In this document: in pieces, positions 1 through 43,789 of the stretch
Layout: each line of letters opens with the position of its first letter
How positions within the stretch are numbered: position 1 is the stretch's first letter
Assembly (NCBI RefSeq): GCF_019798055.1
Contig: NZ_JAHOPH010000031.1
Coordinates: forward strand, 1-43,789
Direction of reading: 5' to 3'
Origin: Salsipaludibacter albus
GTDB taxonomy: Bacteria; Actinomycetota; Nitriliruptoria; Nitriliruptorales; Nitriliruptoraceae
DNA: 43,789 nucleotides
The notes under the pieces: model-generated
Told to the model about the DNA's origin: nothing
What the model saw: the letters and a program-made list of their open reading frames with translations, nothing else
Databases searched by the model: none
Program-made: the position numbers and the translations under genes

Positions 1-310
1 ACTCGTGGGTCACGGCCGGGAGCGGGTGCACGAACGAGCGGAATCCGCACCGGACGGCACCCACTCGTCGGTCACGGCCGGGAGCGGGTGCACGAACGAG
101 CGGAAACCGCACCCAACTGCACCCACTCGTCGGCCACGGCCAGGAGCGGGTGCACGACCGAGCGGAATCCGCACCGGACGGCACCCACTCGTGGGTCACG
201 GCCGGGAGCGGGTGCACGAACGAGCGGAATCCGCACCGGACGGCACCCACTCGTCGGTCACGGCCGGGAGCGGGTGCACGAACGAGCGGAAACCGCACCC
301 AACTGCACCC
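1..310. repeat. Five tandem 62-bp palindrome-bearing repeats
   Basis: Five directly repeated units of exactly 62 bp begin at 1, 63, 125, 187 and 249; a sixth breaks off after 311. Each unit contains an inverted repeat with outer arms GGGTGC and GCACCC (24-29 and 57-62 in unit 1) and an inner GCGG/CCGC pair. Units occur in two versions, with GGACGGCACCC or CAACTGCACCC at the 3' arm, in the order A-B-A-A-B. In version B the outer arms lengthen to GGGTGCA/TGCACCC. The array lies 3' of the isomerase gene and may continue beyond the left edge. Long open frames run through it only because 62 bp repeats shift phase without stops. I treat it as non-coding. Confidence 0.95.
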
Positions 311-350
311 ACTTCGTGGGAGGTTTCGGGCACCGGCGGGGCGAGAACGG

Positions 351-380
351 CCACGCCCGGCGCGTGGGCGCCGGGCGTGG
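351..380 (-). terminator. Hairpin terminator after the TIM-barrel isomerase gene
   Basis: A perfect 12-bp stem, CCACGCCCGGCG with CGCCGGGCGTGG, closes a 6-nt loop 27 bp beyond the stop codon of the gene ending at 407. There is no clear T-tract, as is common in GC-rich actinobacteria. Confidence 0.7.
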
Positions 381-406
381 TCGATCGATCGGTGTTCCGG
401 GGGGTG

Positions 407-1411
407 TCAGTCGGAGGAGAAGGCCGCGTCGAAGGAGGACTCCGACGGCTCGATCGCGACGACCTTGCGGATGAACTCCTGGGCGTCCGGGCCGCCGAGC
501 TCGCGGTCCATGCCGGCGTCCTCCCACTCGACCGAGATCGGGCCCTCGTAGCCGATGGCGTTGAGCATCCGGATGATGGCCTCCCACGGCACGTCCCCGT
601 GCCCGGTCGAGACGAAGTCCCACCCACGTCGCGGGTCACCCCACGCCAGGTGCGAGCCCAGGCGGCCGTTGCGACCGTTGTCCTGGACCACCGACTCCTT
701 GCAGTCCACGTGGTAGATCCGGTCCTTGAAGTCCCACAGGAACCCGACCGGGTCGAGGTTCTGCCACACGAAGTGGCTCGGGTCGAAGTTCAGCCCGAAA
801 CCGGGACGGTGGTCGATGGCCTCGAGCGTGCGGACCGTGGTCCAGTAGTCGTAGGCGATCTCGGAGGGGTGCACCTCGTGGGCGAAGCGCACGCCGACCT
901 CGTCGTAGACGTCGATGATGGGGTTCCACCGGTCGGCGAAGTCCTGGTAGCCGGCGTCGATGGTCGCCTGGTCCACCGGTGGGAACATCGCGACGTAGTG
1001 CCAGATGGACGAGCCCGTGAAGCCGATGACCACGTCGACGCCGAGCTTGGCGGCGGCGCGTGCGGTGTCCTTCATCTCCTCGGCGGCACGCTGGCGCACA
1101 CCCTCGGGGTCGCCGTCGCCCCAGATGCGGGCCGGCAGGATCGCCTTGTGGCGCTGGTCGATGATCGAGTCACAGACCGCCTGGCCGACGAGGTGGTTGC
1201 TGATCGCGAAGGTCTCCAACCCGTGCTCTGCCAGGATCTCCTTGCGCGAGTCGATGTAGCCGTCGTCGTCCATGGCCTTGTCGACCTCGAAGTGGTCGCC
1301 CCAGCAGGCGAGCTCCAGACCGTCGTAGCCCCACTCCGCCGCCTTGCGGCAGATCTCGGTGAAGGGCATGTCGGCGAACTGTCCGGTGAACAGGGTGACG
1401 GGTCGTGGCAT
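407..1411 (-). CDS. Sugar phosphate isomerase/epimerase family TIM-barrel protein
   Basis: The 334-residue product has no signal peptide and belongs to the AP-endonuclease-2-like (xylose isomerase-like) TIM-barrel superfamily. Putative metal ligands are E179 in EVHPSE, D210 in NFDPSHF, the H234/D236 pair in YHVDCKE, and E295 in SVEWEDAG. Family members isomerise or epimerise sugars, and some act with Gfo/Idh/MocA oxidoreductases on 3-keto-glycosides. The exact substrate cannot be read from the sequence. The start at 1411 (MPRPVTLF) is preceded by AAGGA at a suitable distance; a longer frame upstream runs through hairpin-rich leader and is rejected. It is the last gene of the minus-strand sugar locus, 216 bp after the 2457-residue ThuA protein, and probably acts on sugar released by that enzyme. 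Confidence 0.85.
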
Positions 1412-1450
1412 GTCGTCGTCCTTGTCGTTGGGTCTGCACGGAAGAGGTGG

Positions 1451-1509
1451 GAGCGAGCGTCCCGGCGGATGTCCGGATGGCCGGTCATGCGCGCCGGGAC
1501 GTCGCTCGC
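1451..1509 (-). other. Long branched hairpin in the isomerase leader
   Basis: Arms 1451-1467 and 1492-1509 pair imperfectly (GCGAGCG and TCCCGGCG against CGCCGGGA and CGCTCGC with a small bulge). The enclosed loop holds a smaller CCGG/CCGG hairpin. It lies 40 bp upstream of the isomerase start at 1411. It could be a leader structure, a second termination barrier or an mRNA-stability element; nothing in it matches a riboswitch I know. Confidence 0.5.
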
Positions 1510-1521
1510 GGGGTCTGCACG

Positions 1522-1547
1522 GGTGTGGGGCCCGTAGGCCCCACACC
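1522..1547 (-). terminator. Perfect 11-bp hairpin between ThuA gene and isomerase
   Basis: GGTGTGGGGCC (1522-1532) pairs perfectly with GGCCCCACACC (1537-1547) around CGTA. It is the second of three consecutive hairpins in the 216-bp gap and is a probable intrinsic terminator or attenuator reducing read-through into the isomerase. Confidence 0.6.
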
Positions 1548-1579
1548 GGAGTGTTGCTGATGGAACCCCCGCCGGCCGC

Positions 1580-1606
1580 CCGTCCCGCGGTGCAGGCGCG
1601 GGACGG
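1580..1606 (-). terminator. Hairpin terminator after the 2457-residue ThuA gene
   Basis: CCGTCCCGCG and CGCGGGACGG form a perfect 10-bp stem with a 7-nt loop, 22 bp past the stop codon at 1628. Confidence 0.65.
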
Positions 1607-1627
1607 ACAGGCCGACGGAGGGATCGA

Positions 1628-4600
1628 TCACGCTTGCTGGTAGAGCTCGGTCAGCGAGTCGACGATGACACGCCGCGCATCTGCGTCCTCGATCTGGACC
1701 GCCAGGTCGAGTGCCCGGTTGATCCACTGACGCACCTGCTTGGTCTTGTCACCCTTCTGGCCCGCCATCTTGACCGCCTTGTCGAGGTCGAATCGGATGT
1801 CGTCGGCCAGCTCGGAGCTGATCGACCCGTCCGCCTCGTAGGCGTCGATGAGGGCGAAGATGTCGTCGAACGACGTGGTGGTCGTGAACTCGATCGTCAC
1901 GGTCGTGGTGTTGCCGGCGACATCGGTCGCCTCCACGACGAGCGTGTGCTCACCCAGGTCCAGCTCCGCCAGGGCGACGTCCAGCGGCACCTCGGTGCCG
2001 ATGACGCTCCCGTCGATGCTGATCTCCACCGTGTCCAGTCCGCTGGTCGCGTCGCTGGCGTCGACCTGGAACGAGCCCGAGTTGCCGGCCTCGTCACCGT
2101 CGGCGATGCCCTCGACCGAGACCTCCGGATCGGTCGCGTCGATGTCGAAGGACACCGTCTCGACCTCGGTGGTCTCGTCCTCGCGGACTGCGCGCACCTC
2201 CACGGTGTGCGAGCCGTCGGTGTCGACGGTCAGCACGCCGTCCTCGTCGGCCACCCAGCCGGCGCCGTCGAGGTTGAACTCGACCGTCGCGTCGTCGTTG
2301 GTGGTCGCGGTGACGGTCACCGCGGACGTGTACCAGTCGTTGGCGCCGTTGGGCTCGGCCGGATCGACCGTGACGTCCAGCGTGAGGGGCTCGACCGTGG
2401 AGCAGTCGGCCTCCACCAGCCCGGCAGCGGTGGCGATGCCACCCCACAGGTGCTGGAGGAACAGGTCCTCGCTGTAGCTGGCCGTCGTGTGGCCGAGCGC
2501 GGTGTACCAGGAGCGGCCACCGTCGTAGTCGTGGCACCACGACATCGGGTGGTCGCCCATCGCCAGGCCGCCCACGTCGTAGGTCGACTCGTCGATGGTC
2601 ATGAGGACGTGGACGTCCTCACGCGGGTTCTCCTGGAAGGAGTACCACTCGTCCACGCGGGTCCAGTCCTCGGGCAGCATGGACGTCGACGGGTGGTCGA
2701 AGTCCTCGACGTGCAGCGTGGCCTCGGGGGTACCCGGCGGGTGACCCTCGAAGTACGCACCGACGAGGTCGCCGTACCACTCCCAGTCGTACTCGGTGTC
2801 CGACGCGGCGTGCACGCCGGCGAAGCCACCGCCGTCCTGGATGTAGCGCTCGAAGGCGTCCTGCTGGACCCCGTTGAGCACGTCACCCGTGGTGGACAGG
2901 AACACGACCGCGTCGAACTGCGCGAGGTAGGAGTCACTGAAGACGTTGGCGTCCTCGGTGACCACCGTCACGGCACCGTTGTCGTTGGCCAACTCGGTGA
3001 TCGCCTGCTGGCCCGCCTCGATGGATCCGTGGCGGAAGCCGGCGGTCTTGGAGAAGACCAGGATGCGTGGCGTGTCCTCCTCGGCGATCGTGAAGCTCGC
3101 CGAGCCGATGTCGCTGGTGTTGCCCTCGACATCGATCGCGCGGTACTCGATCGTGTGGTTGCCGATCTCGGAGACCTCGACCCCGGTCGTGTACTCCATC
3201 CAGTCGCCGCCGTCGAGGCGGTACTCGATGTAGTCCACGCCACTGTCGTCGGTCGCGTCGACCTGGACGGTGACCGTCCCGGCCGACGTGTCGAGGTTGG
3301 CGCACCCGATCGGCAGGCCGGTCGATCCGACGTGGATCATCACCGACTGCGCGCTCGAGCGTGCGGCCCAGTCCGCGGTCCCGGTCGCCGTGACGTTGCC
3401 GTCCGCGTCCGTGGTGAACCCACCGGTCGGGTCCTGGGTGTCCGACAGCCACAACTCGTTCGGGGGCTCGGTCGCCCCGTCCGGGTCGTCGCGGTAGTGC
3501 GGACCGTCCTCACCGCAGGCGAGGTCGTGCAGGTGCCCGCTGTAGTCGGCGTTGGGCTCCAGGCCACCGAGGTCCACGTCGATCGTGGTGGTGGACTCCT
3601 CCACGACCATCTGGGCGGTGCCCTCGATGGAGGTGCCGGTGGTCGGTGCGAACGCACCCTCGAACGTGCCGAGCAGGGTGGACGTCACCTCCGGGGCCGT
3701 GTCGTCACCGCCGTCGTCACCCAGGACGTGGAAGTAGTCGAACGCGATCGGCACGGAGCCGTTGGTCTGGTTCGTCCCGACCGTGAACGGTCCGACCGAA
3801 CCATCCTGCGCCACCGCCGCGTTGGTCACGGTGCTGGGCAGGTCGGTCCAGGTCTCGCCGTCGGTCGAGAACGCACCCGAGATGACGTCGCCGGAGCGGG
3901 ACATCCGCAACCACAGTTCGTCCTGGGGAGCCAGGGCCGGACCGTTGATCGCGTCCTCGATGGAGCCGTCGATCTCGCTCAGGAGCTCGACCAGGCCACT
4001 CGGCGTGTTGCCTGCCGTGTTGGTGACCACGTGGTCCAGCTTGACGTAGTTGTCGTCGTCGAGGTAGAGGATCACGCCACCCTGCTGGTACTGCTCGTAC
4101 AGCGCAGAGGTGTCGAGCTTGACCTCGACCGTCCACTCGTCCTCGGCCGGTTGCGGCTGCAGGATGAAGTTCGTGGGCGTGCCGTTCGGGGTCTGGTAGA
4201 TGTCACCGTCGCCCGTCTGGATCGTGAGCTCGCCGTCCGCGACCTCGTACGCACTCTCGTCGAGGCGCACGCTGTCGGTCCAGCGGCACAGCTCCAGCTC
4301 GGACCCACTGAACTCGTCGTTGGGGTCGACGGGACCACCGGTCCCGCCACCACCACCGGCGCCTTCGTAGGCGAACCAGTCGAAGCTGGCCAGCTCGTCA
4401 GCGGAATTGCCGGTCCCCGACAGGGCGAACAGCCCCATCTGGAGGTCGTCCCAGGCGGCAGGCGTCCCCGTGACCGCACCGGTGATGCCCGTCCAGCTCG
4501 ACCCATCGGTCGAGTACTCGGGCGTGATGGTGCCGTCGTCCGCGACGTTCAGCCGGAGCTGGACCTCGTCCGGGAAGCCTGCACCCACGGCCGGGCTGTT

Positions 4601-7600
4601 CACCTCGGTCGGGGCACCGTCGACCTCCCACAGGAACTGGACGACCCGGGCATCCGGGTTGGCGGCACCGGTGTCGCGGCCCTCGATGACGAGCTTCACG
4701 TAGTTGTCGTCGTCCTGGTAGAGCAGCAGGCCTGCCTGCTCGTAGGCCTCGTAGGCCGCGACGTCGACGACGGTCGTGATGGTCGCCTCGCCGTCCGGCA
4801 GCGGCCGCACGACGATGTTCGGGGTGTCGGTGTTGTTGGTCCCGTAGATGTCGGTCGCGGAGACCGGCATCGTCAGGTTCGAGTCCGCCACGACGAGGTT
4901 GCCGTCGGGACGGATCACCGTCCAGTCGCCGGAGAGGCTGGAGCCCTCGAAGTCATCGAGGATCCCGCCGCCACCGCCGCCGGCGCCCGCGTACTCGAAC
5001 CAGTCGAAGGCAGCTTCCTCGTCGGCGGGCTGGTTGTTGCCCGACAGCGCGAACATGCCCATCTGGAGGTTCTCGAAGTCGGCCCGGTCGGCCGTCTGGG
5101 AGAACGCGGTCCAGGTCTCGCCATCGGTCGACGAGTACGGGGTGATGAGGTCGCCCTCACCGACCAGCCGCAGGTACACGGTGTCGGGGTAGGCGGCGCC
5201 AAGTGCCGGTCCGTTGGTCTCGGCAGGACTGCCGTCGACCTCACTGACCAGCTGGAGCACCCGGGCAGCCGGGTCGGCCGCGTTGTTGTTGCGACCCTCG
5301 AGGACGAACTTGACGTAGTTGTCGTCGTCCTCGTAGAGCATCAGGCCGGCCTGCTGGTAGGCGTCGTACACCTGGGCCGTCACCTGGGTGGTGATCTCGA
5401 AGTCACCATCCGGCAGCGGCGTGTGCACGATGTTCGGCGTGTCGGTGTTGTTGGTCCCGTAGATGTCCGTCGCGGTCAGCGGCAGCACCAGGTTGGAGTC
5501 CTCGACGCGCAGGTTGCCGTCGGGACGCAGGACCGACCAACGAGCGTCGAGGCTGTCACCCTCGAAGTCGTCGAGGAAGCCTCCGCCGCCACAGCCGGGG
5601 CCGGGCGGGAAGTCCACCTCGATGTCGAACTCGGTGACCGAGCTCGCGCCCTCCGGGTCGGCCACGGTCAGGGTCGCCGTGTAGTCACCGGGTGAGGTGT
5701 AGGTGTGCTGGACGTCCATGCCGCTGTCCACGTCGCCGTCCCCGAAGGTCCAGTCGAAGGTCAGCGGGCTGTCGCCGTCGGGGTCGGTCGCCGTCGCGGA
5801 GAAGTCCACGTCCAGCGGTGCCTCACCCGATGTCGGGGTGGCCGAGGCGGTCACGTCCGGAGCACGGTTGCTGCTGACGCCGACGCCGTCGAACTCCATC
5901 CAGTTGACGTTGAACAGGCTGCCGGTGTTGTCCGTGGGCGAGTTCGCCACGAAGTACACGCTGTCGCTGGTCACGCCGTCGTCGAGATCGGCGGTCACCG
6001 TCGTCCACGACTGCCAGCCACCGGTCACCGGCACCTCGACGGTGCCCACGATCGGGCCGTCGGGTGCGTCGGTGCGGACCTGGATCTCGCCACCCGCGCC
6101 GGCCGAGGCCACGCGGAAGTCGATCGAGTCGATGCCGACCAGGTCGGCCGGGTCCATCGACCACCAGTCGCCGTCCTCGATGAAGCCGATGTTCTGGCCA
6201 CCACCGTCGTCGGTCGTGTCCTCGATCTGGACGCCTGCGTCACCGGTCCCGACGCTGTCTGCGGTGCGACCGGTCTCGGCGAAGTACTCCGCCTCGGTGT
6301 GGCGCAGGTTGAGCTTGACGACCTCCTGGCTGGTCAGGCTGCCGGCACCACCCTCACCACCGGTGTCGGTGTAGGTGAAGGTGATGACGCCGAAGATGTC
6401 CGCCCCGACGTGGCCGGTGTCACCGGGGATCGGGAACTCGCCCGAGCATCCGGTGTACTGGTCGTAGGGGTGGGCGTGCTCGTCGTGGCCCAGCGCGGGC
6501 TGGGTGACGACGTCCTCGCAGTCGACCGTGCCGTCCTCGGTGTCGGTGACGGTCACGTCGTAGGCGACGCTGTCACCGAACGAGAAGAACCCACCGTCGG
6601 CCGGCGCGTTCACCTCGATGGTCGGGGGCGTGTTGCCCGCCGTGATGGACACGCTCGCCGAGGCGGTGTCGCCCTCGTCGTCGGTCACGGTCAGCACGGC
6701 CGTGAACTGGCCACCGGTCGTGTACTCGTAGGACGGTTCCTCCTCGGTGGAGTCGACGGTTCCGTCGTTGTCGAAGTCCCAGGCGTAGGTGATGTCCCCG
6801 CCGTCGGGGTCGTTGGACCGCGCCGCCGAGAAGTTGACGGTCAGTGGCAGGCCACCGGAGGTGACGTCGGTGTCGATGCGCGCCACCGGTGAGCGGTCAC
6901 CACCGACGTACTCGATCTTGTAGATCCCGGAGTCGGGGTTGTTGTCCCCGTAGCCGTTGCCCCACTCGATGAGGTACAGCGAGCCGTCGGGGCCCCACTG
7001 GAAGTCCATCGTGCGGATGAACGAGTACTCGGTGAAGACCGGGTTGATCTTCTCGACCTTGTCGATGTCGTCGTCGACCTGGAAGGACCACCACGCGTTG
7101 TTGGTCCGGTTCCAGTCGGCGAAGATGTTCTTGCCGTCCCAGTACGCGGGCCACTTGACGTCGGACTCGAGGTCGGCGTCGTAGCGGTACGGGGCGGAGG
7201 TCATGGGGGCGCCGACGTTGCCGACCTCGGGCGTGCCGGTCGACGAGCGACCCATCCACTCCTCGGCCGGGATGGCCGGGGGCAGCTCGGTCAGCCCGGT
7301 GTTGTTGGGCGACTCGTTGACCGGGTTGGCGCAGTCGAACGCGCTTCCCGACGTGGACGTCGCGAAGTTGTAGTCGATGTAGGGCGTGTTGTTGCCGACG
7401 CAGTACGGCCAGCCGTAGTTGCCCGGCTCGTCGATGATGTTCCACTCGACCCGGCCGTCAGGACCACGGTTGGCGTTGGCCCCACCGGCATCCGGGCCGT
7501 AGTCGGCCAGGAGCACGGTGCCGGTCAACGGGTCGATGCCGAACCGGAACGGGTTGCGGAAGCCCATGCCGTAGATCTCGTCACGGATGAGGTCCTGGTT

Positions 7601-9001
7601 CTTGTCGGACGCCCAGTCGGTGTCCTGCAGGTTGCCCGCGGGGACCGTGTAGCCGCCCTCGTCGAGCGGGGTGATCCGCAGCAGCTTGCCGGACAGCGAG
7701 TTGGTGTTGCCCGAGGAGCGCTGCGCGTCCCAGGCGGAACGGCCGTCGCGCTCGTCGATCGGGGTGTAGCCGCTCGAGGCGAACGGGTTGGTGTTGTCAC
7801 CGGTGGAGATCCACAGGTTGCCGTCCGGGTCGAACTCCAGTTCCCCACCGGCGTGGCAGCACTCGGCGCGCTGGGTCGGGATGTTGAGGATCTCGACCTC
7901 GCTGGACAGGTCCAGCGTGTTGCCGTCCATCGTGAACCGGGAGACCTGGTCACCGGTGCCGCCGGAGGGCGAGTAGGTGAGGTAGACCCAGTTGTTGTCG
8001 GCGAAGTCCGGGTCGAGCGCGAGCCCGATCAGGCCGAACTCGTGGACCGTGGTGACCGGCAGGGTCCCCGCGGTCGAGACGGCACCGCCGTCGATGACCT
8101 TGAACTGGCCGGTGCGCTGGACGTAGAAGACCCGTCCGTCCGGGGTCACCTCGATGGCCATCGGAGCGGTCGGGCTGTCGTCGAGCGTGACCTTCTGGTA
8201 GTTCTCGGTCAGCGTGGCACCACAGTCGTAGGACACGGCGCCGGCCGCAGTCTGGATCCCGCCCCAGATCTGCTCGAGGAACTCGGCCTCGGAGAACGAG
8301 GCGTTGGTGTGGCCCAGGCCGGTGTACCAGGAGCGGCCACCGTCGTAGTCGTGGCACCAGGTGATCGGGTGGTCCAGGCCCATCGCGCCCGCGCCGGCGC
8401 CGTAGGTGGACTCGTCCATCGACTGCAGCACGTGGACGTCACCACGGGGGTTCGTCTGGAAGTTGTACCACTCGTCGGTGCGCTCCCACCGAGTCGGCAG
8501 GTGCGCGGTCGACGGATGGGCGTGGTCCTCGGTGATCACCGTCGCCGTCGGTGTCCCCGGTGGGTGGTCCTCGAAGTAGGCGCCCACCAGGTCGCCGTAC
8601 CAGGCCCAGTCGTACTCGGTGTCCGATGCGGAGTGGATGCCGGCGTAGCCACCGCCGCGCTGGATGTAACCCTCGAACGCCGCCTGTTGTTCGGCGTCGA
8701 GCACGTCACCCGTCGTGGACAGGAACACCACGGCCGCGTACTGGTCGAGGTTGTCCTCGTTGAAGGCGCTGGCGTCCTCGGTGGCGTCCACCGCGACGTT
8801 GTTGTCGGCGCCGAGCTGTTGGATCGCGGCGATGCCGGCCGGGATCGAGTCGTGTCGGAAGCCGGCGGTCTTGGAGAAGACCAGGATCGAGTAGTCCTCG
8901 GCGGTCTGCGCACTGGCAGGCTGGGCGAGGGCCACCACGGAACTCACGATCATCGCCAGCAAGGCGATGATGACGGTCAGGCGTTGGCGGGTTGCGCTCA
9001 T
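1628..9001 (-). CDS. Giant secreted double-ThuA / PQQ-sugar-dehydrogenase-like multimodular protein
   Basis: The product is 2457 residues with a Sec signal peptide (cleavage near residue 32, ASAQ). Approximate modules: ThuA-like 38-258; soluble PQQ-type glucose/sorbosone dehydrogenase-like propeller 265-700, with vicinal C381-C382 before H383; PKD 702-788; beta-rich linker 790-895; CBM6-like 899-1040; PKD 1045-1125; three concanavalin/DUF1349-like domains 1134-1337, 1340-1545 and 1557-1760; Cu/Zn-SOD or CHRD-like 1765-1905; Ig/OmpL47-like 1908-1972; a second ThuA 1977-2199; Ig-like modules 2200-2380; and a helical C-terminal domain 2380-2457 resembling FIMAH domains. Both ThuA copies keep the same conserved blocks (SKTAGFRH, DTEYDW, WCHDYDGGRSWYT). 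ThuA proteins are linked to trehalose/keto-sugar metabolism, but activity of this architecture is unknown. ATG at 9001 follows AGGAG. The first two lectin-like domains are a recent tandem duplication of about 615 bp. Confidence 0.9.
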   Translation of the reverse strand: MSATRQRLTVIIALLAMIVSSVVALAQPASAQTAEDYSILVFSKTAGFRHDSIPAGIAAIQQLGADNNVAVDATEDASAFNEDNLDQYAAVVFLSTTGDVLDAEQQAAFEGYIQRGGGYAGIHSASDTEYDWAWYGDLVGAYFEDHPPGTPTATVITEDHAHPSTAHLPTRWERTDEWYNFQTNPRGDVHVLQSMDESTYGAGAGAMGLDHPITWCHDYDGGRSWYTGLGHTNASFSEAEFLEQIWGGIQTAAGAVSYDCGATLTENYQKVTLDDSPTAPMAIEVTPDGRVFYVQRTGQFKVIDGGAVSTAGTLPVTTVHEFGLIGLALDPDFADNNWVYLTYSPSGGTGDQVSRFTMDGNTLDLSSEVEILNIPTQRAECCHAGGELEFDPDGNLWISTGDNTNPFASSGYTPIDERDGRSAWDAQRSSGNTNSLSGKLLRITPLDEGGYTVPAGNLQDTDWASDKNQDLIRDEIYGMGFRNPFRFGIDPLTGTVLLADYGPDAGGANANRGPDGRVEWNIIDEPGNYGWPYCVGNNTPYIDYNFATSTSGSAFDCANPVNESPNNTGLTELPPAIPAEEWMGRSSTGTPEVGNVGAPMTSAPYRYDADLESDVKWPAYWDGKNIFADWNRTNNAWWSFQVDDDIDKVEKINPVFTEYSFIRTMDFQWGPDGSLYLIEWGNGYGDNNPDSGIYKIEYVGGDRSPVARIDTDVTSGGLPLTVNFSAARSNDPDGGDITYAWDFDNDGTVDSTEEEPSYEYTTGGQFTAVLTVTDDEGDTASASVSITAGNTPPTIEVNAPADGGFFSFGDSVAYDVTVTDTEDGTVDCEDVVTQPALGHDEHAHPYDQYTGCSGEFPIPGDTGHVGADIFGVITFTYTDTGGEGGAGSLTSQEVVKLNLRHTEAEYFAETGRTADSVGTGDAGVQIEDTTDDGGGQNIGFIEDGDWWSMDPADLVGIDSIDFRVASAGAGGEIQVRTDAPDGPIVGTVEVPVTGGWQSWTTVTADLDDGVTSDSVYFVANSPTDNTGSLFNVNWMEFDGVGVSSNRAPDVTASATPTSGEAPLDVDFSATATDPDGDSPLTFDWTFGDGDVDSGMDVQHTYTSPGDYTATLTVADPEGASSVTEFDIEVDFPPGPGCGGGGFLDDFEGDSLDARWSVLRPDGNLRVEDSNLVLPLTATDIYGTNNTDTPNIVHTPLPDGDFEITTQVTAQVYDAYQQAGLMLYEDDDNYVKFVLEGRNNNAADPAARVLQLVSEVDGSPAETNGPALGAAYPDTVYLRLVGEGDLITPYSSTDGETWTAFSQTADRADFENLQMGMFALSGNNQPADEEAAFDWFEYAGAGGGGGGILDDFEGSSLSGDWTVIRPDGNLVVADSNLTMPVSATDIYGTNNTDTPNIVVRPLPDGEATITTVVDVAAYEAYEQAGLLLYQDDDNYVKLVIEGRDTGAANPDARVVQFLWEVDGAPTEVNSPAVGAGFPDEVQLRLNVADDGTITPEYSTDGSSWTGITGAVTGTPAAWDDLQMGLFALSGTGNSADELASFDWFAYEGAGGGGGTGGPVDPNDEFSGSELELCRWTDSVRLDESAYEVADGELTIQTGDGDIYQTPNGTPTNFILQPQPAEDEWTVEVKLDTSALYEQYQQGGVILYLDDDNYVKLDHVVTNTAGNTPSGLVELLSEIDGSIEDAINGPALAPQDELWLRMSRSGDVISGAFSTDGETWTDLPSTVTNAAVAQDGSVGPFTVGTNQTNGSVPIAFDYFHVLGDDGGDDTAPEVTSTLLGTFEGAFAPTTGTSIEGTAQMVVEESTTTIDVDLGGLEPNADYSGHLHDLACGEDGPHYRDDPDGATEPPNELWLSDTQDPTGGFTTDADGNVTATGTADWAARSSAQSVMIHVGSTGLPIGCANLDTSAGTVTVQVDATDDSGVDYIEYRLDGGDWMEYTTGVEVSEIGNHTIEYRAIDVEGNTSDIGSASFTIAEEDTPRILVFSKTAGFRHGSIEAGQQAITELANDNGAVTVVTEDANVFSDSYLAQFDAVVFLSTTGDVLNGVQQDAFERYIQDGGGFAGVHAASDTEYDWEWYGDLVGAYFEGHPPGTPEATLHVEDFDHPSTSMLPEDWTRVDEWYSFQENPREDVHVLMTIDESTYDVGGLAMGDHPMSWCHDYDGGRSWYTALGHTTASYSEDLFLQHLWGGIATAAGLVEADCSTVEPLTLDVTVDPAEPNGANDWYTSAVTVTATTNDDATVEFNLDGAGWVADEDGVLTVDTDGSHTVEVRAVREDETTEVETVSFDIDATDPEVSVEGIADGDEAGNSGSFQVDASDATSGLDTVEISIDGSVIGTEVPLDVALAELDLGEHTLVVEATDVAGNTTTVTIEFTTTTSFDDIFALIDAYEADGSISSELADDIRFDLDKAVKMAGQKGDKTKQVRQWINRALDLAVQIEDADARRVIVDSLTELYQQA

Positions 9002-9029
9002 GTGTCGGTCACTCCTGGTGGTTCGGTCG

Positions 9030-9056
9030 CGGCTCCCGACGCGGGTGTCGGAGCCG
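9030..9056. other. Leader hairpin upstream of the double-ThuA gene
   Basis: CGGCTCCCGAC and GTGTCGGAGCCG pair with a single-base bulge, in the 266-bp gap between the oxidoreductase stop (9268) and the ThuA start (9001). A second small perfect hairpin, GTCCGTC/GACGGAC, lies at 9099-9115. No obvious sigma-70 promoter was found in the gap, so either read-through or an unrecognised promoter drives the gene. Confidence 0.4.
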
Positions 9057-9267
9057 TGCGGGACACCGACCTGACTCGGTGCTCCGCCCCTGCTGCTGGT
9101 CCGTCGGTGACGGACTGCCGCCTCCCCCCGACCTGACCCGGTGAGCGGCGTGGTGCCGTTGGTGCGATGCTGCTGTGCTGGTGGTGCGTCGGATACTGGT
9201 CGGTGTCGGGGGGGAGCACCAACCTCGGGAAGTCAGGGGTCGTGCTGGCCGTGCATCGTGACGTCGC

Positions 9268-10440
9268 TCACTCGGCGACCTCCTGCCAGCAGCCGTCGGC
9301 GGCGGCAGAGTCCTCCACCGCAGCCAGGACGCGCTGGACCGACAGGGCGTCGGCGAACGACGGCGTCGGATCGGTCTCGTCGCCGATCGCGCGCACGAAG
9401 TCGGCGATCTCGTGGACGAAGGTGTGGTCGTAGCCCAGGACGTGGCCCGGCGGGTACCACGAACCGGAATAGGGGTCGGCGCCCTCGGTGGCCAGGACGC
9501 GGGTGAACCCGCCCGTGGCCGGGTCTGCCGTGGCGTCGTGGACCCACAGCTCGTTCATCGCCTCGAACGAGAACTTCAGTCCACCCTTCGAGCCGTACAG
9601 CTCGATGCCCATGTCGTTCTTGGCGCCGGCGGCGAAGCGGGTCGCCTCGAAGCTGGCGAGGGCACCGGAACGCATCCGGCCGATGAACAGTGCGGCGTCG
9701 TCGACCGTGACGTCGCCGTACTCGTCGCCACCGGTGCCCGACAGGCCGTCGTCGGAGCCGGACGGCAACGGGCGCTCGGTCACGAAGGTGTGCAGCAGCG
9801 CCGACACCCCAGCGACCCGGTCGCCGAGCAGGAACTGGGTGGCGTCGATGATGTGCGCGCCGATGTCGCCCAGGGCACCCGAGCCGGCGTGCTCCTTCTG
9901 CAGGCGCCAGGCCAGGGGGAACTCGGGGTCCAGCAGCCAGTCCTGCAGGTAGCGGGCCCGAACGTGGTGGATCTCGCCCACGGCGCCCTGGGCGATCATC
10001 TGGCGGGCGAGGGCGAGCGCGGGGACCCGGCGGTAGTTGAACGCCACCATCGAGCGCACGCCGTCGACGTGCGCCTTCTCGGCGGCCTCGACCATCGCCT
10101 CGGCCTCGGCGACCGAGTTGGCCAGCGGCTTCTCGCACAGCACGTGCTTGCCGGCCTCCAGCGCCGCGATCGCGATCTCGGCATGGCTGTCACCGGGCGT
10201 GCAGATGTCGACCACGTCGATGTCGTCGCGGTCGAGCACGCTGCGCCAGTCCGTCGTGGACTCCGCCCAGCCGAGCCGGCTGGCCGCCGCCTCGGTGCGC
10301 TCCGCGTCGCGGCCGGCGACCACCACCATGCGCGGGTCGCGCGGCAGGTCGAAGACGGCCGGCGCGTTGCGCCAGGCATGGGAGTGTGTCCGTCCCATGA
10401 AGGCATGGCCCACCATGGCGATGCCGAGCGGCGTGGTCAT
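9268..10440 (-). CDS. Gfo/Idh/MocA family NAD(P)-dependent sugar oxidoreductase
   Basis: The 390-residue cytoplasmic enzyme has an N-terminal Rossmann fold (IAMVGHAFMG, residues 7-16), the hallmark EKP motif (E103-K104-P105, with the catalytic-type lysine), and the GDIGAHIID segment with D192, H196 and D199 that usually shapes the sugar site. Such enzymes oxidise or reduce sugar hydroxyls; some, including rhizobial ThuB and 3-keto-glycoside-forming enzymes, work with ThuA or TIM-barrel partners. ATG at 10440 follows AGGAG. It lies 84 bp after a sugar-binding protein gene and its terminator-like hairpin, and before the double-ThuA gene, so it is part of the second transport/catabolic module. 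It is paralogous to the gene at 27808-28956, though the two are clearly diverged. Confidence 0.88.
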   Translation of the reverse strand: MTTPLGIAMVGHAFMGRTHSHAWRNAPAVFDLPRDPRMVVVAGRDAERTEAAASRLGWAESTTDWRSVLDRDDIDVVDICTPGDSHAEIAIAALEAGKHVLCEKPLANSVAEAEAMVEAAEKAHVDGVRSMVAFNYRRVPALALARQMIAQGAVGEIHHVRARYLQDWLLDPEFPLAWRLQKEHAGSGALGDIGAHIIDATQFLLGDRVAGVSALLHTFVTERPLPSGSDDGLSGTGGDEYGDVTVDDAALFIGRMRSGALASFEATRFAAGAKNDMGIELYGSKGGLKFSFEAMNELWVHDATADPATGGFTRVLATEGADPYSGSWYPPGHVLGYDHTFVHEIADFVRAIGDETDPTPSFADALSVQRVLAAVEDSAAADGCWQEVAE

Positions 10441-10486
10441 CGGTGCTCCTGTCCGGTCAGGGATGTCGGGGCTGGAGTCGAACCAG

Positions 10487-10518
10487 TCCGGCGGGGCGGC
10501 GATGGCCGCCCCGCCGGA
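10487..10518 (-). terminator. Strong 14-bp hairpin after the sugar-binding protein gene
   Basis: TCCGGCGGGGCGGC (10487-10500) pairs perfectly with GCCGCCCCGCCGGA (10505-10518) around GATG, immediately 3' of the stop at 10525. Hairpins in this place often stabilise the binding-protein message and cut transcription of downstream genes. Confidence 0.8.
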
Positions 10519-10524
10519 GCGGGC

Positions 10525-11613
<1,089 letters not shown>

Positions 11614-11728
11614 GCTGGTGCTCCTGGTTGACCGGTGCTGCCGGATCTGTTGGTGTGGGCGGTGCGGGTGACCCGGCGCCGAAGCCCACGTGCTCGGCCT
11701 CCGGGTGTTCGGGGGTTGGTGCGGGGGG

Positions 11729-12739
11729 TCATGCGTGTGCACCATCGGACCCGCGCTGGGTCCGCTGCTGCAGCAACACGGCCAGGACGATGATCACGCC
11801 CTTGGCGATGTTCTGGAGATCGGTGGTGAGGTTGTTGAGGACGAAGATGTTGGTCATGACGGTGAAGACCAGCACGCCCAGCACGGTGCCCACCATGGTC
11901 CCGCGGCCACCGGCCAGGCTGGTGCCGCCGATGACCACCGCGCCGATGGCGTCCAGCTCGTAGAGGTTGCCGTGCGTCGAGGACCCCGTCGTGGTGCGCG
12001 CGACGATCATGATGGCCGCGATCCCGCAGGCCAGGCCGGACAGGGTGAACAGCAACATCGTCTGGCGCTTGACGTTGATGCCGGCGAGCCGGGCTGCCTC
12101 GGGGTTGCCCCCGACCGCGAAGGTGCGGCGGCCGAAGGTCGTGCGGTTGAGGACGAACCACCCGATCGCGGCCACCACGATCAGCATGACGACCAGGTTG
12201 GGGATCCCGAAGACGTCACCGTTGTTGAGACTGCGGAAGGCGCTGACCTCGACGATCTGGGTCTGGCCGTCGGAGATGTACTGCGCGAGGCCACGGGCGG
12301 ACACCAGCATCGCCAGCGTCGCGATGAACGACACGATCTTGCCGTAGGCGATCAGCACGCCGTTGACCAGGCCCGTGGCCGTGCCGACCGCCAGGAAGGC
12401 GAACAGCATCCCCCACAGGCCCATCTCCTGGGAGGCGACCGTGGTCCCCCACACCGAGGCGAGCGCCACGATCGCCCCGACCGACAGGTCGATGCCTCCA
12501 CCGATGATCACGAACGTCATGCCGACGGAGACGACGCCGATCACGGCGGCCGACTTGAGGATCGTCAGGAAGTTGTTGGCGTCGAGGAAGGTGTCGGGCG
12601 ACGTGACCCAGCCCGCGACGAAGGCCAGCACGAGCACGGCGATGAGGCCGAGGTTCTGGGTGTCGCCGAGGCGGTCGCGCCACGAGGTGCCACCGTTGCT
12701 GGCACTGGTCTCGTCGAGCGTGGTCACGGTGTCATTCAT
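11729..12739 (-). CDS. CUT2 sugar ABC transporter permease
   Basis: The 336-residue integral membrane protein has multiple hydrophobic helices and the family segment GGGIDLSVGAIVALASVWG, typical of RbsC/XylH/YtfT-type permeases. A conserved cytoplasmic segment (FAVGGNPEAARLAGINV) faces the ATPase. ATG at 12739 lies 8 nt inside the end of the ATPase gene (stop 12732-12734), with GGGAG in front, so translation is coupled. As the only permease of this transporter it should form a homodimer with one double-domain ATPase. The binding-protein gene follows after 115 bp. Confidence 0.9.
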   Translation of the reverse strand: MNDTVTTLDETSASNGGTSWRDRLGDTQNLGLIAVLVLAFVAGWVTSPDTFLDANNFLTILKSAAVIGVVSVGMTFVIIGGGIDLSVGAIVALASVWGTTVASQEMGLWGMLFAFLAVGTATGLVNGVLIAYGKIVSFIATLAMLVSARGLAQYISDGQTQIVEVSAFRSLNNGDVFGIPNLVVMLIVVAAIGWFVLNRTTFGRRTFAVGGNPEAARLAGINVKRQTMLLFTLSGLACGIAAIMIVARTTTGSSTHGNLYELDAIGAVVIGGTSLAGGRGTMVGTVLGVLVFTVMTNIFVLNNLTTDLQNIAKGVIIVLAVLLQQRTQRGSDGAHA

Positions 12740-14384
12740 CGTGGGGGCTCCCGGGGGCGACGTGGTCGCCGTCGGTCGATTCGGACGTCGTGCTCGAGTC
12801 GTCGGCAGGGTCGTCGGCCGAGTCGTCGGCAAGGACCTTGTTGGGGTCGTCGTCCACGTGGGTGGTGTTCTCCATGATCATGTCGAGGACGTCGTCCTCC
12901 TCCAGGGCACCGCCGGTCTCGCGTTCGATGATCCGACCGTCGGCGATCACCAGCACGCGATCGGCGAGGCCGAGGACCTCGGGGATCTCGCTGGACACCA
13001 CCAGCACGGCCACACCCTCGTCCGCGAGCTCGCGGACGAGGCCGTACAGCTCGGCCCGGGCGCCGACGTCCACCCCGCGAGTGGGCTCGTCCAGCAGCAG
13101 GATCTTGCAGCCGTGGAGCAGCCAGCGCCCGACGACGACCTTCTGCTGGTTGCCACCCGACAGCGTGCTGACCTTGCGGGTCGCATCCGGTGGCCGCAGC
13201 TCGAGCTGCTCGGTGATCGCCTGTGCGTCGTCCACCTCGGCCTTGGCGCCGATCCAACCCGCGGTGCTGAACTTGTGCAGGTCGGACAGGGACATGTTGC
13301 GGGCGATGGACTGGCCCATCAGCAGGGCCTGGGACTTCCGCTCTTCGGGGGCCAGTCCCAGTCCGTGCTTGACCGACTTGGTCACCGAGTTGCGGCCCAT
13401 GCGCTCGCCGAAGAACGACACCGTGCCGCTGGTCGCCTTGCGGGCGCCGTAGATGGTCTCGAGGATCTCGGAGCGCCCCGACCCGACCAGTCCGGCCAGC
13501 CCGACGATCTCGCCCTCGCGGACGTCGAACGACACGTCCTTGAACTCGCCCGTGCGCGACAGGCCGTCGACCTCCAGCGCGACCTCACCGAGGTGGTCGG
13601 TGCCCTCGCGGCGCTCCGGGAACAGGTACTCGACGTTGCGCCCGGTCATGAGCGACACGATCTCGGAGGTGGACGTGGACTTGGCGTCCAGCCCGGTGGC
13701 CACGGTGGCGCCGTCCTTGAGCACGGTGACCCGGTCGCCGATCTCGCGGATCTCCTCGAGCCGATGGCTGATGTAGATGATCGCGACGCCGTCCTCGGTC
13801 AGCTCGTGGATGACCCGGAACAGGTTCTCGACCTCGTCGTTGTCGAGCACGGCGGAGGGCTCGTCCATGACGATCAGCTTGGCGTCGTGCGACAGGGCCC
13901 GGGCCATGGACACGATCTGCTTGCCGGCGGCGGACAACGACCCGACGGTCCGTCGGACCCGGATCTCGCCGTGGCCGAGGCGCTGCATGATCTCGCGGGC
14001 CCGCTTGTTGGAGCTGCGGGTGTCGATCCAGCCGAGCCGCGACTTCTCGTGGCCGAGGAAGATGTTGTCGGCGACGGTCAGGCCGTCGATCAGGTCCAGC
14101 TCCTGGTACATCGTGGCCAGGCCGGCCTGCAGCGCCGCGAGCGGGGTGGCGAACGAGCGGTCCTCGCCGAGCCAGTTGATCGTGCCCTCTTCGGGCGTGT
14201 GCGCGGCCGACAGGACCTTGATCAGGGTCGACTTGCCGGCACCGTTCTGGCCGAGCAGGCAGTGCACCTCGCCGGGACGGACATCGAGGTCGACGCCGTC
14301 GAGCGCACGGACCCCCGGAAAGACCTTGACGATGTCGGTCATTCTCAGGATCGGCGCGGCGGTGTCCGTCGCGACGTCGGGCAT
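12732..14384 (-). CDS. CUT2 sugar ABC transporter ATP-binding protein (two ATPase domains)
   Basis: The 550-residue protein is a tandem ATPase of the RbsA/XylG/MglA type. Domain 1 has Walker A GQNGAGKST (45-53), signature LSAAGKQ and Walker B LIVMDEPSAVLD. Domain 2 has the usual degenerate Walker A (GLVGSGRSEI), signature LSGGNQQK and Walker B ILLLDEPTRGVDVGA. About 45 residues at the C-terminus are acidic and low-complexity (many D, S, T), beyond the usual family length near 500. I choose the ATG at 14384 because GGGGGAG stands 6 nt upstream; an in-frame ATG at 14450 has no ribosome-binding site. First gene of the second transport operon, behind a good sigma-70 promoter at 14482-14510. Confidence 0.9.
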   Translation of the reverse strand: MPDVATDTAAPILRMTDIVKVFPGVRALDGVDLDVRPGEVHCLLGQNGAGKSTLIKVLSAAHTPEEGTINWLGEDRSFATPLAALQAGLATMYQELDLIDGLTVADNIFLGHEKSRLGWIDTRSSNKRAREIMQRLGHGEIRVRRTVGSLSAAGKQIVSMARALSHDAKLIVMDEPSAVLDNDEVENLFRVIHELTEDGVAIIYISHRLEEIREIGDRVTVLKDGATVATGLDAKSTSTSEIVSLMTGRNVEYLFPERREGTDHLGEVALEVDGLSRTGEFKDVSFDVREGEIVGLAGLVGSGRSEILETIYGARKATSGTVSFFGERMGRNSVTKSVKHGLGLAPEERKSQALLMGQSIARNMSLSDLHKFSTAGWIGAKAEVDDAQAITEQLELRPPDATRKVSTLSGGNQQKVVVGRWLLHGCKILLLDEPTRGVDVGARAELYGLVRELADEGVAVLVVSSEIPEVLGLADRVLVIADGRIIERETGGALEEDDVLDMIMENTTHVDDDPNKVLADDSADDPADDSSTTSESTDGDHVAPGSPHDE

Positions 14385-14481
14385 CTGCACTCCCCCGGCG
14401 GTTGGGCGTTTCCGGTGTGGGACCCGCGTGGGCGGCTCCCGCTCGGCCATGTTGACCGAGTGTTAATTAGTTGTGGCGGGC

Positions 14482-14510
14482 ATACAAACAGACGACAGGC
14501 GTCTTGTCAA
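14482..14510 (-). promoter_or_regulatory. Sigma-70 promoter of the second transport operon
   Basis: On the minus strand, TTGACA (14510-14505) and TTGTAT (14487-14482) are separated by exactly 17 bp. Transcription would begin near 14475, giving a leader of about 90 nt before the ATG at 14384. This AT-richer patch stands out in the GC-rich sequence. Confidence 0.75.
14490..14504. promoter_or_regulatory. Inverted repeat between -35 and -10 (candidate operator)
   Basis: AGACG-ACAGG-CGTCT is a perfect 5+5+5 inverted repeat filling the spacer of the promoter at 14482-14510. A repressor bound here would block RNA polymerase. It does not resemble the CTTTTG-type sites found near the ROK gene, so another regulator may act here. 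Confidence 0.5.
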
Positions 14511-14598
14511 GGGTTTCGGGGACCAAATTCCCGAATCTCGAGACGATCATGGAGCAACATCTGCGGACGAACCCCGCGACGTGGTCGTAACGTGCGCC

Positions 14599-14621
14599 CT
14601 TTGTCCAGCTGGTGATCGAAG
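14599..14621. promoter_or_regulatory. Weak candidate ROK-type site upstream of the second transport operon
   Basis: CTTTGT-N11-TCGAAG has the 23-bp size of the site at 30424-30446 and, on the other strand, ends in GACAAAG as compared with GACAAAAG there. It is degenerate and lies about 90 bp upstream of the -35 element. Nearby CGAAG-TT-CTTCG (14617-14628) is a small perfect inverted repeat. Confidence 0.25.
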
Positions 14622-14750
14622 TTCTTCGCCAAGCTAACCAAAGTGAGCGGCTCGGTCAATGGTTTCGCCGATGTTTCCGGGAGGTCTCGCGGGCCGGGCT
14701 CCCCACCACGCGGGCAAGGATGCCCGCGTCGGCCCGCCCCCGCACGGCAC

Positions 14751-14782
14751 TGCCGGCCGGTCCCCGAAGGAACCGGCCGGCA
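14751..14782 (-). terminator. Hairpin terminator after the 2239-residue ThuA gene
   Basis: TGCCGGCCGGT (14751-14761) and ACCGGCCGGCA (14772-14782) form a perfect 11-bp stem with a 10-nt loop, 25 bp past the stop at 14807. It separates the first module from the second transport operon. Confidence 0.75.
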
Positions 14783-14806
14783 GCGGGGCACGCGTGCCTG
14801 GCGGGT

Positions 14807-17800
14807 TCAGCCGAGGTCGTCGACCAGGGCCCGAAGGTTCGCGCCCAGGACCTCGCGGACCTCGGGGTCGTCGACCTGCTGCAGCCGGTCCAGCGCGCGT
14901 TGGAAGGCACCGGCAGCCTGGCTGGTCCGCCCACCGTCGAGGTGGCGCATGCCCACCTCGACCTGCTGGCCGACCTGTCGTGCGACGCGGGCGTCCAGCG
15001 CACCTTCCTCGACGAACTGGTCGATCAGTGCGAGCACGTCCTCACCGGAGGTGGTGATGGTGAAGGACAGCTCGGTGGTCGTGACGTTGCCCGCGACGTC
15101 GGTCGCCTCGACGGTGACCGCGTGGTCGCCCAGCGACCAGTCCCGGGCGGTGAGGGTGGCGGACACCTCGTCGGTGCCCTCGCCCACGACCTCGCCGTCG
15201 ACCATGACCACCAGCGACGCCATGCCGCTGGTCGCGTCGTCGGCCGACACGGTCACGTCGACCTCGGACGAGCTGCCGACCTCGACGCCGTCGGTGACGC
15301 CGTCGACGGCGACCCCGGGCGCGGTGGCGTCGAGGTCGATGGCGACCTCCGCCACGTCGGTGGTCTCGCCCCCGCGGATGGCCCGCACCGCGACGGTGTG
15401 GGACCCGTCGGTGTCGACCACCAGCACGCCGTCGTCGTCGGCCACCCAACCGTCACCATCGACGTCGAACTCGATGGTCGCGTCGTCGTTGGTCGACGCC
15501 GTGATCGTGACCGGGCTGACGTACCAGCCGTCCTGGCCGTCGGGGTCGGTCGGGTCGACGACCACGTCCAGCTCCAGCGGCTCCGTGATGGTGAACGATG
15601 CCTCACCGACCACCGACGTGTTGCCGGCGGCATCGGTCGCACGCCACGTCACCACGTGGTCACCCGGCTCGTCGACCGTGAACGGGCCGTCGTAGACGAT
15701 CCACTCACCACCGTCGAGCGTGTACTCCACGGACGCCACGCCGACGTCGTCACTCGCGTCGAGGACGACCTCGACCGGCTCCGACGTGGTGTCGAGCGTC
15801 GCGCAGCCACGGGGCAGGCCGAACTCGCCCGCGTGGACGTACACCGACTGGGCGGTCGAGCCCGCGGTCCACGGCGCGGAGCCGTCCACCGTTGCCTCGC
15901 CGTCACCGTCGGAGGTGAAACCGGCCGCGGGGTCGCTGTCGTCGTCGAGCAGCCACAGTTCGTTCGGCGGCTCCTCGACACCGTCGGGGTCGTCCTGGTA
16001 GTGCCCGCCCATCGGCACGGCACCACACACGTCCTCGTGGAGGTGGCCCTGGTGGGTCGTGTCGGGCTCCAGCCCGGACAGGTCCGCGGACAGCGTGGTG
16101 CCGTCCTCGGTGACCTCCAGGGTCGCGGTCCCGGCGGTGTCCCACCCGGCGGTCGGGGTGAACGCACCCGTGAAGGTGCCCAGCAGCGTGGCGCTGGCCT
16201 CCGGCGCGGTGTCGTCGACGACGTCGCCGCCGTCGACCCGGAACCAGTCGAAGTCGACCGTCACCGGCGACTGCTGGCTCGGGCCGATGGCCCAGAGGCC
16301 GAACGTGTCCAGGTCACCGGCGTTGGTGACCGGCTCGCCGACCTGGGTCCAGTTGATCCCACCGTCGCTCACCCAACCGGTGTAGGTGTCGCCCTCCTTC
16401 GCCAGGCGCAGGTACCAGTACCCGGACTCGGTGGTCTCGGCGACGTCGAGCAGGCGGTTGCCGCCGGCACCGAAGTTCGCATCGACCTCACTGACCAGTT
16501 CGGTTCCCAGGTCGAGCGCCGATCCCGGAGCGTTGCGGGCACCCACGTTCAGCTTGACGTAGTTGTCGTCGTCGCCGTACGCGAGCAGCCCGGCGAGCTG
16601 CCACTGGGTCTCCAGCGGTGCCCGCATCCGGGTCTCGATCGTCCAGTCACCGTCGGGGGCGTCCTGGAGGATCATGTTGCGTGGGTCGCCGTTGTCCGTG
16701 CCGTTGATGTCGCCGAGGTCGGTGGTGATGGACAGGTGTCCGTCGGCCACCTCGACCTCGGAGGCGTCGGCCCGCACGATGGCGTTCCAGCGGCAGGTGT
16801 CCAGCGCGTCCCCGTCGAACTCGTCGGAGGGCGCCGGAGCCTCGGCATCGTCGTCCGCCGTGGCGAGGGTCGCGGACTCGACGTGGGCCACCTGCTCGGA
16901 GGCGGTGACGTCACCGCCGGCCATGATGCCGATGGTGGCATCGGCCTTGACGGGCGCGGAGCCCGACAGGTCGGTCCAGGTCGAGCCGTCCAGCGAGTAC
17001 GCCGCCGTGATCGCACTGCCGTCGCTGGTCAGCTGCAGGTGGACCGTGTCCGGTCCGCCCGCGAGGGCGACGTTGTTGGCGTGCCACGTGCGGCTGCCAG
17101 CGGTCTCGGTCTGGAACTCCAGGAACGGAGCCCCGGACGTCCCCTGCGTCCAGGCCAGCTTGACGTACTCGTCGTCGCTGGCGTGCAGGAGCAGCCCGGC
17201 GTGCTGCCACTCGCGCGTGTGCTCGAGTGACACCTCGGTCGTGAACGTCCACTCGCCGGCGGGTGCCGGGCGGGCGACGTAGCTGATCGGGCCGGTGCTG
17301 CCCTCGTTGATGTCGCCGGCGGTCACCGGCAGGTGCAGGGCACCGTCGGACACGCTGACGGGGTCGCCGTCGGCCTCGCGGACGGTCGTCCACGTCCCGG
17401 TGTCGAGGGCGTCGCCCTCGAAGTCGTCGGCCGAGCCGACGGCACACGCCGGGAAGGGCTCGTACTCGGGCTCCTGCGGCTCGTCGGGCAGTCCCTCGAC
17501 GATCGAGAAGTTCGAGAACTGCGCCGTCGCCCGACCACTCGTCGAGTGGGCGGTGACCGCCACCCCGACGTCCTGCACGGCGGCGGCACTGTCCACGGTG
17601 GCCGGGTCCCCGACCTCCGTCCAGTTCTCGCCGTCCGCACTGCGCCAGGCCTGGTAGGTGTCGCCGTCACGGGTCACCCGCATCCACTGCGGGTACACGA
17701 CCGCGCCACCGTTCTGGGACGCGTCCAGCAGTCCGTTGCCGTCCAGGTCCTGCATCCACTCGAGCCCGCTGGTGCTGTTGCGGGCGCCGAGGTAGACGTA

Positions 17801-20800
17801 GCCGCCGGACGATCCGGCCGCGGTGATGTCGTTGCGGACCATGATGCCGGCCTTGCCACTGGTGGACACCGACTCGTGGCTGTCCAGCCGGACGGTCGCC
17901 GTCCACTGGTCCCACTCCGCTGCGGCCGGCTGGAACGCCGCGCCGTACTCGTCGGCCGACGTCCACATGTTGGCCCCGCCCGACTCGATGATCCAGGTGT
18001 CGGAGTCGGGCCGCTCGAAGGTGGCCGCGGCCGCCTCGTGGGAGTAGGTCTGCCACCCGGCGAACAGGTCACCGACGTCGATGCTGATCGCACGCGACGT
18101 GGTGGTCACGCCGGTGGTGCTGGTCGCGATCGCCTCGATGACGTAGCGACCCTCCTCGTCCGGCGTCCAGGTCACCTCGAAGGGCGCCGTGGTGTCGGTG
18201 CCGACGGACTCGTCGTCGACCAGGAACTCGACCTGCTCGATGCCGTTGTCGGGGTCCGACGCGTCGGCGGTCAGGGTGACCTCGCCCACCTCGTCGATGA
18301 CGGCGTAGGGCTCGGGGCTGGTGATCTCGACCGTCGGGACGGTCGAGTCGGACAGGCCCTGGCCCACCGCCTCGATGAAGTTGACCCGACGCTCGCCCGG
18401 ACCGGGCATCACCACGTACAGGGTGAAGGACTCGCCGGGGTCGGTCACGTCGACGGTCACGTCGACGAACCGGGTCAGCCCGGTGGCCGGCACGTCGGCA
18501 GTGCCCAGGAGCGGGCCGTCGGGTGCGTCCATGCGCAGCTCGATCGGGCCACCCTCGCTTGCCGCCGCACGCACGGTCAGTGCGTCGATGTTGGCCAGGT
18601 TCACCGGGTCGTGGCTGAACCACGCCCCGTCGGAGCCGCCGAGCGCCTCACCGTGTCCGGCGACGTCGCGCGACTCGCTGACGGTGATGCCCTCCCTGTC
18701 GTCGGCGAACTCGGCCTCCTTGAGACGCGGGTACACGGCGACCGTGTCGGAGCTGGTCAGCGGTGGTTGGCCATTGGCACCCGCGTCGGTGTAGCGGGCG
18801 TCGATGACGAAGAAGATGTTCTCGTCGGGGGCGTGGCCACCCAGCGAGGTCTCGACCGACCCGGTGAGCCCACGGAACTCCGTGGTCGGGTGGGCATGGC
18901 CGTCGTGGCCCAGGGCGGGCTGGACGATCACGTCGTCGGGATCGATGGTGTCCTCGGCGTCGGTGACGTCGACCTCCCAGCTGATGGTCGAGCCGAAGTC
19001 GAAGAACGCACCGTCCGGTGGAGTCTCGACCTCGACGTCAGGTTCAGTGTTTCCGACGGTGATCGGCACGGTGGCCGTCCCGACCTTGCCCTCGGGGTCG
19101 GTCACGGTCAGGCGGGCGTCGTAGACCCCGACCTCGTCGTAGGTGTGCGTCGCATCGACACCGGTGGCGTCGACGATCCCGTCAGCGTCGAAGTCCCAGG
19201 CGTAGGACAGCGAGGCTCCCTCGGGGTCGCTGCTGCGGGCGCCCGAGAAGGTGACCTCCAGCGGCGCCTGGCCCGACTCGGGGTCGGCGTCGATCTGGGC
19301 GATCGGCGAGCGTGACCCGGAGATGTAGTCGATCCGGTGCAGTCCGGAGTTGGGGTTGTCGCGCCCGAAGCCGCCACCCCAGTCCAGCACGTACAGCGAC
19401 CCGTCGGGCCCGAACAGCGAGTCGATCGGGGCCAGGAACTGGGTCTGGGGCAGGAAGGGGTTGACCTTCTCCACTGCCTGGCCGGGCTCGTAGGCGTCGG
19501 TGGTCGCGGTCTCGTCCAGCACGAACGAGAACATGCGGTTGCGGGCCCACTCGTAGAAGAACGGCTTGCCGTCGTAGTACTCGGGGAACTTGGTGTCGGA
19601 GTCCAGGGACTCGTCGAAGTGGTAGGTCGGACCACCCATCGGGGCCAGGCCGCCACCCTGGTTCAGGCCCGAGCCCTGGTCGGAGGCGCGCTGGTAGCCG
19701 TAGTAGACGTCGGCCGGCTGGACCGGCGGCAGCTCGGTGAGCCCGGTGTTGTGGATCGAGTCGTTGATCGGCGCGTCGCAGTCGAAGAAGTCCCCGACGG
19801 TCACCGGGCTGGTCAGGTAGTCGACGTCACGGAAGGGCTCGTTGGCACCCATGCACAGGGGCCAGCCGTAGTTGCCGGCCTCGGTGATCCAGTTCCACTC
19901 GGCGATGCCGGCCGGACCGCGGGTGGCCGGGGCGTCGTTGTTGTTGTCCGGCGAGTAGTCGGCCAGGCCGACGTCACCGGTCACCGGGTCGACGAAGAAC
20001 CGGAACGGGTTGCGGAAGCCCATCGCGTAGATCTCGGGCCGGATGAGGTCGGTGTCCTTGTCGGCCGCCCACTCCGTGTCGATGAGGTTGCCGTCCGGGA
20101 TCGTGTAGCTGCCGTCGGCCTCGGGGTGGATGCGCAGCAGCTTGCCACGCAGGTCGTTGGTGTTGGACGAGGTCGCGCGGGCGTCCCACAGCATCGTCGA
20201 CGACTCGTGCAGCGGCGCGTAGCCACCGGACGGCTCGGAGTGTGGGTTGACGTCGTCACCGATCGAGATGTAGAGGTTGCCGCCGGGGCCGAAGCGCAGT
20301 CCACCACCGGTGTGGCCGGGCTCGTCGGGCAGTCGGCTGGACGGGAACTCGATGACGAGCTCCTCGGAGGCCGGGTCGATCGTGCCGGTGTCGTCCATGG
20401 TGAAGCGCGACACGCGGCTGAAGAAGCTGGCCGGGTCGCTGTTGTCGGCACGGTCGGGTGCCCAGTAGACGAACACGTGGCCGTTGTCGGCGAAGTCGGG
20501 GTCCAGCGCGATGCCGAGCAGCCCGTCCTCACCACCGGAGTAGACGTCCAGCTCGACGGCGGTCTCGGTGGTCTGGGTGGCGGGGTCGTACACGCGGATC
20601 TGGCCGCGGACCAGCTCGGTGAAGAAGACGCGGCCGTCGGCGGCGACGTCCATCGCGAACGGCGCGGAGGTGTTGGAGTCCAGGGTCACGCGCTCGTACT
20701 CGGACCAGTCGGTGCCGCCGCAGTCACCCTCGGCCAGGCCGGCCGCCCACTCGACGCCGCCGACGATGTGCTGCACGAAGTCGGGCTCGTCGGTGTAGTG

Positions 20801-21526
20801 CGCCCCGAAGTGGCCCATGCCGGTCAGCCATGCACGGCCGCCGTCGTAGGGCTTGCACCACGAGATCGGGTGGTCGTAGCCCATGGCGTTGCCGCCCGGG
20901 TCGTAGGTCGACTCGTCCATCGTGGCCAGGACGTGGGCGTCACCACGCACGTTGACGTCGTAGTTGTACCACTCGTCGGCGCGGGCCCAGTCCTGCGGGA
21001 GGTGCTCCGTGGAGGGGTGCACGCGGTCCTCCACGAGCACGGTGCCGGGCTGGCCCGGGCTGGTGCCCGTGGCCGCGTGGCCGGGCATCAACGTGCCGAC
21101 CAGGTCGTCCCACCAGGCGTAGTCACCACGCATGTCGGTGGCGTTGTGGATGCCCACGATCCCGCCGCCGGACTGTTGGTAGGCCTCCAGCGCGGCCTTC
21201 TCGGCGGCCGTCCAGGGGTCACCCGACGCCTGGAACATCACCAGTGCGTCGAAGGTCGCCAGGTCCGTGTCGTTGAAGATCGACGAGTCCTCGGTGTGGA
21301 CCGTCTCGATGCCGGCGTCGGCGAAGGCGGACTCGAGCACCGGCACACCCTGCGTGATCGCCTCGGAGTGGCGGAACGCGGCGGTCTCGGTGAACAGCAG
21401 GACCCGGCCCTCGGCGGTCTGGGCCTGGGCGGGCAGTGCGGCGAACAGGGGCACCAGCAGCAGGCTGGTGACCAGCACGGCGAACAGGGTGGCGAGGCGG
21501 GGGCGGCGGACGTGCAGCGCAGTCAT
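14807..21526 (-). CDS. Giant secreted ThuA / PQQ-sugar-dehydrogenase-like multimodular protein
   Basis: The product is 2239 residues with a long Sec signal peptide (cleavage near 36, PAQA-Q). Approximate modules: ThuA-like 39-267; PQQ-type sugar dehydrogenase-like propeller 275-735 (GHTGGGLRFGPGGN, RNPFRFFVDPVTGDV); PKD 738-827; beta linker 828-915; CBM6-like 935-1058; Ig-like 1061-1150; three lectin/DUF1349-like domains 1155-1342, 1358-1558 and 1566-1768; Cu/Zn-SOD or CHRD-like 1772-1910; Ig/OmpL47-like modules 1915-2160; helical FIMAH-like C-terminus 2165-2239. It is a full-length paralogue of the protein at 1628-9001 but lacks the second ThuA and the vicinal cysteines of the propeller. ATG at 21526 has CGGAG upstream; the frame is open to 21592, but that extension would displace the signal peptide. 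Likely extracellular or wall-associated, acting on a glycoside before uptake. Activity unproven. Confidence 0.9.
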   Translation of the reverse strand: MTALHVRRPRLATLFAVLVTSLLLVPLFAALPAQAQTAEGRVLLFTETAAFRHSEAITQGVPVLESAFADAGIETVHTEDSSIFNDTDLATFDALVMFQASGDPWTAAEKAALEAYQQSGGGIVGIHNATDMRGDYAWWDDLVGTLMPGHAATGTSPGQPGTVLVEDRVHPSTEHLPQDWARADEWYNYDVNVRGDAHVLATMDESTYDPGGNAMGYDHPISWCKPYDGGRAWLTGMGHFGAHYTDEPDFVQHIVGGVEWAAGLAEGDCGGTDWSEYERVTLDSNTSAPFAMDVAADGRVFFTELVRGQIRVYDPATQTTETAVELDVYSGGEDGLLGIALDPDFADNGHVFVYWAPDRADNSDPASFFSRVSRFTMDDTGTIDPASEELVIEFPSSRLPDEPGHTGGGLRFGPGGNLYISIGDDVNPHSEPSGGYAPLHESSTMLWDARATSSNTNDLRGKLLRIHPEADGSYTIPDGNLIDTEWAADKDTDLIRPEIYAMGFRNPFRFFVDPVTGDVGLADYSPDNNNDAPATRGPAGIAEWNWITEAGNYGWPLCMGANEPFRDVDYLTSPVTVGDFFDCDAPINDSIHNTGLTELPPVQPADVYYGYQRASDQGSGLNQGGGLAPMGGPTYHFDESLDSDTKFPEYYDGKPFFYEWARNRMFSFVLDETATTDAYEPGQAVEKVNPFLPQTQFLAPIDSLFGPDGSLYVLDWGGGFGRDNPNSGLHRIDYISGSRSPIAQIDADPESGQAPLEVTFSGARSSDPEGASLSYAWDFDADGIVDATGVDATHTYDEVGVYDARLTVTDPEGKVGTATVPITVGNTEPDVEVETPPDGAFFDFGSTISWEVDVTDAEDTIDPDDVIVQPALGHDGHAHPTTEFRGLTGSVETSLGGHAPDENIFFVIDARYTDAGANGQPPLTSSDTVAVYPRLKEAEFADDREGITVSESRDVAGHGEALGGSDGAWFSHDPVNLANIDALTVRAAASEGGPIELRMDAPDGPLLGTADVPATGLTRFVDVTVDVTDPGESFTLYVVMPGPGERRVNFIEAVGQGLSDSTVPTVEITSPEPYAVIDEVGEVTLTADASDPDNGIEQVEFLVDDESVGTDTTAPFEVTWTPDEEGRYVIEAIATSTTGVTTTSRAISIDVGDLFAGWQTYSHEAAAATFERPDSDTWIIESGGANMWTSADEYGAAFQPAAAEWDQWTATVRLDSHESVSTSGKAGIMVRNDITAAGSSGGYVYLGARNSTSGLEWMQDLDGNGLLDASQNGGAVVYPQWMRVTRDGDTYQAWRSADGENWTEVGDPATVDSAAAVQDVGVAVTAHSTSGRATAQFSNFSIVEGLPDEPQEPEYEPFPACAVGSADDFEGDALDTGTWTTVREADGDPVSVSDGALHLPVTAGDINEGSTGPISYVARPAPAGEWTFTTEVSLEHTREWQHAGLLLHASDDEYVKLAWTQGTSGAPFLEFQTETAGSRTWHANNVALAGGPDTVHLQLTSDGSAITAAYSLDGSTWTDLSGSAPVKADATIGIMAGGDVTASEQVAHVESATLATADDDAEAPAPSDEFDGDALDTCRWNAIVRADASEVEVADGHLSITTDLGDINGTDNGDPRNMILQDAPDGDWTIETRMRAPLETQWQLAGLLAYGDDDNYVKLNVGARNAPGSALDLGTELVSEVDANFGAGGNRLLDVAETTESGYWYLRLAKEGDTYTGWVSDGGINWTQVGEPVTNAGDLDTFGLWAIGPSQQSPVTVDFDWFRVDGGDVVDDTAPEASATLLGTFTGAFTPTAGWDTAGTATLEVTEDGTTLSADLSGLEPDTTHQGHLHEDVCGAVPMGGHYQDDPDGVEEPPNELWLLDDDSDPAAGFTSDGDGEATVDGSAPWTAGSTAQSVYVHAGEFGLPRGCATLDTTSEPVEVVLDASDDVGVASVEYTLDGGEWIVYDGPFTVDEPGDHVVTWRATDAAGNTSVVGEASFTITEPLELDVVVDPTDPDGQDGWYVSPVTITASTNDDATIEFDVDGDGWVADDDGVLVVDTDGSHTVAVRAIRGGETTDVAEVAIDLDATAPGVAVDGVTDGVEVGSSSEVDVTVSADDATSGMASLVVMVDGEVVGEGTDEVSATLTARDWSLGDHAVTVEATDVAGNVTTTELSFTITTSGEDVLALIDQFVEEGALDARVARQVGQQVEVGMRHLDGGRTSQAAGAFQRALDRLQQVDDPEVREVLGANLRALVDDLG

Positions 21527-21711
21527 GGATCGGGCTCCGGGGGTCGTCGTCGGGGGGACGCCGTCGAGGCGGCGGGCGACGGAAGCCTGCACGCAGTCCG
21601 TCTGGTCAGTGTGGGGCGGTGGAGGTCGGTCGTGGGTCGATCGGTGGGTGCTCGGGTGGTGGGGACGCCGGCGGCCGACCCCGGGGGGCGGCGCCGATCG
21701 GGGTCACGGTG

Positions 21712-22572
21712 TCACGGAGGTCCCGGGACCACGCCGCGCAGGAACGCCAGGCCGTCCACGGCGATGGCGTCCTGGGTGGGGGCGAGAGGACGCCAGATCG
21801 ACGCCGCCGTGGCGATGGTCTCGTTGTCCGGGGTGAACGACTCGATGCAGAGCGGTCCGCTCCAGCCGACCTCCTGCAGCGCACCCAGGAGGGCCGGCCA
21901 GTCGAGGTGGTCGTGGCCCGGGGTCCCACGGTCGTTGGCACAGACCTGGACGTGGGCGATCCGGTCCCCGGCGCGGTGGATCGCGGCGACCGGGTCCGAC
22001 TCCTCGATGTTCATGTGGTAGGTGTCGAGGAGGACGCCCACCGACTCCACGGGCAGCGGGGCCATGGCCTCGAGTGCCTGGTCGATGGTGGTGAGGAACG
22101 AGGTCTCGTAGCGGTTGAGTGGCTCGACCGCGATCCGCACGCCGGCCTGGCGCGCGTGGTCGGCAACTGGCGCGATGGCCTCGGCCCACTCGGCCAGCGC
22201 GTCGGCACGCTGGGTGTCGTCCATGGGCCAGGTGCGGCCCACCGAGGCGTAGGCCGGTCCGCCGATCGCGTCGGCGCCGACGGTGTGGGCGACGTCGACG
22301 ACGTGGCGCAGGTAGTCCTGGGTGGCGGTCCGGGTCGCGTCGTCGGTGTCGACCAGCTCACGGCCGGGCGGCATGACCAGGCAGACGGTGGCGCCCAGGC
22401 CACAGTCGTCGAGCACGGTCCGGGCGGCGTCCGGGTCCCAGTCACCGGGGTTCTCGACCGGCAGTTCGAGCACGTCGAAACCCCAGTCGGCGACCCGGCG
22501 GGCGCACGCGGCCAGGGCCGCGTCGTCCAGTGGCGAGTGCCACAGCCAGGTGGAGACGCCGATCGGGACCAT
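21712..22572 (-). CDS. D-tagatose/psicose 3-epimerase-like TIM-barrel protein
   Basis: The 286-residue TIM-barrel protein has the length of ketose 3-epimerases. Aligned by motif with Agrobacterium D-psicose 3-epimerase (E152, D185, H188, H211, R217, E246), it has E150 (VEPLNRYE), D183 and H186 (LLDTYHMNIEE), R215 (ANDRGTPG) and E244 (CIESF), all shifted by two. The position of ligand H211 is Q209, as in hydroxypyruvate-isomerase-like members. The fold and Mn/Co-type site are clear, but substrate could be a ketose, a keto-glycoside or another sugar. ATG at 22572 follows AGGAG. It lies between the binding-protein gene and the 2239-residue ThuA gene, so it probably processes the imported sugar. 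Confidence 0.85.
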   Translation of the reverse strand: MVPIGVSTWLWHSPLDDAALAACARRVADWGFDVLELPVENPGDWDPDAARTVLDDCGLGATVCLVMPPGRELVDTDDATRTATQDYLRHVVDVAHTVGADAIGGPAYASVGRTWPMDDTQRADALAEWAEAIAPVADHARQAGVRIAVEPLNRYETSFLTTIDQALEAMAPLPVESVGVLLDTYHMNIEESDPVAAIHRAGDRIAHVQVCANDRGTPGHDHLDWPALLGALQEVGWSGPLCIESFTPDNETIATAASIWRPLAPTQDAIAVDGLAFLRGVVPGPP

Positions 22573-22641
22573 GGGTGCTCCTGGGAGGGTCGGGGGGTGG
22601 GTCCCCCGAGCGCCGGGGGGAACGTGCGCACGCTCGGGGGG

Positions 22642-22672
22642 GCGGGGAGCCGGGCACGGCCCGGCTCCCCGC
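22642..22672 (-). terminator. Strong 14-bp hairpin after the first sugar-binding protein gene
   Basis: GCGGGGAGCCGGGC (22642-22655) and GCCCGGCTCCCCGC (22659-22672) form a perfect stem with a 3-nt loop, just 3' of the stop at 22681. The arrangement matches that after the other binding-protein gene. Confidence 0.8.
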
Positions 22673-22680
22673 GGGATGGA

Positions 22681-23973
22681 TCAGCGGTCGGTCCACGCGT
22701 CCGGGTAGCCGGGCAGGTCCTCGCCGCCGAACTTGGCGTAGTGCAGGCTCGGCATCTCGGAGTTCAGCTCGAGGAACTCCTGGAGCTGGTCCTCCTCGAT
22801 CGGGACCTGCGGGAGGACCCACTCGCTCGGGACCTCCTCGCCGTTCCAGATCCGCACGGCCGCCTCGATCGGGGTCCGCCACTGGAAGTTGGAGTACACG
22901 GGCGCGATGGCCGTCATGCCGGTCTCGTCCCACTTGCGCAGGAAGGACATCTCGTCCTCACCGACGAACACCGGGTAGTCCATGCCGAGGTCCTCGTAGG
23001 CCTCGATGGCGGCGACGGCGCCGTCGCCGGCGTCCATCCAGATGCCGTCGACCGGACCACGCTGCAGGTACTGGGTGACGATGTCCTTGATCTGGGCGGC
23101 GTCACCACCGGTGAACTCGTTGCCGAGGACCTCCAGCTCGCTGTCGCCGAAGATCTGCTGCGCGGCGCCCCAGCGGTGCTCGAGGACGTCGACGCCCGGC
23201 AGGATGCGCAGGGCCAGGACGGTGCTGCCCGGCTCGAGGTTGTCGACCAGGAACTCGGCGCCGTCCGCGCCGTAGGCGTACCCACCGATCGGGTGGATGA
23301 AGGTCACCATGCAGTCGGTGTTGACACCACGGTCGAACACGATCACCGGGATGCCGCTGTCGCACGCGGCCTCGACCGCCGGGGTCAGGGTGGCGGTGGT
23401 GGACGGCGAGATGATCAGGGCGTTGCAGTCACCCGAGTCGATGAACGACTGGATGTCGGAGATCTGCTTGTTGTCGTCGTCACCGGCGTCGGCGACCTGG
23501 AAGTCCCCGATGATGCCCTGCTCCTCGTACACCTGGACCTGCTGCTGCATGGTGATCCAGCCGGTCACGCGCCACGGGTTGGAGATCGAGGCGTTGGAGA
23601 AGCACAGCGTCTGGCCGTCGCCGTCGGCGGCGAACTCGGACGTGTCGGCCATCTCCGGTTCGATCGCCTGGAGCCACGGGGTCGCGTCGTCACCCTCGGG
23701 GGCGATGTCACGCTGGGCGAGCTGGCGGTCGTAGTCGGCCTGCACGAAGAACTCGCTGTCGCCCGCCCCCTCGGTGGAGGTCTCGGATGCGCCCGCGCTC
23801 TCGCTGGCCATCTCGGAGGTGGTCTCGGTGGCCATCTCGGAGGTGGTCTCGGTGGCGGCGTCCTCCGTGGCGGTGACGCTGGCCTCGGGGTCGTCGGGGG
23901 TGTCGGTCGAGCAGCCGACGAGCACGAGGCTCGTGACGGCCGCTGAGGCGACCAGGGTCCTGGTCAACTTCAT
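22681..23973 (-). CDS. CUT2 sugar ABC transporter substrate-binding lipoprotein
   Basis: The 430-residue protein starts at MKLTRT, with AGGAG 8 nt upstream, and has a Sec/lipoprotein signal with lipobox LVGC (C21). Residues of about 25-75 form a Thr/Ser/Glu-rich linker with an internal 24-bp DNA repeat coding TETTSEMA. A type I periplasmic-binding domain follows (CFSNASISNPWR, VIVFDRGVNTD, WMDAGDGAVAA). It would feed the two-permease importer encoded just upstream. It differs strongly from the Tat-type binding protein at 10525-11613, so the two importers probably take different ligands. The 153-bp gap before it holds a TCGG-rich simple repeat and a GGGGGATC/GATCCCCC inverted repeat (24041-24096). 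Confidence 0.88.
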   Translation of the reverse strand: MKLTRTLVASAAVTSLVLVGCSTDTPDDPEASVTATEDAATETTSEMATETTSEMASESAGASETSTEGAGDSEFFVQADYDRQLAQRDIAPEGDDATPWLQAIEPEMADTSEFAADGDGQTLCFSNASISNPWRVTGWITMQQQVQVYEEQGIIGDFQVADAGDDDNKQISDIQSFIDSGDCNALIISPSTTATLTPAVEAACDSGIPVIVFDRGVNTDCMVTFIHPIGGYAYGADGAEFLVDNLEPGSTVLALRILPGVDVLEHRWGAAQQIFGDSELEVLGNEFTGGDAAQIKDIVTQYLQRGPVDGIWMDAGDGAVAAIEAYEDLGMDYPVFVGEDEMSFLRKWDETGMTAIAPVYSNFQWRTPIEAAVRIWNGEEVPSEWVLPQVPIEEDQLQEFLELNSEMPSLHYAKFGGEDLPGYPDAWTDR

Positions 23974-24126
23974 TCGGTTGCTCCTGTGTGTGTGGCGCGT
24001 CGAGCGCCGCGGTGGGTGGGGTGGATCAGGTCGGTCGGTGGGGGGATCGGTGGTGTCGGTCGGTCGGTGTGGTCGGTCTGGTCGTGGCGATCCCCCGGGT
24101 GGTGGTCGCATCGGACACGAGACGGC

Positions 24127-25164
24127 TCATGCGGGTGCGGGATCGGCGCTGGCGTCGGGCGCGGGCGTGTTCGCGGCTCCCGGGCCCCGGGAACCCTCGC
24201 GGGCGGCCCACGCCACCGCGGCGATGATGATGATCCCCTGCAGGGTGGGTCGAGCCGTCGAGGGCAGGGCCAGCTGGGTGAAGAGCCGCTCGATCGCCTG
24301 GTAGGCAAGGGCCCCGGCGATCGCGGCGATCATCGACCCGCGCCCGCCACCCAGCACGACGCCACCGAGCACCACCGCCGTGATCGCGACGAACTCGAGG
24401 CCGTCACCGACCTGCGCGGTGACCCCGGCGAAGCCGCCGATCAGGATCGCCGCGACGGTGGCCAGCACGCCCGACAGGACGAAGGCGACGGTGCGGACCC
24501 GCCAGACCCGCACACCGGCGAAGGACGCGGCCGTGTCGTTGTCGCCGGTGGCGACGAGGGTGCGTCCCCACGGGGCCCGCATCAGCAGGCCCACGGCGAT
24601 GGCGATGACCACCGCGATGACCAGCGCCCACGGCAACTGCCGCAGCACCGGCATGTCGATGCCACCGCGTCCCCACGTGCGGAAGTTGTCCGCCAGGGCC
24701 CCGGTCGGGGCGCCGCCCGTCCACAGGCGCACCGCCCCGAACAGCACCAACAGCATGCCCAGCGTGGTGATGAAGGACGGGACCTTCAACAGCGTGGTGA
24801 TGAGCCCGTTGACCAGTCCGACCACGGCACCCAGCACCAGCATGGCGGCCAGGACCGGCCACGTGCGGGACGGGTCGCCGTCGATCATCTTGGCCGCGAA
24901 GACCACCTGGGCCCCGACCAGCGCGCCGACCGACAGGTCGAACTCGCCGGAGACGATGACCAGGTACTGGCCGATCGCGAGGACCACGAGCGGGGCCGCG
25001 GCACGCAGGAACGCCATCAGCGACGCCGGCCGGGCGAAGGTGGGGTTGAGGATGGTGATGACGACCAGCACGACCACCAGCAGGGCGAAGATGGTCGCCG
25101 TGCCACTGGTCAGCCGGTTCAGCAGGCCGGCCGCGGCTCCGGAGCGCTCGCGCAGCGAACTCAT
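24127..25164 (-). CDS. CUT2 sugar ABC transporter permease, second copy
   Basis: The 345-residue membrane protein carries the family segment SGEFDLSVGALVGAQVV and a C-terminal alanine/proline-rich tail. Its ATG (25164) overlaps the stop of the preceding permease gene in an ATGA, with GGAGG 7 nt upstream. With its neighbour it would make a heterodimeric channel for the ATPase at 26276-27811. The conserved GGVVLGGGRGSMIAAIAGAL stretch is typical of the family. Confidence 0.9.
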   Translation of the reverse strand: MSSLRERSGAAAGLLNRLTSGTATIFALLVVVLVVITILNPTFARPASLMAFLRAAAPLVVLAIGQYLVIVSGEFDLSVGALVGAQVVFAAKMIDGDPSRTWPVLAAMLVLGAVVGLVNGLITTLLKVPSFITTLGMLLVLFGAVRLWTGGAPTGALADNFRTWGRGGIDMPVLRQLPWALVIAVVIAIAVGLLMRAPWGRTLVATGDNDTAASFAGVRVWRVRTVAFVLSGVLATVAAILIGGFAGVTAQVGDGLEFVAITAVVLGGVVLGGGRGSMIAAIAGALAYQAIERLFTQLALPSTARPTLQGIIIIAAVAWAAREGSRGPGAANTPAPDASADPAPA

Positions 25165-26279
25165 GCCAGCACCTCCGGGTTGGACGAGGGACCGGACGGG
25201 GGCGACGACTCGGGCGGGTCGGACGGCCCGGAGAGGTGTTCGCCCTCCGAGGCCCCGATGGGTCTGCCGCTGGCGGTGAAGCGCTGTCGGTGGGCCGTCA
25301 GGTCGAGCTGGCGACGGGCGTACAGCGCCACCGCCGCGATGATGATCACGCCGCGGAGCACGTCGCGGAAGAACGGGTCGACCTGCAGGAGGTTGAACAC
25401 CGTGTCGAGGGTGGCCAGGATCAGCACGCCCGCGACCGTTCCACCGACGCCGCCCCGACCGCCCATCAACAGGGTCCCGCCAAGGACCACGGCGGCGATC
25501 GAGTCGAGGTCGTAGCCGGCGCCGTAGATCTGCGCACCGACCCCGGTCGAGAACCGGGAGGCGAGCAGCAGCCCGGCCAGCCCGGCCGCGGTCGAGCACA
25601 GCACGTGGGCCAGCACCATCGTGCGCCCGGTGCGGATGCCCGACAGTCGCGCCGCCTCGACGTTGCCACCGACGGCGTACATGGCATGGCCGCTGCGGGT
25701 CCGGTTGAGCAGCACGACGGCGGCCGCCGCCACGGCGAGCATCACGATCGTGGCCAGTGGCACGGGCCCGATCCGGGTGTAGCCGAAGCCCTGGAACGCC
25801 ACCGGCACGTCCCCGACCGGCCCGGCGTAGCGGGTGTCGAGGTAGCCCTTGATGATCAGGCCCATGCCCAGCGTGGCGATGAACGGGTTGACCCTCAGGC
25901 CGGTGATGACCAGGCCGTTCACCAGCCCCACGACGGCCGACACCGCCAGTGCGGCGACGACGCCCAGCACGATCCTGCCAGGATCGCCGTCCATCAGCGT
26001 GGCGCCGACGATGCTGGCCAGCGCCGCGGTGTAGCCGACCGACAGGTCCAGGGACCGGCACAGGATCACCAGGGTCTGGCCGATGGCGATGAATCCCAGC
26101 ACGCTGGTGCGGCTGAGCAGGTTCACGATGTTGCCCTGGCTCAGCAGGTTGCCGCCGCCCGAGCCGACCAGCACCACGCCGACCACCAGGGTCAGCAGGA
26201 ACGCCAGCCAGATGATCGCGGTCGTGGACAGGTCGAAGCGCTCGCGCACCTGCGCGATCGGACCGGTCGAGGTGCTCAT
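25161..26279 (-). CDS. CUT2 sugar ABC transporter permease, first copy
   Basis: The 372-residue integral membrane protein has the segment CRSLDLSVGYTAALASIVG, the cytoplasmic coupling motif YAVGGNVEAARLSGIRTG, and the glycine-rich LGGTLLMGGRGGVGGTVAGV loop of RbsC-type permeases. A hydrophilic proline/serine-rich C-terminal tail of about 40 residues follows. ATG at 26279 overlaps the ATPase stop (ATGA) and has GGGGAGG in front. A strictly coupled operon member. Confidence 0.9.
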   Translation of the reverse strand: MSTSTGPIAQVRERFDLSTTAIIWLAFLLTLVVGVVLVGSGGGNLLSQGNIVNLLSRTSVLGFIAIGQTLVILCRSLDLSVGYTAALASIVGATLMDGDPGRIVLGVVAALAVSAVVGLVNGLVITGLRVNPFIATLGMGLIIKGYLDTRYAGPVGDVPVAFQGFGYTRIGPVPLATIVMLAVAAAAVVLLNRTRSGHAMYAVGGNVEAARLSGIRTGRTMVLAHVLCSTAAGLAGLLLASRFSTGVGAQIYGAGYDLDSIAAVVLGGTLLMGGRGGVGGTVAGVLILATLDTVFNLLQVDPFFRDVLRGVIIIAAVALYARRQLDLTAHRQRFTASGRPIGASEGEHLSGPSDPPESSPPSGPSSNPEVLA

Positions 26280-27811
26280 GCGGCCACCTCCCCCGCCGTG
26301 CCGGCAGCCAGCGCCATCACGCCCTCCTCACCGACGTCGGCGGTGACCTCGCCGACCAGCCGGCCGTCCCGCATGACCACGATCCGGTCGGCCATGCCGA
26401 GCAGCTCGGGCAGCTCCGAGGAGATGAACAGCACCCCGTTGCCGGCCGCGCAGCGATCGCGCATCAGGTCGTAGACGGCCCGCTTGGCACCGACGTCGAT
26501 CCCCCGGGTCGGTTCGTCCAGCACCAGGACGGCCGGCTCGGTCACCAGCCACTTGGCCAGCACGACCTTCTGCTGGTTGCCGCCGGACAGGAACCGCACC
26601 TCGGGATCGCCGCTGGAGGCCCGGAAGTCGAGGCTGGACAGGATCCCGGGGATGTCGCGCGAGCGCCGGTTGGAGGTCTTGGGCATGACGGCGTCCAGCA
26701 CGAGCCGCGCGTTGGACGTCACCGTCTGCTCCAGGGCCAGGCCCTCGGCCTTGCGGTCCTCGGTGACCAGGGCGAGCCCGGCGGCGACCGCCTCGCGGGC
26801 CGACGTGGGGGTGAGCTCGGTGCCCCCGACGCGCATCGTCCCCCGCAGGAACGGCCGCACGCCGAACAGGGCCTGCGCCAGCTCGGTGCGTCCGCTGCCC
26901 TGGAGTCCGGCGACCCCGACGATCTCGCCGGCGCGGACCGCCAGGTCGACGTCGTCGATGTCGTGGTTGCCGGCGCCAGAGAGCTCCAGCACGACGTCGT
27001 CGGTCGGCCCACCGTCGGTGCGCTCGGGGAAGTACGTGCCGAGGCTGCGCCCGACCATCGCCGAGACCAGCTCGTCGGGGGTCGTGTCGGCGGTGTCGAC
27101 CGTCTGCACCAGGTGGCCGTCCTTGAGGACGGTGATGCGGTCGGACAGGTCGAAGATCTCGACCAGGCGGTGCGACACGTACAGGATCGCCACGCCACGC
27201 TCCTGGAGCGTGCGCACCAGCGAGTACAGCAGGTCGACCTCCGCGCCGGCCAGGGCCGCGGTGGGCTCGTCCATGCAGATGATCCTGGCGTCGAAGGACA
27301 TGGCCTTGACGATCTCGACGACCTGCTGCTGTGCCACCGACAACGAGGCGACCCGCCGGTCCGGTGACAGCGCGTCGGGGTCGATCCCGAGGTCGTCGAG
27401 CAGCGCGGCCGTGTCCCGACGCATCTGGCGCGGGTCGACCAGGCGGCGACGGCGTGGCTCGCGACCGAGGTAGACGTTCTCGGCGACGGTGCGCTCGGGC
27501 AGCAGGTTGAACTCCTGGAACACCGTGGTGACCCCGGCCGCCTGGGCCTGCAACGGATGGTCGAAGGTGACCTCCTCACCGCCGACCTCGACCGTGCCCG
27601 CGTCGGCCTGGTGCACGCCCGCCAGCACCTTCATCAGGGTGGACTTTCCGGCCCCGTTCTCCCCGACCAGTGCGTGGACCTCACCGGGGCGCACGTCCAT
27701 GTCGACCCCGTGGAGCACGTCCACGCCGAAGAAGGACTTGACGATCCCCGTCAGACGCACGACCGGCACGACGTCGTCGTGCGTGCCAGGCCGGGGATCG
27801 GTGGTGCTCAC
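26276..27811 (-). CDS. CUT2 sugar ABC transporter ATP-binding protein (two ATPase domains)
   Basis: The 511-residue tandem ATPase has, in domain 1, Walker A GENGAGKST (50-58), signature LSVAQQQ and Walker B IICMDEPTAAL. Domain 2 has the degenerate Walker A GLQGSGRTEL, signature LSGGNQQK and Walker B VLVLDEPTRGIDVGA. This is the RbsA/MglA type. The start is GTG at 27811, overlapping the oxidoreductase stop in GTGA, with GGAGG 7 nt upstream. The open frame continues far upstream, but only as an out-of-frame shadow of the oxidoreductase gene, so no fusion is inferred. It powers the importer formed by the two following permeases. Confidence 0.92.
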   Translation of the reverse strand: MSTTDPRPGTHDDVVPVVRLTGIVKSFFGVDVLHGVDMDVRPGEVHALVGENGAGKSTLMKVLAGVHQADAGTVEVGGEEVTFDHPLQAQAAGVTTVFQEFNLLPERTVAENVYLGREPRRRRLVDPRQMRRDTAALLDDLGIDPDALSPDRRVASLSVAQQQVVEIVKAMSFDARIICMDEPTAALAGAEVDLLYSLVRTLQERGVAILYVSHRLVEIFDLSDRITVLKDGHLVQTVDTADTTPDELVSAMVGRSLGTYFPERTDGGPTDDVVLELSGAGNHDIDDVDLAVRAGEIVGVAGLQGSGRTELAQALFGVRPFLRGTMRVGGTELTPTSAREAVAAGLALVTEDRKAEGLALEQTVTSNARLVLDAVMPKTSNRRSRDIPGILSSLDFRASSGDPEVRFLSGGNQQKVVLAKWLVTEPAVLVLDEPTRGIDVGAKRAVYDLMRDRCAAGNGVLFISSELPELLGMADRIVVMRDGRLVGEVTADVGEEGVMALAAGTAGEVAA

Positions 27812-28956
27812 GCGGGCACCTCCACCCACGTGCCGCTGTCGGCCGCGGCGACGACGGCCTCCACCACCCGGGTCGAGCGCAGGCCGTCGGCGAAGGTGGG
27901 GAGTCCGTCGGGCTGGCCACCGGCGATCGCTGCCGCGGTGTCGGCCACGAAGGCGTCGAAGCAGTCCTGGTAGCCCATCGGGTGGCCGCCGGGCAGGCGG
28001 CTGTAGGGCACGGCGGCCGCCGACAGCACGTCGGGGTCGCGCACCAGGGAGCGGGACGCGTCCCGGCGGCCGTGCCACAGCAGCTCGGAGCGCTCCTGGT
28101 CGAAGGCCAGCGATCCGTCGCTGCCGGACACCTCCAGCAGCAGCCGGTTCTTGCGCCCGGGCGAGACCTGGCTGATCACGGCCGAGCCCGGCACGCCACC
28201 CCGGGTGGTGAAGCTGATGGTGGCGATGTCCTCGGTGTCGACCTCGTGGTCGTCGCTGCCACGGCGTGGGTGGGCGGTGACCAGCTGCGCCGACAGCGTG
28301 GCGATGCGGTCCCCGGTCACGAACTCGAGCAGGTCGCACCAGTGCGAGCCGATGTCGGCGAAGGCACGGCTGGCGCCACCGAGCTCGGCGTCCACTCGCC
28401 AGTTGTCCTCGGCGGGGTCGGCGAGCCAGTCCTGCAGGTATGAGCCGTGGGCCAGCAGGACCCGGCCGACGTCGCCACGGCGGACCCGGTCGCGGGCCTC
28501 GCGGACCATGGCGTGGAAGCGGTAGACGAACGGGACGGTCGCGACCAGGCCTGCCCGGTCGGCCGTGGTGACCAGTTCGGCGGCCAGGGCGCTGCTGGTC
28601 GCCAACGGCTTCTCGCACACCACGTGCTTGCCCGCCTCGAGGGCGGCCAGCGCGACCGGGTGGTGGAGGTGGTTGGGGGTGCACACGTGGACGACGTCGA
28701 CGTCGTCCATCGCGAGCAGCTCGTCCAGGTCGTCGGCGGCCCGGGTCGCGTGCAGCGCCGTGGCGGCCCGCGCAGCCGACGCCGGCGTGCTCGAGGCCAC
28801 GGCGGTGACCGTGCCACCCAGGACACGGACGGCATGGGCATGCACGCCACCCATGAAGCCGCCACCCACGATGCCGGCGCGGTAGCCGCGGACGGGGGTG
28901 GGTGGAGCATCGGGCGGGTCGGGGGTCGGCGCAGGCGCCGTCTGCATGAGATCCAT
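27808..28956 (-). CDS. Gfo/Idh/MocA family sugar oxidoreductase, operon leader
   Basis: The 382-residue enzyme has a Rossmann motif GIVGGGFMGGVHA (residues 28-40), the EKP motif (E115-K116-P117) and ADIGSHWCDLL with D201, H205 and D208. The reaction is NAD(P)-dependent oxidation or reduction of a sugar or sugar derivative. The ATG at 28956 has almost no ribosome-binding site, but the -10 hexamer ends 8 bp upstream, so the message is probably leaderless; an ATG at 28947 is an alternative. It is the first gene of an operon with the ATPase and two permeases joined by 4-nt overlaps. A near-perfect palindrome covers the -35 box, so expression is probably repressed by the neighbouring ROK protein. 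Confidence 0.88.
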   Translation of the reverse strand: MDLMQTAPAPTPDPPDAPPTPVRGYRAGIVGGGFMGGVHAHAVRVLGGTVTAVASSTPASAARAATALHATRAADDLDELLAMDDVDVVHVCTPNHLHHPVALAALEAGKHVVCEKPLATSSALAAELVTTADRAGLVATVPFVYRFHAMVREARDRVRRGDVGRVLLAHGSYLQDWLADPAEDNWRVDAELGGASRAFADIGSHWCDLLEFVTGDRIATLSAQLVTAHPRRGSDDHEVDTEDIATISFTTRGGVPGSAVISQVSPGRKNRLLLEVSGSDGSLAFDQERSELLWHGRRDASRSLVRDPDVLSAAAVPYSRLPGGHPMGYQDCFDAFVADTAAAIAGGQPDGLPTFADGLRSTRVVEAVVAAADSGTWVEVPA

Positions 28957-28963
28957 GCGGCGG

Positions 28964-28992
28964 AGCCTAGGCGGTCTTTTGGTTGCCGTCAA
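28964..28992 (-). promoter_or_regulatory. Promoter of the oxidoreductase/ABC operon, probably leaderless
   Basis: Minus-strand TTGACG (28992-28987) and TAGGCT (28969-28964) are 17 bp apart. The expected start point, 6-8 nt past the -10 box, coincides with the ATG at 28956, so no leader is expected. Confidence 0.7.
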
Positions 28993-28999
28993 GCAAAAG
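28976..28999. promoter_or_regulatory. Candidate ROK operator, CTTTTG-N12-CAAAAG
   Basis: A perfect 6-bp inverted repeat with a 12-bp spacer spans the -35 box of the promoter at 28964-28992. Related sites occur at 30424-30446 (ROK leader) and 36279-36302 (GH15/dehydrogenase divergent region). Occupancy would occlude RNA polymerase. Confidence 0.65.
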
Positions 29000-29191
29000 G
29001 CTGCGACACGTCGCCCTGAATTGGGCAGCATCGTGGACGAATGGGGCAGAACGTGTCGTCCGACCACGCCGAACGAGACCGGAAATCGACCGAGATCGCA
29101 CAGGAAACGCACTGGTGGAGATCAGCGATCACGGCCCAGCGGGCGACTTCGGTCCCGGTCCCGCACGTGGTGGCGGCCGAGCCGGCTGGCG

Positions 29192-30379
29192 TCAGGCCCG
29201 CACGTGGGTCGTGATGGCCTCGTCCACGGCGCTGGGCAGCAGGATCGACTCGATGATCATGACGGCGGCACCGACCACACCGGCACGGTCCCCGAGCTCG
29301 GTGCGCTCGATCCGCAGGTCATGCGTCGCCAGCACGGTCGAGCGCTCGTAGATCCGCTCACGGACACCCGCCACCAGCTGGTTCGCGGCCAGGGCGATGT
29401 CGCCGCCCAGCACGATGGCGCCCGGGTTGAGCAGGTTGACCGCGCCGGCCAGCACCTCGCCGATCTGGCGCCCGGCGGCCCGGACCAGGCGGTTGGCGGT
29501 GCCATCGCCGGCCATGGCCCGGCGGGCCACGTCGCGCGAGTCCTCCGACGGGGTGCCGGCCTCGGTCAGCTGGCGTGCGAGGGCGGCCCCGCCGGCCACC
29601 GCCTCCAGGCAGCCCCGGTTGCCGCACCGGCACAGCACGTCGGCGGCCGAGGCGACCTGGATGTGGCCCATGTCCCCCGCGGCGCCGTGCTGGCCACGGT
29701 AGATGCCGCCGTTCGCGACGATCCCGCTGCCGATGCCGGTGCCGATCTTGACGAACAGCATGTCGTCGACCCGGTCACGCCAACGGATCCAGTACTCCCC
29801 CAGCGCCATGATGTTGACGTCGTTGTCCACCAGGACCGGCACCGGGTAGGTCTCCTGGACCAGTCGCGGCACCTCCACACCGTCCCAGCCGGGCATGATC
29901 GGGGGGTTCACGGCGCGGCCGGCCGAGTACTCGACCGGTCCCGGCAGGCCCATGCCGATGCCCCGGACCTCGTCGGCACGACGGTCGACCTCGGCGAGCA
30001 GGCGGGCGAAGCCGTCCATCGTCCAGGCGATCACCTTCTCGGGCCCCTCGGCGATCGCGATGTCGCCGGTGTGCTCGGCCAGGATGTCGCCCGACAGGTC
30101 GGCCACGGCCAGGCGGCTGTGGGTGGCGCCGAGGTCGGCGACCAACACGACGCCCGCGTCGCGGTTGAAGGCCAGGGTCTGGGGTGGACGGCCGCCACTG
30201 CTGGGGGCCTCCCCCGCCTCGTAGACGTAGTCGCCGGCCAGCAGGGCCTCGATGCGCTGGGACACCGTCGAGCGCGACATGCCGGTCAGTCGGGCGAGTT
30301 CGGAGCGGGTCCGGGCACGGCCGTCCCGGATGAGGGCGAGCACCTCGCCCGGACTGTCGGCACCGGAGTTGTCTGCCAT
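29192..30379 (-). CDS. ROK-family transcriptional regulator
   Basis: The 395-residue protein has an N-terminal winged-helix DNA-binding domain (residues about 10-55; helix-turn-helix TRSELARLTGMSRSTVSQRI) followed by a ROK sugar-binding domain: phosphate-1-like VADLGATHSRL (80-90), VDNDVNIMALGE (184-195), KIGTGIGSG, and a zinc motif with H239, C250, C252 and C257 (CRCGNRGCLEA). The usual ExGH sugar motif reads DMGH (236-239), a conservative Glu-to-Asp change. NagC/Mlc/XylR-type members repress sugar operons and release DNA on ligand binding. ATG at 30379 follows GAAGGG. The gene lies directly upstream of, and on the same strand as, the oxidoreductase/ABC operon, and has a candidate autoregulatory operator in its leader. 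Confidence 0.93.
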   Translation of the reverse strand: MADNSGADSPGEVLALIRDGRARTRSELARLTGMSRSTVSQRIEALLAGDYVYEAGEAPSSGGRPPQTLAFNRDAGVVLVADLGATHSRLAVADLSGDILAEHTGDIAIAEGPEKVIAWTMDGFARLLAEVDRRADEVRGIGMGLPGPVEYSAGRAVNPPIMPGWDGVEVPRLVQETYPVPVLVDNDVNIMALGEYWIRWRDRVDDMLFVKIGTGIGSGIVANGGIYRGQHGAAGDMGHIQVASAADVLCRCGNRGCLEAVAGGAALARQLTEAGTPSEDSRDVARRAMAGDGTANRLVRAAGRQIGEVLAGAVNLLNPGAIVLGGDIALAANQLVAGVRERIYERSTVLATHDLRIERTELGDRAGVVGAAVMIIESILLPSAVDEAITTHVRA

Positions 30380-30423
30380 TTCGAAGCCCTTCGTGTCGTG
30401 TTCCGGCCACGCGACGAGGGGGA

Positions 30424-30446
30424 CTTTCGCCTGCTGCCGACAAAAG
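30424..30446. promoter_or_regulatory. Candidate ROK operator in the ROK gene leader
   Basis: CTTTCG-N11-CAAAAG. It shares CTTTC-n-CCTG and CCGACAAAAG with the reverse complement of the site at 36279-36302. It lies downstream of a TATGAT -10 box, a classic position for autorepression. Confidence 0.55.
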
Positions 30447-30461
30447 ATCAGGTCCGGCGTG

Positions 30462-30467
30462 ATCATA
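30462..30467 (-). promoter_or_regulatory. Possible -10 box of the ROK gene (TATGAT)
   Basis: Minus-strand TATGAT about 85 bp upstream of the ROK start. No convincing -35 hexamer stands 16-18 bp upstream, so the promoter may depend on an activator or an extended element. Confidence 0.4.
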
Positions 30468-30561
30468 GCGAAGCGAAGCGGCGACCTCGGGCAGGTTTGG
30501 TTCGTGCAATTCGTCCCGCCACCCCGCCCAATCCCGGGGGCAGGATGCCCGGCGTCCAGGA

Positions 30562-31833
30562 TCAGTCCAGCCCGCCACCCAGGTCCAGGCGCGGCTGGCG
30601 CGGTGGCTCCGGATCGTCGTGGCGCCGGTCCCATGCACTGAAGCTCTGCACCGAGCCACCGTCGGGTCGACGCAGCCACGGCCACGGATGGATGACCGCG
30701 GGCTGGAGGCGACGACTCAGTGCCCGCCAACCGGGCACCGGGGTGAAGGTGACGGCAGGGTCGTGCTCGGCCAACACCTCGGCCGGCGCGCCCACGTGCA
30801 CGACCAGGTCACGTCGCGACGCGAGGTCGGCCAGGCACTCGGCGAGGAAGACCAGCCGCTTGCCACTCAGTCGGAGTCGTGCCAGCAGCGGGGCGTCGAA
30901 GACGAACACGACCGGCAGGTCCGGGTGGGCGGCCAGCGCGGGGTCGTCGTCGCCGAGTGACTCGGCGGTCAGCCAGACCACGTCGGGAGGTCGTCGTCTC
31001 AGCACCTGGTCGGGGCCGGCGGTCCAACCCGGGGTCCGCTCGCCGCCGATGGTCGCGGGACGGGACTCGCGACGGGACGCCCGGTCGAGGTCCGGCCACT
31101 CCTCGATCGGGCAGTCGTGGGCCAGTTCGCAGTCGGCGCACAGCTCGGGCGCCCGCTTCATCACCTGGCTGCGGGAGAACCCGTAGGTCCGTCCCGTGGC
31201 CATCCCGGTCGTCCACTGCCAGCCCAGGCCGTTGGCGAACCGCGAGCCGTCCAGCAGGTGACGGAAGAAGTGCTGCTCGCCCTCCCACCAGTCGCCGTGA
31301 CCCCGCACGACGTACTGCGAGGCCATCCACATCCGGGCCTGGTTGACCATCCAGCCGTCCCGCTCGAGCTCGCCGATCGAGGCCGCGACGCAGGCCATCT
31401 CGTCCGGCCAGGGTGCGCGGTCCCAGTCGCCGGTCGCGCGGCCGGGCTCGAAGCGCAGCGGTGCCCGCAGCGACCGCCCGACCTGGGCATAGAGGTGACG
31501 TGTGTACTCCTGCCACGACAACTCGTTGCGGAACTTCGTGCGATCACGCGCCGGTGCGTCGGCCACCGCGTGCCACACCCGGGGCAGCGTCAGCAGGCCA
31601 TGGCGGATCCACGGGGACAGCCGGGTCGCGCCACGCCGGTCGCCCGGCAGCACGTCGTTGCGCCGCGACGCATAGCCCCGCACGTCCAGGTCGGCCAGGG
31701 CCGCGTCGGCGGCCGCCTGGCCACCGCGGAAGGCCGGCGAGGCGGCCACCTCGTCGCAGGCCAGGTCATCGAGGTGTTGCGTCACCCAGCCGACGACGTC
31801 GTCGGGATCGATCGCGGGCAGGTGGGTGCTCAC
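30562..31833 (-). CDS. Cryptochrome/photolyase-related protein with permuted domain order
   Basis: The 423-residue protein starts with a photolyase-type FAD-binding helical domain (about 40-225: FRNELSWQEYTRHLY, GWMVNQARMWMAS, NGLGWQWTTG). A short Cys motif follows (CADCELAHDC, near 228-240), then, from about 283, an alpha/beta domain like the N-terminal antenna domain of photolyases (VVWLTAESL, VFVFDAPLLARLRL, KRLVFLAECLADL). Classical photolyases have the reverse order. The start is GTG at 31833, overlapping the stop of the iron-sulfur photolyase gene in GTGA with GAGGGG upstream, so the two are co-translated. Role is probably DNA photorepair or blue-light sensing; activity is not certain. 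Confidence 0.82.
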   Translation of the reverse strand: MSTHLPAIDPDDVVGWVTQHLDDLACDEVAASPAFRGGQAAADAALADLDVRGYASRRNDVLPGDRRGATRLSPWIRHGLLTLPRVWHAVADAPARDRTKFRNELSWQEYTRHLYAQVGRSLRAPLRFEPGRATGDWDRAPWPDEMACVAASIGELERDGWMVNQARMWMASQYVVRGHGDWWEGEQHFFRHLLDGSRFANGLGWQWTTGMATGRTYGFSRSQVMKRAPELCADCELAHDCPIEEWPDLDRASRRESRPATIGGERTPGWTAGPDQVLRRRPPDVVWLTAESLGDDDPALAAHPDLPVVFVFDAPLLARLRLSGKRLVFLAECLADLASRRDLVVHVGAPAEVLAEHDPAVTFTPVPGWRALSRRLQPAVIHPWPWLRRPDGGSVQSFSAWDRRHDDPEPPRQPRLDLGGGLD

Positions 31834-33341
31834 AGCGTCCCCTCGTCCAGCCGGTCGAGGACCACGGTCGCCCGCTCCCGCACGGCCGGCAGGTCAGACA
31901 GCCGATCGAGATTGGACAGCGGTCGGGCCAGCCGGTGGTTGCCGGTGAAGGTGTCGCGGTGGCGGTCCAGGAAGTCCCAGTACAGGGTGGTGAAGGGACA
32001 GGCGTCGTCGCCGACCCGGGCACGGCGGTCGTAGCGGCAGTCGCCACAGTGGTCCGACATCCGGTCGATGTAGTTGCCGCCGGCGGCGTAGGGCTTGGTG
32101 GCCATGCGGCCGCCGTCGGCGTACAGGGCCATCCCGACGACGTTGGGCAGCATCACCCACTCGGCGCCGTCGACGAACGACGACCACATCCACCGGGTCA
32201 TCGCCCACGGCTCGACCCCGGCCAGCAGGGCGAGGTTGCCCAGCACCATCAACCGCTGGATGTGGTGGGCGTAGCCGTGGTCGTGGACCGACCGCCGGGC
32301 GGCGGCCACGCACGCCATGTCGGTGTCGGCGTCGCCGGCCAGGACCGGTGGCAGTGGCCGGGTCGCGTCGAGGTGGTTGGCGTCGCGATGTTCGGGCATC
32401 CAGCGCCAGTACAGGCCCCAGGCGTACTCCCGCCAGCCGATCACCTGGCGGATGAACCCCTCGGCGGCGTTGAGGGGCACGTGGCCCGAGCGGTGGGCGT
32501 CCTCGACCGCCTCGACCACCTCCAGCGGGGTCAGCATGCCCAGGTTGAGTGCCGGCGACAGCAGCGTGTGGGCCAGGAAGGGCTCGCCGGTGAGCATCGC
32601 GTCCTGGTGGGTGCCGAACCGCGGCAGGACCTCGTCGACGGCGTGGCGCAGGCGCGCCAGCGCCCGGCGACGCGAGGTCGGCCACAGACCGGTCGGGTCG
32701 GCGCCGACGGTCGCGTCCGGGCTGAGGGCGTCGAGGTCGGCCAGCACCGCGTGGTCGAGGTCGTCGAGGTCGGAGGTGACCGGGCTGGGCCAGTCCCGTG
32801 CGTCGGTGGGGGGCGGCTCGCGGTTGTCGTGGTCGAGGTTCCACCGGCCACCGGTCGGCTCGTCGCCGTCCATGAGGACGTCCAGTCGACGACGCTGCCA
32901 GCGGTAGAAGTCCTCCATGCGGAACGACCCGCCGTCGGACTCGCGCTGGTCGGCCCAGGCCGCGAAGTCCTCCCAGTGACAGGTGAAGTGGTTGTTGCGT
33001 GTCGTGGTCACACCCTCGTCGTGCAGCATCGCGAGGCCGTCGAAGGAGGCGGGCTCCATCGCCACGACCTCGTCGGGGTCGTGCTCGTCGACGTGGGCGT
33101 GCAGCCCGGCCCGCAGCGAGTCGGCCCGGCGGTGGTCGACCACGAACCCCGCGTCGGCGAGCTCCGCCGCGAACCGCCGCATGCCCGCCAGCACGAGGTG
33201 GGCCCGCTGCCGGTGCCACCGCTGGGAGGTCAGCTTGGCGGTGGACTCGACCAGCAGCACCCGCGTGTCCCCGGGCTCCCGGCCGGCGAGGCTCGAGATC
33301 CCCCGGTTGAGCTGGTCACCGAGCACCCACACCGTCTCCAT
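31830..33341 (-). CDS. Iron-sulfur cryptochrome/(6-4) photolyase (FeS-BCP, PhrB/CryB type)
   Basis: The 503-residue flavoprotein is full length for the bacterial FeS-BCP family. An N-terminal Rossmann-like domain (VWVLGDQLNRG) is followed by the C-terminal helical FAD domain (NNHFTCHWEDF, QVIGWREYAWGLYWRWMPE, GYAHHIQRLMVLGN). Four cysteines, C344, C432, C435 and C448, have exactly the spacing of the 4Fe-4S ligands of Agrobacterium PhrB (C350, C438, C441, C454). PhrB repairs (6-4) photoproducts. ATG at 33341 is chosen because METVWVLGDQLN begins the domain; its ribosome-binding site is weak. Coupled to the permuted cryptochrome-like gene downstream. Confidence 0.92.
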   Translation of the reverse strand: METVWVLGDQLNRGISSLAGREPGDTRVLLVESTAKLTSQRWHRQRAHLVLAGMRRFAAELADAGFVVDHRRADSLRAGLHAHVDEHDPDEVVAMEPASFDGLAMLHDEGVTTTRNNHFTCHWEDFAAWADQRESDGGSFRMEDFYRWQRRRLDVLMDGDEPTGGRWNLDHDNREPPPTDARDWPSPVTSDLDDLDHAVLADLDALSPDATVGADPTGLWPTSRRRALARLRHAVDEVLPRFGTHQDAMLTGEPFLAHTLLSPALNLGMLTPLEVVEAVEDAHRSGHVPLNAAEGFIRQVIGWREYAWGLYWRWMPEHRDANHLDATRPLPPVLAGDADTDMACVAAARRSVHDHGYAHHIQRLMVLGNLALLAGVEPWAMTRWMWSSFVDGAEWVMLPNVVGMALYADGGRMATKPYAAGGNYIDRMSDHCGDCRYDRRARVGDDACPFTTLYWDFLDRHRDTFTGNHRLARPLSNLDRLSDLPAVRERATVVLDRLDEGTL

Positions 33342-33383
33342 GCCCCGACAGGCTACGCCCACATCCGAGGCCCCCACCTCGCG

Positions 33384-33500
33384 GGCGTGATGGGATCGTC
33401 CGGCTCACCGGAACCAGGACTCACATCCGCGACCCGCCCATGTCGGGTCGACCAGGCGTGATGGGATCGTCCGGCCCACCGGAACGAGGACTCACATCCG
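33384..33500. repeat. Two direct 46-bp repeats, 71 bp apart, with hairpins
   Basis: Copies at 33384-33429 and 33455-33500 differ at a few positions. Each contains the hairpin TCCGG-4-nt-CCGGA; the loop is CTCA in one and CCCA in the other. They lie in the 269-bp gap between the photolyase start and the DUF421 gene end. A partial third copy may begin near 33361 (ACATCCG). Function unknown. Confidence 0.8.
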
Positions 33501-33610
33501 GGTTCGGACGACGCGCCACGACAGTCTCACGTTGATGTGGAGGTTGAGAGTCAGGGTTGAGGCGCAGCCAGGGGCGAGGGAGCGGACCCGGCGATCAGAC
33601 GCCCGGGGGA

Positions 33611-34156
33611 TCAGCGGCGGCGGAAGGGCAGGATGGCGGCGTCGCGGCGGACGGATGCGAGCAGGTCCGGGTCGAACTGGTCCGCGGGGCCGTGCAACAC
33701 CGAGACGTCGCCGGTGGTCTCGAGGACGACGGCGCGGACCTGGTCCAGGTTGAGGACGTTGGCCTCGCGCAGCTTGGCGTACAGGTCGTCTCGCGTGACC
33801 CGCGTGGCCGCCAGGTTGTCCTCCAGGATGCGGCCGCCGTCCATCAGCAGGACCGGGTCGTTCTCGACCCGGGACGTGTTGACCCGCCGACGCAGCGCCG
33901 CGAACCCACCCTGCATCGCGAACAACGCCACCAGCCCGACCGCTCCCTGCAGCAGGGACGGGCGGTCGGCCAGGATCACCGTCGCGATCAGCGACCCGAT
34001 CGCGACCGTGCTGGCGAAGTCCACGGACGACATCTTGGTCAGGCTGCGCAGGCCGTTGACACGGATGAGCACGAGCAGCACCGCGTAGATGCCGATCGTG
34101 GTCACGACGATGCCGACCAGCTGGGAGACGTCGATGGCGTACCAGGATGCGTTCAC
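33611..34156 (-). CDS. DUF421/YetF-family membrane protein
   Basis: The 181-residue protein has three predicted N-terminal transmembrane segments (about 8-28, 45-63, 68-86) and a C-terminal soluble DUF421 domain (SVDFASTVAIGSLIA; LLMDGGRILEDNL; TRDDLYAKLRE). YetF-like proteins are widespread, and their biochemical role is not settled. The start is GTG at 34156, with GAGGA 6 nt upstream. It stands 57 bp downstream of the GH15 gene on the same strand, so the two may be cotranscribed. Confidence 0.87.
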   Translation of the reverse strand: MNASWYAIDVSQLVGIVVTTIGIYAVLLVLIRVNGLRSLTKMSSVDFASTVAIGSLIATVILADRPSLLQGAVGLVALFAMQGGFAALRRRVNTSRVENDPVLLMDGGRILEDNLAATRVTRDDLYAKLREANVLNLDQVRAVVLETTGDVSVLHGPADQFDPDLLASVRRDAAILPFRRR

Positions 34157-34213
34157 GGGAGTCCTCGCAGGGGCGACGGCAGACGGATCCGGGTGGACCG
34201 CCCACGGACGACG

Positions 34214-36076
34214 CTACGAGGTGGGGTCGTGGTCGTCCCAGCGGTCGGTGGGGGCGTCCAGCGACTCGCCGGCCTCGCACCGGTGGATCGCCCAGGCCGC
34301 ATTGACCAGTCCGATGTGGCTGAACGCCTGGGGGAAGTTGCCGAGCAGCTCCCCGGTCTCGGCGTCGACCTCCTCGGCGAGCAGGCCGACGTCGTTGGCG
34401 AACCCGGCGGCGGTCTCGAACACCTCGCGTGCCCGGTCGACGCGACCGGCCAGCGCCAGTGCCTCCGCCAGCCAGAAGGTGCACAGCAGAAAGGTGCCCT
34501 CGCCCCCCTCCAGCCCGTCGTCGGACAGGTACCGGTAGACCAGGCCCTGGTCGTCGGTCAGCCGCTCGACGATGGCATCGATGGTCGCGACCACGCGCGG
34601 GTCGTCGCCGGGCAGGAACCCGACCAGCGGGATGACCAGGCAGGCGGCGTCCAGCGCGGTGCCGTCGAAGACCTGGGTGAACGCCCCGGCCTCGTCGGAC
34701 CAGGCCCGCTCCTCGATCGCGGCACGCACCTCGTCGCGGCCACGGGACCACGCCTCCACCCGGTCGGTGGCGTCCAGCCACTCCGCGAGGTCGATCGCCC
34801 GGTCCAGCGCGACCCAGCACATCAGCCTGGAGTAGGTGTGGTGCTGTGGCTCGCCCCGCATCTCCCAGATGCCCTGGTCGGGCTCGTCCCACACCTCCAT
34901 CGCGCTGTCGGCCATCGCGACCAGGAACGCGCGCTCGGGCTCGGCGAGGTCGCCGATCTGCGTGCGCAGCCGGTGGACCGCGTCGAGCAACTCGCCGTAC
35001 ACGTCGACCTGGCGTTGGTTCCACGCCCCGTTGCCGACCCGCACCGGTGCGCTGTCACGCCAGCCCGACAGGTGGGGCAGCGTGCGCTCGGTCAGGTCGC
35101 GCTCGCCACCGATGCCGAACATGATCTGCAGGTCGCCGGCGTGGTGGACGGTCGTGGCGGCCGTGGTGAGGAAGTCCAGGAACATCCCGGCCTCGGACGG
35201 ACATGCCGCGACCCACAGCGCCTCCAGCGCCATCGAGGCGTCCCGCACCCAGGCGTAGCGGTAGTCCCAGTTGCGCTCGCCACCGACCTCCTCGGCCAAC
35301 GAGGTCGTCGGCGCCGCCACCATCGCGCCGGTCGGCACGTGGATCAGCCCCTGGAGCACCCGGCCGGAGTGGTCGACCAGGTCCTGCCACGGACCGGCGA
35401 AGCGCTGGTGCTCGTCGCTCCAGCTCTGCCACGCCGTGACGGTGTCGTCGAGGTGGTCGGCGATCGCCTCGGCCTCCCACGGCGCGGGCAGGTCGCCCCA
35501 GCTCGACGCGTACTGCAGCGCCAGGTGGCGGGTCTCGCCGGCGGCCAGCGTGGCGGTTCCCACGGCATGGCTGTCGGTGACCTCCAGGTCGACGTCACCG
35601 GAGACCCGCAGCTCGGTCGGGCCACCCCGCGCGGTCACGCCCCCGTCGACGTGTCGCAGCAGGGGGACGGTCAGCCCGTACTCCAGGCGTGGTGCGAACT
35701 CGACCTCCACGTCGACCTGGCCGTCGACGCACCGCGCACGACGCAGCAGGATGTGCGGGACGTCGTGGCCCAGCCGGTGGCCGCGGCTGCCGGCCGCCAT
35801 CGCGAGCGCGTCGGTCAACTCCAGGGTGCCCGTGGGCGTGGTGAAGGTGGTCGTCAGGACGAGCGAGGCATCGACGTAGGACCGGGTCACGGTCACGTCG
35901 CCGGTGGCCGGGCCGACCCGGAAGTGCCCGGCGTCGTCGTCGAGCAGCCGGGCGAACACCGACGGGGCGTCGAACCGGGGCAGGCACAGCCACTCGATCG
36001 ACCCGCGCCGATCGACCAGGGCCGCCGTGTGGCAGTCCGACAACAGGGCGTGGTCCCCGATGGGCTGGTTGCTCAC
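34214..36076 (-). CDS. Glycoside hydrolase family 15 protein (trehalase/glucoamylase-like)
   Basis: The 620-residue protein has no signal peptide, so it is cytoplasmic. An N-terminal beta-sandwich precedes an (alpha/alpha)6 barrel with the family motif NWDYRYAWVRDASM (from N269), the catalytic-region segment DEPDQGIWEMRG (E405, likely general acid) and FWLAEALAL (E538, likely general base). Actinobacterial GH15 proteins include trehalases as well as glucoamylases and glucodextranases. Trehalase is attractive because ThuA-type genes lie nearby, but sequence alone does not decide. The start is GTG at 36076 after GGGAG. It diverges from the secreted dehydrogenase gene, with a candidate ROK operator between them. 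Confidence 0.9.
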   Translation of the reverse strand: MSNQPIGDHALLSDCHTAALVDRRGSIEWLCLPRFDAPSVFARLLDDDAGHFRVGPATGDVTVTRSYVDASLVLTTTFTTPTGTLELTDALAMAAGSRGHRLGHDVPHILLRRARCVDGQVDVEVEFAPRLEYGLTVPLLRHVDGGVTARGGPTELRVSGDVDLEVTDSHAVGTATLAAGETRHLALQYASSWGDLPAPWEAEAIADHLDDTVTAWQSWSDEHQRFAGPWQDLVDHSGRVLQGLIHVPTGAMVAAPTTSLAEEVGGERNWDYRYAWVRDASMALEALWVAACPSEAGMFLDFLTTAATTVHHAGDLQIMFGIGGERDLTERTLPHLSGWRDSAPVRVGNGAWNQRQVDVYGELLDAVHRLRTQIGDLAEPERAFLVAMADSAMEVWDEPDQGIWEMRGEPQHHTYSRLMCWVALDRAIDLAEWLDATDRVEAWSRGRDEVRAAIEERAWSDEAGAFTQVFDGTALDAACLVIPLVGFLPGDDPRVVATIDAIVERLTDDQGLVYRYLSDDGLEGGEGTFLLCTFWLAEALALAGRVDRAREVFETAAGFANDVGLLAEEVDAETGELLGNFPQAFSHIGLVNAAWAIHRCEAGESLDAPTDRWDDHDPTS

Positions 36077-36403
36077 GATCTCCCGTCCCGCTGGCGGTGC
36101 GACGTCGACCCGGGCGGTCCGGCCGCCGGGGCCGCCATCCTATGGAGGCACGATCGACCGGCCGCACCGGACGTCGGCGACCGGTGGGCGCACGCGTCGG
36201 GCGATCGAGGCCATCCCCTGTGAGGGCACCACCTGCCCTCTGCATCCACGCAACCCCATGTCCCACCGCCGGTACGTCCTTTTGTCGGTGGACAGGAGAA
36301 AGTGGGCGGACTTGTCTGGGCGGTGTGCAGATTGGGCTCGGGTCGAACTGATCCAGCGCCGGGCCTTCTCCCCCTGAACGGATCCGACCGAAGGCACGTG
36401 CCG
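36077..36403. other. 327-bp divergent regulatory region, GH15 and dehydrogenase genes
   Basis: No gene is supported here. It holds the candidate operator at 36279-36302. A TAGGAT hexamer on the minus strand (36143-36138) could be a -10 box for the GH15 gene, without a clear -35. No clear promoter for the plus-strand gene was found. Confidence 0.6.
36279..36302. promoter_or_regulatory. Candidate ROK operator, CTTTTG-N12-AGAAAG
   Basis: It has the same 24-bp frame as the site at 28976-28999. Its reverse complement shares CTTTC-n-CCTG and CCGACAAAAG with the ROK leader site. It lies 102 bp upstream of the dehydrogenase start and 203 bp upstream of the GH15 start. Confidence 0.55.
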
Positions 36404-38497
36404 ATGCGAAGAATGCTGGCAATCTCTGCCTGCGTAGCACTGGGGCTCTCACTGTCGGCCCCAGCCGTGGCGCAGGACACCTCTCCCCCGAGCGATGACG
36501 ACTTCCAGAAGATCACGCTCAACGACTCCCCCGGCGAGCCCATGGACCTCGCCCTGCTGCCCGACGGCGACGTCTTGCACACCACCAGGCCCGGCGACGT
36601 CTGGTACCACGACGTCGACACCGGACTGAACAGCCTGGCCGCGAGCTTCGACGTGTATCGCCACGACGAGGAAGGCGTGCAGAGCATCGCGGTCGACCCG
36701 AACGCCAAGCACGGCGACGAGGCCGTGTGGGTGTACATCTACTACTCCCCGCCGCTCGACACCCCTCCGGGTGACGCGCCCAACTTCGGTGACCCCGAGG
36801 ACTTCGAGGCGTTCGAGGGCTACATCCAGCTGTCGCGGTTCCAGTTCAGCGACGGCGAGATCCAGATGGACACCGAGGAGGAGATCATGCAGGTCCCGGT
36901 CGACCGGGGCATCTGCTGTCACGTCGGTGGTGATATCGTGTTCGACTCCGAGGGCAACCTGATCCTGTCCACCGGCGACGACACCAACCCGTTCGCCTCC
37001 AACGGCTACGCGCCGATCGACGAGCGCGAGGACCGCAACCCGGCCTACGACGCCCAGCGGACCTCGGCCAACACCAACGACCTGCGTGGCAAGCTGCTGC
37101 GCATCACCCCGACCGACGGCGGCGGCTACACCATCCCCGACGGCAACCTCTTCGAGGAGGGCACCGCGGACACCCGTCCCGAGATCTACGCGATGGGCTT
37201 CCGCAACCCGTTCCGCATCGAGGTCGACCCGAACACCGACGCGATCTACGTCGGCGACTACTCGCCCGACGCCCGCAACCCCAACCCGAACCGCGGCCCC
37301 GCGGGCCACGGTCGGTGGATGTACGTCGACGAGCCGGGCAACTACGGCTGGCCGTACTGCGTCCAGCGCGACATCCCCTACGTCGACTACGACTTCGCCA
37401 CCGGCACCTCCGGTGACGAGTTCGACTGCGACGGCACGCTGGTCAACGAGTCGCCGAACAACACCGGCCTGACCGAGCTCCCCGACATGGTGGACTCGGA
37501 GGTCTTCTACACCTACTCGGCCTCGGCGTTGTTCCCGGAGCTCGAGACCGGCGGGATCGGCCCGATGGCCGGACCGGCCTACGACAGCGACGACGTGGCG
37601 CCGTGGGTCAACCGCCCGCCGCACCGCCAGCCGCAGTGGCCCTCGTACTACGAGGACAAGCCGCTGTTCTACGAGTGGACGCGCGACTACATCAAGGCGT
37701 TCGAGATCGACAGCCAGGGTGACGTGCTCGGGATCGAGCCCGTCCTGGACTCGGTCGCGACCGACAACCCGATGGACCTCGAGTTCGGGCCCAACGGTGC
37801 CCTGTACATGCTCGAGTACGGCGACGGGTTCTTCTCCGAGAACCCCGAGGCCGAGCTGTCGCGCATCGACTACATCGCCCGCAGCGGGAACCACGCCCCG
37901 GAGGTCGACGTCGAGGCTGACGTCACGACCGGTCCGGAGGGCCTCGAGGTGAGCTTCACCTCGAACGTCTCCGACGCCGACGGCGACAAGCTCCGCTACA
38001 TGTGGGACTTCGACGGCGACGGCGAGGTCGACTCCTCCGAGGAGAACCCGACCCACGTCTACGACGAGGCCGGCGTCTACCTGGCCCACCTCACGGTGGC
38101 CGACCGCGGTGGCAAGAACCGCGGCAAGATCGGTTCCGACTACGTCGAGATCCAGGTCGGCAACGAGGCCCCGGTGGTCGAGTTCATCACGCCGCAGGAA
38201 GGCGATGCGTTCTCGTTCGGGGACGACGTCGCCTTCGAGGTGCAGGTGACCGACGACCAGCCGGTCGACTGCAGCCTCGTGGAGGTCAGTTACGTCCTGG
38301 GCCACAACACTCACGGCCACCCCATCTCCACGGTCAACGGGTGCACGGGTGTGCTCGAGACCGATCTGATCGGCGGCCACGACCCGGACGTCGATGACCT
38401 CAGCGGCGTGTTCGTCGCCGAGTACACCGACCCGGGCGGCGAGGGTGGCACCGACCCCCTCACCGGCTCCGACGAGGTCGTCCTCGATCCGAGCTGA
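36404..38497 (+). CDS. Secreted PQQ-sugar-dehydrogenase-like protein with PKD domain
   Basis: The 697-residue protein has a Sec signal peptide (cleavage after about 24, AVA-Q), a GSDH-type six-bladed propeller (about 33-495; vicinal C171-C172 next to H173 in CCHVGGDI; STGDDTNPFASNGY; RNPFRIEVDP), a PKD domain (about 500-590) and a C-terminal Ig-like domain. It equals the central part of the two giant ThuA proteins but lacks ThuA, CBM6 and lectin-like modules. Soluble aldose dehydrogenases of this fold oxidise sugars with PQQ; whether this branch binds PQQ is unproven. ATG at 36404 follows GAAGG; ATG at 36413 is an alternative. It is the only plus-strand member of the sugar regulon. Confidence 0.88.
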   Translation: MRRMLAISACVALGLSLSAPAVAQDTSPPSDDDFQKITLNDSPGEPMDLALLPDGDVLHTTRPGDVWYHDVDTGLNSLAASFDVYRHDEEGVQSIAVDPNAKHGDEAVWVYIYYSPPLDTPPGDAPNFGDPEDFEAFEGYIQLSRFQFSDGEIQMDTEEEIMQVPVDRGICCHVGGDIVFDSEGNLILSTGDDTNPFASNGYAPIDEREDRNPAYDAQRTSANTNDLRGKLLRITPTDGGGYTIPDGNLFEEGTADTRPEIYAMGFRNPFRIEVDPNTDAIYVGDYSPDARNPNPNRGPAGHGRWMYVDEPGNYGWPYCVQRDIPYVDYDFATGTSGDEFDCDGTLVNESPNNTGLTELPDMVDSEVFYTYSASALFPELETGGIGPMAGPAYDSDDVAPWVNRPPHRQPQWPSYYEDKPLFYEWTRDYIKAFEIDSQGDVLGIEPVLDSVATDNPMDLEFGPNGALYMLEYGDGFFSENPEAELSRIDYIARSGNHAPEVDVEADVTTGPEGLEVSFTSNVSDADGDKLRYMWDFDGDGEVDSSEENPTHVYDEAGVYLAHLTVADRGGKNRGKIGSDYVEIQVGNEAPVVEFITPQEGDAFSFGDDVAFEVQVTDDQPVDCSLVEVSYVLGHNTHGHPISTVNGCTGVLETDLIGGHDPDVDDLSGVFVAEYTDPGGEGGTDPLTGSDEVVLDPS

Positions 38498-38542
38498 CGC
38501 TCGATGACCCGGGGTCCTGACGGATCCCGGTGACCACACCCT

Positions 38543-38577
38543 CGACGGGGTGCGACCCACGCGGTCGCACCCCGTCG
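38543..38577 (+). terminator. 15-bp perfect hairpin terminator after the dehydrogenase gene
   Basis: CGACGGGGTGCGACC (38543-38557) pairs perfectly with GGTCGCACCCCGTCG (38563-38577) around CACGC, 46 bp past the stop at 38497. It has no T-tract. Confidence 0.8.
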
Positions 38578-38601
38578 TCGTGTGTCCGACCGCCTCTCCT
38601 C

Positions 38602-38832
38602 TGCGTTCGCGACCGACTCCACCGGCCTCGAACGCCACCCCGACCGGTCAACGACATCCCCTCGGCGTTCGCGACCGACCCAACCGGCACCGAACGCCAC
38701 CCCGACCGGACAACGACATCCCCTCGGCGTTCGCGACCGACCCAACCGGCACCGAACGCCACCCCGACCTCGGCTGCCCGCAGGAGGTTGCCTCCCTGGC
38801 GTTCGCGACCGACTCCACCGGCCTCGAACGCC
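38602..38832. repeat. Four palindromic repeats with 62-bp period
   Basis: Copies of a 35-bp palindrome (arms GGCGTTCG and CGAACGCC, 19-nt loop) lie at 38602-38636, 38664-38698, 38726-38760 and 38798-38832. The spacing is 62, 62 and 72 bp. Copies 2 and 3 share the loop CGACCGACCCAACCGGCAC; copies 1 and 4 share CGACCGACTCCACCGGCCT, and copy 1 has one arm mismatch. The array fills the 345-bp gap between convergent genes. The arms differ from the left-end array, but the period and layout match. Confidence 0.92.
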
Positions 38833-38842
38833 ACCCCCGGGG

Positions 38843-39703
38843 TCAGGGGTGCGGAGTCGAAACGCGGTCGCGGAGGATGCGGGTCACGGCCTCGGGCTCG
38901 GTCTCGGGGAGCCAGTGGTCGCCGTGCACCGCGACGAGGCGGTAGTCGGCCGCGACGTGCCCGGCGGTGCCCAGCGCGGCGGCACGACCGAAGAACGGGT
39001 CGTCGGTCCCCCACGCCAGCGTGGTCGGCACCGTGACGTCGCTCGCCCGCGCGAACAGGGACGTGTCCATCCCCCGGTAGTAGTTCAGCGCCGCCGAGAA
39101 CGCGCCGGGCTGGTCCATGCGCTCGCCGGCCCGCATGGCCGACGACCGCGGCATGCCCGACGACATCAGCAGGCCGCGGAGCCGGGGCAGCACGAGTCGT
39201 TCGGCGATCCGGCTGCGGAACAGCAGGAAGTACCAGGAACGCAACCCCTGGGTCGAGGTCCGCATGGCCTTCGCCAGGGCCGCCGGGTGTGGCGTCGACA
39301 GGACGGTCAGGGTGTCGACGCGTTCGGGAACGCCCATGGCCGTCGCCCAGGCGACCACCCCGCCCCAGTCGTGGCCGACCACGTGGGCGGTCGCGACGTC
39401 GAGGTGGTCCAGGATCGCGACCGCGTCGCCGACCATTTCCGACGTCCGGTAGGCGGCGGGGTCGTCGGGACGGGCGTCCGGGGAGTAGCCCCGCAGGTCG
39501 GGGGCGATCGTGCGCAACCCACGGGCGTGCAGGTCCCCGACGACCAGGTCCCAGCAGGTGTGGTCCTGCGGGAAGCCATGGAGGAGCAGCACCGCCGGGC
39601 CGTCGTCCGGCCCAGCCACCGCCACGTCGAACACCAGCCCGTCGTGCGGGACCCGCACCATCGTGGCGTCCGGGCTGGCCGCGTCCGCCGACGGCTCGGT
39701 CAC
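38843..39703 (-). CDS. Alpha/beta hydrolase, epoxide-hydrolase-like
   Basis: The 286-residue protein has the oxyanion motif HGFPQ (42-46), the nucleophile elbow GHDWGG with D112, RGYSPDARP after strand 4, cap-region tyrosines (RSWYFLLF, NYYRGM) and a C-terminal catalytic histidine in GDHWLP (H263). An aspartate nucleophile fits epoxide hydrolases and haloalkane dehalogenases; the cap tyrosines favour epoxide hydrolase. The start is GTG at 39703, overlapping the lipoprotein stop in GTGA; ATG at 39661 (MVRVPHDG) is the alternative, since neither has a strong ribosome-binding site. Substrate unknown. Confidence 0.85.
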   Translation of the reverse strand: MTEPSADAASPDATMVRVPHDGLVFDVAVAGPDDGPAVLLLHGFPQDHTCWDLVVGDLHARGLRTIAPDLRGYSPDARPDDPAAYRTSEMVGDAVAILDHLDVATAHVVGHDWGGVVAWATAMGVPERVDTLTVLSTPHPAALAKAMRTSTQGLRSWYFLLFRSRIAERLVLPRLRGLLMSSGMPRSSAMRAGERMDQPGAFSAALNYYRGMDTSLFARASDVTVPTTLAWGTDDPFFGRAAALGTAGHVAADYRLVAVHGDHWLPETEPEAVTRILRDRVSTPHP

Positions 39704-40359
39704 GACAGGTTCACGTGGAGCCGCGGCCCCTCCATCGCGAGGGTCTCCTCGACCGACAGGACCGCGTCCGCGATGTCCTCGCTGGGCAGGTCGAAGCAGA
39801 ACGTGCCGGTGGCCTCCTCGCCGGGCTCGACCTCCGGGGCCAGCGTCAGCGAGTCCTCGGGCAGGGCCGCACACCCGGTGTCGGGGTACTCGGTCCCGTC
39901 GGGGGCCACCACCACCACGGTCAGGTCGAAGCCGGGCTCGGCCGGCTCGTCCCCGGTGTTGGTGACCACCAGGCGGGCGAGGGCGTAACGACCGTTCTCG
40001 GGATCCGGGTTGACCGAGTTCGCCTCGACGACCTCCTCGGTCGCCTGCCCGGTGTAGTCCTCGACCACCACCGTCCAGGAGTCGAACTCGAGTGCGTCAC
40101 CCATCGCCAGCGGGTTCGCCAGTGAGCCCGAGGAGGTGTCGACCGTGGGCGACGGGCTGGGGGTCGGCGACGGGGTGGGCGAGGGCGTCGGGCTCGCGGT
40201 CGGCGACGACGACGGAACGGCCGACGGGGTCGGCGCGACGGTCTCGACCGGCGCGGCGGACAGGTCGACCGTGGGCGTCTCCTCGACCGGCGGGTCGTCC
40301 GTGCACCCGGCGAGGGCGAGCACGACCAGGGTGGCCAGCGCGATCCTTCGGGTCAGCAT
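39700..40359 (-). CDS. Secreted lipoprotein with DUF4352-like beta domain
   Basis: The 219-residue protein has a lipoprotein signal (LALAGC, C19). A Pro/Ser/Thr-rich linker with PSPT repeats covers about 30-75, and a beta-sandwich resembling DUF4352/telomere-repeat-binding-factor-2-like extracellular domains follows (LANPLAMGDALEFDSWTV, ALARLVVTNTGDEPAEPG). It has two cysteines (CAALP, FCFDLP) that could pair. ATG at 40359 has a weak ribosome-binding site. It is translationally coupled to the epoxide-hydrolase-like gene downstream; the functional link is unclear. Confidence 0.8.
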   Translation of the reverse strand: MLTRRIALATLVVLALAGCTDDPPVEETPTVDLSAAPVETVAPTPSAVPSSSPTASPTPSPTPSPTPSPSPTVDTSSGSLANPLAMGDALEFDSWTVVVEDYTGQATEEVVEANSVNPDPENGRYALARLVVTNTGDEPAEPGFDLTVVVVAPDGTEYPDTGCAALPEDSLTLAPEVEPGEEATGTFCFDLPSEDIADAVLSVEETLAMEGPRLHVNLS

Positions 40360-40539
40360 CGGGGTCCGTTCGGGGTTCCGGGGGCGTGTGAGGTGCGTGA
40401 TCGTAGCCCCTCGTCCGGGGCGTTCCGTGGTGCTTCGACCGTCGCACGGTGGGGCAGCGCCACCCGATCGGACACCCGACTCCGACGGCCGATCACGGTG
40501 TACTCGTCGTTCCACCCGTTCCCTGCACCGGAAGTCTCC

Positions 40540-40920
40540 ATGACCCTGCGCGACGTGATGGCCGCCCACCCCGAACGCGACACCTTCGACCTCGACGAAC
40601 TGGTCGCCGCCATCGAGGCGGCCTCGACCTGCGCCGCCGCCTGCGGGACCTGCGCCGACTCGTGCCTCCAGGAGGGCATGGTGGACTGCGCCCGCTCCGA
40701 CCTCGACTGTGCCGACGTGTGCCGGGCGACCGCGGCCGTGCTGTCGCGGCCCGGCCCCAGCGGCGACGGCTGGCGCTCCCTGGTCGAGACCTGCATCACG
40801 ATGTGCACCGAGTGCGCCGAGGAGTGCGCCTCGCACGACGACGCCCACTGCCAGGCCTGCGCCGAGGCCTGCCGCGCCTGCGCCGAGGCCTGTCGCGCCC
40901 TCCTGGCCGTCGCCGACTGA
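40540..40920 (+). CDS. Cytosolic copper-storage protein, four-helix bundle (Csp3/DUF326-like)
   Basis: The 126-residue protein has 16 cysteines in helical CxxxC and CxxC spacing (STCAAACGTCADSC; ETCITMCTECAEEC; CQACAEACRACAEACR). Copper-storage proteins form tetramers of four-helix bundles whose cores are lined with Cys binding many Cu(I) ions. It has no signal or Tat peptide, so it matches the cytosolic Csp3 rather than the exported Csp1 group. ATG at 40540 follows GGAAG. It is divergent from the lipoprotein gene across a 180-bp gap, where I saw no clear copper-regulator site. Confidence 0.9.
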   Translation: MTLRDVMAAHPERDTFDLDELVAAIEAASTCAAACGTCADSCLQEGMVDCARSDLDCADVCRATAAVLSRPGPSGDGWRSLVETCITMCTECAEECASHDDAHCQACAEACRACAEACRALLAVAD

Positions 40921-40929
40921 CCCCGATCA

Positions 40930-40981
40930 CGTCGAGTGTGCGCATCCCGGCCACGGGCGGCCTCGATCCGCACACTCGACG
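40930..40981. terminator. Long-loop perfect palindrome between convergent genes
   Basis: CGTCGAGTGTGCG (40930-40942) and CGCACACTCGACG (40969-40981) form a 13-bp perfect stem enclosing a 26-nt loop. Lying between two stop codons, it can serve as a bidirectional terminator. Its long loop resembles the palindromes of the tandem arrays. Confidence 0.7.
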
Positions 40982-40987
40982 GCTCGG

Positions 40988-41989
40988 TCAGGTGAGGTGG
41001 ACGGCGTTCTTGCCGACCTTGTCGCCGGTGAACAGGCGCTGGAAGGCGGCCGGGACGTTGTCGAAGCCCTCGACGACGTCGACCTCGTGGCGGATCCTGC
41101 CCTCCGACGCCCACGTGGTGAGGTCGCCCATCGCCAGGCGGTAGTCGCGGACGTGGTCGAAGATCAGGAAGCCCTCCATCCGGGCCCGCTTGACGACGAG
41201 GTTCATGTAGTTGCGGGGTCCGCGTGGCGTGCCACCGTCGTACTGCGAGATCGCGCCGCAGACGGCGATCCGCGCATGGAGGGCGAGGTTGGCCAGCCCG
41301 GCCTCGAGCACGTCGCCCCCGACGTTGTCGAAGAACACGTCGATCCCGTCGGGTGCCAGCTCGCGCAGGCGGGACGACACCCGCTCGGTCTTGTAGTTGA
41401 TGCACGCGTCGAAGCCGTAGTGGTCGACCACCCGCGCGCACTTGTCGTCGCTGCCGGCCGTCCCGATGACCGTGCAGCCCTTCAGCTTGGCGATCTGGCC
41501 GGCGACCGAGCCGGTGGCACCGGCCGCGCCGCTCACCAGGACGGTGTCGCCCTCCTCGGGCTGGCCGACTCGCAGCAGTCCGAAGTAGGCCGCGAGCCCG
41601 GTCGGGCCGAGCAGCCCGACGGCGTCGAGCGGGTCGGTGCCGGCGGGGACGACCTGCATGCGGCGGTCACCCTCGTCGGCGATCGCGAACTCCTGCCAGC
41701 CGGTCGTGCCGCTGACCAGGTCGCCGACGGCGTAGCGGTCGCTCTTGCTGGCGACGACCTCGCCGATCCCGAGGCCGCGGACGACCTCGCCCTCCTGGAT
41801 CTTGGGCACGTAGGTGTCACGCTCCAGCCAGCCCCGGATGGTCGGGTCCATCGACAGCCACTGCACCGCGACCAGCGCCTCGCCGTCACCTGGCTCAGGG
41901 ACGTCCTCGGAGGTCGAGGTGAAGGTGTCGTCGTCGATGGGTCCGTGGGGCGTGGTCTTCAGCCGCCACTGTCGGTTCTGGTCCGCCAT
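40988..41989 (-). CDS. NADP-dependent oxidoreductase, zinc-free MDR family (PTGR/curcumin-reductase-like)
   Basis: The 333-residue enzyme has the medium-chain dehydrogenase/reductase fold without zinc ligands. It shows the N-terminal segment QWLSMDPTIRGWL, the nucleotide-binding motif VSGAAGATGSVAGQIAKLKG, and FDNVGGDVLEAGLANL and GAISQYDG of the prostaglandin-reductase/curcumin-reductase group. Members reduce activated C=C bonds of enals or enones, detoxifying reactive carbonyls. ATG at 41989 follows GGGAG at 8 nt. It stands alone, convergent with the copper-storage gene. A small GCCCGGAC/GTCCGGGC hairpin at 42017-42040 lies in its leader. Confidence 0.92.
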   Translation of the reverse strand: MADQNRQWRLKTTPHGPIDDDTFTSTSEDVPEPGDGEALVAVQWLSMDPTIRGWLERDTYVPKIQEGEVVRGLGIGEVVASKSDRYAVGDLVSGTTGWQEFAIADEGDRRMQVVPAGTDPLDAVGLLGPTGLAAYFGLLRVGQPEEGDTVLVSGAAGATGSVAGQIAKLKGCTVIGTAGSDDKCARVVDHYGFDACINYKTERVSSRLRELAPDGIDVFFDNVGGDVLEAGLANLALHARIAVCGAISQYDGGTPRGPRNYMNLVVKRARMEGFLIFDHVRDYRLAMGDLTTWASEGRIRHEVDVVEGFDNVPAAFQRLFTGDKVGKNAVHLT

Positions 41990-42108
41990 GCAGGCACTCC
42001 CGGGAGGTCGAGGGATGCCCGGACGCATCCAGGTCCGGGCGCACACGACTGTAGGTCCCGCCGCGTGGCCCGGGGCCGGCGGAAGGAGGGGCAGGGGGCA
42101 GGGCCTGC

Positions 42109-42855
42109 TCAGGCAGGGACGCCGTCGCGGGCCAGCAGGGCACAGGCCTCGGCCCACCGTGCGTGGTCGACCGGCGCGACCGGTTCGTCGAGGAACGCCC
42201 GCGCCTCGTCGACGGCCCGCGAGAGGAGGTCCGCCAGCGCGCGGTCGGAGTCGGCCGGTCCCCCGGCCAACGTGCCCTGCACGGCGCAGCGCACCGCGGT
42301 CGGGGCCGCGTGCTTGCGATAGGTCCGCAGGCGCGGGACCTCACCCGCGGCGAAGGCCAGCGCCCAGTCACGCACGGCCGGCACGGCGGCCAGGGCGGTG
42401 GTCGCCTCGGGCGACAGGCCGTCCACCGGGCGACCGTCCAGCCGCGCCAGCATCCGCTCGGCCGCCAGGAGTCCCACGGCCAGGGCACGCTGCTCGTCGA
42501 TCGGTGCGCGGGGGAGCGCGACCAGGGCACAGCGACGTGCGATCACCGCGTCGAACCGCGGGTCGTCGCTGCGCAGCCCGACGACCGCGGGAACCAGCGG
42601 CACCAGCGCGCCTCGCCCATCGTCGGTCGTCGAGTCGTTGACCAGGCGTGCCAGCGACGCCAGCAGGGGCTGGGTGCAGGCGGGATGGTCACTCCATCGC
42701 TCACCCGCCAGGTACGACGCGAACTCCATGAAGCACCCGCCCTCGCTGGCACGACGGTGCTTGCCGCGCGAGAGGACGGGCAGGCCCTCCGGCACCCCGG
42801 CGGCTCCGTGCCCACGCCCGGCACGGGGCCGGCCGAGCAGGTCGCGATCGGTCAT
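42109..42855 (-). CDS. Conserved-looking protein of unknown function
   Basis: The 248-residue protein is Ala/Leu/Arg-rich and probably helical, with no signal peptide or membrane segment. Residues about 37-75 hold a motif-like stretch, GGCFMEFASYLAGERWSDHP followed by ACTQPLLASLARLVND, that looks strongly conserved and contains two Cys and one His. I recognise similar stretches in actinobacterial hypothetical proteins but no assigned function. ATG at 42855 follows GAGGGG. No operon partner is evident. Confidence 0.8.
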   Translation of the reverse strand: MTDRDLLGRPRAGRGHGAAGVPEGLPVLSRGKHRRASEGGCFMEFASYLAGERWSDHPACTQPLLASLARLVNDSTTDDGRGALVPLVPAVVGLRSDDPRFDAVIARRCALVALPRAPIDEQRALAVGLLAAERMLARLDGRPVDGLSPEATTALAAVPAVRDWALAFAAGEVPRLRTYRKHAAPTAVRCAVQGTLAGGPADSDRALADLLSRAVDEARAFLDEPVAPVDHARWAEACALLARDGVPA

Positions 42856-42963
42856 GACGGCACCCCTCGCATCGACGATGGAGCCAGTATGGACCGCCCG
42901 CTCGGTGTTTGCGAGGGGTGATCGACCCCACCGTGGACGGCGGGTGACGGACGACGTGCCGCC

Positions 42964-43341
42964 TCAGGCGGCCGTGGCCTGCTCACCGGACTCCGCCGGC
43001 GACGACGTCGGCCGTGCCGGGGTCACGCGCGACAGGCGCGTCGGATCGGCGGTCGACGAGGTGGACCGGCGAGCCAGCACGATCCTGGTGACGACGGCGA
43101 TCCCGACCGCGGCCCAGAACAGGATCGGGGCGAGGTTGATGACGCCCGACCAGGAACCCGGATCGGCATCGGCCGTCGCGGCCACGGACGGGCCTGCAGA
43201 CAGCACCATGAGCACGACGAGGGCGAGGAACACCACGAGGGCGCCGAGGCGGACCGTGGTCCCGTCGACGGGACGTCGCTCGCGGTCGCGGCGGTGTTCG
43301 AGCGCATCGGACACGCGTGTGAATGGGCCGGTGGACGGCAT
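42964..43341 (-). CDS. Small membrane protein of unknown function
   Basis: The 125-residue protein has a basic N-terminus (LEHRRDRERRPVDG) and two predicted transmembrane helices (about 31-50 and 65-84), then a polar Thr/Ser-rich tail. ATG at 43341 follows GAGGGGG at 8 nt; an open extension to 43482 lacks a ribosome-binding site. No family recognised. Confidence 0.65.
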   Translation of the reverse strand: MPSTGPFTRVSDALEHRRDRERRPVDGTTVRLGALVVFLALVVLMVLSAGPSVAATADADPGSWSGVINLAPILFWAAVGIAVVTRIVLARRSTSSTADPTRLSRVTPARPTSSPAESGEQATAA

Positions 43342-43789
43342 CGCGGGTTCCCCCTCGTGGATGGTTCTTCCTGTGTCGCATGCCGACGACCCAGCCAGCC
43401 CCGTCCGGTCGGCCCCCGACATCGCCCACGGTGCCACATCGACCGTTGCGATGCCAACGACCCTCGACACCTCCGGCGCCAACGGCCTCCCCGGGGCTCA
43501 ATTCGGCAACTCCCCCACCAAACCCCGCGCACTGGACGCACACCGGAGTGCGATTGCTCACGAGCACTCCCCCGCCACCCGGGTGCAGCACTGCCCCGCG
43601 GCCCGTGCGACGATCGACTCAGGGTGCGCGGACGATCGTTCAGGGAGGTCCCCCATCGCCAGCAGGGACCGTGCGTCGTAGCGTCGCCGTCGACGACCGT
43701 GCTCGCCGCCGGCACGGCTGCGTGGTACCCCGGCCCTTCGGACCACTGGACAGACCATGACACCCCCCACGTCCTCGCCCCCGACGGCC
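43342..43789. other. 448-bp right-end region without a supported gene
   Basis: I find no convincing gene. Two imperfect copies of a CGATCG-containing segment occur near 43610-43642. An ATG at 43757 on the plus strand opens an 11-codon frame running off the edge, which could be the start of a truncated gene; there is no good ribosome-binding site in front. A 70-residue minus-strand frame at 43558-43770 looks like chance. Confidence 0.5.

What the first reader, a model, noticed from the sequence alone, without database searches (positions are those of the whole stretch)
1628..9001. Two ThuA domains in one protein, about 1,940 residues apart
The second ThuA copy (about 1977-2199) matches the first (38-258) in nearly all conserved blocks, including SKTAGFRH, DTEYDW and WCHDYDGGRSWYT. 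It stands at the far end, after the lectin-like and SOD-like modules. Both look intact, so the protein may act at two sites or hold two ends of a polymer. Two near-identical lectin-like domains also show a tandem duplication of about 615 bp.
Basis: seen in the sequence. Interest (0 to 1): 0.6.

Follow-up and report, generated by a model that had tools for sequence, protein, structure and literature searches.

The report
Secreted sugar protein with two ThuA domains
A large secreted bacterial sugar-processing protein carries the same ThuA domain at both ends, both with a complete conserved core; the second copy groups with a sister gene's ThuA rather than with the first copy, and similar double-ThuA proteins exist in at least two other bacterial lineages, so it is an unusual variant of a common family rather than a new kind of protein.

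Summary
One minus-strand gene (1628-9001, ATG, 2457 aa, no internal stop) encodes a signal-like N-terminus, ThuA1 (38-258), a PQQ-type sugar-dehydrogenase propeller (GSDH), PKD, CBM6, PKD, three ConA-like lectin domains, a Cu/Zn-SOD-like domain, an OmpL47 repeat, ThuA2 (1978-2200) and an OmpL47/Ig/FIMAH-like tail. The ThuA copies share 67% aa and 74% nt identity, so assembly did not copy one from the other; all 34 columns conserved in at least 95% of 113 relatives are kept in both. The two similar lectins are 62% aa identical, not near-identical; a third is present.

ThuA2 groups with the C-terminal ThuA of a paralogue in the same genome that lacks ThuA1 (100/96). ThuA1 groups with an Acidimicrobiaceae orthologue that lacks ThuA2 (100/98). 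A ThuA1+ThuA2 clade is rejected (p-AU 0.02). The neighbouring giant gene has the same C-terminal repeats without ThuA2. Other double-ThuA proteins: Solirubrobacter (an internal duplication) and Verrucomicrobiota (with cytochrome c).

The gene lies in a two-transporter sugar operon with Gfo/Idh/MocA and xylose-isomerase-like enzymes. I propose surface oxidation of a glycan, with ThuA domains handling the oxidised (possibly 3-keto) sugar. Function is inferred.

The parts
1628..9001 (-). Whole gene, 2457 aa secreted multidomain protein (P0001)
8909..9001 (-). N-terminal signal-peptide-like stretch (residues 1-31)
   Evidence: sequence read; no signal-peptide program run
8228..8890 (-). ThuA1, residues 38-258
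   Evidence: Pfam PF06283; conserved columns
6893..8218 (-). GSDH-type beta-propeller (PQQ sugar dehydrogenase-like), residues ~262-703; His383 in the motif aligned to solved relatives
   Evidence: PF07995 E 5e-32; PDB matches 2ism, 3a9g, 1c9u
6632..6892 (-). PKD domain 1, residues ~704-790
5882..6250 (-). CBM6 carbohydrate-binding module, residues ~918-1040
5624..5872 (-). PKD domain 2, residues ~1044-1126
4988..5581 (-). ConA-like domain 1 (GH43_C2/DUF1349)
4364..4966 (-). ConA-like domain 2, tandem duplicate of domain 1 (offset 615 bp, 72.8% nt)
3722..4336 (-). ConA-like domain 3, a separate subtype
3287..3706 (-). Cu/Zn-SOD-like domain, residues 1766-1905; four His at the copper-ligand motifs (1823, 1825, 1835, 1890) and Cys pair 1829/1900 invariant in 12 relatives
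3080..3286 (-). OmpL47-type repeat a, just before ThuA2
   Evidence: NF047446
2402..3070 (-). ThuA2, residues 1978-2200, lying between two OmpL47-type repeats
1631..2395 (-). OmpL47-type repeat b, bacterial Ig-like (Big_7) and FIMAH-like tail
   Evidence: Pfam below cut-off
407..1546 (-). Xylose-isomerase-like TIM barrel (AP_endonuc_2), downstream neighbour
9268..10440 (-). Gfo/Idh/MocA NAD-dependent oxidoreductase, upstream neighbour
10525..14450 (-). Ribose-type sugar ABC transporter: binding protein, permease, ATPase
14807..21592 (-). Second giant ThuA-GSDH protein (P0002); same C-terminal repeats without ThuA2 ('empty site')
21712..30730 (-). Second cassette: TIM barrel, binding protein, permease, ATPase, ROK regulator

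Best explanation
This is a secreted, multidomain glycan-oxidising protein of the actinobacterial ThuA-GSDH family that carries a second ThuA module. Proposed working: the CBM6 and three ConA-like domains hold a polysaccharide or glycoside; the GSDH propeller oxidises sugar units; the two ThuA domains bind and process the oxidised (possibly 3-keto) sugars; the adjacent sugar ABC transporters, the Gfo/Idh/MocA oxidoreductase and the xylose-isomerase-like enzymes take up and finish the products. ThuA2 was not recently copied from ThuA1. It belongs to a lineage shared with a paralogue that has ThuA only at its C-terminal end, so the protein combines two ThuA positions (by fusion or domain insertion, or as the surviving double ancestor). 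Shown: architecture, conserved cores, gene relationships, operon-like neighbourhood. Inferred: chemistry, substrate, division of labour.
For: Domains. Both conserved cores complete. ThuA2 with the C12 C-terminal ThuA 100/96, ThuA1 with L058 100/98; ThuA1+ThuA2 clade rejected, p-AU 0.0205. C12 matches residues 1705-2453 at 56% and has no N-terminal ThuA. L058 is 62% identical over residues 5-1547 and matches on to 1974, without ThuA2. P0002 and G022 have the same repeats joined directly where ThuA2 sits. Neighbours: Gfo/Idh/MocA, two TIM-barrel isomerase-like genes, two sugar ABC transporters and a ROK regulator. 21 of 80 related loci have both Gfo/Idh/MocA and TIM-barrel homologues nearby. A paralogue carries a 3-keto-disaccharide hydrolase domain (PF06439). 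An oxidoreductase plus a sugar-phosphate-isomerase-like enzyme cleave C3-oxidised glycosides in Agrobacterium: PMC10628242.
Against: No ThuA domain has a demonstrated reaction in the papers I could read; solved ones are annotated 'putative'. A structural relative is the levan-binding domain of a surface glycan-binding protein, so ThuA may only bind sugar (PMC7618045). P0001 itself lacks the 3-keto hydrolase domain. No chance baseline was computed for the 21/80 neighbourhood count. The direction of change (gain in this lineage, or loss in L058 and C12) is not resolved: in the smaller tree all four domains form one group.
Confidence: 0.55

Rival explanations
1. ThuA domains here are sugar-binding modules, not enzymes: two binding domains at the ends of a long protein increase grip on a polymer or cross-link it while the GSDH propeller oxidises it.
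For: The levan-binding domain of a Bacteroidetes surface glycan-binding protein resembles ThuA-like 1T0B (PMC7618045; 8aa2 also appears in the fold search). The rest of the protein is rich in binding domains.
Against: A large set of polar and charged residues (His, Asp, Glu, Arg) is conserved in both copies and in distant ThuA proteins, more than binding modules usually keep (the last point is judgement, not a test).
Confidence: 0.25
2. The double-ThuA form is ancestral: an old protein had both ThuA domains, L058 lost the second, and C12 is a duplicate that lost the first. (This concerns origin and is compatible with either function.)
For: In the smaller tree ThuA1/L058 and ThuA2/C12 form one four-member group (96/91), as an ancient duplication would give.
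Against: No single-ThuA relative examined keeps a ThuA remnant at the other position; P0002, G022 and C11 have no ThuA2; the four-member group was not resolved in the larger tree.
Confidence: 0.3
3. Assembly artefact: a chimeric contig or misjoined paralogues.
For: The genome is in 79 contigs and no other genome of the class has the fusion.
Against: The copies differ by 26% nt and the C-terminal part is only about 56% aa identical to C12; GC3 and codon usage are uniform along the gene; the orthologue L058 matches continuously up to residue 1974, past the SOD and first OmpL47 domains; the same-strand gene run continues beyond both ends.
Confidence: 0.04

Closest known systems
ThuA family PF06283 (solved: 4jqs/4pxy, 4e5v, 1t0b)
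   Same: Both copies score far over the cut-off; the predicted fold of ThuA2 matches 4jqs with TM 0.79
   Different: Here two copies in one secreted 2457-aa protein; the solved chains are about 250-280 residues with one ThuA
Actinobacterial secreted ThuA-GSDH-PKD-CBM6-lectin proteins (e.g. the L058 Acidimicrobiaceae orthologue; relatives in Jiangellaceae, Micromonospora, Promicromonospora)
   Same: L058 has the same domain order up to the SOD and OmpL47 domains, 62% identity over about 1550 residues
   Different: They have one ThuA, mostly at the N-terminal end; the window protein has an extra lectin and ThuA2
Solirubrobacter sp. CPCC 204708 double-ThuA protein (L124, 2776-aa frame)
   Same: ThuA-GSDH-PKD-CBM6-PKD-lectins-ThuA
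   Different: ThuA copies are each other's sisters (independent internal duplication); cupredoxin at the start; PKD instead of SOD/OmpL47 around ThuA2
Verrucomicrobiota double-ThuA proteins (L136/G427, Pedosphaera MAG; G642)
   Same: Two ThuA in one frame; in L136 near both ends with DUF7133 between
   Different: DUF7133, HEAT repeats, cytochrome c; distant ThuA subtypes
3-keto-glycoside cleavage pathway (Agrobacterium, PMC10628242; Nasseri et al. Nature 2024, known here only from its citation and own knowledge)
   Same: Gfo/Idh/MocA oxidoreductase and sugar-phosphate-isomerase-like enzymes next to the gene
   Different: No ThuA is mentioned in PMC10628242; activity here untested

Membership tests
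ThuA (PF06283) | Profile match over the curated cut-off for each copy | tested here: met
   268 and 258.5 bits against a cut-off of 33.4
ThuA (PF06283) | ThuA-like fold | tested here: met
   AF2 pLDDT 97.3; Foldseek best hits 4jqs, 4e5v, 1t0b; only ThuA2 was folded
ThuA (PF06283) | Family-conserved residues kept in both copies | tested here: met
   34 of 34 columns
ThuA (PF06283) | Trehalose or other sugar utilisation activity | not testable with these tools
   Needs biochemistry
Glucose/sorbosone dehydrogenase (PF07995) | Profile match and the conserved His motif of the propeller | tested here: met
   E 5.2e-32; HAGG aligned to HSGG of 2ism and HNGG of 3a9g
Glucose/sorbosone dehydrogenase (PF07995) | PQQ binding and sugar oxidation | not testable with these tools
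   Not assayed
Cu/Zn superoxide dismutase (SOD-like module) | Fold and copper-ligand His motifs | tested here: met
   Profile hits to SOD, E 4e-5; fold hits, TM about 0.57; HxH, HY and H(125) invariant in 12 relatives; assignment of these His as copper ligands is by position
Cu/Zn superoxide dismutase (SOD-like module) | Zinc ligands and catalytic Arg | tested here: inconclusive
   Not evident by eye near the invariant Cys; no Pfam Sod_Cu hit
3-keto-glycoside cleavage locus | Gfo/Idh/MocA oxidoreductase and isomerase-like TIM barrel next to the gene | tested here: met
3-keto-glycoside cleavage locus | 3-keto-disaccharide hydrolase domain in this protein | tested here: not met
   Absent from P0001; present in paralogue C11
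3-keto-glycoside cleavage locus | C3 oxidation and cleavage activity | not testable with these tools
   Needs biochemistry

The most novel reading that the evidence does not exclude
Double-ThuA proteins arose repeatedly by different routes (module combination here, internal duplication in Solirubrobacter, another build in Verrucomicrobiota), with a GSDH propeller or a DUF7133 domain between the copies in the three cases read. This would point to a cooperative two-ThuA machine in which a central oxidase feeds two ThuA sites acting on one glycan chain.
Probability: 0.15. Interest if true: 0.5.

Novelty: new variant of a known kind. Interest (0 to 1): 0.32.

Why it matters
ThuA is widespread in sugar-utilisation loci, yet I found no demonstrated reaction for it in the papers I could read. 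A protein with two complete ThuA domains, a sugar dehydrogenase and lectins, next to 3-keto-type sugar enzymes and transporters, gives a concrete setting to test whether ThuA acts on oxidised sugars. The pair of giant genes with and without ThuA2 in one operon (P0001 and P0002) offers a natural comparison.

Tried and rejected
Assembly-made duplication: rejected by divergence and uniform composition. Recent internal copying of ThuA1 to ThuA2: rejected by trees and AU test. 'Unique to this genome': rejected, since L124 and Verrucomicrobiota also have double-ThuA frames. Pfam identification of the SOD-like domain failed for the single sequence; profile and fold searches succeeded. pN/pS values (0.30-0.60) lie under 1 but are weak evidence because GC3 of about 0.93 compresses synonymous change. 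Literature searches for ThuA chemistry gave little.

Full report
Observation. The window is contig C25 of a 4.25-Mb, 79-contig genome. A single ATG frame on the minus strand, 1628-9001, encodes 2457 aa. Pfam and NCBIfam give: ThuA 39-250, GSDH 279-535, PKD, CBM6, PKD, three GH43_C2/DUF1349 (ConA-like) domains, OmpL47 repeats around the second ThuA, and an Ig/FIMAH-like tail. The ThuA copies are 67% aa and 74.3% nt identical. The lectin pair lies 615 bp apart at 72.8% nt / 62% aa; a tree shows that it is a tandem duplication in this lineage of the first of two ancestral lectin types, since the orthologue L058 has one of each.

Are both copies intact? Of the columns conserved in at least 95% of 113 near ThuA domains, all 34 are kept in both copies; about a dozen (for example H123, D127, H146, E177, Y179, R223, H231 and their ThuA2 counterparts) are also kept in most of the 16 distant ThuA sequences sampled. 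ThuA2 was predicted with pLDDT 97.3 and matches 4jqs, 4e5v and 1t0b. ThuA1 was not folded separately. Which of these residues are catalytic is not known.

Where did ThuA2 come from? A tree of 129 ThuA domains puts ThuA2 with the C-terminal ThuA of paralogue C12 (100/96) and ThuA1 with L058 of an Acidimicrobiaceae MAG (100/98). In a 44-row tree the ThuA1+ThuA2 pair is rejected at p-AU 0.0205, while the four domains together form a group (96/91); so an old duplication is possible, a recent one is not. The bootstrap of both trees had not fully settled, so support values are rough. C12 (L044:3394-8556) has GSDH, PKD, CBM6, SOD-like, OmpL47, ThuA, OmpL47 and tail, with no N-terminal ThuA, and matches residues 1705-2453 at 56%. 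L058 is orthologous up to residue 1974 and then differs. The neighbour P0002 and its G022 relative have the same two OmpL47 repeats joined directly where ThuA2 stands in the window protein. Composition and codon usage do not change along the gene.

How rare is it? No other frame with two ThuA matches was seen among the matches listed for 66 genomes of the class and 396 of the phylum (one split match, G091, is a fragment pair in different frames). Among 80 loci from named genomes, one more was found: Solirubrobacter sp. CPCC 204708 (L124), whose two copies are sisters. Two Verrucomicrobiota genomes have double-ThuA frames of about 1700 aa; the one read has DUF7133, HEAT repeats and cytochrome c between the copies. 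The match list was cut, and other phyla were not surveyed.

Surroundings. All genes from 30730 down to 407 that I annotated are on the minus strand: ROK regulator, ABC ATPase, permease, binding protein, TIM-barrel isomerase-like, P0002, ABC ATPase, permease, binding protein, Gfo/Idh/MocA, P0001, TIM-barrel isomerase-like. Homologues of both the Gfo/Idh/MocA and a TIM-barrel gene occur in 21 of 80 related loci (no chance baseline computed). Paralogue C11 has a 3-keto-disaccharide hydrolase domain. In Agrobacterium, C3-oxidised glycosides are cleaved by a sugar-phosphate-isomerase-like enzyme, with a further such enzyme and a Gfo oxidoreductase assigned to later steps (PMC10628242). This is the basis for the proposed chemistry, which is inference.

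SOD-like module. Residues 1766-1905 have no Pfam family, but a 12-sequence profile matches solved SODs, Cu-only SODs among them, and the predicted structure matches Cu/Zn SOD. The His at the copper-ligand motifs are invariant in 12 relatives. Whether it has SOD activity is open.

Verdict. A real, intact, uncommon architecture of a known secreted protein family, with a partly reconstructable origin and a plausible but untested role. The taxon (perhaps class Nitriliruptoria, a guess from genome sizes of relatives and my own knowledge) was not established.

Noticed in passing
window 14807-21592 (-): A second giant ThuA-GSDH protein (P0002, GTG start, 2261 aa) in the same gene run, each giant with its own transporter set; P0002 lacks ThuA2.
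   Followed up: yes
L053 (G000:C3), around 125518-129078: A further ThuA-GSDH relative with an in-frame TGA in the aligned stretch; may be a frameshifted or decayed copy.
   Followed up: no
L045:3438-10241 (-): Paralogue C11 joins ThuA, GSDH and a 3-keto-disaccharide hydrolase domain in one protein.
   Followed up: partly
G423 (genome of L124, Solirubrobacter sp. CPCC 204708): 24 ThuA matches in one 7.6-Mb genome, while only 9 of 149 genomes drawn from its class have any.
   Followed up: no
L136:1883-6901: Verrucomicrobial protein with ThuA at both ends of a DUF7133, HEAT and cytochrome c protein.
   Followed up: partly
L065, L067, L078 and L050: Two giant single-ThuA genes close together in several genomes, a possible source for fusions.
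   Followed up: no
window 31830-33377 (-): Photolyase-related (DPRP) protein upstream of the gene run.
   Followed up: no
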